From Symbiodinium sp. CCMP2592 (Eukaryota; Sar; Dinophyceae; Suessiales; Symbiodiniaceae), in the NCBI GenBank assembly GCA_905221615.1, contig CAJNDT010001319.1, positions 1 to 64,000 on the forward strand: DNA of 64,000 nucleotides, read 5' to 3'. The stretch's first letter is position 1. Every line of letters begins with the position of its first letter. The notes below the pieces were generated by a model. The model was not told the origin of the DNA. It worked only from the letters and a program-made list of their open reading frames with translations, and made no database searches. Made by a program: the position numbers and the translations under genes. Of this stretch, positions 1-64,000 are shown one piece after another.

Positions 1-2726
1 AGGAGAGAGAGAGAGAGGAGGGAGGAGGCGAAGAGAGAGAGAGAGCGTCGATATCATCATCATCGCCTTTGCTCCGCCTCCTCGGTTAGACTGTGGCTGT
101 TCTCGGTAGATCCTGCTCCCCCTCCTTGGTCAGACAATGGCTGTTCGTGGTACATCAAGACAAACATTTCAAGACTCGTATTGAGCAGATTCCCATCTCA
201 GGCTTAACTCCCGAAGCATTTTGTAGTACGTGCTGAATGTTGGCTCTAAGCACTTAGTGTTCTTATCTTTGCGTTTTGCAGGCCCATCAATGAAGGATTT
301 TGACTCATTTGTGAAGCTGTCGCTTGAGACTTGTCGCAAGTGATGTTCGCAGGTACTAGACCGTGAAGAAGCGATCCACGATGACTTCGAGGCAGGGCTT
401 AACTTAATGTCGTACTGTTGTGTGTGAGACCTGTCTGTAGTGTATCCCACAATCGTCACTAGCACCGGTTTGCAGCCTTTTCTGGGCCACAGCTTTGTAA
501 CGACCTCAGTGATTTTTACGTGATGGCGATTCGACGATGGTTTGCACGGCCTCTCATCTTTGCAATCATAAGTGCAGTGGTCTGGCGGGCGAGAAGGAGG
601 CAAGAGAGGAAGCTTGGCAATAGCACATGCTTCGCGTGCAACCGTTGCCACGTCCAGCTGTACGCTTTGTCGGCTCGATCAACCGATGGCGGATTCTACT
701 GTTCTGGTTGCTGGGAAGAGCAGAAGGTCCATCCACCCACGTGAAGATGGTGATGTACCCGCCTCGCACCCCGCAATGTGGTGTGTGTCAACGGGTGGCG
801 TCTCGGTTGTTGGTGCCGGAGTTGTGTGGATACCAGCATGCAGACCCAGAATGGACAAAGAGAACAACACCGCCACAGTGGACTTGCGACGAATGCTACA
901 AAGGTCCAAGTAAAGCTGTGCTGTACCACCATCTCCATGTGCTGTCAAAGCTCGATCTGCCTTTGCCCCTCACATCTCTACACGATGTAGATATCTACGT
1001 GACGGACTTCTGTTTTCCAAAGAAAGGTGATGCTGTAGCAATGCAAAAGCTTTTGACGGGGCGTATGCAAAAGTGCTACAAACATTTGCACATCATCGAT
1101 GGGGTGGACGCCACCGCTTCGGACTTGGTGGAGACGCATTGTCATGGTTGCGCACCGACTGTGATTTTGTGGGGCAGCCCTCACATCAATGTCTTGGCGG
1201 ACCAAAACCCCACTAACCAGATCAAGCAAGAATCGGGCATGCATAACTGTGAGTGGAAGCTAGAAGCTTTTCGTTGGCTGGCCAAACATTACCCGTCGAG
1301 TTTGATCTTATGTCCTCTCAGCAGCCATCACCATTTGGGCACGGCCGTGAACCCGATGATGCATCTAGCAAGTGACGACGGGCTGCTGGCCTATGAGCCG
1401 CTGGCATCGCATCCCTTTCCCCTTCAAAGGTTATGTGGTCCCTGTGAGTTGGACGTGCTGTCCAACATGGACGCGGCTGGATCGGTGGATGTACGGGATG
1501 CAGTGCTAAGCGCTTGCGACCGTGCCATGCAGGACAAAGGTCGTGCGTCCATTTTGTTTCTAGGCGAATATACCACGTCCTTGGCCTACTCGATTTTGAT
1601 GTAAAATCAGCGCAAAAGGCTTTGCAACGCTCGGATTCATCTCGGGTTTCTCACCGTCAATTTCCTTTGCCAGGTTCTACTTTGCGATCGTTATGGTCGG
1701 ATATGTGGAAGAAAGAGACTTGGCGCATATTGTGTTTCTGCCATGGTACAATACAGCACAGATTTGTGCGGGCAGGCGAGCAACCATAAATGGTATGTCC
1801 TTCAAATATTTGGGTAATATGGTCGGAGCCTCAGTTGACATGTTGTGGAGCTTCGTTGTTGTCACTCGTTTGCACGATAAAGCAAAGCCACGTGTCGATG
1901 CGCATGCATCACCTTGGCCCCTTGCAGGACACCTTTTTGTGACCATTCTTTTGTACAGGAAATAGGCGAAGGGGCATGCATGTGTCTTTCGCAATCTTTC
2001 TTTTGCGGTCGCCTTGAAAATAGAGTGCCCCGCTGCCGTGCTTCTTCTCGCATGCCTTTGCCGCCTGGCTGTGTCCTGCACCTTGGCTCGTTTCTTCCCT
2101 CCTGCTCAGGTCGCCACTGCTTCGCTTGTCGGGGACTTTGTCTGCTGGTTTCGGGTTTGAGGTTCAGGTCTTTGAGATCTTTATGTCTTCTACCCTTGGG
2201 TTCGGGGCGTTGTGATCTTTGGGACTTGCTAGCCTTGTAGTCTGCCTGCCCGTGACAGCTTGTTTTTTCGTTCTCGGTTCACGTGGGTTTGGAACGTTTG
2301 TGCTCATTGACTGTAAACTAACGGTTGTCAACCTTCTTGCCCCTTGTTGCTTCTGCAGCACGGTTTTTTTTTTTCAGGGTTTTGGGGTTGCGGGAAGGTC
2401 TGTTGGTGACTGTGGTGCAGTGCAGGACCAGTCAAGTGTCAGTGCGCTGCAGGCCGATCTATTTTAGAGGGACACTTCAAATAGACGGCTGCATTACTTG
2501 TACAAAGATCGTGCGCACCAATTCTGTTGGGATCTCGGCAGCTGTCTTGTTTCACGTTGGCCTTCCGTTGTGATCGTCTTGGGATCCTGTTGGGTTCCGA
2601 CTCTCCACCGTCGGCGGACGGGCAGATGTCACCATGGAGTTTGCGCTTTTTGTCCTGAGCTTCCCCTTGTCTCAACAATCTTCAACCAAGGTCGTCCTAC
2701 GATTTCGCTCACTCGGGTGGCGAGCC
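1..2726. repeat. Tandem duplication, copy 1 (left edge cut by the window)
   Basis: This segment is nearly identical to 3034-5763 at an offset of 3033-3039 bases. Differences seen include a 4-base gap near 730, a longer T run near 2365 and scattered substitutions. The first ~45 bases are the GA-rich tract that also precedes copy 2, so the tract is part of the unit and another copy may lie to the left. The similarity ends at the bases gagcc (2722-2726), after which copy 1 runs into GA-rich sequence and copy 2 into unrelated AT-richer DNA. Confidence 0.95.
520..2017 (+). pseudogene. Frame-shifted copy of the Cys-rich protein gene
   Basis: This is the counterpart of the open gene at 3555-5056. 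It begins with the same codons at 520, but relative to copy 2 it lacks four bases (gcat) after position ~730. Translation from 520 therefore stops at 744, and the rest of the protein is read in another frame up to 1600. Downstream exon boundaries match copy 2 (exon 2 about 1674-1792, exon 3 about 1959-2017). Unlike copy 2 it keeps a cysteine at the position equivalent to residue 61, so its second Cys-x-x-Cys pair is intact. It is called a pseudogene because of the frameshift; if translation began inside the downstream frame, a shorter protein without the first zinc motif could still be made. Confidence 0.65.
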
Positions 2727-2938
2727 AAACGCAGCCAGAACAGGACAGAAGCGAGTGAGGGCGAGAGCGGAGAGAGGAAGAGAAGAAAGAAAGAGAGAGG
2801 AGAGAGAGAGAGAGAGCCGGCGAGAGAGAGAGAGAGATAGTGAGGGAGAGAGGCGAGAGGAGAGAGAGAGAGAGAGAGAGGAAAAGGGAGAGCGAGAGAG
2901 AAAGGGTAGACAGAGGGAGAACGAGAGAAAGAGAGAGC

Positions 2939-2972
<34 letters not shown>

Positions 2973-3083
2973 GAGAACGGAGGAGAGAGAGAGAGAGAGA
3001 GGCACGGAGAGAGGAGGCGCTAGGCGTGAGTGAAGGAGAGAGAGAGAGAGGAGGGAGGAGGCGAAGAGAGAGAGAGAGAGCGT
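2727..3083. repeat. GA-rich polypurine tract at the duplication junction
   Basis: About 350 bases of nearly pure purine (AGAG runs with GGAG, GAAAG and CGAG interruptions) lie on the plus strand between the two copies. Long ORFs here encode only Arg/Glu or Ser/Leu and are not genes. The tract's right end is repeated at bases 1-45. Polypurine mirror tracts can form triplex DNA and promote slippage, which would suit its place at the junction; that role is inferred. Confidence 0.9.
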
Positions 3084-5763
3084 CGATATCATCATCATCG
3101 CCTTTGCTCCGCCTCCTCGGTTAGACTGTGGCTGTTCTCGGTAGATCCTGCTCCCCCTCCTTGGTCAGACAATGGCTGTTCGTGGTACATCAAGACAAAC
3201 ATTTCAAGACTCGTATTGAGCAGATTCCCATCTCAGGCTTAACTCCCGAAGCATTTTGTAGTACGTGCTGAATGTTGGCTCTATGCACTTAGTGTTCTTA
3301 TCTTTGCGTTTTGCAGGCCCATCAATGAAGGATTTTGACTCATTTGTGAAGCTGTCGCTTGAGACTTGCCGCAAGTGATGTTCGCAGGTACTAGACCGTG
3401 AAGAAGCGATCCACGATGACTTCGAGGCAGGGCTTAACTTAATGTCGTACTGTTGTGTGTGAGACCTGTCTGTAGTGTATCCCACAATCGTCACTAGCAC
3501 CGGTTTGCAGCCTTTTCTGGGCCACAGCTTTGTAACGACCTCAGTGATTTTTACGTGATGGCGATTCGACGATGGTTTGCACGGCCTCTCATCTTTGCAA
3601 TCATAAGTGCAGTGGTCTGGTGGGCGAGAAGGAGGCAAGAGAGGAAGCTTGGCAATAGCACATGCTTCGCGTGCAACCGTTGCCACGTCCAGCTGTACGC
3701 TTTGTCGGCTCGATCAACCGATGGCGGATTCTACTCTTCTGGTTGCTGGGAAGAGCAGAAGGTCCATGCATCCACCCACGTGAAGATGGTGATGTACCCG
3801 CCTCGCACCCCGCAATGTGGTGTGTGTCAACGGGTGGCGTCTCGGTTGTTGGTGCCGGAGTTGTGTGGATACCAGCATGCAGACCCAGAATGGACAAAGA
3901 GAACAACACCGCCACAGTGGACTTGCGACGAATGCTACAAAGGTCCAAGTAAAGCTGTGCTGTACCACCATCTCCATATGCTGTCAAAGCTCGATCTGCC
4001 TTTGCCCCTCACATCTCTACACGATGTAGATATCTACGTGACGGACTTCTGTTTTCCAAAGAAAGGTGATGCTGCAGCAATGCAAAAGCTTTTGACGGGG
4101 CGTATGCAAAAGTGCTACAAACATTTGCACATCATCGATGGGGTGGACGCCACCGCTTCGGACTTGGTGGAGACGCATTGTCATGGTTGCGCACCGACTG
4201 TGATTTTATGGGGCAGCCCTCACATCAATGTCTTGGCGGACCAAAAGCCCACTAACCAGATCAAGCAAGAATCGGGCATGCATAACTGTGAGTGGAAGCT
4301 AGAAGCTTTTCGTTGGCTGGCCAAACATTACCCGTCGAGTTTGATCTTATGTCCTCTCAGCAGCCATCACCATTTGGGCACGGCCGTGAACCCGATGATG
4401 CATCTAGCAAGTGACGACGGGCTGCTGGCCTATGAGCCGCTGGCATCGCATCCCTTTCACCTTCAAAGGTTATGTGGTCCCTGTGAGTTGGACGTGCTGT
4501 CCAACATGGACGCGGCTGGATCGGTGGATGTACGGGATGCAGTGCTAAGCGCTTGCGACCGTGCCATGCAGGACAAAGGTCGTGCGTCCATTTTGTTTCT
4601 AGGCGAATATACCACGTCCTTGGCCTACTCGATTTTGATGTAAAATCAGCGCAAAAGGCTTTGCAACGCTCGGATTCATCTCGGGTTTCTCACCGTCAAT
4701 TTCCTTTGCCAGGTTCTACTTTGCGATCGTTATGGTCGGATATGTGGAAGAAAGAGACTTGGCGCATATTGTGTTTCTGCCATGGTACAATACAGCACAG
4801 ATTTGTGCGGGCAGGCGAGCAACCATAAATGGTATGTCCTTCAAATATTTGGGTAATATGGTCGGAGCCTCAGTTGACATGTTGTGGAGCTTCGTTGTTG
4901 TCACTCGTTTGCACGATAAGGCAAAGCCACGTGTCGATGCGCATGCATCACCTTGGCCCCTTGCAGGACACCTTTTTGTGACCATTCTTTTGTACAGGAA
5001 ATAGGCGAAGGGGCATGCATGTGTCTTTCGCAATCTTTCTTTTGCGGTCGCCTTGAAAATAGAGTGCCCCGCTGCCGTGCTTCTTCTCGCATGCCTTTGC
5101 CGCCTGGCTGTGTCCTGCACCTTGGCTCGTTTCTTCCCTCCTGCTCAGGTCGCCACTGCTTCGCTTGTCGGGGACTTTGTCTGCTGGTTTCGGGTTTGAG
5201 GTTCAGGTCTTTGAGATCTTTATGTCTTCTACCCTTGGGTTCGGGGCGTTGTGATCTTTGGGACTTGCTAGCCTTGTAGTCTGCCTGCCCGTGACAGCTT
5301 GTTTTTTCGTTCTCGGTTCACGTGGGTTTGGAGCGTTTGTGCTCATTGACTGTAAACTAACGGTTGTCAACCTTCTTGCCCCTTGTTGCTTCTGCAGCAC
5401 GGTTTTTTTTTCAGGGTTTTGGGGTTGCGGGAAGGTCTGTTGGTGACTGTGGTGCAGTGCAGGACCAGTCAAGTGTCAGTGCGCTGCAGGCCGATCTATT
5501 TTAGAGGGACACTTCAAATAGACGGCTGCATTACTTGTACAAAGATCGTGCGCACCAATTCTGTTGGGATCTCGGCAGCTGTCTTGTTTCACGTTGGCCT
5601 TCCGTTGTGATCGTCTTGGGATCCTGTTGGGTTCCGCCTCTCCACCGTCGGCGGACGGGCAGATGTCACCATGGAGTTTGCGCTTTTTGTCCTGAGCTTC
5701 CCCTTGTCTCAACAATCTTCAACCAAGGTCGTCCTACGATTTCGCTCCCTCGGGTGGCGAGCC
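3034..5763. repeat. Tandem duplication, copy 2
   Basis: This is the second copy of the 3.04-kb unit described at 1-2726. It contains the intact version of the plus-strand gene. Long minus-strand ORFs (for example 3204-3686 and 4716-5120) are conserved in both copies only because the DNA is nearly identical. After the shared gagcc at 5759-5763 the sequence changes abruptly to unrelated DNA. Confidence 0.95.
3555..5056 (+). CDS. Cys-rich putative zinc-binding protein, three exons, unrecognised family
   Basis: Exon 1 (3555-4639) gives about 361 residues. A hydrophobic stretch at residues 8-25 is followed by Cys-rich clusters: C37, C40 and C43, then C64, C88/C91 and C124/C127. Residue 61 is Ser where copy 1 has Cys, so one Cys-x-x-Cys pair is lost. 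The middle of the protein is rich in His, Cys and Trp. The stop at 4641-4643 is avoided by a likely GT-AG intron (4640-4712): exon 2 (4713-4831) continues in phase with a hydrophobic segment. A strong GTATGT donor at 4832 and a TTTGTACAG acceptor ending at 4997 suggest a short exon 3 ending at TGA 5054-5056. The splice sites are inferred; exon 1 is seen directly. Function is unknown. It is transcribed towards the minus-strand block to its right. Confidence 0.65.
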
Positions 5764-6054
5764 GAGACCAGAGGATGTTACAACCCCGGCAAAACGAAAG
5801 GATTCTGACTATGACTAGGTCCCTAGGCCATTCTGAGCCAGCGGGCTGGTGCAATTTACTTAAACTCGATTGCATATTGGTGGTGGTGGTGGCGGAATAA
5901 TCAATTCAATTTACTTAAACTCGATTGCAATAACTTGTGCAAACGGCTATGCATATCTAAGGATATGATGTTAAGTGTATTTGCTTCAACTTTAAAAGAA
6001 TGTAATGGAATACCATGCACGGTGTAATACGCAAGCTCAATTTATGGGGACTTG
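5764..6054. other. AT-richer spacer with a 23-bp direct repeat
   Basis: No gene is seen. The stretch is visibly richer in A and T than its surroundings. A 23-bp sequence beginning CAATTTACTTAAACTCG occurs twice, near 5850 and 5908, separated by a short GGT run. At 5832-5847 there is a minus-strand CCAGCCCGCTGGCTCA that resembles the spliced-leader relicts described elsewhere, but no minus-strand gene follows it. Confidence 0.6.
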
Positions 6055-6214
6055 AGGGTTTAGGGTTTAGGGTTTAGGGTTTAGGGTTTAGGGTTTAGGG
6101 TTTAGGGTTTAGGGTTCAGGGTTTAGGGTTTAGGGTTTAGGGTTTAGGGTTTAGGGTTTAGGGTTTAGGGTTTAGGGTTTAGGGTTTAGGGTTTAGGGTT
6201 TAGGGTTTAGGGTT
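6055..6214. repeat. Interstitial telomeric array (TTTAGGG)n
   Basis: About 22 consecutive TTTAGGG units lie on the plus strand with one variant (TTCAGGG) near 6115. This is the plant-type telomere repeat, also used by dinoflagellates. Unique sequence continues on both sides, so it is interstitial here. It sits between the duplicated plus-strand genes and the G-rich satellite, in the gap between converging gene blocks. It could mark an old chromosome end, a healed break or a telomerase-mediated insertion. Confidence 0.97.
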
Positions 6215-6349
6215 CGCCAGCGCAGTTTTTGGACTGCGCAAGGCGCCCTAGGCACTTTTGCCGGAGCGAAGCGTTACATAGTTCAGCTTCCTTTAAGGGG
6301 ACTGCTGCTTAGTCCCTAAACCAATTTGTCAAAAACGGGTTTCTGGTTT

Positions 6350-8180
6350 TAGTGTTTGCGGTGTGGCCTGGGGCACTGGAATTTGGGATTTGGGGCCTCG
6401 GAGACCTCAATTCTGGCTTCGGGGCCTGGAGGCGAATTGGAATTCGGGATTTGGGGCTGGGGAAGGGACTGGATTTGGGTCTGGAGCCTGGCGCCTGGAT
6501 TTGGGACTGTGCCTGGATTTGGGGTCTGGGGCCTGGATTTGGAGCCTGGGGCCGTGGATTTGGCTCCTGGCCTGGATTTGGGGGGGCCTGGATTTGGGAC
6601 TGGTGAGGCCGGATTTGGAGTCTGGGCTTGGATTTGGGGTCTGGATTTGGGACTGGGGTGGGGCCTGGGCCTGGATTTGGGGGTCTGGAGCTTGGACCTG
6701 GGAGGCCTGGATTTGGGTGCCTGGTGCCTGGATTTGGGGCCTGGATTTGGGGTCTGGAGCCTGGGTTTGGGGCTGGGGCCTGGATCCGGGACTGCTGGAT
6801 TTGGGGTCTGGAGCCTGGATTTGGGGCTTGGTGGATTTGGGACTGGACCTGGATTTGGGGTCTGGAGCCTGGTTTGGGGCCTGGATTTGGGGTCTGGAGC
6901 GTGGATTTGGGGCCTGGAAGGGATTGGGCTGGGATTTTGGGGTGGGGGGCTTGGAGGGGGTTTGGAAAAAACCAAAAAACCTTATCTGGGGGTTTAGAAG
7001 GGGTCTGGACAAGGCCAAAAAGCTTAATTTGGGTTTGGAAAAGCACAAAAGCTCAATTGGGGGGCTTGGAAGGGGGTCTAGAAAAGCAAAGAAACCCAAT
7101 GTGGTGGCTTGGAGCGGGTGTCCCAGATCCCCAATTCCGGCACCCCAAACCCCCAAACCCCAATTCCAGGCCCCCAGGCCCCAAATGCCAGGCCCCAATT
7201 TTTTTGCCAACCAGGCCCAAAATCTCCGTTCCCGGCTCCACCAGACGCCCTCCAAGCCCCCCAATTCAGTTTCTTGTCCTTTTCCACTTTGAGGTGTGGA
7301 GTCTGGATTTGGCGCCTGGCCTGGATTTGGGGCGGGGCCTGGATTTGGGACTGGTGAGGCCGGATTTGGGGTCTGGGCTTGGATTTGGGGTCTGGGGCCT
7401 GGGCTGGATTTGGGACTGGGGTGGGGCCTGGGCCTGGATTTGGGGGTCTGGAGCCTGGATTTGGTGCCTGGTCTGGATCCGGGACTCCTGGATTTGGGGT
7501 CTGGAGCCTGGATTTGGGTGGAGCCGGGCCTGGGGCCTGGATTTGGGGTCTGGAGCCTGGATTTGGTGCCTGGTCTGGATTTGGGGCCTGGGGGGCCTGG
7601 ATTTGGGTGGAGCCTGGTGCCTGGATTTGGGGCCTGGATTTGGGGTCTGGAGCCTGGGTTTGGGGCTGGGGTCTGGATCCGGGACTGCTGGATTTGGGGT
7701 CTGGAGCCTGGATTTGGGGCCTGGTGGATTTGGGACTGGACCTGGATTTGGGGTCTGGAGCCTGGTTTGGGGCCTGGATTTGGGGTCTGGAGCGTGGATT
7801 TGGGGCCTGGAAGGGATTGGGCTGGGATTTTGGGGTGGGGGGCTTGGAGGGGGTTTGGAAAAAACCAAAAAACCTTATCTGGGGGTTTAGAAGGGGTCTG
7901 GACAAGGCCAAAAAGCTTAATTTGGGTTTGGAAAAGCACAAAAGCTCAATTGGGGGGCTTGGAAGGGGGTCTAGAAAAAGCAAAGAAACCCAATGTGGTG
8001 GCTTGGAGCGGGTGTCCCAGATCCCCAATTCCGGCACCCCAAACCCCAAACCCCAATTCCAGGCCCCCAGGCCCCAAATGCCAGGCCCCAATTTTTTTGC
8101 CAACCAGGCCCAAAATCTCCGTTCCCGGCTCCACCAGACGCCCTCCAAGCCCCCCAATTCAGTTTCTTGTCCTTTTCCAC
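6350..8180. repeat. G-rich satellite with an ~890-bp tandem duplication
   Basis: The plus strand is made of short units such as CCTGGATTTGGGG and GGTCTGGAGCCTGG. A long block is duplicated: 6841-7282 is almost identical to 7738-8180, an offset of about 897. Each block ends with a segment (6950-7085 and 7840-7985) built from the 43-47-bp repeat family seen in the opposite orientation at 8180-8510, then a C-rich segment. All long ORFs here are open because of repeat composition (Gly/Leu/Trp or Pro/Gln/Ser) and are not called as genes. The G4 runs could form G-quadruplexes on the plus strand. Confidence 0.9.
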
Positions 8181-8510
8181 ACCCTCTCCAAGCCCTGAAA
8201 TTCTTTCAAACCCCCTTCCAAAACCAGCAAATGTGCTTTTTGGTCTTTTCCCGATCCCTTCCAAGCGCAGAATTTGGGTTTTTTGGCCTTCTCCAGACCC
8301 ACTCCAAACCTACAAATTGTGCTTTTTGACCTTTTCCAAGCCTCCTCCAAGCCCCCAAATTGGGTTTTGTGGCCCTTTCCAAACCCCCTCCAAGCTACCA
8401 AAGTTGTTTTTTTTGCCTTTTCCAGACCCTCTTCCCGGCCCCCAAATTGAGCTTTTTTGCTTTTTCCAGAGCCCAACGGGTTTTTTGACCTTTTTCCAAA
8501 CCCCTTTCGG
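8181..8510. repeat. Imperfect 43-47-bp repeats (CCTTTTCCAAACCCCCTCCAAG type)
   Basis: Seven or so diverged units carry the signature TTTTCCA-A-CCC-CTCCAAGC followed by CAAATTGGG and a T run. The same family recurs at 23185-23497 and, in reverse orientation, inside the satellite at 6950-7085 and 7840-7985. The inverted pairs could fold into large hairpins. No coding potential is credited. Confidence 0.8.
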
Positions 8511-9760
8511 GGATTTGGGGCTTGGGGAACTGGAATGGGGTTTCGGTGCCTGGGGGACTGGAATTGAATCTAACTGGGGAGTTGGGGGCTGGGGGGCTGG
8601 AATTGGGGATTTGGGGCCCCATTCCTGGAATTGGGGATGGGGCCTGACTGGAATTGTGGATTTAAGGTTTGAAGGACGGATTTGGGGCTTGGGGGACTGG
8701 AATTGGGGGATTTGGGGCGTGGGGAGATGGCCTGGGCGTGCCTGAAATTGGGGACTTGGGGTCTGGGGGCCTGGAATTGGGAATTTGGGGTTTGAAGGGA
8801 AGTGGGCGGCCTGGGAACTCGAATTGGGAATTTGCCTGGCGGGTGGAGTTGGGGGAGGCCTAATTGGGGAGTTGGGGGCTGGGCCTGGGATTGGGGACCT
8901 GGGGGCCTGATTTGGGGGCTGGAGATGTCGGGGAGCTTGGCAGATTGGAATTGGGGATTTGAACACCGGAATTGGATTTGGGGCTTGGGGGACTGGGATT
9001 GGGCGCCTGGATTGATTGGATTTGGGGCCTCCTGGAGGATTTGGGGCTTGAGGGACTGGAATGATATGCCTGGGAAACTGGAATGGGGAGTGGGGCCTGG
9101 AATTGGGTTGGGGCCTGGCGGCCTGGAATTGGGGGCCTGGGAATTGGGGATTTGGGGTTTGAGTCTAATGGAGAGTTTGGGGCCTGGGTGGCTTGAATTG
9201 GGGATTTGGGGCTTGGAAAATTGGAATGGGGATTTGGGGCGTGGGATTTGGGGCCTGGGGGCTTGGCATTGGGGATTTAGGGCCTGCCTGGAATTTGGGA
9301 TTTGGCACCTGGCCTGGAATTGGGGATTTGGGATTTGAACAACTGGACTTGTGGATTTAGGGTTTGAAGGACTGGAGGCAGATTATAATTGGGGATTTGG
9401 GGCCTGGGACCCTGGAATTGTGGATTTGGGGCTTGGCGGACTGGAATTTGGGATTTGGGACTTGGGACCCTGGAATTGGGGATTTGGGGCCTATTGGGGA
9501 AAGGGGGCCTTTGGATTTGGATTTGGGGCCTCTTGGTGGATTTGGGGCCTGAGGGACTGGAGGACTGGAATTGGGATTTCGGGCCGAGGGGGCCTGGAAT
9601 TGGGGATTTGGTGCCTGAGGGACTGGAATTAGGGATTTGGGGGTGTGGGGGTGTGGAATTGGGGATTTGGTACGAATTGGGAATTTGGCCTGGAATTGGG
9701 GGACTGGAGTTGGGGTTTTGGGGCCTGGCGGCATGGAGTTGGGGTCTTGGGTTTTGGGGT
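8511..9760. repeat. G-rich satellite, second type (GGAATTGGGGATTTGGGG)
   Basis: This stretch has diverged short units with the core ACTGGAATTGGGGATTTGGGGCCTGG. They are related to, but distinct from, the units at 6350-8180. The array decays at both ends. ORFs across it are compositional artefacts. Confidence 0.85.
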
Positions 9761-10641
9761 TTATTCAGGGTTTTAAGTTATAAAGAAGTTTTGCTCAACC
9801 TCCCAATTCTGTTAAATCCCGCTTAGGGCCCAACCTTTGAATTTACTTAAACCCTGGTTTTGGCTCAACCCGCTGATAGCGAATTCCGCTTTTGAGCAAT
9901 TTGAAGCAATTTCTCTTTTTTAGGATCGCCCTTAAGTGCAAACACGACCCCTAAGTGCAACAGCGCGCCAAAGTGCAAAAGCACCCCTCCTTGCCAGCCC
10001 CCCCCTCTGTCCTGCCTTGCCCCGCTCTGCTCCCTCTGCCCTGCCCTTAACCCTGCTTCATTACGTTCAATTTTCTTTAACCTCTGTTCGGGTGGATTGC
10101 TTCACTTTTCCTAAATATGTTGGTTGGGCTGTTTCAATGTATTCAAAATTGGCCCGCTCTATTTTGAATAGACAAATTCCACTTTGCTTAAACTGAAGAA
10201 AGATCGTCGGTTGCTTTCCCTCAGGGCTTGCCACTTCGATTGATTTGAGTCTTGCTGGGAGGCCCATGGTCAACTGAAGTCATCTTGCATCCACCACATC
10301 TTGGTGTTCTATATTGTATTCTATGCGACCACACGTGCACCGGCTGCCGGCTTTTGTGAGAACGTTGTTGCATGCCCACTGGCTTGGCTTTGGTCTGGAC
10401 GAATACGATGTTTTGGCTGAAAGCAAGACTCCCTGCGAGCAAACAAGCTGCGGATGAATGCGGTCAACTCACACGCTGCTTCCGTTACCTCGCAGTATTG
10501 GTTCACAGTGCATCGTACGATCAGCTGGCCCCTGCAGTTTTTCATTCGTCGGGCTGGCGATGGCTTTGCATGTCCGTCTGTACAAACACACAAAGTGACA
10601 AACCGGGCCCGTTGCTGTCCGGGAATATTTTCACGGCCTAC
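9761..10641. other. Gene-free stretch 3' of the Helitron gene, with a perfect hairpin
   Basis: No gene is recognised. Two plus-strand motifs resemble the spliced-leader end: GTTTTGCTCAACC near 9786 and GGTTTTGGCTCAAC at 9856-9869. At 10140-10170 there is a perfect 10-bp inverted repeat, TATTCAAAAT and ATTTTGAATA, around an 11-base GC-rich loop. It lies about 470 bases beyond the stop codon of the minus-strand transposase gene, on its 3' side. Helitron-type elements carry a hairpin near the 3' end, so this is a candidate terminus, but no convincing CTRR end was seen after it. Confidence 0.5.
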
Positions 10642-11904
10642 TCACCTTTTGTTGTCTTTCCGTGGCCGCGGTGGTCGCTGTCGGGGTCTGCAGTCCGGAC
10701 ACAATCCCCTCTCGGTTGCTTGGAAACGCTTGTTGCACTTCCTGTTGGTGCACGTCTGCCATCCGTGCTGCCAAGTGCTGCGACTGGAGCAGTTCAGGCA
10801 GTGTCTCGCCTCGTCATTGCCAGCCGCTCCGCTCGGGAAGCTTTCCTTGCAGGCTCTGCAGAAGAACCAGCCCGTGCGCAGGCGCTTCGCCTTGCCCGAG
10901 AGCTGTTGCTGACAGGCGACGCAGGCGAGGGAGCTGTCTGGCATGGTTCGCATCCCGGGCGAGAAGTCCTTGGCCGATTTCCGCTCGCCGCAGACCGTGC
11001 AGTTCAGCTGGGTCGCGCTGAGGCGGCACGCGGAGCACTGGCGCTTGGCGTCGGCATCCTTCTGCGCCAGTTGGGCCCTCGGGAAAGCTTCTTCGACTTT
11101 CTTGAAGTGGCAGAGGCTGCATTTGACACTCTTCGCCAGGGCCGCCGACGCGTTCACGTTCCGCTTGAGCGGGCCCTTCGTGTTGATGGAGCCGCGCTGG
11201 CACGCCAGGCACTGGCCGCCGCGGTTGGCTCGGACCAGCTCCCACTGCGCGTGGGCGAAGAGGTCCCAGCTCTTGAGCTCTTTGCAGTTCTGACAGCGGG
11301 ACTTGGGCCAGCGCGCGTCGTGCATGGCTTGCCAGTCGATGTGCTCCCCTCGGAGCTTGCGCAGGAGCAGCTCGGGGCCTTCCGTGGCGCCACGCTGGAA
11401 GAGCCAGAGCGGGAAAGGTCGCAGGATGAGCACGTCCGATCTGTTCTTGACGCGGCTGGCCACCACGGTGCCGTAGGCGGCGTGGATCTTGGAGTCCACG
11501 TTCAAGTCAAGCATGACGGCCTTCCTGGGGCGGGTTTTGTGAAATTTTTCGATACCTATATGCGATGTGCTTAGACACACGTGCAACTCCGACTGCAGGG
11601 ACGTGGTGCATCTGCTGCATTGTCTGGCCTGCGGGGGGGCGTGTGTGCGCTTCTGGTGCACTGTGCTGTCTTTGTATAGCCGTCTGAGTGTGGCCGAGCG
11701 GCAACGTCTTGCCTTGACTGGCATGGGCCGTGATCGCGAAGGCCGGGATCAGAGGGATCTGCGTCCGGGTGACCTTCAGCACGGCCTGCTTTCGTCCTTT
11801 GTCCAGTCGCCAAGTGCGCGAGGTCGGGAGCACCGGGTAGAGCCCGGGTTCGTTCGTGCCCTCGAGCTTCCAGTCGGCGTCTTCGAATTTGACGTACCTC
11901 ACGT
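10642..11904 (-). CDS. Helitron last two exons: helicase motifs V/VI and five zinc ribbons
   Basis: Exon 11904-11700 encodes VRYVKFEDADW and then IPAFAITAHASQGKTLP, the helicase motif around the SxQGxT box. A GC donor at 11699 and an acceptor ending at 11525 join it to exon 11524-10642. That exon begins KAVMLDLNVDSK and supplies the final helicase motif GTVVASRVKNR. Five successive Cys4 modules follow (CQNC/CLAC, CSLC/CSAC, CTVC/CVAC, CRAC/CLNC and CxxxxC/CPDC), probably for nucleic-acid or protein binding. The stop is at 10642-10644. The tandem ribbon tail is an unusual addition to a PIF1 helicase. Confidence 0.82.
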
Positions 11905-14900
11905 CTGCGGCGGACAGAACGTGAATAGGGCAGGCAGGCGTGGGCAGGTGTCTTGTTTGTGATTCGCATGCAAGCGTGGGCATGTTTTGTTTGCCGTAGG
12001 CACAGGCTGCCCTGGGTTGTTTCCGGCTCGCGCAGCGCTCTCACATATCTTTTCGAAGGTGGTCTGACTTCTGTGGGAACTACAGGGGGCGCGTGGCTGG
12101 GCGTTTGTGAGTTCTATTGCGGCCCGGCCGCACTATGCTCGGCTGCTGTTCGTTCTCCTGCCATTCCCAGGAATGCACGTGGCCTAGGCGGCCTTTCAGC
12201 AGAAGCTTCTTGGAGCGGTCCACGTGGTGGGTCAGCGCGACGGGCATGCCGATGGCCAGGGGGAGCATGCCGCAGAGCCCCTCCGTGTCCATGTCGTGGT
12301 ACTGCAGCCAGCGGACTTTGGCTTCCTTGTCGCACGCCTGGGTCTGGAGCGCCTCCACGCCGGCCTTGTCCTTGGCCACGGACCAGACGAGAGGGGTCTC
12401 GGCGTCCCGGGCGTAGGCCTTCGCGCGGTCCTTGTTGATCTGGTACTTGGCGTCGTTGTTCGCCACGACCACCGTCGCCTCCACGAACTTTGGCTCTCGG
12501 AGTCGCGGGTCCCGGGGTCCGTCCACCACTCGCTTTCGGGACCGGCGCTCTTCCGGCGAGAGGGTGCAGCCTTCCACGGGGCGGCCGTGCAGGTACTTGT
12601 GGTTGTCTTCGGAAAGCCTTCCGTCTCGGAGCTCGTCCACGACCTGCGCAAGGGGCCGGGATGCAGTTTGAGTTTTGTTAATGTTTGCTCCTCTTATAGT
12701 TTCGTGGTATACTTGCTTGTCGTGTGCTTTCTGCACAGCGTCACATTTCTTTGGTATGGCGCATCTGTGCTGTGCTGCTGCTGCTGCGCCCGCCTCGTTC
12801 CACCAGTCGTCCTTGCACCTCACTCGCTGCCGTAGCTCCGTGACGCCTTGCACGGCGCCTTCCCAGAAGAGGCCCTGGCCGAGGTCCACGAGGGGATCCC
12901 GCTCCGGGCCTCCGGTGGCGGCCTTTCCCGGCGCCTGCAGCTTGGCGGGCAGGTCCGCCAGGAAGCCTCCGTCGGGCGGCGGGAGTTGGCGGAAGTCGCC
13001 GCTGAAGATCACGTTGAGCCCGGCGAAGGGCCTGACGTTGCCGGCGGCGTCGTGCTTCCACGGGTCTGCTCTGGGCTTTGTGCTTCGCGTGCGCATTTCG
13101 ACTTGCCCCAGGAGCCGGGCGCTGATCATGCCCACCTCGTCGGCGATGAGCCAGCGCCAGTTGGCGATGCGCTTGGCCGTGTCCGGCGTGCACGCCGTGT
13201 CGAGGCAGTCCCTGTCCTTGTTCAGGCCGCAGGCCGCGTGGAGCGTCTCCCCCTTGATGTCCGCGGCGTTGGTGGCTTGAAAGGCGGCGAACTGAAAGTC
13301 GATGCCCTGCACGAAGCCCAGGAAGTCCTCGAAGAGCTTGCGCACGTACTTGAGCACGTGGGTTTTGCCCGTGCCGGGGCGGCCGTGCAGCAGCCAGATC
13401 ATCGGCTCCTGGCTGCGTCGGACGGTGGCGTGCGCCCGCTCGAGGTTGTACTCGACGAGCACGCGCTCCACCACCAGTTTCAGGAAGTCGTGCTGCTCTT
13501 CGTTGAGGTCGTTCCGCACCTCTCCGCTCTCGAGCCAGGCTCGCAGCTGCGTGTTGCTCACGGCCCGGTGGTGCTTGGCGGTGCCTTTTCGGCGGCTGCC
13601 GTCCAGGCCCGACTTGTCCGCCTCTGCGTCCGCCGCCCTCTTGTTGCGGGAGGCGCGGGCGGCGGCCAGCATCTGGCTGGCGTCGCCGATGCCTTCGCCT
13701 GCGGTCGTTTCTTGGAGGAGGCGCCGAGCCGTCTCTCGCGGAACATCGCTGGCCGCGGACGCTGCGCCCAGCCAGAAGTTCTCGGAGATGCTCATCATCT
13801 GGACGGTCAGGTCGTGCTGGGTGCTGGTGGCGGGCGGCTCCGCTTCGTCGGGCGGATCTTCTTCTTCTGCGGCCGCCGCGGTTTGTTGGCCGGCTCCCCG
13901 CACCCGCGTCTTGGCGGCCTGCTCCAGCTCTTTCTCGTCGAAGTGGCAGACCTCGTCCCTCAGGTCCTCGTTGTCGCTGTTTGCGGCCAGGTCCTGGTCG
14001 GGCTGCAGGGACCGGGGCAGGCAGTACACGAAGGCGTAGTTCAGGACGTAGCGCTTCAGCTCCTCCGTGGGGAAGCCGTCGCCGTGCCTCCAGGCGCAGC
14101 GGAGGGCCTGGCGCCAGGTGCTCATTTCCGGCGTGCGGAGCTGGCCGATGTAGGGCACCGTCTCCGTGGCGTCCTGCGGGTTGCTGGTCCAGGGGCAGAA
14201 CAGCACGAGGATCTTCATGATGTGCTCCTCCTCGCTGCGGCTGCCGAGCGCGCCGTAGAGCACCGGCACTTGTGGTCTTTTCCGTGGACTGATCACCCAG
14301 TGGTGACGATGCGTTTGGGCCAGGATGCCGTTGCCTAGCGGCATCCAATCCTCGCCGCCCTCCTCCCGGATCAGGTAGTCGACGCCGCCCTGGAGCGCGC
14401 TGCGACCTTGTTGTCGTCTCAGCTTTGTCGTGCCGCTGTCTGTCAGCAGGGCGTGGTAAGAGATGTCTTTTTGCCCGCGAGCCAAGGCGGCCGTGGCCCG
14501 TTCCTGCATCTCCAGCTTCCACGGGTATTTGGCTGGGCGGGTGTGGTAGTGCCGCACGAACTCGAAGGCGGAGAGAGGTCGGACGCGCGGGTCTGTTCCG
14601 CGGTTCCCGTAGACGGTCCACAGCTGGGGGTGGGCGACCACCTTTCTTTTGTTCGGAGCGTCGAAGTCCCTGCTGAGGTCGCTCTCGAGCTTTTCTCGCT
14701 CCGGCTGCCACGGCCGGCCTTCGATGGCTGCTTGCAAGAGCTGTACTCCGTGTTGCAGGGACATGTCGGCGACTTGGGCGGTCTTGATGGCCTCCGCCGC
14801 CGTGGGGTCGTCGCGGCCGGCGTTGTCGATGAGGTTCGCGCATTCCACGGAGCCGCGGACGACGCCGCGGGCGAAGACGTCGGTCATGAGGCGCTTCGAG

Positions 14901-17900
14901 ACTCGGGCGCCCACGTAGCCGCTGGAGGGGTTGTTCTGCAGCTCCGCCTGCAGCTCTTTCTGGCCCTTCTTCCACTCCTGGACTTCGTTGACGGCGATGG
15001 GATTGCGCTTGTTGCCGTAGTCACAGGCGTAGCCCGCCTGCGCGGCCTGGTTCACCTGGGCCTGCTGGGTCATTTCGCGCAGGCTGTCTTGGGCGGGGCA
15101 GTCCTTGTCGCAGCGGCCGCACGCGGCGTGGAGGTCCTCCGTGATCGGGAAGCGATAGGGCAGCTGTACGTCGCCGTTGCAGCGGAGGGCGGCCAGCAAG
15201 GCGGGGTGGGTGCCGTTGAGGTTCGGGTCGTTGCAGGGTCCCCAGAGGCGACCGAGCGCGCTGCGCTTGCCTTTCACGGGCATGCTCATCTCCTCTGCCA
15301 GTCCCTTGCACACCAGCGTCGTCCTGTCGACCAGCTGCATCTCGTGCGGGAAGCCCGCCTTGCACTTGGTGGGGTCCTTCTTGTCGCGGCAGTGATCCAG
15401 GGGCAGGCGTGGGCCGCCCGTCTTCTTGGGCAGGTGCACGTGATGCTGCTTCAGCTGCTGCAGGGCTTCCACGTCCTCGTCCAGGAAGAGCCGCCGCCAG
15501 GTGGTGCCGTCCGTGGACGCGTCTGCCCTCTGGTAGTCCGGCCGGCTCAGGGCCAGGAAGGAGTCGCGGTAGGCGGGCCACTTGTCTTCCGTGTCCTGGC
15601 GCTTCTTTTCCCATTCTTGCGGGTCCCGGTAAATGGTGCGGCTGACGTGGGCGGTGTAGGTGCAGTACTTCTGGAAGAGGTCCATCTTGCGCTGCGGGCC
15701 CAGGGCGTGCAGCTCCGAGAGGGGCTTGAACTGGTGGAAGCACTGGAGGAAGAGCTGCGGGCGGGGCAAGCACATGTGGCGGTGGTTACGGCACCGAGTC
15801 TTTAGCTCTTTCGTGTGGTTTGTGTGTCTTGTCTTTATTGTGTCTGTGTGTGCGTGGTGTGTTGGTCTGGTGGTTTCTTACGAGCGGGCCTGGAAGTGGA
15901 TGTGCAGCACTCCGGACTTCTGGCTCTCGATGGAGCCGAAGACGGCGTCGAGCCTGCCGAAGATCCCCCCGCACGCCATGGCGTTGCTGCCGAATGCGTC
16001 TGTGCAGGGATTCTTGGAATTCCCGCAGTCGGGGCACTTCGGGCAGTAGCGGACGCCGAACAAATGCCGGAGCGCCAGCTGCACCAGGATGCGGAAGCCG
16101 TCCGAGCAGGCCACGGGGTCTTTGGTCAGTATGGCTCGCCGATCGTCGTAGGGCGGCAGTTCCGCGGCGAGTGTTTCCGGGTTCAGGCTGTAAAACTCCA
16201 CGTCGAGCTCGGGCTTGCCGCGACTCTGTGCGGCACGGTTGGTGGCGGACTCCTGGCTGAGGCTGGGGTCGGATTGCCTGGCGCGGGCCAGGCGCAGCAT
16301 CACCGTGTTGTCTCGCTCGGACGGGGAGAAGGTCACGAAGAGCGGCGTGCCGTGGCAGATGCGATTGGCGTGGGTTTGGTGGCGCATCGTCTTTCGCACT
16401 TCGTGCGTCCCGGGAGTGTTGCGGCTGCGCGCCGCGGTGTTGTCCAAGACCTGTCGCGGTTGTGTTAGAACTGATGCAGGCGAGCGCGGCTGGGTTCCGA
16501 TGGAAGCTATGGAGTCTTTTTTTGTTCTGGTGGTTGGTTGCTGCAGAATTGCTTGTTTGGGTGGCGGTTGTCGAGCGTGTGTTTCTTGTGATGTTATGTG
16601 GTGCTACTATTCAGCGGTAGCTTCGTTTGGTGTCGTTGGCCAACAAGTTGGGAGCCCGATGCGTGCTTTCTTCTGTTTGTTCTGGCCTTCTGATGGGAGC
16701 AGGTTCTTTTGTTTTTCCTCCTGCCTTGACGGCTGCCGGTGTTATTGTCGTGGCGAAGCGTACCTTGCTCAAGTCTCCGTTGACGGCCTTCACCTGGTTG
16801 TTGACGTCGAGGTACTGCCCTTTGACCAGGTCGTCGAGGATCTGCTTTCCGCCGTCCATGATCTCCTGGCCGCTCAGGGCTCTGCGTCCGCTGTTCTCGT
16901 CGGGGATGCAGTACATGAAGGTGTTCTTTTGCACGTTGACCATGGTTCTGAAGAGGTAGTTCCACAGGGTGAAGCCGAAGGTCCAGTCGCGCCGGAACTG
17001 GGTCTCGGCTCGCCGTTGCATGGCCGCCGCCCACGCGTGAATCTCTACCTTGGGGGCTTGGGGGTTCCTGCGGTGGCGTCGTCCTCGCTGCTGCCGGCTG
17101 TTGCTGGCCTGGCTGTTTTGGACGTCGGGACAGGCGGTCCCGTGCGCGAAGCAGAAGCTGAAGGCCGTGGCGAAGTAGAGCGGCTGGAACTGGTCCACCA
17201 GCATGTTGCTGGTGCGCACCTCGTAGGTTTCGAGGATCTTCTCGTTCTCCTGTTTGCTGCGGAGCTGGTCCGCGAGGTCGTTGAGGGCGGCCGTGGCGAC
17301 GGCGTTCTGGTCCTCTCGGTCCTGGTTGCAGCCTTCTGGAAGGACGGCGCGGGCGCGCTGGTTGGCGAAGATGGCGCCCGCTTGCTGCACGTCTTGCTCC
17401 GGGGCGTCCGTGGGGGCGGCCGCCTTCTGCGGCTGCAGCTTGTGGCTGGTCTCGTCCTCTTCGGTCATGCCGTGGATGACCTTCAGCACCTCCGGCGGCA
17501 CGCCGGCCTCCGGCAGCTGGGCTGCGGCCTCGCGGACGGCGGCTTGTCGCAGGTGCTGGAATGCGGGATGGCCTAGCTGCTGCATGTCGAGGATGAGGTT
17601 GACGACCACTTCCCTTCGCACCGTCGCCTGGTGGAGCAGGGTCTTGATTTCGGACTCGCTGGTTTTGCCCGTTCTGTTCGTTTTCAGGAGGATCCTCACC
17701 ACGTCGCCGAGAGCTTTTCCCGAGCGGGGAAAGTTGGGCGCGGGCGCCTCCGCGCTGGCCGCGGCCGCCTTCTGGGCTTCCGCGACTTCTGCGTCGTGTG
17801 CTTGCAGGTTGCGAAGCACGGCTTCCCATGGCAGCGGGAAGGTGAGGGCGTTGCCCCGGGCTCCGAGGCGGTGGTTGGCGCACTGGGCCTTCTCGTCGAG

Positions 17901-20176
17901 GGTGGTTCCCTCGCTGCGGTGCCGTGCTTCCATGGCCATGCAGATCAGCGTCGTGATGCAGGGACTCGCGCAGATCGTCTCCATGACGGTGACCTTCTCC
18001 GCGTGCAGGCGTGCCGGTGAGTATCCGGTCCACATGTCGTTGCACAGGCTCAGGGGCGGCAGCTCGCCTCTTTGCAGGTGCCACGCGCAGTCGCTGCAGA
18101 GGGGCACTTCACAGTGCTCGCAGAGGGTGTGCTGCCTCGGGTGCTGGGGGCAGGCCTGGCAGCGATGGTCCTCGGGGCAGCACAGGATGTCCCCGAACCC
18201 GGGGATGGTCACCGTCCAGTCGTCGAAGTTGGCCACGTCCCTGAGCTTCACGTCGCCGGCGAGGTCGTCGTAGTGCTCGAGGTACTTGTCGATGCTCAGC
18301 AGCTCATGCAGGCTCTCCGTGCTCTCCGCGTGGCTGCCGTCGTTGCAGGCCGGACTCTGGATGAGTCTGCGCCAGTCGATGCGGCCGCTGGCTGCCGTGT
18401 CGGCCACGCGTGGGTGGATGCAGGCGCAGCTGAAGCAAATGAGCGACTCCACTTTGTCTTTGCTGGTGGCCTCGGCGAAGCTGCGCAGCGCGCTCCTGTC
18501 CCGCGAGCTTCCCGCGACGGGCGCGGCCTCCCTGCATCGCAGCGCGATGGCCTCGTTGTAGACGCTGGTGAGTGCGTCGGCTGGCATGGGCTTGGGCAGG
18601 TGCTGAGCCACCAACCCCAGCTCCGGCGCGTGAGCGTCCTTGACGTGCTGGTGGAGCTCTTTTTCCGTTCCCAACGGTAGCGACCATGTGCACCCGCGGA
18701 ATGCGCAGAAGACCTGCGGCCAGGCCTCGCCGCTGTCCACGTTCTCGGCTTTGGCTTCGGGCGGTATGAGTGGCTGGGCTCGCAGGTGCGTGTTTGCGAA
18801 GCGCGTGAGCGCGTCTTCTAGCTTTCGTCTGGGATGGGTGGCCTTCGCGGCGACGGGCATGCTGGTGAGCTCTTCGAGGAGGGTGGGCCCGTCTTCCACT
18901 GGGGGAGCAGGCGCTGCTTCGGAAGTTTCTTCTGCTCCCTGCGCCGGGGCTTGCTGCTTGCTCTGGGCTCTGCTGGCTGCGGTCTTGCGGCGCTTGGGCG
19001 GGCGGGGCTCCGGGTGGGGCGGCGGCGGCGGAGGCGGCGGCGGCTGTGGGCTTGCTGCGTTGTGGGTCGGTTGGGGCTGGTTGGCTGCCCGTGGGGCTGG
19101 AGCAGGCGGCTGCTCTTGGCTGGGCACGAGCAGGTCGTAGTGGTCTCTTCCGTTGTACCAGAGATGTATGATTTCCGCGTTGTCTTGTCCTGCGTGGCGG
19201 AATCGCTCTGCCGTGTCTTGCACTTCGGTGTGCGTGCGCTCGCTTGTCTGGATGTGACCGTCGTCTGTTCGCCAGTGCAGGATTACGCGCTGTTGTCGCA
19301 TCAGGGTGAAGGCGATGATGGCCGTGTCGCCGCCCCAGTGACTGGCGTTGCTTTGGAGGTACTCGGCCTCCTGGTACCAGGCTTCCACTTGTTCCTCGTT
19401 TTCTTGGGAGGCCGCGTTGTCCTCGAGGTATTGGATGATGAGGGCTCGCAAGTGCACGCCGTTTTCCTCGCTTCCGTGTGCAAGTGCGTGGAACAGGCAG
19501 TTGCCGTCGCCCGTCATCTTCTTCAAGGTCAACATTCCGTGGAAGTGTTCCTGCAGGGCGTCGGGCTCGTCGGGTGCGTTTGGTTTGCTTTGGCTAGCTT
19601 GTGTAAGCAAGTTTCTTGGCGAGGATACCTGAAGGAGATTGGCCTGCCTGGATGCTGGGGCCCGGCTCCGGCTGTTCGTCGGAATTCCACTTGGCGCCTC
19701 CTCGTCGGAGCGGTGGTTCGGCGTGGCGCTGTTGAGCGGCTCCTGCTTCCAGCGTGTCTGTGTCGTTTCGCCGTGCGGCAGCGGCGGCCGTTGTTCTTTC
19801 GTCCTGCAGCTTGCTGGGCATTTATTGGTTTCGCTACTCTTTACGCATGCGGCTTGTGCTTCTTATGTGCGGTGGTTGCCTGTGTCCGACGGAACGCGCG
19901 TTCCAGGGCTTCGTCGTCTTCGGCTGTCCATTTTGGCTGCTGTAATGCCGGCTTTGGGGCCTGCAGGTTGTGATGTGGCAGATCGGCAAGGTAACTTCTC
20001 TTTCTATAACGACAATGCGCGCTTGGGTCCAGATTGGCTTTAATGGTCTTTTTTCGTGGCGCCTTTTTGCGCCGGCGTGTTGCTGTCTTTGCACCCGGGC
20101 GCGCGGACGTGCTCCGTGGTGGTGCTGTTGTCGGGAAGGTCTTCCATGCCTGACGAGCAAGCGGGTCTGTGTCCAT
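10642..20176 (-). CDS. Helitron/Helentron-type transposase: OTU protease, HUH Rep, PIF1-like helicase, zinc ribbons (spliced gene)
   Basis: This is a rolling-circle transposase gene with six predicted exons: 20176-19880, 19628-16764, 16450-15890, 15754-12124, 11904-11700 and 11524-10642. The frame is kept at all five junctions, giving about 2,813 residues. Domain order is a basic N terminus, OTU (about 130-270), Pro-rich linker, C2H2 finger (about 405-435), DUF6570-like region, Helitron Rep with HUH (about 1235-1240) and tyrosines 1483/1487, PIF1-like helicase (Walker A about 2032-2039), and five Cys4 ribbons. Helitrons nick and transfer single strands with Rep and unwind with the helicase; an OTU domain is known in the Helentron/Helitron2 branch. 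All key residues are present and no frameshift was seen, so it may be functional. The first exon and the true start are the least certain parts; coding sequence may extend towards 20,490. Confidence 0.88.
12124..15754 (-). CDS. Helitron exon: Rep tyrosines and PIF1-like helicase core
   Basis: This is the largest exon, 1,210 codons. Near its start it has DPTKCKAGFP, then YACDYGNKRNP at about 15031-15000. The Tyr-x3-Tyr spacing matches the two catalytic tyrosines of Helitron Rep. The helicase part has Walker A GRPGTGKTH (13384-13361), a Walker B with IADEVGM and the motif FSGDFRQLPP, all typical of the RecD/PIF1 superfamily 1B. The exon closes at SIVRPG before a GC donor at 12123. Very long ORFs on the opposite strand and in other frames reflect high GC at third codon positions. 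Confidence 0.88.
15890..16450 (-). CDS. Helitron exon: Rep (HUH endonuclease) domain
   Basis: These 187 codons, phase 0 at both ends, begin VLDNTAARSRNTPGTHEVRK. They include HGTPLFVTFSPSE, which matches the Helitron helicase-like N-terminal (Rep) family, a Cys cluster (CPKCPDC), then FGSIESQKSGVLHIHFQ. The His-Ile-His at 15904-15896 is the metal-binding HUH motif of the nickase. The exon ends in CAG followed by a GC donor (GCCCGC). Joining it to 15754 gives HIHFQ-LFLQCFHQF, which keeps the conserved spacing between the HUH motif and the following region. Confidence 0.85.
16764..19628 (-). CDS. Helitron exon: OTU cysteine protease plus DUF6570-like region
   Basis: This 955-codon exon starts after a CTTCAG acceptor at 19629 and ends with AAG before a GTACGC donor. 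It carries the OTU signature GDGNCLFHAL (catalytic Cys codon 19499-19497) and its closing motif DHYDLL (catalytic His near 19,140), so the deubiquitinase-type catalytic pair is intact. After a Pro-rich linker come a C2H2 finger (CxxxxC near 18700 with paired His) and a Cys-rich block with PLCSDC and LCNDMWTGYSP. The latter matches the region preceding Rep in large eukaryotic Helitrons (DUF6570-like). The last part (FGFTLWNYLF, then GQYLDVNNQVKAVNGDLSK) is the conserved lead-in to the Rep domain. Confidence 0.85.
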
Positions 20177-20632
20177 TTCTTTGGGAACGTGCCGTGACTG
20201 CGGCAGCTGTTTCGGCGCGCCTCGTCGATTTTGATTCTTCCCGCCTAGGTTTGCTGGGGGGGCGTGGGATCGTCAGGAGCGCTTGCAGTTTTTTCGGGCA
20301 GGCACCGGCGTCAGGAGCGTTAAACTGCACCTCGTGGCCAGGTAGTCCCTCTTGAAGGCTTCGAACTCCCAGCCGCTCACCTTGGCTTGCTTCATGACAG
20401 GCAATCGAGCTTGTGTCGTGTTTCTGGGTGTGTGGTCTGGAGAGCTAGGCATCTTGCCTCGTCGTCCTCGTCCGTCATGTCGGCCCATCGGCGACTGCTC
20501 CCGCGGGTCTGCATGTTGGTTTGACCTGCGTGCGCGATACAGGAGCGAAGTGTCGTTTCGTTTGCAGCCTTAGACGCACCTTCGCCGGCTGTGGGAGCCT
20601 TGTTGGATTGGTAGGTTTTCTGAGCAGAAAAC
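20177..20632 (-). other. 5' region of the Helitron gene, possible further exon
   Basis: The reading frame of the first called exon stays open upstream of its ATG to about 20257, where a polypyrimidine-CAG acceptor occurs, so a further exon is possible. A minus-strand ORF at 20488-20273 contains the phrase SGWEFEAFKRDYLATR. A diverged copy of this region (ATGWEIE ... NYLATR) occurs at about 60835-61065, with a stop inside, so the segment has been duplicated and may be old coding sequence or a terminal part of the element. No start codon can be fixed here. Confidence 0.4.
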
Positions 20633-20992
20633 ATGCTGCGACGCACAATGCTGGAAGACCTCACGTTGCCTCAGCACTGTTATTGACTGGAGCCACTCTT
20701 CAGGTCTTGTGCGTTTAGGGAAGAGTGGCTGTACGTGGGTCTGCTGACTTGGTAATTATGTTTGCAGCGCAGGCTTTGACGGATTTTTTGCTGAGTGGCA
20801 TTCCAATGCTTGTTCCTGGGCTTGCATGCATACAGGCATGTGTCTTGTCGCAGCGGTGTCTGGGCTTGCGAGTGCTATATACTGAGAGCCGTCTAGCTTT
20901 GGCTCTGTGGTGGCTGCTGACGTGCAGGAGCGCTTTCGCTTTTCTTGGCATCAGCTGCAGCGGATCGTCCGCACACCGCCTGGCTGCTGTTC
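20633..20992. repeat. Direct repeat, left copy, flanking minisatellite array 1
   Basis: This ~360-bp segment begins ATGCTGCGACGCAC and recurs at 23499-23866 in the same orientation with modest divergence. It ends with GGCTGCTGTTC exactly where the 41-bp array begins; in the right copy the same bases continue into unique sequence. It contains GCTATATACT and no convincing gene. The two copies bracket the array and the 23.2-kb repeat island. Confidence 0.9.
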
Positions 20993-23112
20993 CTTCATAA
21001 AATGCTCGTGGATAAGGATTCCAGGTGGTTGTCCTTCATAAAATGCACGTGGATAAGGATACCAAATGGTTTTCCTTCATCAGATGCACGTGGATAAGGA
21101 TTCCAGGTGGTTTTCCTTCATACAAGGCACGTGGATAAGAATTCCAGGTGGTTTTCCTTCATAAAATGCACGTGGATAAGGATTCCAGGTGGTTTTCCTT
21201 CATAAAATGTACGTGGATAAGGATTCCAGGTGGGTTTCTTGATGAAATGCACGTGGATTAGGATTCCAAGTGGTTTTCCTTCATGAAATGCACGTGGATG
21301 AGGATTCCAGGTGGTTTTCCTTCATAAAAGGCACGTGGATAAGGTTTCCAGGTGGTTTCCTTCATAAAAATGCACGTGGATACGGATTCCAGGTGGTTTT
21401 CGTTTATAAAATGCACGTGGCTAAGGATTCCAGGTGGTTTTCTTTCGTAAAATGCACGTGGATAAGGATTCCAGGTGGTTTTCCTTCATAAACTACACAT
21501 GGATAAGGATTCCAGGTGGTTTTCCTTCATAGAATGCACGTGGATAAGGATTCCAAGTGGGTTTCTTGATAAAATGCACGTGGATAAGGATTCCAGCTGG
21601 TTTTCCTACGTAAAATGCACGTGGCTAAGGATATCAAGTGCTTTTCTTTCATCAGATGCACGTGGATAAGGATTCCAGGTGGTCTTCCTTCATAGAAGGC
21701 ACCTGGATAAGGATTCCAGGTGGTTTTCCTTCATAAAATGCACCTGGATAAGGATTCCAGATAGTTTTCGTTCATAAAATGCACGTGGATAAGGATTCCA
21801 GGTGGGTTTCCTTCGTAATATGCACGTGGATAAGGATTCTAGGTGGTTTTCCTTCATAAAATGCACGTGGATAAGGATTCCAGGTGGTTTTCCTTCATAA
21901 ATGCACGCGGCTAAGGATTCCAGGTGTTTTTCCTTCATAAAATGCACCTGGATAAGGATTCCAGTGGTTTTCCTTCATAAAATGCACGTGGATAAGGATT
22001 CCAGGTGGTTTTCCTTCATAAAAGGCACGTGGATAAGGTTTCCAGGTGGTTTTCCTTCATAAAATGCACGTGGATAAGGATTCCAGCTGTTTTTTCTTCA
22101 TAGAATGCACGTGGATAAGGATTCCAAGTGGTTTTCCTTCATAAAATGCACGTGGATAAGGATTCCAGGTGGTTTGCCTTCATACAATGCACGTGGATAA
22201 GGATTCCAGGTGGTTCTTTTTCATAAAATGCACGTGGATAAGGATGCCAGGTGGTGTTCCTTCATAAAATGCACGTGGATAAGGATTCCAGGTGGTGTTC
22301 TTTCATAAAATGCATGTGGATAAGGATTCCAGGTGGTTTTCCTTCATAAAATGCACGTGGATACGGATCAGGTGGGTGGTTTCCTTCGTAAAATGCACGT
22401 GGACAAGGATTGCAGGTGGTTTTCCTTCATAAAATGCACGTGGATAAGGATTCCAGGTGGTTTTCCTTCATAAAATCCACGTGGATAAGGATTCCAGGTG
22501 GTTTTCCTTCATGAAATGCACGTGGATAAGGATTCCAGATGGTTCTCCTTCATAAAATGCACGTGGATAAGGATTCCAGGTGGGTTTTCCTTCATAAAAT
22601 GCACGTGGATAAGGATTTCAGGTGGTTGTTCTTCATAGAATGCACGTCGATAAGGATTCCCGGTGGTTTTCCTTCATAAAATGCACGTGGGTAAGGATTC
22701 CAGGTGGTTTTCCTTCATAAAGTGCACGTGGATGAGGATTTTAGGTGGTTCTTCTTCATAAAATGCCCGTGGATAAGGATTCCAGGTGGTTTTCCTTCAT
22801 AAAGTGTATGTGGATAAGGATTCCAAGTGGTTTTCCTTCATAAAATGCACGTGGATAAGGATTCCAGGTGGTTTTCGTTCATAAAATGCATGTGGATAAA
22901 ATTTCCAAGTGGTTTTCCTTCATAAAATGCACGTGGATAAGGATTCCAAGTGGTTTTCCTTCATAAAATGCACGTGGATAAGGATTCCAGGTGGTTTTCT
23001 TTGAAAAAAATGCATGTGGACAAGGGTTCCAGGTGGTTTGCCTTCATAAAATGCACGTGGATAAGGATTCCCGGTGGTTCTCCTGAATAAAATGCACGTG
23101 GATTAGGATTTC
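20993..23112. repeat. 41-bp minisatellite, array 1
   Basis: About fifty head-to-tail units fill this stretch. The consensus unit contains TTCATAAAATG, then the palindrome CACGTG, then GGATAAGGATTCCAGG and TGGTTTTCC, for a total of 41 bases. Because 41 is not a multiple of three, every frame is visited, and short ORFs with recurring phrases (KCTWIRIPGGF on plus, MHFMKENHLESLSTCIL on minus) appear. They are not called as genes. Single-base variants and small indels are spread through the array. Two larger arrays in the same orientation lie at 47.1 and 56.4 kb. Confidence 0.95.
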
Positions 23113-23498
23113 GTCCGAAACCGTAATTCTTCAGCTCCGGCCTTGCGTTGAAAGGCTTCAACCTTGATATTACCTCCAAATTGTGGTTCTGGGTCTTTTC
23201 CAAACCCCCTTCCAGCCTCCAGATTGAGCTTTTGGCCGTTTCTAGGCCTTTTTCAATTCCCCGAAATGGCTTTTTGGCGTTTCCAGACCCGCTGCAAGTC
23301 CGCAAACTGGGCTCTCTAGCCTTTTTCAAACCTTTTTCAAGCCCCAAATTGGGGGTTTTTTGGCCGTTTCTAAACCCTTTCCAAGCCCTCAAATTGGGCC
23401 TTTTGGCCCTTTTCAAACCCCTTCCAAGACTTCATATTGGGTTTTTGGGCTTGTTCCAGACCCCTTCCAAGCCCCAAATTGGGCTTTCTGGCCCTTTA
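23113..23498. repeat. Second island of 43-47-bp repeats
   Basis: From about 23185 the sequence repeats the pattern TTTCCAGACCCCTTCCAAGC, CAAATTGGG and a T-rich linker, the same family as at 8181-8510. The units are diverged. A minus-strand ORF crossing into the minisatellite is a product of the repeats. The left 70 bases look unique and hold nothing recognisable. Confidence 0.75.
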
Positions 23499-23866
23499 AT
23501 GCTGCGACGCACCATGCTGGAAGACCTCACGTGGCCTCAGCACTGCTATTGGCTGGAGCCACTCTTCAGGTTTTGTGTGTTTAGGGAAAAGTGGTTGTAT
23601 GTAGGTCTGCTGACTTGGTAATTTTGTTTGCTGAACGTCTGTGCAGGCCGTGATGGATTTTGCGCTGAGCGGCATTCCCATGTTTTGTTCCTGGGCTTGC
23701 ATGCATACAGGCATGCGTCTCGTCGCAGCGGTGTTTGGGCTTTCGAGTGCTATATACTCATGGCCGTCTAGCTTTTGCTCTGTGGTGGCTGCTGACGTGC
23801 AGGAGCGCTTTCGCTTTTCTTGGCATCAGCTGCAGCGGATCGTCTGCACTCCGCCTGGCTGCTGTT
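23499..23866. repeat. Direct repeat, right copy, flanking minisatellite array 1
   Basis: This is the counterpart of 20633-20992. It differs by substitutions and a short extra segment near 23630. It is followed by about 250 bases of unique sequence before the ankyrin gene at 24116, in which no gene was seen. Confidence 0.9.
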
Positions 23867-24115
23867 CGCTCCGGCTTGTTAAAGAAGTGGCGGTCGACCG
23901 AGCCTGACTTTAAGTGGCGTCTACATTGGACTGGCTGACTGTGTTGCGTGTCTCCCTTGCTGATTTTCTGGTCGCTCTTTTAACCGTGCATGACATTTTC
24001 TGGGAGGCACGGTCGATTGATTCGTGGACAGCATCGGCTTTCAGTTTTCTCCGCTCATGTGAGACTCACAATCTCGGGAGTTCTCCATGCCGTCGGCGTT
24101 TTCTTGGTCTGTGAG

Positions 24116-24967
24116 TTATTCTGAATCGCTGGAGTCTGAGTTCGCGGCCTGTATCGAGTTAGCGTAGAATACCAGCTCGCGTATGGTGGCCCCACACAGG
24201 GCGACGGTCTTTGGCGTGATTCCGTCGTTGTTCTCGGCCTCGAGGTTGGCTTGGTATTCCAGCAAGGTGAGGACCGGGTCTCTGTAGGCTTGGTCGCACG
24301 CGAAGTGCAGCGCTGTGTTGCCTTCCGGATCGCGATCGTCTACCCGCGCTCTTGCTTCTAGTAGTATGAACATGATGTCCCAGCGCTGTGCCATGGCTGC
24401 TTCGTGCAGGGGCGTGTAGTCGTCGCCTGGCTGCGGGTGTGGCGACGCCCTTGCGGCCAGCAGCATTGTTGCTACTTCGAAGTTGTCGTTTTGGACTGCC
24501 TCTAGCAGAGCCTGGTCGTTGGCCCGTCGTGTGACATCCGCTCCCGCTTCCAGGAGAAGCTTGACGATGTCGGAGTTGTTCTTGTGGGCTGCGAGCAGCA
24601 GAGCATTCGTGTGGTAGCAGGAGGCGTCGGGGTGCTGCGGTCGGCGGAGGATGGCTTCGACTTCTGTGATATCTTCTTCCTCGATCGCGTCCAGTAGCTC
24701 CGTCTCGGCCTTCGGGTTGATGTCGACGTATGGAAGTAGGATTAGGAACAGTTCCTTGACGTCGGAATCCAGGAGATGCTCGTCGCGAAGCTCGGCGGAG
24801 TTGCTCTGGCGAAGTAGCCGCTGCTGAAATCGGTTTGCCTTGATCTTCGGTTGCAGCTGCGTGGCGACGTCTCGGACCTGGCGGTGTCCTTCTCCCAACT
24901 CTACGTCGGCAATCTTCTCGCCGCTTGCTGTCATGTATACCGGTACAGTCCTCCTCGAGAGCTCCAT
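24116..24967 (-). CDS. Ubiquitin-like/ankyrin-repeat protein, group A copy 1
   Basis: This is a single-exon gene of 283 residues. The start (MELSRRTVPVYM) was chosen because it aligns residue for residue with the starts of paralogues at 52795 and 63768. Residues ~10-70 resemble a ubiquitin-like fold: a strand-turn with SGEK, a helix, then FQQRLLRQ in the place of ubiquitin's QQRLIF. A hinge with AILRRPQHPDAS is shared by all group A members. About five ankyrin repeats follow (for example TPLHEAA and TALHFAC with LLEAGADV loops), ending in a Ser/Asp tail. Ankyrin repeats bind proteins, so a scaffold or adaptor role is plausible but not shown. It is more diverged than the other two group A copies. 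Confidence 0.85.
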   Translation of the reverse strand: MELSRRTVPVYMTASGEKIADVELGEGHRQVRDVATQLQPKIKANRFQQRLLRQSNSAELRDEHLLDSDVKELFLILLPYVDINPKAETELLDAIEEEDITEVEAILRRPQHPDASCYHTNALLLAAHKNNSDIVKLLLEAGADVTRRANDQALLEAVQNDNFEVATMLLAARASPHPQPGDDYTPLHEAAMAQRWDIMFILLEARARVDDRDPEGNTALHFACDQAYRDPVLTLLEYQANLEAENNDGITPKTVALCGATIRELVFYANSIQAANSDSSDSE

Positions 24968-25828
24968 CAGGGCGACGGTCTTGTGCCGGGGTGCTGTGCA
25001 GGACATCTGCAATTGTTCGATCTGAAAATGCGGCGACAGTTGGGTTGTGTTGTTGCTGGGGGGCTCAGTGTGTGCCGGTGCTGCAGCAAGCCTAGCTGAC
25101 AAACATGCCGAGCAACGACTCTATATGGTGAGAGTGTGCAAGCAGCGTGACATGCACGCTCACATCGTTTTTTCATATGTTTCCGAGAACTTTGGCTGGC
25201 ATGTTCTGAATGACGAATGCGCTGCCTCGGGCGTTAACCGTGCTGCAACGGGGTCGTGTGTGGGGGGGGGGGGGGTGCCTGTACGTGATCTGTTGCAAGC
25301 AGTCGACATAGTCACGGACCGGGGTTGTCAGAGTCATTTGACACCGTGTTGCAGGTTAATCCTCGCGGTTGAATGCCTTCCGGCTTCACTCGTCGACCTG
25401 CCAGGACAGGCCGGGAAGAGGGTCAGATTTGTTTCGTGAATGGCGCTGCCACAATAAGGTGGGTTGTTCCTCCGCTGTCGTCGAGCAGGCTGCGAGTGGG
25501 AGCTATGCTGATGGCAGACGTGCTGGTGGCACTGGTGTGTTTACCTCCCCGCTACGTGCCAGAGAAACGTCGGCTTGATGCGAGTGAAAGCTTGATGTTT
25601 GAAAGGGTTACGACGAGCGCAGCATGTCCTTGTCGCAAAGCAGTAGTTGTTGGGTGCTTGCTGGACTTATTCTGGCTTGCGGGCTTCAAGTTTCTGCCGG
25701 TGCGGCCAAGTGCTACTGTTCCTGTTCGTATATGATGGTTCATTGCAGGACTTTCTTGGTTTACTATAGCCACGAGCAAGAGCCGTTGCATGTGCTGGGC
25801 TTGTCTTCGTATGACACAGCCTGTAAGC
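24968..25828. other. Intergenic stretch with a G homopolymer
   Basis: No gene is supported. ORFs here are short and lack recognisable features. A run of about 15 G occurs near 25261-25275. A CGCATTTTCAG sequence about 60 bases upstream of the ankyrin start is too weak to call a spliced-leader relict. Confidence 0.5.
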
Positions 25829-26680
25829 TCAAGTCTGGTCTTGACTTGCGTCGCTTTGTCCGTGGTTCTCTGCATCGGTGTCTGTGTCTGTGGCTGAGTT
25901 TGTCGTTGCAGCCACTTTGGGTCGGCAGTTGAAGCAGTGTGGGTCTCGAGCGTCGGCCACTCGCCTGCGTTTGGCCGTTAGCATGAACTCGCACATGCTG
26001 CGTTGGCCACGCGGGCGCGGCTTGCCGCAGACGCTGCTCCAGCCGCTCGCACTGCGAACCGCGAAGACGGCTGCGTCCCAGTTCTTGCACACGGCGCTCA
26101 TGGAGCGCCAGACCGGCGGCAGGACGGTGCCATGTACCCGCAGCTTTGCGTAGGAGCAGGGCAGGGGCGGCACATAGTCCTCGTCCACGTCGGAGTCGTC
26201 GTTCTCGGGCAGCAAGGCTGGAGGTAGAAAACTGATGTCGAGCACGAACTGCTGTGGTCGCCAGAGATCTATCGGCTGTTTCCTCCTGCTGCCGCATGTC
26301 CCTTGTTGCCAATCATACATTATGGTCAGCAGCCTGATGTCGTAGTTCGGATGGCTGTTTGGAGGCACTGCCAAGCTTACCATGGCGGCAGGATCCAGGA
26401 AGCAGCACGCGAAAGAGAATAGTTCCGGGTAGTTGCCCGCGGAGCGTGCGATTTTCAGCGGATCCTTTTCGACTCTACCTTTTTCCGTGACGAACTCTGA
26501 TCCGCGCCAGCGCTTGTGGTGCCGCAGTAGCTCTAGTGCGAGGTGCTCAGCGGTCCGCTCCACATCTGTGCCGAGTGGCGCTTGGTGGCGGTCTGCTGGA
26601 CCTGTTTTGATCAGTGGCTGGTTGTGGAGGTGCTCGAGGATCGTCGCGGCTGCAGTAGCAGTGAGCGACGCGGGCGCCAT
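25829..26680 (-). CDS. Unrecognised protein, 283 residues
   Basis: This is an open single-exon frame from ATG 26680. The sequence looks like a real soluble protein: mixed helices, an acidic stretch (NDDSDVDEDYV), a segment PPVWRSMSAVCKNWDAAVF that loosely resembles the end of an F-box, a basic Cys/His-containing part (CEFMLTAKRRR, then DPHCFNC), and a polar Asp/Thr tail. No family was recognised and the F-box idea is tentative. It lies between the group A ankyrin gene and a probable terminal exon, on the same strand as all neighbours. Confidence 0.6.
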   Translation of the reverse strand: MAPASLTATAAATILEHLHNQPLIKTGPADRHQAPLGTDVERTAEHLALELLRHHKRWRGSEFVTEKGRVEKDPLKIARSAGNYPELFSFACCFLDPAAMVSLAVPPNSHPNYDIRLLTIMYDWQQGTCGSRRKQPIDLWRPQQFVLDISFLPPALLPENDDSDVDEDYVPPLPCSYAKLRVHGTVLPPVWRSMSAVCKNWDAAVFAVRSASGWSSVCGKPRPRGQRSMCEFMLTAKRRRVADARDPHCFNCRPKVAATTNSATDTDTDAENHGQSDASQDQT

Positions 26681-26946
26681 CTTCTTGCTTAGTTACACTT
26701 CCTCGTTCTTCGTGTGGACGCAGAGGGCTGGAGGCGCCGGCTTGTGCAGCTTGTCTCGAGCAGCAATTGCAGACAGGATATGTTTTCAGAGTCGCATGCG
26801 GCAATGGCCTGTCTGCGCAGTGGTTACCCGTCGCTTGCAGTTTGTTTCCTTTCTTGCTCGCTCTCCAGTAAAGGAAGGCTTCCGTTCCTGCTCTCTGCTT
26901 TCTAGATAAGCGAGCTGGTTCTCGCAGGGAGTCTGCATTCTTTAGA

Positions 26947-27216
26947 CTAGAGGGTGATGTCGTCTGGTGCCTCTTCTGTCGTTTGGTCGTACAGCGGGCG
27001 CTGCATCAGGTGGTGTCGTCTTTGCCGAATGTCAGCTGCTACGGTGTCGAGGTGTCTTGCGAGGGTGCCGTTCGAGTTGCGGGTTTCGTTGCTTTTCAGG
27101 AGTTTCCACAGTAGTTCTTTGGTTAGTCCTGCGATGGTATCTTGCTTTTCCTGCTGGTTGTCTCTGATGCTTCTGCGTTGGTTTCTTGCTTGAGTATCGT
27201 TTGCTTCGCTGGGGGC
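26947..27216 (-). CDS. Probable terminal exon of an unrecognised gene
   Basis: An open stretch of 89 codons ends at TAG 26949-26947. It has no early ATG but is preceded by a good acceptor (CCTCCAG) at 27217, and an in-frame stop lies just upstream of that. The encoded segment is strongly helical and charged (KELLWKLLKSNETRNSN, LDTVAADIRQRRHHLMQ) and ends in the acidic EEAPDDITL. The composition looks like coding sequence rather than chance. The upstream exon was not identified; the broken ankyrin gene at 28-29 kb is one candidate source. Confidence 0.4.
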   Translation of the reverse strand, partial: APSEANDTQARNQRRSIRDNQQEKQDTIAGLTKELLWKLLKSNETRNSNGTLARHLDTVAADIRQRRHHLMQRPLYDQTTEEAPDDITL

Positions 27217-28100
27217 CTGGAGGCTGTGTTGTCAGCTTGTGAGCATGGTCTCATCGGTGGTGGTTGCTGGAACTCGTTTGTGAGTTGCTTGCAGCCGTTG
27301 CGTGAAGCGTGTAATCTTTTCTTTGTCTCGCTCTAGCATTGTTGTGGCTCGTTGCGGTGCTTTGTTTCGGTGTCGATTGGTCTGCGTACATATTCTAGCA
27401 CATATATATATATATATATATATGTATATGCATGTACACAATGTTCTATGTTTCTTGTTATTGTTGTCTGCGTGTATGTCTATGTTCTGCATGTTATGCA
27501 AGTTGTCATGTATCGTTTGTCCTGTGTGTTGACGGCATTCCTGGCTACGAGGCCGTGCCCCGGTGTCTGCCTTGCTGTCATGACCGGGGGGCCGTGTGCG
27601 AGCATTGTTTTTTTTTCCGCTGTCGCCCCTGTCCTGTTGGACTGTAATTCAGTAGGAAGTTTCAGTCTGCGCCTGGTCTTTTCTCGTTGGCCATCTTCGG
27701 TGCCGGTCGGTTGAGGAGGTCCGCCTTTGCTTGGATCGCTGTGTCTGGTGAGATGTTCTGCGGGGGAATGGCCGATGCTTTTCGTCCGCATTTCCTTGCG
27801 AACAAAAAAATACCCCTGCCCGGCGACCCCCCCCCAGCATGCTTCTCTCTTTCCGGCGCTGTGCCTGTGGCGTAGGGGGAGCGGAGGAGATCTTGTGGCG
27901 CACAATCGTGTGTGCCTTTATTGCTTTGGCTATCTCTTATTGGCACATCGCCCGCAGCAGGTTTTTCCCCCCGAGGTTTGGCTTTGGCATGCAGTGCAGC
28001 CGCTCCGCGTGTCGTGCTTGTTTTTGGCAGGCACTCTTGACCAGAGGGCTCGGCGGGGAAAGCCGTAGAAGTTCGGGTCGGGCTCGGGCCTCAGCAGCTG
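27217..28100. other. Intergenic stretch with a TA microsatellite
   Basis: This contains a (TA)n run at about 27402-27422 with a following TATATGCATGTA, and a C run near 27826-27836. No gene is supported. Some ankyrin-like reading (VAQLLRPEPDPNF on minus, near 28090) belongs to the pseudogene to the right. Confidence 0.5.
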
Positions 28101-29250
28101 TGCGACCCCGGTGTTGTTTCCTTGAGATGTTGCTGGCACAGGGCGCTGCCCGCCCACTTTATCCCTCGGTGAATGTGCGTGTTTGTTTGCCTTGTGAACA
28201 GGAGCACTGCCACGGCTTCTGTGTGTCCTTCTTTTGCGGCATACCATAGCGCGGTTCCGTCGGCTGTTGTCGCCGCAGCATTTATGGTCTCTGGCTTCGA
28301 GCAAAGCTGTCACGGCCGTCTAGATAGTTTGCGGTGCTTCCGCACCCCTTGCAGTTGTTTTCATGTCCGAGGTTGTGTCCTCATGTTGAATGAGTGCTAA
28401 AATCACAACAAAAAACTACGCCGGCTCGAAGTAGCAAGGTTGCAACTCTTTGCTGTTTGCGGTGCAGGCTGGCGACCATTGGGTGTTTCGGTCGTGTGGT
28501 TATCGCGCGCTTCGAGGCTTGGCGGCGGGCTCGGATCAGCAGTGTCGGCGTGTTGTCTTGTGCTCTTCCAGCTGCCTCGATTAGGCGTCCTCGTCGCGGC
28601 GGTTTGTGTTTCTCTAGCTCGGCACGTGCGGCGTAGCAGCGCTTTTTACTGCAGGTGTACTGCTTTTCCTGCTGCCGCACAAGCGCTATGTTGTTGGCCC
28701 TGTGCATGCATGTCGGCACGGCTTCGAGCAGAGCTCGATGATGGATTCGTGGTCTTCTCGAGCCGCTAAGCTCCCCTGCGACAGAACGCGGTTTTCGATT
28801 CGATCTGAGTGCGCGCCTCTCGTCGTCGCTGTCGTCTTTCTTGGTGGCTGTCGTTTCCCTGGCAAGACCGGTGGCCAAATAAGAAAAAAGGGAACTTTTC
28901 TACGTCTTGTGGTCGGTGTAGAATCTCTAGCACTTCTTTTTCTCTTCCCAGTCCCGCGCGGGGCATCAACTACTCGAGCACGTTGTCCCGCGTGGCGGAA
29001 TGTAGCTACGCAGCATGAGCTGGGGAGCTCTGCCGGAAAGCTTTCGTTTGTGGTCTTGCAGGGTGTGGGTGCCGTTGAAGAGTCTCTGTCGGAATCGCGG
29101 CATCCCGTGTGTGACTTGCAACTGTTGCTTCAGGTAGCCAGCGGTTGCATGCTCAGGAAGTTCCGGTAGGTCGGAAAGCTCTTCTCCGGACAAGGTGTAG
29201 ATGCGCAGGGATCTCGCAGGTTCTCCGCTCCTGGGCGGCTGCTTGGCCAT
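28000..29250 (-). pseudogene. Broken ubiquitin-like/ankyrin-repeat gene
   Basis: From ATG 29250 the minus strand encodes a clear ubiquitin-like domain (IYTLSGEELSDL, then HGMPRFRQRLFNGTHTL), but the frame stops at 28966. In other frames downstream there are matching family pieces: REKEVLEILHRPQ near 28930, equivalent to the AILRRPQ hinge of group A, and near 28290-28170 an ankyrin repeat split by a frameshift (VTALLEARDHK, then DGTALWYAAKEGHTEAVAVLL). At least two frame changes separate these pieces, and no intron arrangement that restores the frame was found, so it is called a pseudogene. A spliced version with unrecognised introns remains possible. Confidence 0.6.
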
Positions 29251-29615
29251 GCTTGTCTGATGGCTTTGCCGGAGACTGGATCGGTGCATTTCTGTTTGTT
29301 TTTGAGCCGGAGTGCTGCGCAGGGTGGTGTTGTTGGCTGCATTTTGCAGTTGTGCAGGCGGTGTGGCGTGGAGTGGGTGGCCTGGACATATCTGGTCGGT
29401 GTTACGTCGGTCGGGTCTTTTTCGTCGCATCCTTTTGTTGAGAAGCTTTCGTTGCAATTGTTCTTGATGTGTTTTTGTTCGAACCGCCGATTGCCGCTTG
29501 CGCTCTATTTTCGTCTTGCTGACGGCCTGGGCCACATTCTGTATTCTGGCTCGCAGGTTTCTGCGAGGCAGCTCGTGTGGCCCGGACTTGAAGCTCTAGG
29601 ACTGGGACTATTCGG

Positions 29616-30212
29616 TCACGGGCCGGTGGCTTGCTCAGAAGTGCGGACGACATGCACGTGCACGGTGTCCTTGTTGAAACTGCACTCCAAGAGGTCCTCC
29701 CAGCTCCAGGTGTCCGTGATCAGGTCGTTGCCCACGACCAGTTTTGTCGTATCCAGGCAGATCGGCCCGATGCGACTGCTGTCCAAGTCATGGAGCAGGA
29801 CTTCTCTGGGGTTTCTGTGCGTTAGTACTTCTGCAGGCAAGGGCTTGCTCGTCTTCTTCCGTCTATCACGTAGCTCGTGCAGGGTGAGAAATCGATCTGG
29901 GTTGTTCCCTTCGTGTAACGTGGTTAGCCATGCTTCGCGGAACGACCCGCAGTCAAGCTGGCTGAATGGGTAGGGCCTCGAGGTGTGAATTTCCTCGCCG
30001 TCCATATTCATGTACTTCACAATTATGTTCGACAGACGTTTGTTGTGCGCATTCTGGATGTCCATTTCTTTGTTCCATGCCTCTCTTTCGCGCGCGTTTT
30101 CCTCGGCTTCCCGCTGCATTTCTGTGTGCATCCAGTCGCAATCGTCGAACTCGTTCCCACCGTCGATCGAGGGGCTCGGGGCCTGGATGTATTCGTCCAC
30201 GTCGTCCAACAT
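29616..30212 (-). CDS. Unrecognised acidic protein, 198 residues
   Basis: The frame is open further upstream to 30320, but the first ATG giving a sensible start is 30212 (MLDDVDEYIQ). The N-terminal half is acidic and helical with EMQREAEENAREREAW, a likely short coiled coil. The C-terminal half is globular (CLDTTKLVVGNDLI, SWEDLLECSF). No family was recognised. It is a single exon on the common strand. Confidence 0.55.
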   Translation of the reverse strand: MLDDVDEYIQAPSPSIDGGNEFDDCDWMHTEMQREAEENAREREAWNKEMDIQNAHNKRLSNIIVKYMNMDGEEIHTSRPYPFSQLDCGSFREAWLTTLHEGNNPDRFLTLHELRDRRKKTSKPLPAEVLTHRNPREVLLHDLDSSRIGPICLDTTKLVVGNDLITDTWSWEDLLECSFNKDTVHVHVVRTSEQATGP

Positions 30213-30696
30213 CGTTTTCGCGCCAGCTGACCTTAGAAGCACGGCTGAGGGATTTCTCTCGGAGACTGCTTGCGACTTTAATGGCGAAGGCTTTCGTGGC
30301 TGAGGCTCGTGCCGGACCACAGTCGGGGGACGTTTGTTGGAGCTGGATAGTAGGTCGAGGCTGAGTGTGCTGCGGCGGCGGCGTTGAGGGGTGTGTTGTC
30401 ACAGGACGTTGTGCTGTGCACCTTCACGGGGCTACCCGGTCGGCAACGGTTTCGGCTTGAAGCACTGCTGGATTGCAGAATGGGTTTGGCTCCTTGATCA
30501 CAGCTTCGCACGGCATCTGCGGCATTTTGCTCGCTCGTTGCGACACTCGGGGATCTGCTGTCTGGCGGCGAACCATGCCGCATGGGCAGGCTGATGAAGT
30601 GAAACTCGTCATCTCGCGGCTCGGATACCGGAACTGCTGAAGCCTTGCAACTGGTGTGTGTGTGTGTGTGTGCCTAGTCTTCTGAGGGTTTACTGA

Positions 30697-32730
30697 TTAG
30701 GCGAAGCCTGGAGTTTTTTTTTGGCGTTCATGTTGATGACGCCTGAAGTCTTGCTGCTTGTTCCGTCTGGCGACTGCTTGGTCTTCGCGATCAGCCCGGG
30801 CAGGCAAGCAGAGCTCTTTGCCGGCTGACTTACGCTCCGGCGGTTCATCTTGCAGTTCCGCTCGAACAGCAACATGACTTGTTGGATGCTTTGCTGCCAT
30901 GGATTTTCCGTGCTTCTTGTGTCGCTTGACAGATGTTTGGATTTGGCGGCTGCGTTCGGTTGCTTCTTTTCGCGGATCTTGCGATTTTTGTTGTGGCCGT
31001 TCATGATGGTGGAACTCTGTGTTAGGCTTCCTTGCTGCGATGCTGTGCTGGCCGAGGCGGTCTTTGTGACAGCTGCTGGCTTGGACCTCCGGCAGGATTT
31101 CACTTGCTGTCTTGTCTTGGAATTCTCCGCTTCTTGGTGCGAGCGAGAGTGGCGTGGGTCCAAACCTGTCTCTTCGGTTGCTTTCCTGGTGCGTCTCCAG
31201 TATGGAGCTTATTACGGCTGCTGGGGGTTGGAGGTGCGTAGCTTGCAGCAAGAGTGGCTGTCCGTTGAAGCTGAGGTTTGCATCGGCCTTGGCTTCGAGC
31301 AGTGTTTGCACGGTGGCGTAGTGTCCCTTGGCGGCGGCGAGGGCGACGGCTGTCTGGTGGTCGTGGCCACTTGACATGAAGTCGTGCTTACCTTGCAGGA
31401 TCCAGTGGCACACGTGGGCGTCTGGGTTTGCTTTCATGCTTAGCAGCCAGCGCACGTGGTTGGTCTTGCCTGCATAGGCTGCGCTGCAGAGACTCGCGGC
31501 TATGGCGGACGTTTGTGCAGCTTTGCAGGGGAGATCTCCGGTGATCGTGGCGGTTTGCTCAGTGGTTGCGGCTGCCAGAATTTGTTGCATAAACGTCGGG
31601 TTGGAATGAGCGGCTGCTGCGCAGGCCAAGGTTACGGTGCTGTTTAGCGTGCGAGGGTTTGCCAGGTCGACGTAATCTCTTGGGGTCGGGTGTGCGGCCC
31701 AGCTGTTGGCGTCCCGGAGCATGGGCTCTGGGTCGGCCTGGGCTGTTAGCAACATGGTGATTAGACCCGGTTGCTGAGCGTTGTGCGAGAAGTCCTCGGG
31801 GTGATGTTGACATGCCATGTCCAATGGTGTCAGTCGGTTCGTGGAGCCACGAGGGTTTGCCTGCTGCCTTAGAAGTAGTTGTACGTAGTGGGCTTGTCCC
31901 TGTCTCACGGCCAGGAGGAGCACGTCTTTGTTCTCGGGTCGGTCCAGGGCGGCTTTGGCTTCCAGGATATGTCGCAGGGCAGCTGCTGGCCAGCTTGCTG
32001 TCGGGTTCAGCAGGAGCAGTTCGAGTGCTGACGTCGGCGATGGGTAGTATCTGTTGAAGATGGTGTTTGGGTCGATTGGTCGCCATAGGAGCTTTGCCAG
32101 TTTTTTGGCGTGTCTGTTCCACAGGGCCAGTCTGAAATCCTCTTTTTCTTTTGAGCCCTCGAGCAGGTGCACATACGGCAGGATGACAGCCTGCATGTCT
32201 TTCGTGATTCTGAGGCGTAGTTGGCGTAGATTGCGGTGTGGCAGCCTGCGCGTGTGCTGGAGGACTCTGATTCTTTGCCTGGAAACGTTGCAGTAAGGCT
32301 CCAGGTAGGCGAGCAGGTCTTTCACCCTTCGATGTCGATTTGTTTGAGTTTCGGCGAGATGCTCACCGCTTAGCTTGGTGATTCGCAGGTGTCCTGGCGT
32401 TGGGGCCGTCTGCAGTGTTCGTCGAGCGAACTTTCCCGGCTTCCAGGCGGGGGTCTTGTGACTGGGCGCGATTGCATCCATGGCTTTCTGGTGGTTACGC
32501 ATGGGTATTCGGTATAGGCAGGTGCCTCGTGGCTCTGGACCTGCAACATGCCTGCTGATTGGGTGTCCTGCTGCATGCGCTGGCGCGAGCTCTCGCGCTC
32601 TGTTCTTCTCGCGGAGGTTTTCGCCGTCGAACACGGCGGTTCTTCTAGCATGCGCGCAAGCTGTTTGACGATGTGTGGCTTGTGTCGTGACTGGATAGCT
32701 GGATGGCTGCAGTGCCCAAGGGCTATGCAT
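30697..32730 (-). CDS. Large ankyrin-repeat protein with diverged ubiquitin-like N terminus
   Basis: This is an open frame of 677 residues. The first ATG is at 32730, but in-frame ATGs at 32502 and 32481 are equally possible; the region before residue ~110 has little structure. Around residues 115-185 LRITKLSGEHL opens a diverged ubiquitin-like domain ending MQAVILPYVHLLEG, matching the family layout. Degenerate ankyrin repeats follow (TPLDMACQHH, QTAVALAAAKGHYATVQTLLEAKADANL). The last ~150 residues are basic and low in complexity. No intron is needed. It is the longest member of the ankyrin family in this window. Confidence 0.75.
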   Translation of the reverse strand: MHSPWALQPSSYPVTTQATHRQTACAHARRTAVFDGENLREKNRARELAPAHAAGHPISRHVAGPEPRGTCLYRIPMRNHQKAMDAIAPSHKTPAWKPGKFARRTLQTAPTPGHLRITKLSGEHLAETQTNRHRRVKDLLAYLEPYCNVSRQRIRVLQHTRRLPHRNLRQLRLRITKDMQAVILPYVHLLEGSKEKEDFRLALWNRHAKKLAKLLWRPIDPNTIFNRYYPSPTSALELLLLNPTASWPAAALRHILEAKAALDRPENKDVLLLAVRQGQAHYVQLLLRQQANPRGSTNRLTPLDMACQHHPEDFSHNAQQPGLITMLLTAQADPEPMLRDANSWAAHPTPRDYVDLANPRTLNSTVTLACAAAAHSNPTFMQQILAAATTEQTATITGDLPCKAAQTSAIAASLCSAAYAGKTNHVRWLLSMKANPDAHVCHWILQGKHDFMSSGHDHQTAVALAAAKGHYATVQTLLEAKADANLSFNGQPLLLQATHLQPPAAVISSILETHQESNRRDRFGPTPLSLAPRSGEFQDKTASEILPEVQASSCHKDRLGQHSIAARKPNTEFHHHERPQQKSQDPRKEATERSRQIQTSVKRHKKHGKSMAAKHPTSHVAVRAELQDEPPERKSAGKELCLPARADREDQAVARRNKQQDFRRHQHERQKKTPGFA

Positions 32731-33070
32731 TGCATTTGCGCATGTACGTGGGTGGCTCCGTTGGGCAAGTGTTCCCTTTTTTGGCTTGCGGGTCGGGCGC
32801 TTTTTTCGGCTCCATACTCGAAGCAGTCAAACTTCTGTCGTCTATTATGCGTGCCTTGTCGTTGGTTGACGCGGTTTGTTGTAGACGTAGGGACGTTCTG
32901 TTTGTGCTGTTTTTGTATGCGACGAGCTAGTGAGACTGTACAGCTGCCGCACCTTTTGAGCATGGGCTCTGTCTCGCGAGCTCTCGGTTTGTGTAGTGGC
33001 CGGGGGAGCGACGGTATTTGGGTGGGAGGCTAGACTGCTTTATTGCATACGGTCTTGCGAGAGCTCAGCT

Positions 33071-33478
33071 TCAGTTTTCCACTTGTGTGAATTGTGCCAG
33101 GGTTCTCTCCGTCATGTGGAGTACGCAAGCCAGGGTTTTCTCCAATTGCTGGGCGTAGCTTGCCAGGCAACGATTGTCTTCGCGAAGATGGCGTGTTAGT
33201 GCTCGCAGCCCGGCCGAATGGAAGCACCGGGCCGCTGCCTTACAGGTGCCGCTCAGCTGCAATAGTGATCGGGCATCTTCTGGTCGAGGGGCCTTGAGTG
33301 TTTCCGGGGGTTCTGGACCGAAAGGGGGCCAAGGCGACAGGTGGTGGAGGAGCAAGCCGTCGAACAGGACCGCCTCCTTGGCGTAGATTGCTCTTTCCAT
33401 GCAGTGCCTCGCTTTCTTCTGTGCGGCTTCTTCTTGACTTCGTCGAGGGCTTCGGTTGCTGCGGAGATTTCCTTTCAT
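33071..33478 (-). CDS. Unrecognised small protein, 135 residues
   Basis: The frame is open from ATG 33478. A basic N terminus (MKGNLRSNRSPRRSQ) is followed by a helical body with LLQLSGTCKAAARCFHSAGLRAL. That body is faintly reminiscent of an F-box, and the protein ends in a helix (EKTLACVLHMTERTLAQF). No family was assigned. It lies between two ankyrin genes on the same strand. Confidence 0.5.
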   Translation of the reverse strand: MKGNLRSNRSPRRSQEEAAQKKARHCMERAIYAKEAVLFDGLLLHHLSPWPPFGPEPPETLKAPRPEDARSLLQLSGTCKAAARCFHSAGLRALTRHLREDNRCLASYAQQLEKTLACVLHMTERTLAQFTQVEN

Positions 33479-34133
33479 CGTGTGGCGGATTTTTTTTGTC
33501 GGGAATCAAGGGAATCTACGGATGTTTTTGCTGCATGAGCCGTGAAATGGCTGCTCGTCGGAGACAGCCCGCGTTCGTCCTGTTTACTGTTTCTGGTGGC
33601 AGAATGCATCCTTTCTTGCTGGAGCTACGTTGTTGGCGTGGGTTAGACAGTTCTTGGTTGGTTCCTGCTGCTGTTGCTGCTGGTCTTGCTACTTTCACTT
33701 AGATTCTTTGTCCGAGAACACAGGCATGCTGTGGCGGGATGGGGTGCGGTGTGTGGGTAATGTTTTTGCATATATGCAATCGGTTTTGGTGAGGTTCCTT
33801 TTGTTCTGGTGCCGTTTTGGTGGTGTGGTCCTTGAGCATGGAGATGTTCTTGCAGCCGGATGTCCGCTTTCCTCTAGCCGTTGCTTGGCTGTTACTTGCG
33901 TTCTTTTCTTTAGATGGCGTTGGATGGCCATTGGTGGCTGGCACTTTGGTGCTGCCGCGTGTTCTGGCTTTGCTGTACACTGGCGTGTCACTTGCTGCTT
34001 GCGTGTTTCTGGCTTGCTCGTCTGTCCATACCTGCACAAGTGAATGCTCTGCGCTCTGAGCTGCAGTTTTTTTCCTCGCATTGCCGGTCTCGCTGCTGGT
34101 CTCGAAGCGTTCTACGCAGCGTGGGCGGGACTC
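33479..34133. other. Intergenic stretch, nothing recognised
   Basis: Only short ORFs on both strands are present. None has a recognisable domain or paralogue in the window. Confidence 0.5.
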
Positions 34134-35150
34134 CTACTCGCCTGTGTGACCCACTGGATTTTCCGCGGATGGGCTGCGGCGAGTGGCTGTGGGACTGGCT
34201 GAGCAAAGGCTGCGTTTGATTTGCTGGCGCTGTTGAAAGGTTGGCAGGCGTCGGAGGACATTGATGGGAAGGCGGCCGTGCTCATCTCTGCTTTGCGGGT
34301 TTGCCCCGGCTGCGAGGAGTATTTTGATCCAGGTTAAGCTGCCTTTGCTTGCGGCGCGGTGGAGTAAGCAGTTGGCATTTGTGTGCGGCTGCACTTGCGC
34401 TTTCGCCCGCAGAAGGCATGCTGCTGCTCGGGGTGCCCTGTGCTGGAAGGCCCGTTCTATGGGACCGCGTTGCCAATGATCTTGTTGGTTGATGTTGGCA
34501 CGGTGGCGCAGGAGGAGGTGCACCAGCGGTGCGGAATCCATGGACACCGCAATAAGCAGAGGCGTGTCCGTGGACGACGTTGGTCGGTTTGTGTCTGCGC
34601 GGGCTTCAACGAGGAAGTTGATCATCTGCAGGTTGTAACTTTCGCAGGCTGCCGTCAGAGGACTCATGGCGAAGTGCTTCCCGTCTACATTGGCGTGGGC
34701 CGCGGTGAGTGCCTGGGCGATGTAGGGGTTGTCAAAATTGGTGTAGGCGGCGATGCACAAAGGGCTGCATGGTGCGTAGTTGCTGTCGTGGCTGATTGCG
34801 ATGTTGGGGTCCACTAGCTCTTCTAGCAGGCTGCAGACTTGTCGGTGATTCTCCATCTGAATGGCAAGGGATAGTTCGGGTGCTCCTCCGTCTCGAAAAT
34901 GTCGGACGACTGCCAGTAGTTCGTAGCTGCTGTGTTGGGCAGTGAGGTGTTCGCAGTCGGCCCAGGTCATTTTCGGATTTAGTTCAGCTTGTCCTTCAGC
35001 GAAGTGAATGCTGATGCGGTTGGCGGGCACGTCTAGGCGCATGCCTACGGTGAGCGCCAGGTCGTCAAGGACGATCCCGTCTTTGTGGCTGCGGGCTGAG
35101 GGATCGATGGTGCAGATCACTTGACCGCTGCAGCCGCGGACGTGCAGCAT
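34134..35150 (-). CDS. Ankyrin-repeat protein, group B copy 1
   Basis: This is a single exon of 338 residues. The frame is open to 35243, but the start MLHVRGCSGQ at 35150 is chosen because the paralogue at 62409 starts exactly there (MLRVRSCGGQ) and a spliced-leader relict sits 45 bases upstream. The N-terminal ~75 residues form a strand-turn and helix with VPANRISIHFAEG, which may be a diverged ubiquitin-like domain. Five or six ankyrin repeats follow (CSPLCIAAYTN, SPLTAACES, TPLLIAVSMDSAPLVHLLL, LLHRAASKGS). The end LPTFQQRQQIKRSLC is conserved in the paralogue. No break was seen. Confidence 0.85.
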   Translation of the reverse strand: MLHVRGCSGQVICTIDPSARSHKDGIVLDDLALTVGMRLDVPANRISIHFAEGQAELNPKMTWADCEHLTAQHSSYELLAVVRHFRDGGAPELSLAIQMENHRQVCSLLEELVDPNIAISHDSNYAPCSPLCIAAYTNFDNPYIAQALTAAHANVDGKHFAMSPLTAACESYNLQMINFLVEARADTNRPTSSTDTPLLIAVSMDSAPLVHLLLRHRANINQQDHWQRGPIERAFQHRAPRAAACLLRAKAQVQPHTNANCLLHRAASKGSLTWIKILLAAGANPQSRDEHGRLPINVLRRLPTFQQRQQIKRSLCSASPTATRRSPSAENPVGHTGE

Positions 35151-35194
35151 GATCGGCTGGTGCGTGTCGCTTGGCGGGCTACCAGCAAAGTATT

Positions 35195-35211
35195 TTGAGC
35201 CAGGGCTACAG
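35195..35211 (-). promoter_or_regulatory. Relict spliced-leader sequence upstream of ankyrin group B copy 1
   Basis: On the minus strand this reads CTGTAGCCCTGGCTCAA. The end of the dinoflagellate spliced leader is GTAGCCATTTTGGCTCAAG; the relict keeps GTAGCC and TGGCTCAA with a few bases missing between. It lies 45 bases before the start codon. Such relicts are known where spliced mRNAs were reverse-transcribed and reinserted. Confidence 0.6.
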
Positions 35212-35974
35212 TTATCGGAGTGCAACAGGACGGAGTTTGCCATTGCTTCTTGTGCTGCCGGAAGGGCGGTTTGTATGTATTGTGCATATGCTGGACGGAG
35301 TAAGTAAGTACACCAGCGAGGCTCGGGGGCTTTCTTGTGTGTGGTCTGTTCTTGGGATCAGTGTGCACTATGTGATTTGCCAGTTCCCGCTGCCCCCTTT
35401 TTTGCTGCCGTCAATCTGATTTGCTGTCGCTCGTCGAGGCTAGGTGTAGGCGGCTTTGACAGGTTGAGGTCGAGGTTGAGCCAGGTTGTCGAGCAGGTGA
35501 GCAAATTGGCTTCTTTCGGGTTGAGGACGATATCCTGGCACCTTACTTCAAGAAGCCGCTGGCATTGTTTGCTGGTTGAGGAGCCGATCGGCGAACCAAG
35601 CACCTCGCAGCAGTGGCTGGCATGAAGGAGGGGTGGGTCGGGATGGGGGGGGGGGGGGGGGACGAGCATGCACAAATCTGGCGGTTGCACCTCTTTGCTC
35701 CCAGGACAAGCAGACGTATCGATTCTGGTTGAGGACATGCCTGCTGTCGCGGCTTGGCTATTTAGTTGTGCGTGGGTATGCTTCCGAGCCAGAAAATGTG
35801 CTAGCGGGTTCGATGTTTTTGAGTGCTTCTTGAAGTGGGTTTCTCGGTATGGGAGGCACGTGCAGGGCTCGGCTGGTCTTTTTCGTTGTCGGAGCAGGCC
35901 CATTCAGCAATGGTCGGTGGCATTAGCCGGTGGATGCGACCGTCCAGCTTTCGCTTCGTCTGGGTTCAGTTCAA
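35212..35974. other. Intergenic stretch with a G homopolymer
   Basis: A run of about 15 G lies near 35646-35661. A minus-strand frame (35903-35358) has a plausible segment, VRCQDIVLNPKEANLL, but also compositional Pro runs from the G tract, so it is not called. Confidence 0.45.
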
Positions 35975-36907
35975 TTATACGGGCTCCTGGAGCTCTTCGT
36001 GCGGCTGGTCGACACACGGCTTCGGTCCGGCGAGAAACGCTTCACGCATGGCCTGTTTGCCTGCTTGCACGCATGCGCTGAGGAAGATGTTTTTGGCCGC
36101 TGATGCAGGAATCCCATCTGGGTGACGTGGTTCTGCGGCCAGCGGGTTGCAGCGTGCTGCTAGTAGCGTTAGCACGATGATGGGCTGGTTTGCCCACGCA
36201 GCGAGCGCGAGTGGTCTGCGTCGATTGTTGTTCGGGGCCTCGATATCGGCTCTGGCTTGCAGAAGCATGTGCACGATTTGGACGTTGCTCTTGCGTGCTG
36301 CGGCGGCGAGGGCCGTAGTGCCGGTGTGGTTGCGTGTTTCCAAGTGACACCGGGCCGCGATCAAGAGCTGGACCGCTGTCTGGTCCTGTCGTTGTGCTGC
36401 TCGCAGCAGCAGGCCGTGGTCTTCGTCGGTGTTGGCATTGATTTTGGCTTCCAGCAGGAGCTTTACGTTCTCTAGTTTTCTGCCTCTCGTTGCTGCTTCG
36501 AGGGGCGTGGTGGTGGAGAACAGCGTTGCTTGGACACAGTTCGGATTGAGTGGGTGGCTGAGGAGTTCCTCCAGTTTGGTCGGGGTCTGGCTGCGCGCGG
36601 CTGCGATGAGTCGTGTTGTGTCGTGCTGGTTGGGCGGGCCGTAGTCGAGTTTCACTAGCTGTAAGTCTGTCGGAGCCTTGACTGTGTCCGCGTCGTGGAG
36701 GGGGCCATGTTCTCCGAGTAGTCTTTGCCGAAAGCGTGGCAAGCCCAGTTGGACTTGTAGTTCTCGTTTTATGGTGCTTGCTGCTTTTGGCTCCTCGAGG
36801 ACAATCTCCAGCAGCTGTTCGCCTGCGAGGTTGAAGATGCGCAGCAACTCCTCGCTTTTGCGTTTCTTTGCAGGCTCGGGCGCGCTGGCTGAGGTCCTTC
36901 TGGCCAT
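35975..36907 (-). CDS. Ubiquitin-like/ankyrin-repeat protein
   Basis: This is a single exon of 310 residues from ATG 36907. After a short basic lead, residues ~20-85 form the clearest ubiquitin-like domain in the window: IFNLAGEQLLEIVLEE, then STIKRELQVQLGLPRFRQRLL, which tracks ubiquitin's helix and its GIPPDQQRLI segment, then a last strand LQLVKLDY. Five ankyrin repeats follow (TPLEAATRGRKLENVKLLLEA, TALAAAARKSNVQIVHMLLQA). A C-terminal diglycine is not present, so processing as a ubiquitin precursor is unlikely. A spliced-leader relict lies 22 bases upstream of the ATG. It is intronless and unbroken. Confidence 0.85.
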   Translation of the reverse strand: MARRTSASAPEPAKKRKSEELLRIFNLAGEQLLEIVLEEPKAASTIKRELQVQLGLPRFRQRLLGEHGPLHDADTVKAPTDLQLVKLDYGPPNQHDTTRLIAAARSQTPTKLEELLSHPLNPNCVQATLFSTTTPLEAATRGRKLENVKLLLEAKINANTDEDHGLLLRAAQRQDQTAVQLLIAARCHLETRNHTGTTALAAAARKSNVQIVHMLLQARADIEAPNNNRRRPLALAAWANQPIIVLTLLAARCNPLAAEPRHPDGIPASAAKNIFLSACVQAGKQAMREAFLAGPKPCVDQPHEELQEPV

Positions 36908-36929
36908 CGCGTGCAAGCCGTTGATCGTA

Positions 36930-36945
36930 CTTGAGCCAGGGCTAG
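36930..36945 (-). promoter_or_regulatory. Relict spliced-leader sequence upstream of ubiquitin-like/ankyrin gene
   Basis: The minus strand reads CTAGCCCTGGCTCAAG, keeping TAGCC and TGGCTCAAG of the leader with a 3-base shortening between. It lies 22 bases before the ATG at 36907. It shares the AGCCCTGGCTCAA form with the relict at 35195-35211. Confidence 0.65.
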
Positions 36946-37101
36946 GCTTGGCTGGGAAGTTCGCTGAGAGTTATAGGGGGGGTCGTGTGCTCGATTCATG
37001 CGTATGTGGCTAGTCTTGACTTTGCATGTGTCGCCGCACGTGTGTTTCCGCGTCACTTCTTTTTTGACTGATTTTCGTGGCGGGCGAGCGGGGGGCCTTC
37101 T

Positions 37102-38271
37102 TCAACGGTGTCTCACGTGGTCTTGCTTGTCCCGTGCCTTGACTGCTTCGTCGATGAGCTTCGTGGTTTCGTTGTCCATGACTCCGACCTGCTGTATCCA
37201 AGGTTCGTGGCCGTTGTCGGGATGCGTCCCCACGATGTACATTTCTGCGATGACTTTGTGGTAATGGTGTTGGAGAATCCATCGATAGACGTTGAGCTGT
37301 AGGTGGTAGTGGCAGAGGGTGCTGTCTCCCAGGTGTGCCAGGGGCGGTTTCATGAAGCGGTTGAAATGCTCTCCGCGGCTTGATATTCTGCTGCTTCGCT
37401 TCCAGTCCACGAGCACTAGGCTGCCGCTGGCTTGCTGGATGACGAAGTCGATGCTACCGGCTACGTCGATGTCCTCGGCGTAGACTTTCCATTCGGTTCT
37501 GTAGGCCGTGCCTTCGTGCAGTTTCCCTAGGAATCGGAAGAGCAGGGCGATCTCTGAGGTCATTTCTCGCACGGACCCTCCGTTCAGCAGGCACTCGAAT
37601 TGAGCGTGCATCCAGGTTCCTTCTCGGGCCGCGTTGTCACGGGCGGCTTCCCACTTCTGTTTTATCTCGCTGCTCGACATCGCGAAGCTACGCAGTGTGG
37701 TGACCTCCTGCGGGCTTGCTTGCTGCGCTGCCGTCCGTATCTGTTGGCACAGCTCTTCTTCGTTGCGGTGGTTTTCCTGAAACATGGCCAGGATGTGGGG
37801 GCCCCTGGGCAGTCGGTTGATTGCTTCCATGATGTCTGGCTCGATGTTTTTTTTGAGGTACCCGGGCCGAGGCCAGTGATCTCCTTCGGACATGCGTTTG
37901 AGCGTTTCCTCTGGGTCGAACTCTGCGGCGTACCTGTGGATCAGTTGGGTCACCGATTCCCTCACTCGGGTGTCTTTCCAGAAGTAGGTGTGTGTCGCGT
38001 GGTCGAAGAGCAGGTGCTTGTCTTGATCGTGAAGGTTGACGTGCTGCAGTCTGTCGTTGACAAAATGTTCTGGTAGACTGGCGGGCAGAGGCTTGTGGTC
38101 GCGCGGTGGAAAGTCTGTCGGTAGTTCAGGGCTTCTGGTCAAGCTCAGCGGCAGCAGGTGATCGAGGCCTTCGCTGTACAGGGTGATCTTGTTTTCCTCG
38201 TCATTGAGGTCTGCTTGCTGGTCTTTCGTGAAGGTTTCTGCCTGGCTGTGGCATCGGACGTGTGGATCCAT
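37102..38271 (-). CDS. PD-(D/E)XK nuclease, RecB/Cas4-like exonuclease family
   Basis: The protein has 389 residues from ATG 38271. The frame is open further upstream to 38541, but that part is low in complexity. The lead-in FDHATHTYFWKD-x5-SVTQLI is typical of the phage and viral-type members of this nuclease family. The core shows GTWMH (His222), E260, D275 in GSIDFV, the D289-W-K291 pair and QLNVY (Q325 to Y329), i.e. the full H-E-D-DxK-QxxxY set expected for metal-dependent cleavage. It is intronless and intact. The neighbours give no operon context; it could be a host repair enzyme or a passenger or former component of a mobile element. The family call rests on motifs. Confidence 0.8.
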   Translation of the reverse strand: MDPHVRCHSQAETFTKDQQADLNDEENKITLYSEGLDHLLPLSLTRSPELPTDFPPRDHKPLPASLPEHFVNDRLQHVNLHDQDKHLLFDHATHTYFWKDTRVRESVTQLIHRYAAEFDPEETLKRMSEGDHWPRPGYLKKNIEPDIMEAINRLPRGPHILAMFQENHRNEEELCQQIRTAAQQASPQEVTTLRSFAMSSSEIKQKWEAARDNAAREGTWMHAQFECLLNGGSVREMTSEIALLFRFLGKLHEGTAYRTEWKVYAEDIDVAGSIDFVIQQASGSLVLVDWKRSSRISSRGEHFNRFMKPPLAHLGDSTLCHYHLQLNVYRWILQHHYHKVIAEMYIVGTHPDNGHEPWIQQVGVMDNETTKLIDEAVKARDKQDHVRHR

Positions 38272-38700
38272 GGAAGCTGCGGGGACATGGCGAGCAGAGT
38301 GTGGTGCAGGTGGGGTGTTCACTTGTTGTACTTCCTGTTGCTTGGATGGGTTTGCAGTGTACCTGGTTTTTATGCGGAGATGTTTGTGGGATCTCGCTTG
38401 TGTTGCTTCTTTAACGCTGTGTGGGTTGTTGCTTCGTTGATGCATTCCACTATGATTATAGATTGTCTTTACTGTTATACCTGTCAGGGCTTTTAGGTGC
38501 TTCTTCTGGGGTGCCACTGTTTTCGCCCTTCTGCTCTTCACGTGCTGCGGTCCGCGGCTGCGTGTTGCCGCTTGGCATGGTGCTTGCAGGCTCGGCTACT
38601 TTTGACATCAGCACTGCCAGCGGGCTTTCTTTTTTGGTCTGCTCGCACTTTTGATCAGTCGGTCTTTGTGGGTGGAACCTCTGGTTGTCGCCGTCGGTGT
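38272..38700. other. Intergenic stretch, nothing recognised
   Basis: The minus strand stays open in the nuclease frame to 38541 without recognisable content. No spliced-leader relict was seen here. Confidence 0.45.
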
Positions 38701-39260
38701 TTCTTGTCGAGGATCTGCTGTGCGCTGTGGAGCTGGTGCGTTGGCTGTGTGGACGTGTCCACGAGTCGTGCCTCGGTTGTTCTTTTTTGGCTAGGATCGT
38801 CCTTTTCGTGGCGTGTGTTAGTTGCCGGCTCCACAGACTGCAATAGTGGCTCGGCTTGCGGGCAGTATGGTCTCTCGGGCTCGTAGGCTTGTGGACTTGT
38901 CAGTACCCATGCATAGAGGATGTGGTAGGGAATGGTGTCCCGGTCGACTTGATGCTTGTGCAGGTATTCTGCTCGAGGTAGGAAGCGCTCGCGGTCCTGC
39001 TAGCGTTAGCCGTCCGCGAAGGGCCGCCATTGTTCATCTGTCTAGATGTCCACAAGGAAGCCGCCTACGAAGGTGATTTCTCCCCCTAGGAAGCTGGCTT
39101 TGCTGACGGCTAGCACGAAGCGCTCTCGCTTCTTTAAGCTGGTGCGTCGAAGCTCCCATGTTTTGTCGTTTTCGAGGATGCGACTGATCCAGGTCAGTTT
39201 TATCACGAGTGCTTGGGTTGGCTCGGTTGGCTCTGATCCATGGCTAGGTTGCGAACGAGT
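38700..39260 (-). pseudogene. ASCH-domain gene interrupted by three in-frame stops
   Basis: A minus-strand frame contains QALVIKLTWISRILENDKTW followed by ELR and GGEITFVGGF, the N-terminal half of an ASCH domain. After GGFLVDI the frame meets TAG (39044-39042), TAA (39008-39006) and TAG (39002-39000). It then continues without a shift into FLPRAEYLHKHQ and YHILYAWVLTSPQAYEPE, which is the expected C-terminal half. No clear ATG opens the frame. ASCH domains bind RNA or modified nucleotides. A 57-base in-frame intron (GT at the GTGGACATC codons, AG at CTAGCAG) could also remove all three stops, so the pseudogene call is not final. Confidence 0.55.
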
Positions 39261-39573
39261 TAGGTTTGCTGGTTGCTTGAGCCTGCTTTGTAGGTGGTTG
39301 GTGTAGTGGTCCGGTGGCACAGGGGCCGGTGAGAGAGTGTTGGACAGTGAGACGACGTTGTTTCGCGGCTGTAAGCTGTGGGGGTACAAGGTTCGAGCCT
39401 GGATCGGCCGGGGCAGTGGTTGTGTTGTTGTAGGAAGCTTATGTTACATCTCGTACATGCATGAGTCTCGCTGCAGCATGCACGCCTTTTTCGCTGCTTT
39501 GATTTTGCGTGTCTGCAGCCTCGTGGGCATCGTGTGGAGGATCCGAGGCCGTGCGGCTGTTCCTGGGGCTTTC

Positions 39574-40167
39574 CTATAGTCTGTGGAAACGAATGCTTGG
39601 CCTCGGTGCGGGGGAAGTGTTCTGCTCCCAGTGTAGGAGGATGGGGACGTAGCACGGGATGCTGCAGGTCGGCGTTGGGTGGCTCTGCGAGGTCCGCGGT
39701 CGTGGCCCCTGTGCACCGTCGTTGGTGTCTGGGGTGGTTGACATTATTGGAGGTTGCCACTGGTACACGAGCTCGAACCAGGCTCGACACGGGAAGCGGT
39801 GGTAGCGACAGCGTTCTTTGAGGGTGTCTTGCCACCACTTCAGCTGTTCGGGTTGGAGCTCTTGGTGCATGACTGCTTGGACGAACTGCTGCACTTCTTC
39901 TTCGAGTGTGCAGGTGTAATCGTAGCCGTGCTGTTGGTGTTCGTGTGGACGACCTGCAGCAGAACGGCGGCAGTGATTGCTTGGTTTTTTTTTCCGAGTT
40001 TGGCGTCTGGGGTTAGTGCAAAGGTTCCGAGGCCGGGGCTCCACTCTGCCGTGGTTTCCGTCTCGAGGTGAGGCATCGGCGTGGTTCGGCTTGTGAAACT
40101 TTTGGGGGCTGCGGCAGCAGAGTTCCTGAGGTGCATGTTGGACATCCGTTGCTACTCGTTGACGCAT
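39574..40167 (-). CDS. Unrecognised basic protein with a Trp-rich helical box, 197 residues
   Basis: The frame is open from ATG 40167, though the first ~80 residues are low in complexity and the true start may be later. The centre has LEEEVQQFVQAVMHQELQ, then LKWWQDTL and CRAWFELVYQW. A similar LExELQQ-x-IQA and WWQ arrangement occurs in the protein at 42135-42683, suggesting a small family. Function is unknown. Confidence 0.45.
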   Translation of the reverse strand: MRQRVATDVQHAPQELCCRSPQKFHKPNHADASPRDGNHGRVEPRPRNLCTNPRRQTRKKKPSNHCRRSAAGRPHEHQQHGYDYTCTLEEEVQQFVQAVMHQELQPEQLKWWQDTLKERCRYHRFPCRAWFELVYQWQPPIMSTTPDTNDGAQGPRPRTSQSHPTPTCSIPCYVPILLHWEQNTSPAPRPSIRFHRL

Positions 40168-40450
40168 GCTCTGTGCTGAGATTCTGGCTGCCGAAGGCTT
40201 GCTTCCATGTTGTTGGAGCGAGTCTTTTGGCTTGTCGCACGAGCTCCAGCCGGCGAAGGTCCTGTGTCGCGGTTGGCGTGGTGCTCCTGTCGGACCAGTA
40301 CATTTTTCGTTGTTGGCTTGGTGCTTCTTTCGGTCTTCCTGTTTTCTGGTGGTTCGTGTTGTTTTTGGTCGGCCCTGCTGCCATGTCCTCTGGGTGTTGA
40401 GGGACGGGAGTGTCGACGATCATGGCAAGCGCAGCGACAGAAAGGAGAGA

Positions 40451-40483
<33 letters not shown>

Positions 40484-40893
40484 TAAGAGCAGCCGGCAGT
40501 GTGCCTGCTCCGAGTGGCTGCTGTCCTGAGTGTCGGGCAGGTTGCAAATCTTTGTTTCGGCTACTGGCGCTTGTGCCTCGACATCTGCCCACGGCGTTCT
40601 TCGCGGCATTGTGCGTGTGTGGGTCTCCTGGCGAGCCATGCTCGCGGTGCTTCCGCTTGTTATGCTCCTGCGTTTGATGCAGGTTCGCATCCGTCTTTTG
40701 CCGAAACGGCTGCGCATGTGGCCGTTCTTCTGGAGTCTGTTCTTTCTTCGTGCGACCGAGTGGCATGCTGCTATCCCACATGTCATGAGCTGCAAGTGTT
40801 ATTTTTTTGCAAGAGGTCTGGCCGCGTGGGTTGAGACGGCAGTGCATCGCTTGCTTTGTACAGTCATTTCTTGGCTTCACTTTCACCTTCGCT
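40168..40893. other. Intergenic stretch with a GA microsatellite
   Basis: A (GA)n run lies at about 40441-40485 (with GATA interruption). ORFs across it (minus 40795-40013 and 41009-40152) consist partly of Ser/Leu translated from the microsatellite and are not called. Confidence 0.5.
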
Positions 40894-41430
40894 TCACGTG
40901 AGCGGAAGTGTTGGTATGGCAGACCGGCGTTTCTTTCTTGTCTGCTTTTTGCGGCTTCCAGCTCCGTGCGTTTCTTCATCTTTGTCGTCGTCTTCTGGAA
41001 GCTGTCCATCTTCTGTCTCTTTTGCGGAGTTGCCGGCTTCTTGCTGATCCCTCAGGGCCGGCATGGTCGCTGTTCGCTTTGAGGCTGTTCTGCGCGGGAT
41101 CTTGTCGTCCGGTGCCGTTTTGAAGAAAGTCCAGAGTTCCGATGCTGGCTTTTGGTAGTACTCCGTTGGCTGGGTTCGTTGGACGATGTTCGCTAGCAGC
41201 AAGCCGTACAGTTTGCTGCCGCTGCTCATTGTGCTCAAGTGCCGGTGCTGCGCTCTTGTCTTTTCGAACTCCTCCTGCGTCATCTCTCTGCATTCCGTAA
41301 TTTCAGCAGAAGCATAGATCTTGCCTCCGTGACCGATCCAGATTGGGCCGGCTTGTGCTGGGCGATTCCGTATTTCCATGGTCTTGGCACCGCTGAGAAT
41401 CAGGGCTAGCCAAGCTTCTTTGGTGACCAT
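40894..41430 (-). CDS. ASCH-domain protein
   Basis: The protein has 178 residues from ATG 41430. Residues 4-23 (KEAWLALILSGAKTMEIRNR) and the following GKIYASAEITECREM match the first half of an ASCH domain. LYGLLLANIVQRTQP-x-x-YYQKP and the following LWTFF match its end. ASCH domains form an open barrel that binds RNA or nucleic-acid bases. The C-terminal third is disordered with an acidic patch (EDDDKDEE) and a basic tail (SRKKQTRKKRR) that could act as a nuclear signal. It is intact, unlike the related gene at 38.7-39.3 kb. Confidence 0.75.
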   Translation of the reverse strand: MVTKEAWLALILSGAKTMEIRNRPAQAGPIWIGHGGKIYASAEITECREMTQEEFEKTRAQHRHLSTMSSGSKLYGLLLANIVQRTQPTEYYQKPASELWTFFKTAPDDKIPRRTASKRTATMPALRDQQEAGNSAKETEDGQLPEDDDKDEETHGAGSRKKQTRKKRRSAIPTLPLT

Positions 41431-42134
41431 AATTCGTTCTCCTAGCTTTGGCGCAGGGGTGAGGCACCTGTCGTCCTCGCTAGCACGTGTGGCTTCGTCG
41501 ACTTCTTCCTGTTCTGTTGCCTGGGCTGCAGTGAGGTGGCGCTCTCTGTGTTTCTGTGTGTGTGTCTCTGTTTGGGTCTGATTGTTGTAAAATTTTATTT
41601 GTTACTGGTGCTGGGACTGTGGCCACGGCCCAGGCGTCGAGTTCTTCGCTGTGCTCGTTGGGTTGGCGATCTCCGTGTATGACTTTCGTGTTGGCTGGCC
41701 CCGTCTCTGGACCAGTGGTAATAGTCGTTTCTCTTGTTGCGGCTGCTTCCTCCTTAGTTGGAGTGCTGGTGCTGTATTACCATTGCTGCCAAGGAACTGT
41801 GCACGCAAGAGGTAGTTGCAAGAGAAATGCTAAGGCGCCCGTGCTTCTGATGGTGTAGCCGCCATGGCTCTGCGGTGAGACGTCACTGGATCGCTGTTTT
41901 ATGGCTGCGGGCAGTTGTCAGTTTGAGTTTGCGGTGGAGTTTGTGTTTGTTTGGCCGACATAGTCGCAGTAGAGGGGCCGGGTGGAGATTGGGGGGGGGG
42001 GGGTGCGGGAGGGTGTCCGGATCTCGCATGGATCTGCTGCAGCGTATCCTTTTTGTTTGGCCTGCGCTCGCTCGTTGGTGGACTGTGTCTTGGCTTCTCA
42101 CTTCTTTTGACCGCATTCCTACTCGTCGGGCAGG
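41431..42134. other. Intergenic stretch with G homopolymer
   Basis: A G run lies near 41990-42003. No gene is supported. Confidence 0.5.
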
Positions 42135-42683
42135 TTATTTCAGATTTGAGATGCGTCTGATGGTGTTCCGCATGTCACTCTCGCAGGCCTCCAGCAGAAG
42201 GATGCGGGCTTTCCGGAGTTGTAGCCGGCTTGCAGGAGTGGCGAAGGTTTTGCTTAGGGAGATCATGCGGGCTGGATGCACTGCGTGGTGGGCGGCGCTC
42301 TGGATCATGCGCGTCCTTGACGCTTGCGTGTAGTGCGCAGGGGAGCCGGTGGTTGTCCAGCTCTGCCACCATTCTCGGCTGGATTGATACCAGAGTTCTG
42401 CTTGTATCCGTTGCTGTAACTCCGCTTCGAGGTGCGAGTATTGGGTGATGTGGAGAGCTTGATCTCGCAGGCTGTTGTTGGAGATTGGCACATGCTCGCC
42501 TCGGCATTTTCGTTTTGTCAAGCTGTTTGGGCATGTGAATGAAATGCTGTCGGGTTGCTGAGTTTCTTGGCATCGACGGCGCCGTCGTGTTCCACGAGCT
42601 GCCTTTCCGGGACTACCTTGGGTCGATTGAGTTTGTAGTAGCACGTGAACCGTCCGTGGCTTCGCTAGTGGTGGTGTCGACAT
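42135..42683 (-). CDS. Unrecognised basic protein related to the 40.2-kb gene, 182 residues
   Basis: The frame is open from ATG 42683. A basic N-terminal third (GKAARGTRRRRRC) is followed by a helical part with HLEAELQQRIQAELW and REWWQSW, similar to the box in the 39574-40167 protein, and a closing helix RLQLRKARILLLEACESD. No known family was recognised. Confidence 0.5.
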   Translation of the reverse strand: MSTPPLAKPRTVHVLLQTQSTQGSPGKAARGTRRRRRCQETQQPDSISFTCPNSLTKRKCRGEHVPISNNSLRDQALHITQYSHLEAELQQRIQAELWYQSSREWWQSWTTTGSPAHYTQASRTRMIQSAAHHAVHPARMISLSKTFATPASRLQLRKARILLLEACESDMRNTIRRISNLK

Positions 42684-43043
42684 TAAGCATGTGGCAGCGG
42701 TCAGGGAGGAAGTTCTCGCGTGTGTTCTGTCCTTAGTTTGCCGGGCTTCGGTGTCTTTGGGGCTTTTGTCGAGGAATCAGCTGTGGTGCTGTCGCTGCTT
42801 TCGTCGTTTGCATGGCTGGTGAGACTCTGCGAAGCATGCCGGTCGTGTGTCTTTTGCATCAAATGGGCTGCGGTTTTGGCGTTTTTTTGCTGTGGTGGGT
42901 TAGGACTCGGATGGGATCTGTGCTCTCACCTGCTGCGCAGAGCTGTTTTTGCTGCGGCGGTTGGTGCCTTTGCTTTTTTCCCTTCGCAGTCATGTGTCGG
43001 AGTCTGGCGCACAGGTCTGTACAGTACATGGTATTGGTTCGTT

Positions 43044-43664
43044 TCAGGCCTGCCACGATCCGATTCCGTCCCACGCTTTCTCGATCTGGCTGTTGAAGCC
43101 GAAGGCGGACCGGGGAGGGTCGGGAATGAAGTGTCGTCCGCACATCGTGTAGTGGAGGACGTAGTAGTTGAACTGCATGCATTCGCGTCCTCCTCGTTGG
43201 TAGAGCTGAATGCCGGCTTTGCGTTGCGCGTCGAAGGCCTCTGTTGTTCGGGTGGTGCCGGACGTCCAGAGGATCAGGAGAGAGCGGTAGTGAAGCCAGC
43301 CGAGGTGCTCGTAGGTCCATTCCATGCTCTTCATCACATACGCGAAGTTGGGTCCAGGACGGCTTTCGGTGCGCGGCGTGGTTGCGACTTGGAGAAGCCA
43401 CTCCTGTATGAGTTTCTTTGGAGGACATGGGTTGCGTTGGAGGTAGAGGCGTAGTTCTTGTTTTTCAGCACGCAGGAGACGACGTTCTTCCTTGTTGTCG
43501 GGCTTCGGTGGATTTCGTACTGCGAACGAACCTCGGACGATGTCGCGTCGCGGAGACCTTGCTGCAGGTGGGTTTTGGAACACTTCTTCTTCGCTTTCTT
43601 CATCTTCTCCTTCGCTGCTGTCGCCTAGGATGTGCTGCCAGTGCGCGTAGTCGATTGCGGCCAT
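43044..43664 (-). CDS. Unrecognised protein with acidic N terminus, 206 residues
   Basis: The start at ATG 43664 (MAAIDYAHWQHIL) is chosen over the longer frame to 44027, whose extra part is basic and featureless. An acidic segment (GDSSEGEDEESEEEVF) is followed by a basic helix (EERRLLRAEKQELRLYLQ) and a globular aromatic-rich end (FAYVMKSMEWTYEHLGWLHY, CGRHFIPDPP). It is intronless. Function is unknown. Confidence 0.55.
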   Translation of the reverse strand: MAAIDYAHWQHILGDSSEGEDEESEEEVFQNPPAARSPRRDIVRGSFAVRNPPKPDNKEERRLLRAEKQELRLYLQRNPCPPKKLIQEWLLQVATTPRTESRPGPNFAYVMKSMEWTYEHLGWLHYRSLLILWTSGTTRTTEAFDAQRKAGIQLYQRGGRECMQFNYYVLHYTMCGRHFIPDPPRSAFGFNSQIEKAWDGIGSWQA

Positions 43665-44007
43665 CGGGGCTTGGCGTCGGCTTTTGCAGGAGGTTGCTCG
43701 GCTTGAGCCGCTGCTTGTCTGGCTGCGACGGTGTGTTCTGACTGCTCTCTGCGGCTCTTTAACTGTTTGACTGGAGGTTTGCGAATTGTGACCTATGAAG
43801 TTCTTCACATTTCTTAACCGGTATCCTGCTTTTCTTTTACTTGTCGCTTGCCGTCGTCGCTGCGTTCGGTTGCAAGGGGGACGGTCTTGACTCTTTGTGT
43901 GGAGTCTTGGCCCGCTGTCGGACGGACTCTGTACTGGTCTTCGCGTCCGGTCGGGCGGGCCTTCGGCTGCCTCTTTCTGGGAATGCCTGCGAGAAACTCG
44001 CTCCTGC

Positions 44008-45018
44008 TTATTTTGACGTTTCGCCAAGGTACACGGAGGGCTGCTCTAGAAGCCAACTGATCAAGGGATCTCTCTTCGTTTCCGTGTTGTCGATTAGGTA
44101 GACCGGCACGTTGAGTAGGACTTGTTCCAGGACGTTTGTGAGCTTGTGCTTGTGGTCCTCGGAGAAGGTGAGCTTCAGATGTCGGACATATTCGGTCTTT
44201 TCGCTGTCCGGGATAGGTACGGTGCCGCCCTGGATGTTGGCCGTGTCGAAGAGCTCGCGGAATCCGTAGATGCCGCCGAAAATCATTAGACTGTACTCGG
44301 GCGGCGTGTCTGGTCTTTCTGTAGGCTCGCCTTCGCTGTTCGGTGGCATGGTTGTTGATGTGTCGGCGATAGGGTCGATTTCTACCTGCAGCATGATGTG
44401 GCGGCGGCCTTTGGGCGGGAGTGCTTGAAATGGTCGGTGCTGTAGATGGTGGTCGTCGTGCACCACCCAGGGGTCGGGTGCGGTGGCGGTTTCCTCGCCC
44501 GGGTAGAGCGCGATGAAGTGGGGAAGTTGGAGAAGTTGGCCGGTCGTCACTTTGTGTCGGACGATGAAACTGATCAGGTTGAGTCCTTCGTGTGGTGTGG
44601 GGGCGTAGAGCACCGGCTGCCAGTCTCTTATGCCGACGCCGTCTGGATCGGCTGGTCCGGACATAGGCGGGGCTCCGATCACGACCTTGATGTGCATGTG
44701 AGCTTCCAGCTGTGGCAAATCTCGGACTTTGGTGTTGGGGTGTTGCTGCAAGGCCTCCCTGCACGTGGCGAGCAAATTGTACCCGAAGGACTGGCGCCCT
44801 CCATGTGCGATTTGTATCTGCCAGAGTTCTTCTGCTTTGGAACCGTCTTCGAAGACTCCAAAGGTGGTGCCCCAGCGTCTGATCGTTGCAACGAGCTCGG
44901 AGCCATCTCCGTTCACGGCTGCATCACTCGTCTTGACGAGTGCCTTGAGTGTGATTCCACCGGCGGTGAAGCGCTTCCTTTTCGTAGTGCTGTTTGTCGG
45001 CTCCATCCTTGCTGCCAT
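44008..45018 (-). CDS. Unrecognised 336-residue protein, paralogue of 45938-46981
   Basis: The start at ATG 45018 (MAARMEPTN) follows a spliced-leader relict 52 bases upstream. The protein aligns end to end with its neighbour: GDGSELVATIRRWGTTFGVF, GGRQSFGYNLLATCREALQQ, GPADPDGVG, YSLMIFGGIYGFRELFDTAN, NVPVYLID and LISWLLEQPSVYLGE are shared with few changes. A variable acidic insert lies in the middle. I do not recognise the family. Conservation with both frames open suggests selection on the protein. It is intronless and was duplicated locally. Confidence 0.75.
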   Translation of the reverse strand: MAARMEPTNSTTKRKRFTAGGITLKALVKTSDAAVNGDGSELVATIRRWGTTFGVFEDGSKAEELWQIQIAHGGRQSFGYNLLATCREALQQHPNTKVRDLPQLEAHMHIKVVIGAPPMSGPADPDGVGIRDWQPVLYAPTPHEGLNLISFIVRHKVTTGQLLQLPHFIALYPGEETATAPDPWVVHDDHHLQHRPFQALPPKGRRHIMLQVEIDPIADTSTTMPPNSEGEPTERPDTPPEYSLMIFGGIYGFRELFDTANIQGGTVPIPDSEKTEYVRHLKLTFSEDHKHKLTNVLEQVLLNVPVYLIDNTETKRDPLISWLLEQPSVYLGETSK

Positions 45019-45070
45019 GATACCTTCACGCGGGCTTGGGTTCTGGGCTTGGAGTGTCCAGCTGGTGGTG

Positions 45071-45087
45071 CTTGAGCCAAGCGAGCT
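45071..45087 (-). promoter_or_regulatory. Relict spliced-leader sequence upstream of the 44.0-kb gene
   Basis: The minus strand reads AGCTCGCTTGGCTCAAG against the leader end AGCCATTTTGGCTCAAG: 13 of 17 positions match and the last ten are identical. It lies 52 bases before the ATG. Confidence 0.65.
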
Positions 45088-45937
45088 TGTGAGATGTTTT
45101 GTCACGCGAGAGCATGTGTTGCGGTTTCTTTGCTATGGGAGCTGCGCTCGACTTGGTGCCTTTTTCTGTTGTGCTCGCTTTATGCGCGGTGCAGTTTTCT
45201 CAGCAGCTGGTTCCACGCGTCTTCTTGAGGTCTGTCTTGCTCTTGCCTTTGAGCTGCTTCGCACCTAGGCATGACAGAAAGCAGGGTCGTGTCTCGTGAT
45301 GCCGTTGGGCTGTTCTGCTGCGTATTCTGCTCGAGTTAGGCCGAGGTTCGCACTTTCGGGTGAGAAACCAGCACGCGTCTTGCCAGAGGTGCTGCTTCTG
45401 GTGGCGTGGTGGCTTTGAGGACCTCAGTAAGTGCAGCAGGAGGCTTCGCAGCGATGTGGCATTCGTGTACTCCTGCTCGTCTTGCCAGCGTCGACGGATG
45501 ATGTTCTCGAGCTGCTGTTGGATTGCGTTTCTGCGGTGGGGCTGTCTGCGTATGCGTCGGCGGCTGAATCGTGGCTTCTCTGCGGAGCGCCGCTCGTGTC
45601 TTGGAGGGTGGTCTTCCTGCTGGTGGCGGTTCATGGCATTGAGGACGTAGACTCGAGCCGGATAGTTGCTGCGGGACTTCAAACGTGTCGTGCCTGTGGG
45701 TGAATCTTGCGTTGGGACGTATGCGGAGGGTCCTGCTCCTGCAAGGCGTTTTCGCTGCTTCTTCGATTCCTTGCTGCGAGGGGCGGGACCTGTCGGGCGT
45801 GTGTGTCCTGCCCGCTACACGAATTTGATTAGTGCAGCGTGAAACTGACGAGACGATTGCATTTCTTTCTCGGACTTGGTCCTCTTCGCAGGCCTGCGGG
45901 CTTCACCTGGCTGGTTTTGTCCAGGCTGCTGTTTTGC
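45088..45937. other. Region with a low-confidence minus-strand ORF
   Basis: A minus-strand frame (45682-45200) is rich in Arg, His and Gln and includes AIQQQLENIIRRRWQDEQ and HLWQDACWFLTR, possibly a distant member of the WWQ-box proteins at 39.6 and 42.1 kb. The evidence is too thin for a gene call. Confidence 0.3.
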
Positions 45938-46981
45938 TCAGGTCGACTGCGTGGATTTTTCGCCGAGGTACACTGATGGTTGCCTCAGGAGCCAGCTTAT
46001 TAGCGGATCGTCCTGCTGTTCTGTCTGATCGATGAGGTAGATTGGAACTCGCAACAGGACTTGGTCGAGGATTGCGGTTAGCTTGCTCTGGCCTTCGTCT
46101 GACAAGGTGATCTTTAGGTGTCGTACGTATTCGTCTTTGGTTCCGTCAGGTTGTGGTACGAGTCCTCCTTGGATGTTGGCTGCGTCGAAGAGCTCGCGAA
46201 AGCCGTAGATCCCACCGAAGATCATGATGCTGTAGCTTTTGTCGACAGCGATGCCCTCCGCATTGTCCTCTTCTTCTTGGCTGCTTGATACTTCTTGGTT
46301 GGCGGCGATGTCGTGCTCTTCTTGGCTTGGCATTGCTATCTCTACTTGTAGCATGACGTGGCGCCGTCCCCTCGGTGGGAGGGCTCTGAATGTTGGTGCT
46401 TGTAGGATGTGTTCTTTGTGCACCACCCAGGCCGTGGGGACTGGCGTGTTTTGTTCTTCGTTTGGGAAGAGGGCGACCAGCTGTGGCATTTGCAGCAGGT
46501 GTCCGGCGTTGACTTTGTGCCGCATGATGAACTGTACGATGTTCATGCCGTCCGCCGGGGTCGGGGCGTAGATGACTGGCTGCCAGGCTTCCAGTCCGAC
46601 CCCATCTGGATCTGCTGGTCCGGCGTGTGGCGGCGCTCCATTGAGAATCTTGATGTGCAGCTCTGATTCTAGTTGGATTGGATCACGCACTTTCTCGTTT
46701 GGATGCTGTTGCAGCGCTTCCCTGCACACTGTCAGCAAATGGTAGCCGAAGGATTGACGCCCGCCGTGGGTTACTTGCAGTTGCCAGAGTGTTTCTGTTC
46801 TGGAGCCGTCGTCGAAGACGCCAAATGTGCTTCCCCAGCGCCTGACGGTGGCCACTAGTTGGGACCCGTCTCCGTTGTTGTTGTTGGTAATTGATCTGGC
46901 TGGGTTAGTGGAGGTGATGGAGGTGGCGCAGAAGCGTCGTCGCTTAGCTGCTTCTGCAGTCGTGTGTACCGATTTCGCCAT
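45938..46981 (-). CDS. Unrecognised 347-residue protein, paralogue of 44008-45018
   Basis: Single exon from ATG 46981 (MAKSVHTTAEAAKRRR). The shared core runs from GDGSQLVATVRRWGSTFGVF to LISWLLRQPSVYLGEKS. An acidic, Ser/Glu-rich insert (SSSQEEEDNAEG) sits where the paralogue has a shorter one. No catalytic motif was recognised. Upstream (47025-47045) only a decayed AGTGGCTCCAG recalls the leader. Array 2 begins about 75 bases upstream of the start. Confidence 0.75.
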   Translation of the reverse strand: MAKSVHTTAEAAKRRRFCATSITSTNPARSITNNNNGDGSQLVATVRRWGSTFGVFDDGSRTETLWQLQVTHGGRQSFGYHLLTVCREALQQHPNEKVRDPIQLESELHIKILNGAPPHAGPADPDGVGLEAWQPVIYAPTPADGMNIVQFIMRHKVNAGHLLQMPQLVALFPNEEQNTPVPTAWVVHKEHILQAPTFRALPPRGRRHVMLQVEIAMPSQEEHDIAANQEVSSSQEEEDNAEGIAVDKSYSIMIFGGIYGFRELFDAANIQGGLVPQPDGTKDEYVRHLKITLSDEGQSKLTAILDQVLLRVPIYLIDQTEQQDDPLISWLLRQPSVYLGEKSTQST

Positions 46982-47058
46982 GGCTTCGTGGTCTTTGCTA
47001 CGAGTTGCTATTGCGTGGGAACGTCTGGAGCCACTGCGACGTGCTGGGGAACTTTGGG

Positions 47059-50000
47059 TTTTCTTTTATAAATGCACGTAGATAAGGATTTCAGGTGGTT
47101 TTCCTTCAGAAAATGCTCGTGGATAAGGATTCCAGGTGCCTTTCCTTCATGCAGGCACGTGGATAAGGATTCCAGGTGGGTTTCCTTCTTCAAATGCACG
47201 TGGATAAGGATTCCAGGTGGTATCTCTGCATAAAATGCACGTGGATAAGGACTCCAAGTGGTAGTCCTTCATAAAATGCGCGTGGATAAGGATTCCAGGT
47301 GGTTTTCCTTCATAAAATGCACGTGGATAAAGAATCCAATTCTTTTTCCTTCATAAAATGCACGTGGTTACGGATTCTAGGTGGTTTGCCTTCATAAGAT
47401 GCACGTGGATAAGGATTTCAGGTGGGTTTCCTTCATAAAATGCACGTGGATAAGGATTCCAGGCGGTTTTCCTTCATAAATGTACGTGGATAAGGATTCC
47501 AGGTGGTTTTCCTTCACAACATGCACTTGGATAAGGATTCCAGGTGGTTTTCCTTCATAAACTGCACGTGGCTAAGAATTCCAGGTGGTTTTCATTCATA
47601 AAATGCACCTGGATAGGGATTTCAAGTGATAAAATGCATGTGGATAAGGATCCCAGGTGGTTTTGCTTCAGAAAATGCACGTGGATAAGGATTCCAGGTG
47701 GTTTTCCTTCCTAAAATGTACGTGAATAAGGATTCCCGGTGGATTTCCTTCATGAAATGCACGTGGATAAGGATTCCAGGTGGTTTTCCTTCATAAAATG
47801 CACGTGGATAAGGATTGCAGGTGGTTTCTCTTCATAAAATGCACGTGGATAAAGATTCTAGGTGGTTTCTCTGCAAAGAATGCACGTGGATAAGGATTCC
47901 AGGTGGTTTTCCTTCATAAAATGCACCTGGCTAATGACTCCAAGTGGTCGTCCTTCATAAAATGCACGTGGATACGGATGCCAGGTGGTTTTCCTGTAAA
48001 AAAAATACGTGGATAAGGGTTCCAGGTGGTTTTCCTTCATAAAATGCACGTGGGCAAGGCTTCCAGGTGGTTTTCTTTCATAAAATGCACGTGCATAAGG
48101 ATTTCAGGTGGTTTTCCTTCATAAACTGCGCGTGGATAAGGAATCCAGGTTCTTTTCCTTCATAAACTGCACGTGGATACGGATTCCAGGTGGTTTTCCT
48201 TGATGAAATGCACGTGGATAAGGATTCCAGGTGGTTTTCCTTCATAAACTGCACATGAATAAGGATTCCAGGTGGTTTTGCTTCATGAAATGCACGCGGA
48301 TAAGGATTCCAGGTGGTTTTCCTTCATAAAATGCACGTGGATAAAGAATCCAATTGTTTTTCCTTCATAAAATGCACGTGGATAAGGATTCTAGGTGGTT
48401 TTCCTTCATAAGATGCACGTGGATAAGGATTTCAGGTGGGTTTCCTTCATAAAATGCACCTGGATAGGGATTTCAAGTGATAAAATGCATGTGGATAAGG
48501 ATCCCAGGTGGTTTTGCTTCAGAAAATGCACGTGGATAAGGATTCCAGGTGGTTTCTCTTCATAAAATGCACGTGGATAAGGATTCCAGGTGGGCTTCCT
48601 TCATAAAATGCACGTGGATAAGGATTCCAGGTGGTTTTCCTATAACATACACGTGGATACGGATTCCAGGTGGGTTTCCTTCATGAAATGCACGTGGATA
48701 AGGATTCCAGGTGGTTTTCCTCCACAAAATGCACGTGGATAAGGATTCCAGGTGGTTTTCCTTCTTCAAATGCACGTGGATAAGGATTTCAGGTGGTTTT
48801 CTCTCGCAAAATGCACGTGGATGAGGATTCCAGGTGGTTTTCCTTCTTCAAATGCACGTGGATAAGGATTTCAGGTGGTTTTCTTTCATGCAATGCACGT
48901 GGATAAGGATTTCGGGTGGTTTTCCTTCATAAAATGCACGTGGATAAGGATTCCAGGTGGTTTTCTTTCATAAAATGCACGTGGATAAGGATTCCAAGCG
49001 GTTTTCGTTCATAAAATGCACGTGGATAAGGACTCCAGGTGGTTACAATTTCAGATGGTTTTCCTTCATAGAAGGCACGTGGATAAGGATTCCAGGTGCT
49101 TGTCCTTCATAAAATGCACGTGGATAAGGATTTCAGGTGGTTTTCCTTCATAAACTGCACGTGGATAGGAATTCCAAATGTTTTCGTTCATGCAATGCAC
49201 GTGGATAAGGATTCCAAGTGGTTTTCCTTCATAAAATGCACATGGATAAGGATTCCAGGTGGTTTTCCTTCATAAAATGCACGTGGATAAGGATTCCAGG
49301 TGGTTTTCCTTCATAAAGTGCACGTGGATAAGGATTCCAGGTGGTTTCTCTTCATAAAATGCACGTGGATAAGGATTGCAGGTGGTTTCTCTTCATAAAA
49401 TGCACGTGGATAAAGATTCTAGGTGGTTTCTCTGCAAAGAATGCACGTGGATAAGGATTCCAAGTGGTTTTCCTTCATAAAATGCACGTGGATAAGGAAT
49501 CCAGTTGGGTTTCTTTCATAAAATGCACGTGGCTACAGATTGCAGGTGGTTTTCATGGCATGTGGATGCGAGTTGCAGGTGGTTTTCCTTCATAAAATGC
49601 ACGCGGATAACGATTTCAAGTGGTTTTCCTTTATGAAATGCACGTGGATAAGTATTCCAGGTGGTTTTCCTTCATACAAAGCACGTGGATAAGAAGTTCA
49701 GGTGGTTTTGCTTCATAAAATGCACGTGGATAAGGACTCCAAGTGGTTTTCCTTCATAAAATGCACGTGGATAAAGATTGCAAGTGGTTGTCCTCCATAA
49801 AATGCACGTGGGTAAGGATTCCAGGTGAATTTCCTTCATAAAATGCACGTGGATAAGGATTCCAGGCGGTTTTCCTTCATAAAATGCACGTGGATAAGGA
49901 TTCCACGTGGTTTTTCTTCATAAAATGTACGTGGATAAGGATTCCATGTGGTTTTTTTCTTTCTACAATGTACGTGGATAAGGATTCCGGGTGGTTTTCC

Positions 50001-50160
50001 TTCATAAAATGCACGTGGATATGGATTCCAGGAAGTTTTGCTTCATGAAATGTACGTGGATACGGATTCCATGTGGTTTTCTATATAGAATGCACGTGGA
50101 TAAGGATTCCAGGTGGTGTCCTTTATGGCATGCACGTGAATCAGGATTCCGACTGGTAGT
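47059..50160. repeat. 41-bp minisatellite, array 2
   Basis: About seventy-five units of the same 41-bp family as array 1 lie in the same orientation, between the 46.98-kb start codon and the end of the leucine-rich-repeat gene. Segments of the array are themselves repeated: 47290-47480 and 48300-48450 share a unit with AAAGAATCCAATT followed by the same neighbours, and 47780-47890 resembles 49340-49450. This points to block duplications within the array. No gene is credited. Confidence 0.95.
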
Positions 50161-50283
50161 GCAAGCTGAAGTTTAGATAGGTAGTATGTCACGGCTGGAG
50201 CTACCAGACGCCTTTTTTTTTGCTCGCGGCCGCGCTTGTTGTTTGGTGTTGCAGCCAGGTGCTCTCTGGTCGATTTGGGGATC

Positions 50284-50910
50284 TTACCGTCCGTGTCTGT
50301 CTTCGGCGTTGGGCATGGCGTTGTGCTGCATGAGGAGGAACTTCGAGTGGAGGCGGTGGTTGTGCTGCCGGTTTAGGCAGCGGCAGCGTGTTGGGGTGCA
50401 GCCGTTGTCCTCCAGTTGTAGACGTCTGTTGATGCTTCTGGGTAGACGGTCGGTGAGCTTCTGGACGTCGATGCAGTTGAACTCGAGGCGGATCCAGGAG
50501 CAGGTGTTGGACGGCGTGGAGTCTGTCGAGTCTAGAGGAAGTTGCCCGATTTGTAGCAGCAATGCTTCGGCTTCCAGGGTGCATAGGTTGTTGTGGCTGA
50601 GGTGTAGTTCAAGCAGTGTTCGGGAATGTCTCTCCAGAAAGGAATCCAGGGTTTGCAGGCTTCGCAGTTGATTGTGATGGAGGTACACGGCCTGTACTGG
50701 TCCGTTGATCGCGTTCAGGATTTGTGCGGCATGCTCTGCGGTGAGGTCGTTGTGCTCTAAGTGCACTCTGAGGAGTTTGCTGGGAGGTTGCCATTCGCGA
50801 AGGGCCTGGGTCCAGCGTTGGATTTCTTCAGCATTTTTGAGCCGCCTTGCCAGGTGGATGTAACCGTCAGCGCCGAGATGCGTGCGTTCGTCCGGTGACA
50901 GCATGTTCAT
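50284..50910 (-). CDS. Leucine-rich-repeat protein
   Basis: The protein has 208 residues from ATG 50910. Residues ~45-140 show ribonuclease-inhibitor-like leucine-rich repeats: LLRVHLEHNDLTAEHAAQIL, VQAVYLHHNQLRSL, LLELHLSHNNLCTLEAEALL and WIRLEFNCIDV. These are protein-binding modules. The C terminus is rich in Cys, Arg and His and ends close to array 2. A spliced-leader relict lies about 58 bases upstream. It is intronless. Confidence 0.75.
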   Translation of the reverse strand: MNMLSPDERTHLGADGYIHLARRLKNAEEIQRWTQALREWQPPSKLLRVHLEHNDLTAEHAAQILNAINGPVQAVYLHHNQLRSLQTLDSFLERHSRTLLELHLSHNNLCTLEAEALLLQIGQLPLDSTDSTPSNTCSWIRLEFNCIDVQKLTDRLPRSINRRLQLEDNGCTPTRCRCLNRQHNHRLHSKFLLMQHNAMPNAEDRHGR

Positions 50911-50967
50911 TGCGAGCGAAACACTAAGTCGTGCTACTCTACCTTGGCAATTCTTGATCTAGCTTGA

Positions 50968-50983
50968 TTGAGCCAAGCGGGCT
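50968..50983 (-). promoter_or_regulatory. Relict spliced-leader sequence upstream of the leucine-rich-repeat gene
   Basis: The minus strand reads AGCCCGCTTGGCTCAA; the leader end is AGCCATTTTGGCTCAA. AGCC and TTGGCTCAA are retained at the correct spacing. It lies about 58 bases before the ATG at 50910. Confidence 0.65.
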
Positions 50984-51295
50984 GGCGGGGACACAGGTGC
51001 AAACTTTCGTTCGTATTATTGGCTCTCGTTGTTCCGTGCAGGTGAATGCATTACCGCAATCAGACGTGGTTGGCTCTGAAAGAGACAGCGAAGTTGTGAT
51101 GGTCACTCCGTGTGTTATGGTATGTAGACTCTTGTTGTTTTTTGACATTTTTCATCCTGGTTTCTGAGAGGACTGGTGGTTGCTTTTGCAGACGGATTCC
51201 CTCGTGCGTGTTTCTAGAGGGTCGGACGGGGCTCTCCTAATTTTGTCAATCGTTCACTGGAGCTTTTTCGTCCAGTTTTGAGAGCGGTGGGCTTT

Positions 51296-51547
51296 CTATC
51301 CAGTTTCTCGCGTCTCAGGACTTGTGGTACGAGCTGGTAGGCGTTGCTGCAGGCGCCTGATGGTTTCGTGTAGTCTGTCCACGCAGGCTGCTAGATTGCG
51401 AACTTCTTGTCGGAGCTCTTGTATCTCGGCCCACGTCAGTTGGCGGTTGCTTGTGTGGACTCTTGTGGGCTGTCTGGATGGACTGCGGCGACGACCTGGG
51501 CTGACACTGCTGTCGATGTGATCTCGAAGCCTGTAGGTGCGACTCAT
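51296..51547 (-). CDS. Small coiled-coil protein, 83 residues
   Basis: From ATG 51547 (MSRTYRLRDHIDSS), a basic Ser/Arg part is followed by a heptad-like helix TWAEIQELRQEVRNLAACVD and RLHETIRRLQQRL, a likely dimerising coiled coil. The frame is open to 51616. It may be an exon of a larger gene with the ORF just upstream. No family was recognised. Confidence 0.45.
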   Translation of the reverse strand: MSRTYRLRDHIDSSVSPGRRRSPSRQPTRVHTSNRQLTWAEIQELRQEVRNLAACVDRLHETIRRLQQRLPARTTSPETRETG

Positions 51548-51615
51548 AGGCGGGCTCAAAGTTGCGTGGAAGCAGCGCGAGAGCTGGCGAAAATGGCATG
51601 GAGCTGGTTCGAGCA

Positions 51616-51810
51616 CTAGGCGGCGGGAGGAGAAGTTTGCAGGCTAGATGGGAAGGGTTCTTGAATGTCGTCTGGAACGGGGAGCATGGCTAGGTTGGCG
51701 GCATCTATGAGCTTTGGTGCATCGACAAGAGCCTGGCAAGCTGCCTTTTTCTCTTGAAGGGTTTTCGGTGCGATTCGTCGCGCGATGCTTGTGTCGAGTT
51801 CTATATACAT
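51616..51810 (-). CDS. Possible small ORF downstream of the ankyrin gene, 64 residues
   Basis: It begins MYIELDTSIARRIAPKTLQE just past the stop of the group A ankyrin gene. It includes a helical KKAACQALVDAPKLIDAANL. The composition is coding-like, but it is short and lacks a paralogue here. Confidence 0.3.
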   Translation of the reverse strand: MYIELDTSIARRIAPKTLQEKKAACQALVDAPKLIDAANLAMLPVPDDIQEPFPSSLQTSPPAA

Positions 51811-51814
51811 TTTG

Positions 51815-52795
51815 TCAGCTGCCTGGGCGATGTGTCTCGTTGTTGTCGGTGTTTGAGTCGTCGAGGCTCATCCTGTCGTCGTTGGTGTCCTCGGAGATGG
51901 AAGCTTCTTCGGATTCGTTTGATTCGCAGCAGCTGTGTGCAAACTCGTAGGCCTTGTCTCTCACGTCTTCTAGCATGTGCAGGTTGTCCGTCCAGAGAGC
52001 CACGTCCATAGGTGTGTCGTTGCATTCATCTCTGGCGTTGAGACTTGCGCCGTGTTCTAACAGTGCCAGCACTGGGTGTTTGCTTTCCTGGCCGCAGGCG
52101 AAGTGGAGCGGTGTAATGCCGAGTGGATCGCTGGCGTTGGGCTCGGCTTTTGCTTCTAGGAGAGTGTGCATGATTTCCCAGTGGTGCCTGCTGGTGGCTT
52201 CGATGAGCGGCGTGGTGCCTGTGTCTGGGCACTTGACATTTGGGGTTGCTTTGGCCTGTAGGAGCATGTCGGCTATGTCGCAGTTGTTATTGGCGGCTGC
52301 TTCGTGTAAGGACAGGTTGCTGCCTTGCCTGTGCACGTTTGCCCTGGCTTCTAGCATTATCTTCACTAGTTCGGCTCTGTTGCACCTGGCTGCCAGTTCT
52401 AGTGCCGTTGTCTGCGCGCCGCCGCAAGTTTGACATAACTCACCCGTCGACGAGTCGGGATGCTGCGGTCGCTGGAGGATGGCCTCAACGTCGTGCGTCG
52501 GCTTTTTGCTGATTGCGTTCAGTAGCTCGAATTCCATCTGCTGAGACACCGTGATGTAGGAGACTTGGACCAGGAACACCTGCTTGATGTTGACGTCGAG
52601 GACCCACTCTTCTGGCATCTGCTGGCTCTCCTTGTGAAGGAGTAGTCGTTGCTGGAAGCGTGGGATTCCGAGTTGCGCTTGAAGTTGTTCTTTGACGTGG
52701 CGGATCGTGTTGCGTTCTTCTGCAATTTGTACGTCGGTCACCTTTTCGCCGGATGTCGCCATGAGTACTGTGATTAAGCGGTGCGTAGAGGCCAT
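51815..52795 (-). CDS. Ubiquitin-like/ankyrin-repeat protein, group A copy 2
   Basis: This is a single exon of 326 residues. The start MASTHRLITVLMATSGEK at 52795 aligns with group A copy 3 at 63768, and the 40 bases before both starts are also conserved (…CTCGAC or GTCGAC, then TCTCCCGATGG). The ubiquitin-like segment has FQQRLLLHKE, then the hinge AILQRPQHPDSSTGELC and five ankyrin repeats (TALELAARCNRAELVKIMLEA, SLHEAAANNNCDIADMLLQA, TPLHFACGQE). The tail is acidic (NESEEASISEDTNDD). It is intact, with a spliced-leader relict 42 bases upstream. Confidence 0.87.
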   Translation of the reverse strand: MASTHRLITVLMATSGEKVTDVQIAEERNTIRHVKEQLQAQLGIPRFQQRLLLHKESQQMPEEWVLDVNIKQVFLVQVSYITVSQQMEFELLNAISKKPTHDVEAILQRPQHPDSSTGELCQTCGGAQTTALELAARCNRAELVKIMLEARANVHRQGSNLSLHEAAANNNCDIADMLLQAKATPNVKCPDTGTTPLIEATSRHHWEIMHTLLEAKAEPNASDPLGITPLHFACGQESKHPVLALLEHGASLNARDECNDTPMDVALWTDNLHMLEDVRDKAYEFAHSCCESNESEEASISEDTNDDRMSLDDSNTDNNETHRPGS

Positions 52796-52836
52796 CGGGA
52801 GAGTCGACGGCGGCGGAAGGCTGTCCTTTGTTTTGT

Positions 52837-52852
52837 CTTGAGCAAGTCTGCT
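52837..52852 (-). promoter_or_regulatory. Relict spliced-leader sequence, group A copy 2
   Basis: The minus strand reads AGCAGACTTGCTCAAG. It keeps the leader's AGC start and TTGxCTCAAG end with one G lost. The equivalent place in copy 3 has TTGCTCAAAA, so the relict was probably present before these copies separated. Confidence 0.5.
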
Positions 52853-53331
52853 GAAGCATTGAGGATCGTTTGCACATTTGCCAGCACGTACTGCCACTGG
52901 TCTCACGTGGTGCGGCAATGCTGCTTTTTTTTTTATCTGCTAGCTGTCTGGGTTTGGTGCTCGTGGTATTGCCGCGGTAGCCTTGGCGAGGGGAGCGTGA
53001 CGGTTGGACAAGTTTGCCATAGGTATCGTTGTCTTGTGTTATAGCTTGTCTTGAGGATTAGGCTCGATTGGGTGCATGCTGCCTTGGGAGTGCCAATCTG
53101 ACACTTCATTTTACGGGGCTGCTATATACATGGTTGGAGGGCCGGCATGTTTCGTCGTTGGTCCGTGTGAGCCGTGCTGTTGTGTGTCCGCTCGACTCGG
53201 ATCCCGTTTTGCCTGCTGCGCTGTACTGTTGGCATCGCCGATCATGAGGGAGTCGCCTTCATTGAGCGTGATCCGTGCGGCTTCTCGTCGGTCTCGTGCT
53301 GACCTTTCTTGCGTTGGGACGGCTATTATAC
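52853..53331. other. Intergenic stretch, nothing recognised
   Basis: A T run lies near 52926. No supported gene, repeat or regulatory site was seen. Confidence 0.5.
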
Positions 53332-53820
53332 CTAGCTACGCGATCCCTGCGAAGCGCTGTGTCTCCTTTGAACGGCAAATGAATGGGACCTGGCTGCTGC
53401 GGTTGTGCTCTTCCACGCGGGACTCGCTTCTCTTGGTCGCTTCTTTGCTCGTGGTGGTGGTAGTTCCGGGTGCCATTCCAGTGTTGCGGGCGGTAACCTG
53501 AACGGTGATGGCTCCCGAGGTTTTTCATGCTGTCGCTCGACAGCAGTGGCGACCCGTCGCTTGAGTTCCCACAAGTCTGGCAGGAGTGTGGGGCCTGTTT
53601 CGGGGTGCAGCTGCGAGGCGAGGCATTGCAGCCAGTGCGTGTCGGATTCGTTCAGCTGCATGTGGTTTGTCAATTTCTGGACACCCCTTGCCGTCTCGGC
53701 GGGCATGCGTCCTGGCTGCAAGGGTTGCTGCACGTTGAAATATGTCGGGAGCTCTCGGACAGTATCGACGAAGGCATTGGCTATGTTCTGGGAGAGGTCG
53801 CGGTCATAGTGGGCCGCCAT
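53332..53820 (-). CDS. Unrecognised protein, 162 residues
   Basis: ATG 53820 (MAAHYDRDLSQNIANAF) is preferred to the longer frame to 53883. The N-terminal two-thirds is a compact helical region (FVDTVRELPTYFNV, ESDTHWLQCLASQL, LLPDLWELKRRVATAVE). The rest is basic, Pro- and Ser-rich (PPRAKKRPREASP), a possible nuclear signal. No family was recognised. Confidence 0.5.
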   Translation of the reverse strand: MAAHYDRDLSQNIANAFVDTVRELPTYFNVQQPLQPGRMPAETARGVQKLTNHMQLNESDTHWLQCLASQLHPETGPTLLPDLWELKRRVATAVERQHEKPREPSPFRLPPATLEWHPELPPPRAKKRPREASPAWKSTTAAARSHSFAVQRRHSASQGSRS

Positions 53821-54042
53821 GGGCGATTGGCATAGGCGGGGACTGCTGGGGCCTTCTTGCAGGTTTGAGCTGTCAGCGTACATATTACGGCAGAAGCTGT
53901 GGAGTCAGCGAGGTTATGCGAAGCTGTTCGAAGCGTTTTGTGCAAGGATTGCTTGCATTGTCTGCTGCGCGTTTTTTTCTCTCTCGAGTTGCGCGATTGT
54001 TGACTCTCTTGCGGTCATTTCTTTGAATGAAGTCGGTAGGCG

Positions 54043-55098
54043 TCACGAGTGCACTGGTCTGTGTAGCTCAGTCGCGTTTTGGGCTTGGGGACTCGCTGTT
54101 TGAGGGCGTTGGCAGACGCTTGCGGCTGGTTCGTCGTTTCCGGCGTGTGTCAGCAGCCGCTTGCAAGTGAATCGATGCTTGAAGGTCTTGGCTTTCGGCA
54201 GGAGCTGCGCCGGCAGGTTACCTTGGCTGTCTGTAGCATTGACGTCGGCTCCTGCTCTGGTTAGCATGCGCATGAAGGGTGCTTGGTCTTGCGCGGCTGC
54301 GACATGCAAGGCTGTACGAGACGTTCTGGGCTCGTGCTGAATAGCGCCGCGCTGTAGGAGAAGTCGTGCTATCTTGGACCGGCTGTGCAATACCGCTACG
54401 GCCAGGGCAGTGAGTCCGTCGAAGCTTCTTCGCAGTGTGAGGTTGGCTGCGCATCGGAGTAGTAACCTGACCATGCGTGTTGAGCTTCTCGCCACCGAGA
54501 TGTGCAAAGGTGCGTTTCCTGCAGCGTCTTCGAGGTTGATGGCGGCGCCTGAGCGCAGAAGGTCTCGCGTCATTTTCAGATCGCCATTTCGACACGCGAT
54601 TGTCAGCGGCGTGTCTCTGTTGACGTTGTTGACGTCTGCTTTTGCGAGGAGAAGCATGTCGACGGTCTTCTTTGCTCGGAGCCAGACGGCGTATTGCAGG
54701 GGCTTCATGTACGCAGCGGGATAGTGCTGTATCCGAGCTAGGATGGTCTGGTTGGGGTCCGCGGTTGACTCCAGCAAGCAATTCAGTCGAGTCGCGTCCT
54801 TTGCTTTGATTGCCGACGAGAGCTCACCTCCATGTTCTTTCGTGCAGCTTGCCATGATCACGTGGATGTCTACGGGAGTTTGATGGTGTGTCCAGACGGT
54901 GAGGGTGCTCCAGCTGTCGTTTTTGCTCACGACGTTGTTGTGGATGAGGAACTTCGTTCGGTATCTTGGCATGCCAAGGGTGTTGTGCAAATATTTGCGC
55001 AGTGTTTCTTCGAGTGCGACGTCGCCGAAAGGAGGGGCGCACTCCGCTAGGGTGCAGCTGCACAGTAGTTCTCCTGAGACGGTGCGGAAGTGGAGCAT
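54043..55098 (-). CDS. Ubiquitin-like/ankyrin-repeat protein, group C
   Basis: This is a single exon of 351 residues from ATG 55098. Residues 1-75 keep the family's N-terminal layout (LHFRTVSGELL, then LRKYLHNTLGMPRYRTKFLIH, then TPVDIHVIM). The arginine-rich RQRLL motif is replaced by RYRTKFL. Six ankyrin repeats follow, regular and close to consensus (TPLTIACRNGDLKMTRDLL, APLHISVARSSTRMVRLLL, TALHVAAAQDQAPFMRMLT, ADVNATDSQGNLPAQLL). No close paralogue lies in the window. No spliced-leader relict was recognised upstream. It is unbroken. Confidence 0.85.
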   Translation of the reverse strand: MLHFRTVSGELLCSCTLAECAPPFGDVALEETLRKYLHNTLGMPRYRTKFLIHNNVVSKNDSWSTLTVWTHHQTPVDIHVIMASCTKEHGGELSSAIKAKDATRLNCLLESTADPNQTILARIQHYPAAYMKPLQYAVWLRAKKTVDMLLLAKADVNNVNRDTPLTIACRNGDLKMTRDLLRSGAAINLEDAAGNAPLHISVARSSTRMVRLLLRCAANLTLRRSFDGLTALAVAVLHSRSKIARLLLQRGAIQHEPRTSRTALHVAAAQDQAPFMRMLTRAGADVNATDSQGNLPAQLLPKAKTFKHRFTCKRLLTHAGNDEPAASVCQRPQTASPQAQNATELHRPVHS

Positions 55099-55428
55099 GT
55101 GTTGGGACGGCTTGCTGCGCAGTGTCTTGGCTTGTGTACTGTTGTTGCAAGTGTTTCTGAAAGTCGTGCGGCTTTCTGTCGTTCACTTGGCTTGATGCTG
55201 CGGCGAATCGAATACAGAGCTTGAAGCACCTGAGGTGGTGTTGACGTTTTGAAGATGATGGCGGCAAGGACACCAGGCGTTTTTTTTTTCTCGTCGTCTC
55301 GCGCGCTGGTGGTAATCCCGTGTTCGAGTTGGCAAACACACTGCATGTGTTCATTTTGGCATTGCGGCCGAGGGGTCACGTGAGCGCAGCGTTGGTTGTG
55401 TATCTTGAAGGCTTTGAGCGAATGCACC

Positions 55429-55662
55429 TCAGGGACGGGTTTTCTTTGTGCTGTGATGCCTTCTCTTGGCAGCTTGAGTCGCGTGCACGATGTCTTCTGC
55501 TTCTCTCCACGTCAATCGGTCCCTTGAGCTCTGCCGATGGTTCTTCTCTGGGCAAAGTGAGAAAACTTGCTTGGGAGCAAGCACGGTTGCTAGTTCGAGT
55601 GCATCCGCACGTAGATGGAGCATCCTGGATCGGAGGCATGGCTTTATGACTTCTGCCAACAT
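55429..55662 (-). CDS. Possible small protein, 77 residues
   Basis: From ATG 55662, MLAEVIKPCLRSRMLHLRAD and the following helix look coding-like, ending in a basic tail. There is no domain and no paralogue. An overlapping frame on the same strand is also open, so this is tentative. Confidence 0.25.
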   Translation of the reverse strand: MLAEVIKPCLRSRMLHLRADALELATVLAPKQVFSLCPEKNHRQSSRDRLTWREAEDIVHATQAAKRRHHSTKKTRP

Positions 55663-56379
55663 CGTGGTGCTGCAGTGTGTGCCTCAACCTGTGCTCGTAG
55701 AGCTGTATTTGCTGTGCCATGGACGACGGCCACGGTGATTGTAGGGCCTGTGCGCATGTCGAGTGTCTCTGCCGCCATGAATGTTGTGTGCTACTGGCTG
55801 GCCTCGCTGTAGACGACGGTGGGAGGTCGATGGAGTTGATTTGTTATCATGCGGGTTTCCTCGGTTAATGCCTCTCACAGACGGGGGGTTGCTATCTGGG
55901 GCAGCCGGTTTCGTAGCTGGCACTGAGGTCGTGGCTTTCCACTGCTGGGCGTCGCTCCATGGCTGGCTTGGCCTGGCTGCCGGTGTTCGCCTTTTTTGAA
56001 AGTTATGTTCACAACTTGCAGTCGGGAAGCTCGAACGCATACAGGTGCTGGTTGGACGTGGCGAGTGTGCTGGCCATCGTGGGGATCGAAGTGACTGCAC
56101 TTTTGCAGCGGGTGGTGGGTTTAGGCTGGAATGAAATGGCTCCTGCATGGCCTCAGTGAACCTGTGCTGTGTTTACCTCCAGCACGAAGGTTGCAACAGA
56201 GAGTCTTTGGCAGCTTTAGCTGGTGTGACTGACTGCGTGTTTTATGTCACGGTGTAGGGTGGTGACTGAGCGTTATGCAGTGATTCGTGCTGCTTCTTTC
56301 CTGTACCTGCCGTTTAGTTTTCTTTTATGTCGGGCACCAGACTCAGGACTAGTAGCTGTTTGAAAGCCTGTTCGGGTAG
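55663..56379. other. Intergenic stretch, nothing recognised
   Basis: Only low-complexity or short ORFs occur. The right end grades into degenerate minisatellite. Confidence 0.5.
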
Positions 56380-59300
56380 GTTTTCTTCAGGACGAGGATT
56401 GCGAGCTTTCGGAAGGCATGTCCAGGTGGCTCATGTTCATTAATGCACCAGCGCTGGGCTTGCTAGCTCCCGGAAAATTGAATTAGGTGGTTTTCTTTCA
56501 TGGGTTGGACTAGGATAGGGATCGGGGGCTCTTGGAAAGCTTCTGCAGGTGGCTCTCCTTCGCGAAATGCATTAGGATAAGGACCGTGGTTTGCCTTCAT
56601 AAAATGCACGTGGATAAGGATCATGTGGTTTTCTTTCATAAAATGCACGTGGATAAGGATTCCAGGTGGTTTTCTTTCATAAAATGCACGTGGATTAGGA
56701 TTCCAGGTGGTTTTCCTTCATAAAGTGCACGTGGATAAGGATTCCAGGTGGTTTTCCGTCATAAAATGTGCGTGGATAAGGATGCTAGGTGGTGCTCCTT
56801 CATAAAATGCATGTGGATAAGGATTCCAGGTGGTTTTCGTTCATAAAATGCGCGTGGAGAAGGATTCCGGGTGGTTTTCCTTCATAAAAATGCACGTGGA
56901 TAAGGATTCCAGGTGGTTTTCCTTTATAAAATGAACATGAATAGGATTCCAAGTGGTTCTCCTTCATAAAATGCACGTGGATAAGGATTCCAGGTGGTTT
57001 TCCTTCATAAAATGCACGTGGATAAGGATTCCAGGTGGTTTTCGTTCACGTGAATAAAAATTCCAGGTGGGTTTCTTTCATAAAATGCACGTGGATAGGG
57101 ATTCCAGGTGGCTTTCCTTCAGAAAATGCACGTGGATAAGGGTTCCAGGTGGTTTTTTTTACAAAATGCACGTGGATAAGGATTCCAGGTGGTTTTCCTT
57201 CATAAAATGCACGTGGATAAGGATTCCAGGTGGTTTTCCTTGATAAAATGCACGTGGATAAAATTTCCAAGTGGTTTCCTTCATAAAATGCACGTGGATA
57301 AGGATTCCAGGTGGTTCTCCTACATAAAATGCATGTGGACAAGGATTCCAGGTGGTTGTCCTTCACAAAATGCACGTGGAAAGGATTTCCGGTTCGCGAA
57401 AAGCAGCTCCAGGTGGTTTGCCTTCATAAAGTGCACGTGGATCCAGATTTCCAGCTCGTGAAAAACTTCTTCAGGTGGTTTTCCTTCAATTTCCAGCTCG
57501 CGAAAAGCCTTTTCAGGTGGTTGTCCTTCATAAAATGCACGTGGATAAGGATATCCAGCTCGCGAACCGCCTCTTCAGGTGTTTTCCCTCATAAAATGCA
57601 CGTGGATGAGGATTTCCAGCTGGTTTTGCTTCAAAAAATGCACGTGGATATGGATTCCAGGTGGCTTTCCTTCATAAAATGCACGTGGATAAGGGTTCCA
57701 GGTGGCTTTCCTTCATAAAATGCACGTGGATAAGGATTCCAGGTGGTTTTCCTTCATATATAAAATGCACGTGGATAAGGATTCCAGGTGGTTTTCCTTC
57801 ATAAAATGCACGTGGATAAAATTTCCAAGTGGTTTTCCTTCATAAAATGCACGTGGATAAGGATTCCAGGTGGTTCTCCTACATAAAATGCACGTGGATA
57901 TTCCTACATAAAATGCACGTGGATAAGGATTCCAGTGAATAAGGATTCATAAAATGCATGTGAATAAGGATTCCAGGTGGGTTTCCTTCATAAAATGCAC
58001 GTGGATACGAATTCCAGGTGGTTTTCCTTCATAAAATGCACGTGGATAAGGATTCCAGGTGGTTTTCCTTCATAAAATGCACGTGAATAAGGATTTCAGG
58101 TGGTTTTCCTTCATAAAATGCACGTGGATAAGGATTCCAGGTGGTTCTCCTTCATAAAATGCACGTGGACAAGGATTCCAGGTGGTTTTCCTTCATAAAA
58201 TGCACGTGGATAAGGATTCCAGGTGGTTCTCCTACATAAAATGCACGTGGATAAGGATTCCAGGTGGTTTTCTGTTATAAAATGCATGTGAATAAGGATT
58301 CCAGGTGGGTTTCCTTCATAAAATGCACGTGGATACGAATTCCGGGTGGTTTTCCTTCATAAAAATGCACGTGGATAAGGATTCTAGGTGGTTTTCCTTC
58401 ATAAAATGCACGTGAATAAGGATTTCAGGTGGGTTTCCTTCATAAAATGCACGTGGATAAGGATTCCAGGTGGTTCTCCTTCATAAAATGCATGTGGACA
58501 AGGATTCCAGGTGGTTTTCCTTCATAAAATGCATGTGGATAAGGATTTCCGGCTCGCGAAAAGCATTTCCAGGTGGTTTGCCTTCATAAAGTGCACGTGG
58601 ATCAAGATTTCCAGCTCGTGAAAAGCTTCTTCAGGTAGTTTTCCTTCAATTTCCAGCTCGCGAAAAGCCTCTCCAGGTGGTTGTCTTTCATAAAATGCAC
58701 GTGGATAAGGATATCCAGCTCGCGAACTGCCCCTCCAGGTGGTTTTCCCGCATGACATGCACGTGGATAAGGATTTCCAGCTGGTTTTGCTTCAAAAAAT
58801 GCACGTGGATATGGATTCCAGGTGGTTTTCCTTCATAAAAATGCACGTGGATACGAATTCCAGGTGGTTTTCCTTTATAAAATGCACGTGGATAAGGATT
58901 CCAGGTGGTTTTCCTTCATAAAATGCACGTGGATAAGGATTCCAGGTAGATTTCCTTCATAAAATGCACGTGGATAAGAATTCCAAGTGGTTCTTCTTCA
59001 TAAAATGCACGTGGATAATGATTCCAGGTCGTTTTCCTTCATAAAATGCACGTGGATAAGGATTCCAGGTGGTTTTCCTTCATAAAATGCACGTGGATTA
59101 GGATTCCAGGTGGTTTTTCTTGGTAAAATGCACGTGGATAAGGATTCCAGGTGGTTTTCCTTGATAAACTGCACCTGGATAAGGATTCCAGGTGGTTTTC
59201 CTTCATAAAATACACGTGGATAAGGATTCCAGGTGGTTTTCCTTCATAAAATGCACGTGGGTAAGGATTCCAGGTGGTTCTCCTTCATAAAATGCACGTG

Positions 59301-60775
59301 GATAAGGATTCCAGGTGGTTTTGTTTCATAAAATGCACGTGGATAAGGATTCCAGGTGGTTTTCCTTCATAAAATGCACGTGAATAAGGATTCCATGTGG
59401 TTTCCCTTCATAAAATGCACGTGGATAAGGATTCCAGGTGGTTTTCCTTCATAAAATGCATGTGGATAAGGATTCCAGGTGGTTTTCCTTCTATAAAATG
59501 CACGTGAATAAGGGTTCCAGGTGGTTTTCCTTCATAAAATGCACGTGGATAAGGATCATGTGGTGTTCCTTCATAAAGTGCACGTGGATAAGGATTCCAG
59601 GTGGTTTTCCTTCATAAAATGCACGTGGATAAGGATTCCAGGTGGTTTTCCTTCATAAAGTGCACGTGGATAAGGATTCCAAGTGGCTTTCCTTCATAAA
59701 ATGCAAGTGAATAGGGATTCCAGGTGGTTCTCCTTCATAAAATGCACGTGGACAAGGATTCCAGGTGGTTTTCCCTCATAAAATGCATGTGGATAAGGAT
59801 TTCCGGCTCGCGAAAAGCATCTCCAGGTGGTTTGCCTTCATAAAGTGCACGTGGATCAAGATTTCCAGCTCGTGAAAAGCTTCTTCAGGTGGTCTTCCTT
59901 CAATTTCGAGCTCGCGAAAAGCCTCTCCAGGTGGTTGTCCTTCATAAAATGCACATGGATAAGGATATTCAGCTTGCGAACTGCCCCTCCAGGTGGTTTT
60001 TCCTCATGAAATGCACGTGGATAAGGATCTCCAGCTCGCGAACTGCCTCTGCAGGTGGGTTTCCAACAGAAATGCACGTGGATAAGGATGTTCAGCTGCC
60101 GAAAAGCCTCTCCAGGCGGTTTTCCTTCATAAGCTGCACCTGGATAAGGACTGCTAGCTTTTGGAAGGCTTTTTCAAGTGGTTGTCCTTTATGAAATGCA
60201 CGTGGATAAGGACTGCCAGCTGCCGGAAGGCTTCTCCACGTGGTTTTCTTTTATAGAATGTAGGTGGATAAAGACAGCTAGCTGTTGGGAGGCTTCTTCA
60301 GGTGCTTCCTTTCCTTCATGAAATGCACGTGAATAAGGTTCGTCAGCTCGCGGAAGGCTTCTGTAGGTGGTTTTCTTTCATAAAATGAATGTAAATATGG
60401 ACTGCGAGCTCCCGGAAGGCTTCTCCACGTGGTTTCCTTTATAAAATGCACGTGGATAAGGACTGCTAGCTCTTGGCAGCTTTCTCCAGGTGGTTCTCTC
60501 TCCATAAGCTGCGCGAGGACAACGACTGCCAGCTTCCGGCAGACTTGTCTAGTGGTTCTCCTTCAGAAAATGCACATGGATAGGAGCTGCCTGGTCTCGG
60601 AAGGCTTCTCCAGGTGGTGTTCGTTCATGAAATGCACGTGGACAAGGATTGCCAGCTCCCGGAAGGCCCGGTTCAGGTGGGTTGTCTTCATTAAATGGAC
60701 GTGGATAAGGATTGCCAGCTCCTGGAAAGCTTTTCTAGTTGGGTTTCCTACATAAAATGCATGCGTACAAACACA
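56380..60775. repeat. 41-bp minisatellite, array 3, with a longer compound unit at its right end
   Basis: This is the largest array, with roughly a hundred units in the same orientation as arrays 1 and 2. Several blocks are duplicated: 57370-57560, 58530-58740 and 59780-60000 share a run in which the 41-bp unit is interrupted by inserts such as CAGCTCGCGAAAAGCCTCTCC. From about 60000 to 60775 nearly every unit carries such an insert (GACTGCCAGCTCCCGGAAGG type), giving units near 60 bp. No gene is credited. Confidence 0.93.
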
Positions 60776-60834
60776 GCCAGCTTCCTCGGCTGCAGGGGCC
60801 TTTGTGATTGGCTGTGAGCTGCGTATGCATGTGC

Positions 60835-61065
60835 TTGCGGTGTTGTGGGTCTTGGGCGCTGGCTCGGGTGCCGGCGTCACAAGTGCCAGGCGGCACCTCG
60901 TGGCCAGGTAGTTCTAGCTGGAGGTCTCGATCTCCCAGCCGGTTGCCTGGTGTTTTGGTGTCATGTGCTTGGAGCGACGGTGTCGTGTCTGGAGTTTTGT
61001 GTGCGATCTCGCCTGTCTGTCGTCGTTTGTCATGTCGACCTATCGTCGGTGGCTCGGGGGCTGTA
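60835..61065. repeat. Diverged copy of the sequence at about 20270-20500
   Basis: Both segments share GCACCTCGTGGCCAGGTAG, then CTCCCAGCCG, then GTCATG and a downstream GTCATGTCG in the same order and orientation. On the minus strand this reads GWEIE ... NYLATRC, against GWEFEAFKRDYLATRC at 20.3 kb, with a stop codon in this copy. The 20.3-kb copy lies at the 5' side of the Helitron gene, so this is probably a remnant of a related element. It touches the right end of array 3. Confidence 0.7.
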
Positions 61066-61401
61066 TGACGTCTGCACCTGCAGGGGCGGAAGGGGTGAAC
61101 TGTGTTTTTGCTTTGTGTTTTCTGCTGCTGGAGTCTGAAGGGTCTGGCTCGCTGACGGACCTCACGGTGGGATCTGCCGTGTAGGATGGGTTGTTCGAGC
61201 AGGAGTCTGGCAGTGGTGCGCTATAGGAAGGGCTCTTTTGGCGGGGGCATGTAATCTGAGGCTTGAGGCTGCTTCTTGTTGCTTGTCTTGTGAGAGGTCG
61301 GCCGGTTTGAGGCGGGCTGGCTTCGCTTCTTTTTGTAAGTTCCGGCTTTGGTTGGCGGGCGCTGTACACGCAGGATGCCGTGCATGACGACGGCTTTTGT
61401 C

Positions 61402-62409
61402 TTAGTCGCATGCGGCTCCGCGCCGACTCGCTGCTGCAGTGGCGCCATCGGCTGTTGCCGTGATGCAGAGGCTTCGCTTTAGCCGGTAGCGTTGTTGGAA
61501 GGTGGGCAAACGCTGCCGTACTTCTACTGGTAGGCATCCTCGTTCGTCCTGGCTCCGAAGCGCCAAACCCGCTCTGGCGAGCAGTTTGACCCACGTGGTG
61601 CTGCCCCTCCTTGCGGCTTGGTGGAGCAGGCTGTTGGCGCCCGCGTAGGCGTGCACCTTCGCGTTTGCACGTAGGAGGCATGTTGCTGCTCGTGGTGCCC
61701 TGTGCTCAAAGGCGCGCTCCATGGGACCGCGCTGGTAGCGATCCTGTTGATTGATGCTTGCACGATGTCGAAGGAGTAGGCGTACTAGCGGTGCCGAATT
61801 CATTGACACTGCAACAAGCAGTGGGGATTCCATGGTCCACGATTGTCGATCCACGTCTGCCCGGGCTCGGATGAGGAAGGTGGCCATTCTCGTGTTTCGA
61901 CTTTCGCATGCTGCCAGCAGAGGGCTGATGGCGAAGTGTTTGCCGTCGACATTGGCCTGGGCTGCGACGAGCGTCTCCGCAATCTGCACATGCTCGAAGT
62001 TGGTGTACGCCGCAAAGCACAGGGGACTGCAGGGCTGGCTGTCTTTGCATTCGGCGATGGCAATGTTGGGATCCACGAGGCTGTCCAGCAGACTGCAGAC
62101 GTCGGCGTGCCTTTCCAGTTCTATGGCGACGGCTAGCTTCTCGTCTCCGCCTGCTTGGAAATGTCGAGCGACGGCGAGTAGTTCCATATCTCCTAGTACG
62201 GTGAGGTCCGTGCAGTCGGCCCATGTCGTGGTTGGGCTCAGGGGCCCTCGCCCATCGGCGTAGTGAATGCTGATGCGGTCTGCTGGGGTGCGTAGATGGA
62301 TGCTCACGGTGCGTGCTAGGTCGTCGAGGATGAGGTCGCGTTTCTTCGTGCGGGTGGCGGGGTCGATGGCGCAGATTGTCTGGCCGCCACAGCTCCGAAC
62401 CCGCAGCAT
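61402..62409 (-). CDS. Ankyrin-repeat protein, group B copy 2
   Basis: This is a single exon of 335 residues from ATG 62409 (MLRVRSCGGQ). It is collinear with group B copy 1 at 34134-35150 along its whole length, including VDPNIAIAECKDSQPCSPLC, ANVDGKHFAISPLLAACES, SPLLVAVSMNSAPLVRLLL, QRGPMERAFEHRAPRAA and LPTFQQRYRLKRSLC. Differences are mostly conservative, which suggests selection on both. A long overlapping minus ORF (61040-61681) is in another frame and is not a gene. No leader relict was recognised upstream. Confidence 0.87.
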   Translation of the reverse strand: MLRVRSCGGQTICAIDPATRTKKRDLILDDLARTVSIHLRTPADRISIHYADGRGPLSPTTTWADCTDLTVLGDMELLAVARHFQAGGDEKLAVAIELERHADVCSLLDSLVDPNIAIAECKDSQPCSPLCFAAYTNFEHVQIAETLVAAQANVDGKHFAISPLLAACESRNTRMATFLIRARADVDRQSWTMESPLLVAVSMNSAPLVRLLLRHRASINQQDRYQRGPMERAFEHRAPRAATCLLRANAKVHAYAGANSLLHQAARRGSTTWVKLLARAGLALRSQDERGCLPVEVRQRLPTFQQRYRLKRSLCITATADGATAAASRRGAACD

Positions 62410-62778
62410 GACGGATCGGTCGAGGTATGCTAGGCGCCCCGGCTGGCTCTCAGGTCAATGGACCCGATTCTACCTACTCGGAGTCTCTGGAGCCATGAGT
62501 TGCTTCTGGTGATGTGCGAGCGGGCGAAGCTTGCATGCCGTGTCGTTGGGAGACTTTCGAGCAGGCATTGCAGCTGGCTTCATGCGGTGAAGGGCCGTCG
62601 CGCCTTTTCTTCTTCCCTCGTTCAGCTGTGTCCCATCTCGACTGTGGGTTGATGACATGCGTCAATGCTGTACTCACAGGCGGAAGTGCTGGATCCTTCT
62701 TTAATTTTTCCTGTGAGCCAAGCTCGGAGCTTGCTCTTGTGCCGGGGTGCTTTCCTCGTGTTCTGGGCCTGAGGTTCG
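62410..62778. other. Spacer between the two ankyrin genes, nothing recognised
   Basis: About 370 bases separate the group A stop from the group B start. Short ORFs only. Confidence 0.5.
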
Positions 62779-63768
62779 TCAGTTACGTGGTGGATCCCTT
62801 GCGTGTATCTTGTCGATCTTGGCGTCTAGGTTCTCGGGCTCTGTTTCGTCCTCGTCGTCGTGGTCGGAGTTGGAAGCGTCTTCGGATTCGTTTGATTCGT
62901 TGTAGTCTAGCAGAGACGTCTCGAACGTGCTTCTTAAGTCCTGGAGCATCTGCACGTGTCCCGACCAGAATGCTACTGTCAGAGGTGTGTAGCCGCAGTC
63001 GTCGATGGCGTCCAAGCTCGCGTTGTGCTGCATGAGCGCCAGTACCGGCCGTACGTCGGCCTGGGTGCAGGCGTAGTGCAGGGGCGTGCGGTTGACTGGG
63101 CCGGCCGTGTTTGGCTGGGCTCTTGCGTCCAGGAGCGTCTGCATGACTTGCCAGTGGTACCTGCCGGTGGCTTCGAGGAGCGGCGTGCTGCTTGTTGTTG
63201 GGCACTTCAGGTTCGCATCTGCTTCGGCCTGTAGCAGGAGCTTTGCCACGTCGGTGCCGTTGTTCGCGGCTGCTTCGTGCAAGGACAAACAGTTGCCGCG
63301 TTGTGTAACGTCTGCTCTGGCTTCCAGCAGTATTTTCACGATGTCTGGCTTGTTGCGCCTCGCTGCTAGTTCCAGCGCTGTTAGCTGGTCCGTGCCGCAA
63401 CATGGACATAGTTCCCCTGCGGACGAGTCTGGATGCTGGGGTCGTCGGAGGATGGTCTCGACGGCGTTCGCCGAGCTGTGGTAGATTGCGTTCAGCATCT
63501 CGGTTTCTTGCTCTTCAGACACCGTGATGTAGGGGATTAGTACGACGGATATCTGTTTGATGCCGGCGTGCAGGACGTACGCTTCTGGGAGTTCATGGTT
63601 TGGCGTGCGAACGAGCAATCGTTGTTGGTAGCGCGGGAATCCGAGCTGCTGCTCGAGGTGCACTTTGATCTGTCGGACTGTGTGGCTTTCTTCCGATACT
63701 ATCAGCTCAGTCAGCTTTTCGCCAGATGTCGCCATGAGCACAGAGACCAGGTGGCACGTTGAAGCCAT
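62779..63768 (-). CDS. Ubiquitin-like/ankyrin-repeat protein, group A copy 3
   Basis: This is a single exon of 329 residues. The start MASTCHLVSVLMATSGEK at 63768 matches copy 2. The ubiquitin-like part includes HTVRQIKVHLEQQLGFPRYQ and QRLL. The hinge TILRRPQHPDSSAGELC and five ankyrin repeats follow (TALELAARRNKPDIVKILLEA, SLHEAAANNGTDVAKLLLQA, TPLLEATGRYHWQVMQTLL, TPLHYACTQADVRPVLALM). The tail is acidic (ASNSDHDDEDETEPEN). It lies directly upstream of a group B gene on the same strand. A spliced-leader-like sequence lies about 39 bases before the ATG. Confidence 0.87.
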   Translation of the reverse strand: MASTCHLVSVLMATSGEKLTELIVSEESHTVRQIKVHLEQQLGFPRYQQRLLVRTPNHELPEAYVLHAGIKQISVVLIPYITVSEEQETEMLNAIYHSSANAVETILRRPQHPDSSAGELCPCCGTDQLTALELAARRNKPDIVKILLEARADVTQRGNCLSLHEAAANNGTDVAKLLLQAEADANLKCPTTSSTPLLEATGRYHWQVMQTLLDARAQPNTAGPVNRTPLHYACTQADVRPVLALMQHNASLDAIDDCGYTPLTVAFWSGHVQMLQDLRSTFETSLLDYNESNESEDASNSDHDDEDETEPENLDAKIDKIHARDPPRN

Positions 63769-63806
63769 CGGGAGGGTCGAGGGTGGAGTCAGGCTGTTCT
63801 TGTTTT

Positions 63807-63826
63807 GTTTTGAGCAATGCGTTACA
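63807..63826 (-). promoter_or_regulatory. Weak spliced-leader-like sequence, group A copy 3
   Basis: The minus strand reads CTGTAACGCATTGCTCAAAA against the leader's CCGTAGCCATTTTGGCTCAAG with gaps. Taken alone it is weak; it gains support from the matching place and flanks in copy 2 (52837-52852). Confidence 0.4.
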
Positions 63827-64000
63827 GCACGGAGGGTCGCTGGGAGACTTTCGAGCAGGGTTTCCGTAGTTGTTAGTCTCTGAATTGGTGTCTGTTCTTG
63901 ACGCAAATATACACTGACAATGCCGAGTCCTTATTTTTCCTTGACTAGTTCGGCGTCGGCAGGTAGTGGTGTTGCCGAACTCGTTTGGGTCGACGGTGTG

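Follow-up and report, generated by a model that had tools for sequence, protein, structure and literature searches.

A possible giant Helitron2-kind element joined to telomere-type repeats in the dinoflagellate Symbiodinium sp. CCMP2592

Helitrons of up to 39 kb are described for maize in PMC6431247, and several known systems share features with the locus studied here. Helitron2, or proto-Helentron, as exemplified in PMC5148889 by FoHeli of Fusarium oxysporum, possesses a RepHel transposase with an N-terminal zinc-finger-like part, a hairpin inverted repeat at one end, an inverted repeat inset from the other, and possibly a transposase encoded on the opposite strand. Helentrons, in the account of PMC4067079, also carry a RepHel, and OTU proteases are reported in the group. 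A link with chromosome ends is described for the nematode Oscheius tipulae in PMC8022731, which presents a Pif1-containing telomeric helitron-like gene (3985 aa in its text, 3895 in a figure legend), for which standard Helitron searches gave poor scores; 11 of the 12 telomere extensions carry similar sequences. Its likeness to our locus, that of a large Pif1-containing helitron-like gene, is one of description only. The subtelomeric fungal helicases of PMC7473861 also lie in a repeated block at chromosome ends, where the helicase is of the RecQ type, and the Terminons of PMC12477314 are likewise giant and joined to G-rich telomere repeats, but they are retroelements with an RNA template.

The DNA analysed, hereafter the window, comprises positions 1 to 64,000 (64,000 nucleotides) of contig CAJNDT010001319.1 of Symbiodinium sp. 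CCMP2592, which continues to position 65043; copies were searched for in the 1.1 Gb genome of the same organism. We read the locus, with a probability of roughly 0.5, as a giant Helitron2-kind rolling-circle element of a dinoflagellate, tied to telomere repeats and probably no shorter than 58 kb. No telomere-linked or OTU-bearing dinoflagellate Helitron was found in print, in a search that left subscription papers outside its scope. The features of the locus are compiled in Table 1.

Table 1. Positions of the features of the locus in the window, with their strand and the evidence for each.
Feature	Position	Strand	Evidence or remark
Telomere-type tract (TTTAGGG)n, directly against the unit end	6055..6212	+	TRF 6055-6214, 22.9 copies of a 7-mer, 98% matches
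Conserved unit terminus	6213..6248	+	11-bp CGCCAGCGCAG; hairpin whose 7-bp inner stem is perfect
Giant repeat unit, part in the window	6213..64000	.	Collinear copies and contig samples
Transposase gene	10642..20586	-	12 mapped coding exons; translation start not found
Transposase exons 1-6	20586-20458, 20380-20300, 20244-20214, 20149-20049, 19960-19854, 19813-19648	-	
Transposase exons 7-12	19550-16725, 16450-15890, 15754-12794, 12643-12132, 11897-11703, 11524-10642	-	
5' linker exons (WADMTDEDDE / GWEFEAFKRDYLATRCSLTLLTPV)	20297..20586	-	
OTU cysteine protease domain (predicted)	19098..19580 as modelled; coding from 19550	-	Cys in DGNCLF, His-Tyr-Asp at the end
DUF6570 domain	17559..18071	-	Pfam 41.5 bits, cut-off 24.3
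Rep domain exon, HUH LHIHFQ at its end	15890..16450	-	Pfam Helitron_like_N 46.5 bits, cut-off 28.9
Y-x3-Y motif YACDYGNKR	15005..15031	-	Each Tyr kept in 63/64 rows with letters
Pif1-like helicase core	12977..13411	-	Walker A 13384-13361; Pfam PIF1 39.1 bits, cut-off 25.9
Five Cys4 zinc ribbons, Stc1-like	10645..11367	-	The five ribbons recur in P0013 and P0014
Ankyrin-repeat ORF closest to the transposase	24116..25120	-	Pfam; inside the stretch collinear in C1527, C2209, C1286, C1331 and C1588
Seven more ankyrin-repeat ORFs (within 30697..63930)	30697-32826, 34134-35357, 35975-36970, 51815-52939, 54043-55182, 61402-62454, 62779-63930	-	Pfam above cut-off; stretch repeated at sampled points
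Decayed second linker-exon copy	60869..61066	-	Contains two in-frame stops; lies downstream of an ankyrin gene

The product of the transposase gene is, as predicted from its sequence, one intact Helitron-type RepHel protein with OTU, DUF6570, HUH/Y2 Rep, Pif1-like helicase and five Cys4 ribbons. Every motif named in an earlier note on this DNA (OTU, HUH, Y-x3-Y, Walker A/B, QGKT, SRV and the five ribbons) was recovered, all on the minus strand: DGNCLF and DHYD of the OTU, LHIHFQ, YACDYGNKR, GRPGTGKT, the Walker B, SQGKT and ASRV. The two HUH histidines are conserved in 50/52 and 51/52 of the alignment rows that have letters there (13 gaps), and the Walker A lysine in 63/63 such rows; the family profile of the helicase matches PIF1 chains of the PDB with an E of 1.7e-22. 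The Pfam score of the OTU in the window (19.7) lies below the cut-off of 23.3, and structural modelling confirms an OTU fold with catalytic Cys and His, that is, a predicted protease. The ribbon tail scores 17.5 for Stc1, below the cut-off of 24.8, while that of P0013 scores 25.5, above it; the fold search for the tail was weak, with a model pLDDT of 69 and Stc1 as the best match at E 0.064.

The earlier note had placed an apparently complete gene at 10642..20176, with five plausible introns joining its pieces in frame. The gene is indeed intact, since the spliced coding part from 19559 on contains no stops, compared with 44.7 expected under a first-order Markov chain (lowest of 200 runs, 30), and its GC3 is 0.858. 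Its extent had to be revised: six extra exons, which keep the frame and show homology to gene models of Symbiodinium sp. CCMP2592, lead upstream to 20586, and the ATG at 20176 is unsupported as the start. The five junctions also find support, being crossed by alignments of 77, 109, 61, 46 and 44 homologues (156 matched among 163 given), some of which are predictions on short ENA or JGI contigs, such as P0081, of 3338 aa on a 12.8-kb contig. The number of introns rises to 11 in our model, with GC donors in nine, GA in two and GT in none. The six 5' introns come from a single alignment program written for this analysis, and the limits of one of them are unsure because its 40 nt equal the minimum length allowed in the alignment. 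The first 104 codons of the open frame 16611-19862 are non-coding in the gene model. No spliced-leader relic was found in the window with up to three mismatches allowed, and the Rfam scan gave no match at gathering score.

Regarding classification, the protein combines the features of the Helitron superfamily, namely a HUH Rep with two histidines and Y-x3-Y and a fused Pif1-like SF1 helicase. At the level of copies, one end is fixed in 11/11 and adjoined by seven kinds of flank, and the second end lies beyond the sequence covered. The designation "Helentron-like" of the earlier note was abandoned because the C-terminal AP endonuclease that defines Helentrons is absent: Pfam detected no endonuclease family in the tail of the window protein and no AP endonuclease in eight ribbon-tailed relatives (P0013, P0014, P0063, P0081, P0086, P0091, P0096 and P0107). 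The locus further differs from Helentrons, as these are described in PMC4067079, by having its OTU in the same polypeptide, upstream of DUF6570, and a TTTAGGG junction instead of a simple TT. Canonical Helitrons (Helitron1; 5' TC, 3' CTRR with hairpin, A/T target) were also rejected, as the end that was reached reads TTCGCC.. / ..GGCGAA at the GGG/TTT of the telomere tract; a scan of positions 10641-9700 for CTRR plus hairpin gave 0 matches, against 0.2 in 30 shuffles. The conserved unit end lies 4.4 kb past the transposase stop codon, and none of the 25 long inverted-repeat pairs listed, of 178, indicated an end around the gene alone. Of the asymmetric terminal inverted repeats with end hairpins expected of a Helitron2, one end of this unit shows the hairpin and repeat, and the inverted repeat appears only where neighbouring units end, an arrangement that resembles the ends described in PMC5148889. 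Compared with the Helitron2 of that source (~5-11 kb), the unit is larger, with a probable minimum of 58 kb, and has in addition the OTU, the multi-ribbon tail, the telomere-tract junctions and an ankyrin cluster. Among the homologues returned by our searches, none was labelled Helitron2 or Helentron. A viral or bacterial origin was discarded, no relatives having appeared in pattern-limited scans of IMG/VR or of prokaryote contigs.

The ribbon tail, which to the earlier note looked lineage-specific, is a general trait of this dinoflagellate transposase family. The OTU, judged only from the tree positions of its carriers, is a mark of the window's clade; these positions alone were used because many tree rows are without the N-terminus. 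The tree comprised 60 proteins covering more than 0.7 of the core plus five that were hand-picked, and carriers were labelled by motif: both motifs in the window, P0023 and P0040, the closing motif only in P0028, and the Cys box only in P0105 and P0123. By Pfam, the OTU exceeds the cut-off only in P0123, falls below it in the window, P0040, P0156, P0163 and P0168, and is absent in P0023 and P0105. The label test on the tree gave six changes and no clustering signal (500/500 shuffles as low), and a changed OTU may have been missed in a clade of 33 rows.

The earlier note had proposed a search for near-identical copies with different flanks, and these exist. The helicase exon yielded 37 scored matches from 975 candidates, 33 of them stop-free: eight full-length at 96-100%, four partial at 97% and 25 at 82-83%. 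Openness of the other copies was judged from this exon only; since near-identical, open and differently flanked helicase exons occur, the situation that would have refuted the earlier note, decayed copies alone and no conserved ends, did not arise. Upstream of the gene, copies are collinear with the window at 97.9-98.9%, up to 25877 or to the end of their own contig. Further samples on four contigs gave identities of 93.8-99.85%; past 43 kb the only other contig sampled, in three places, was C1286, the only one to extend to 64000, and its match continues past the window to 65043 at 99.5%. Because the C1286 samples match to the end of the window, the repeated unit is probably at least 58 kb; its far end lies beyond the contigs, which stop at 65,043 and 67,015. 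Such a size, set against the 39 kb of the maize maximum, weakens the reading as a giant element.

Ends were traced for 11 copies of the main subfamily, the window included, and for two others of the 37. The last 36 nt of the unit are identical in 11/11 copies; the last 39 nt are identical in six, with one change in three and two changes in two. In gene sense, all 11 end in ...CTGCGCTGGCGAA before CCCTAAA repeats, with the tract in equal orientation and phase, and both traced copies of the 82-83% subfamily end in ...CTACGCTGTCGAA before the same repeats. The first two bases of the terminus at 6213, TT, are ambiguous between unit and tract. Tracts of at least three perfect units were absent from the upstream flanks (82,574 bases), from the sequence that separates gene and end (67,705 bases) and from the part of the window past the end (57,786 bases); these sets overlap and amount to ~192 kb inside units with the window counted once. 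As the copies share ancestry, the 11 termini do not represent 11 independent events, and the telomere-type tract may travel along with the unit. An assembly in which alternative haplotypes or misjoined repeats multiply one locus would agree with the long shared flanks of C1286/C2103 (99.8%) and C1590/C2164 (93.6%), possible duplicates, and with a 2.7-kb repeat of 99.2% in the left flank of the window; the seven kinds of flank past the tract and the distance of ~17% in protein between subfamilies make such an artefact highly improbable.

Beyond the tract, CGCCAGCGCAG recurs as an exact inverted repeat in the neighbouring ends of 5/11 copies; in four of the five it lies 23 nt from the tract. Units stand in line with tracts between them in C1286, C2103, C2710, C1331 and C2502, and C1326 holds a pair of units that point outward from tracts separated by 37.7 kb. 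This arrangement, the common orientation of the boundary tract, the very large unit, its host-like ankyrin genes and its satellite arrays would also be expected of a subtelomeric duplicon of the Y' type, spread by recombination or break-induced replication, with the RepHel gene as a passenger, either resident or domesticated. Yeast Y' elements carry a helicase gene in a repeated block at chromosome ends and spread by recombination; to our knowledge they have no HUH Rep nuclease. Subtelomeric recombination could yield the same picture of copies and tracts, and no empty site or transposition event of the giant element was seen. Against a duplicon stand the exact terminus with its hairpin and inverted repeat, the ..GAA with which both diverged subfamilies end at the tract, the conserved catalytic residues and the occurrence of the RepHel family in several dinoflagellate genera, so that we regard it as possible but doubtful.

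Under the Helitron2-kind reading, the element would have its leading (5') end at the tract, and the transposase gene would lie on the opposite strand. The two tyrosines of the HUH domain would nick the element end, the Pif1-like motor would unwind a strand, and the Rep would join this strand to the telomeric G-strand, always after GGG, and therefore copies would gather at or near chromosome ends. The OTU might shield the transposase, or a partner, against ubiquitin-linked removal, and the ribbons might guide the transposase to DNA or chromatin. An extended form, which we put forward tentatively and consider rather unlikely, is a chromosome-end transposon whose Rep moves the hairpin-marked leading strand onto the telomere 3' G-overhang (TTTAGGG-OH), the element becoming the new end, capped by telomerase or by the next element, so that stacked units, separated by short telomere tracts, and their tandem ankyrin family build subtelomeres. 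The G-strand running into the inverted-repeat end, a phase that is always the one after GGG, the stacked order of units and the outward-facing pair fit its expected traces. The tracts are short (~50-184 bp) and for this reason are interstitial now rather than proven chromosome ends; a terminal telomere was shown for none of the contigs.

The ankyrin genes bear on the extent of the element. CCMP2592 gene models fuse the transposase linker exons with ankyrin repeats of two different types, and a relic linker follows another ankyrin gene, which would suit an ordinary Helitron of ~14 kb or more (roughly 6.2-20.6 kb or slightly beyond) that once landed beside a host ankyrin cluster and was later copied jointly with it in a segmental duplication of the host. 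We consider this improbable, given that the 10 kb examined on the upstream side of the helicase exon show no boundary: 5/9 copies remain collinear to 25.9 kb, through the first ankyrin gene, and the remaining four do so until their contigs stop. C2502 was left out of this comparison, as its contig stops after 242 bases on the upstream side. Nor was a boundary found at the points sampled further upstream, which are points only. Ankyrin may simply be an N-terminal domain of the transposase, as the models fuse both, but two different ankyrin types are involved.

If the Helitron2-kind reading is true, a major marine algal group harbours a rolling-circle transposon that transports tens of kb of ankyrin genes and joins itself to telomere repeats, linking Helitron biology to that of chromosome ends, with one nematode precedent in the literature searched. 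Such an element might be where these algae obtained their large ankyrin families, and it would make the use of a telomere overhang as target by a HUH enzyme testable. An intact RepHel gene inside a Y'-like duplicon would also be unusual, and the conserved OTU and ribbon modules would be clear biochemical targets. Amplification is also seen in another species, where the relatives P0157 and P0158, on contigs of different size, are 99.4% identical over 944 aa.

The giant repeated block that begins at position 6213 of the window, hereafter the unit, combines an intact transposase, further copies in the genome, one exact end, a junction with telomere-type repeats, and cargo. Translation of the minus strand reveals large open frames (19862-10642) for OTU, DUF6570, Rep, a Pif1-like helicase and Cys4 ribbons; DUF6570, Helitron_like_N and PIF1 lie above the Pfam cut-off in this transposase, while OTU and Stc1 lie below it. 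Six joined exons give 2750 positions including the stop, with no internal stop, and their five introns (274, 135, 150, 234 and 178 nt) are all GC-AG and lower in GC content than every one of the six exons. The in-frame joining through five introns proposed in the earlier note is upheld by homologue alignments spanning all five junctions (77, 109, 61, 46 and 44, with 156 homologues matched of 163 given), but six additional 5' introns had to be modelled. Among rows with letters at the site, the HUH histidines are kept in 50/52 and 51/52, each catalytic tyrosine in 63/64, and the Walker A lysine in 63/63.

A further six exons, reaching 20586 and free of in-frame stops, emerge from spliced alignment to P0157 and P0168, gene models of CCMP2592; the start formerly placed at 20176 is therefore too late. 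The donors of these 5' introns are GC, GC, GA, GA, GC and GC, and details of this part may shift, one intron being of the shortest allowed length (40 nt) and one exon of only 31 nt. GC donors are not strange in themselves, because they are almost as frequent as GT in Symbiodinium minutum, according to PMC4083563. Ankyrin repeats precede the linker exons in P0156 and P0168, models from the same strain in which ankyrin of two distinct types is fused to the linker and OTU exon of the transposase. The name anks1b is attached to P0157, P0158 and P0168, and PMC8045281 gives strain CCMP2592 as S. tridacnidorum.

The relatives comprise 75 proteins from a first search, 89 rows from a profile search, among which P0149-P0153 are other helicases, and 14 from a search with the OTU exon. 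All rows with a named organism are dinoflagellate (Effrenium, Cladocopium, Durusdinium, Symbiodinium, Polarella, Amphidinium). Tails, where present, hold up to 26 CxxC motifs, with at least seven in most long proteins, and P0013 and P0014 have the same five ribbons as the window's transposase. In a 65-row tree, the window sits in a fully supported 26-row clade. Six rows carry an OTU label by motif; five fall in this clade, and the remaining one, P0123, forms a long branch outside it. In the second large clade, of 33 rows, none is so labelled, although many tree rows lack the N-terminus and a changed OTU there could escape motif labelling. The ribbons, which looked lineage-specific in the earlier note, thus look old in the family, and it is the OTU that appears to mark this clade. 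The 26 CxxC motifs are those of P0063 (Polarella glacialis), whose tail repeats a near-identical ribbon in tandem, as though the array were growing.

Searching the 1,098,105,373 bases (5,383 contigs) of the organism's own assembly with the helicase exon, the intron at 12793-12644 read through, yielded 975 candidates, of which 37 were scored as matches: eight full-length at 96-100%, four partial at 97%, and 25 of an 82-83% form. Of the 37, 33 are stop-free in the helicase exon; these counts are lower bounds. Flanks of up to 10 kb per side were taken for ten further copies. All 11 copies, the window included, share the final 36 nt, ending in GCGCAGTCCAAAAACTGCGCTGGCGAA, followed by CCCTAAA repeats (gene sense), beyond which the sequence differs. 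Comparison of the first 400 bases distinguishes seven flank kinds among the 11 ends: one is shared by four copies, another by two, and five are single. The near-identical copies with different flanks that the earlier note proposed to look for thus exist. Telomere-type tracts of at least three units number zero inside the units, in 82,574, 67,705 and 57,786 bases, a control that comes to about 192 kb if the window is included a single time, drawn from copies of one unit and hence not independent. On contig C1326, two copies of the 82-83% form terminate in CTACGCTGTCGAA plus CCCTAAA repeats.

Comparison of nine copies with the window in the stretch upstream of the helicase exon gave 97.9-98.9% identity: C1527, C2209, C1286, C1331 and C1588 are collinear over 10 kb, across the 41-bp array and first ankyrin gene, and C1590, C2164, C2710 and C2103 as far as their contigs extend. 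Two-kilobase samples taken farther out match the window at 93.8-99.85% identity: C1527 at 31.5-33.5 kb, C1331 at 35.8-37.8 kb, C1588 at 40.8-42.8 kb, and C1286 at 35.9-37.9, 45.9-47.9, 55.4-57.4 and 63.6-64.0 kb, its match continuing to 65,043 at 99.5%. No far end was found in the window contig and C1286 samples up to that point, the full length being based on two contigs plus samples. Within the span lie eight ORFs with ankyrin repeats and a single PD-(D/E)XK ORF, possibly a second enzyme of the element.

Features inside the unit, with positions in the window
Feature	Position	Strand	Remarks
PD-(D/E)XK nuclease-domain ORF	37102-38595	minus	PF12705, 30.6 bits
41-bp satellite, three arrays	20990-23110, 47057-50150, 56586-60761		same satellite in all three
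370-bp direct repeat	20633-20992 and 23499-23867		89%; flanks first 41-bp array, directly upstream of linker exons

On the plus strand, the G-rich strand leads into the hairpin end, the geometry expected if a 3' telomere end had taken the leading strand. In this proposed mechanism Rep would drive the transfer into telomere repeats, and the transposase would sit on the opposite strand, an arrangement that PMC5148889 describes in some Helitron2 elements. Helitron-like elements also occur in subtelomeric extensions of the nematode Oscheius tipulae, according to PMC8022731. In the openly accessible literature searched, we found no description of a giant, OTU-bearing, ankyrin-carrying unit at a telomere junction in a dinoflagellate.

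The same copies and junctions could arise otherwise. Yeast Y' elements undergo subtelomeric recombination, and recombination among subtelomeres may likewise have spread the units. Because the evidence does not separate this from transposition, we give a giant Helitron2-like element tied to telomere repeats a probability of roughly 0.5, and spread by recombination is the main, less likely alternative.

Past the tract, four copies meet an end in which CGCCAGCGCAG, the exact inverted repeat, lies 23 nt from the tract; the end met by a fifth copy, C2502, is a variant with the same 11 bases placed further in. We interpret all five as belonging to neighbouring units, possibly of the same family. The two C1326 copies face outward from a 37.7-kb segment (C1326:17108-54797), read at its edges, with an outward telomere-type tract at each end and a transposase unit beyond each. 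The otherwise unlike flanks of the window, C1527 and C2209 all open with CCCTCAAG past the tract (gene sense). About 1.4 kb past the unit's end, in the downstream flank of C1588, a second CCCTAAA tract meets TTTAGGG repeats in inverted order. The window's flank beyond the telomere tract contains a 2.7-kb direct repeat (1-2726 and 3034-5763, 99.2% identity), its two copies separated by a GA-rich stretch.
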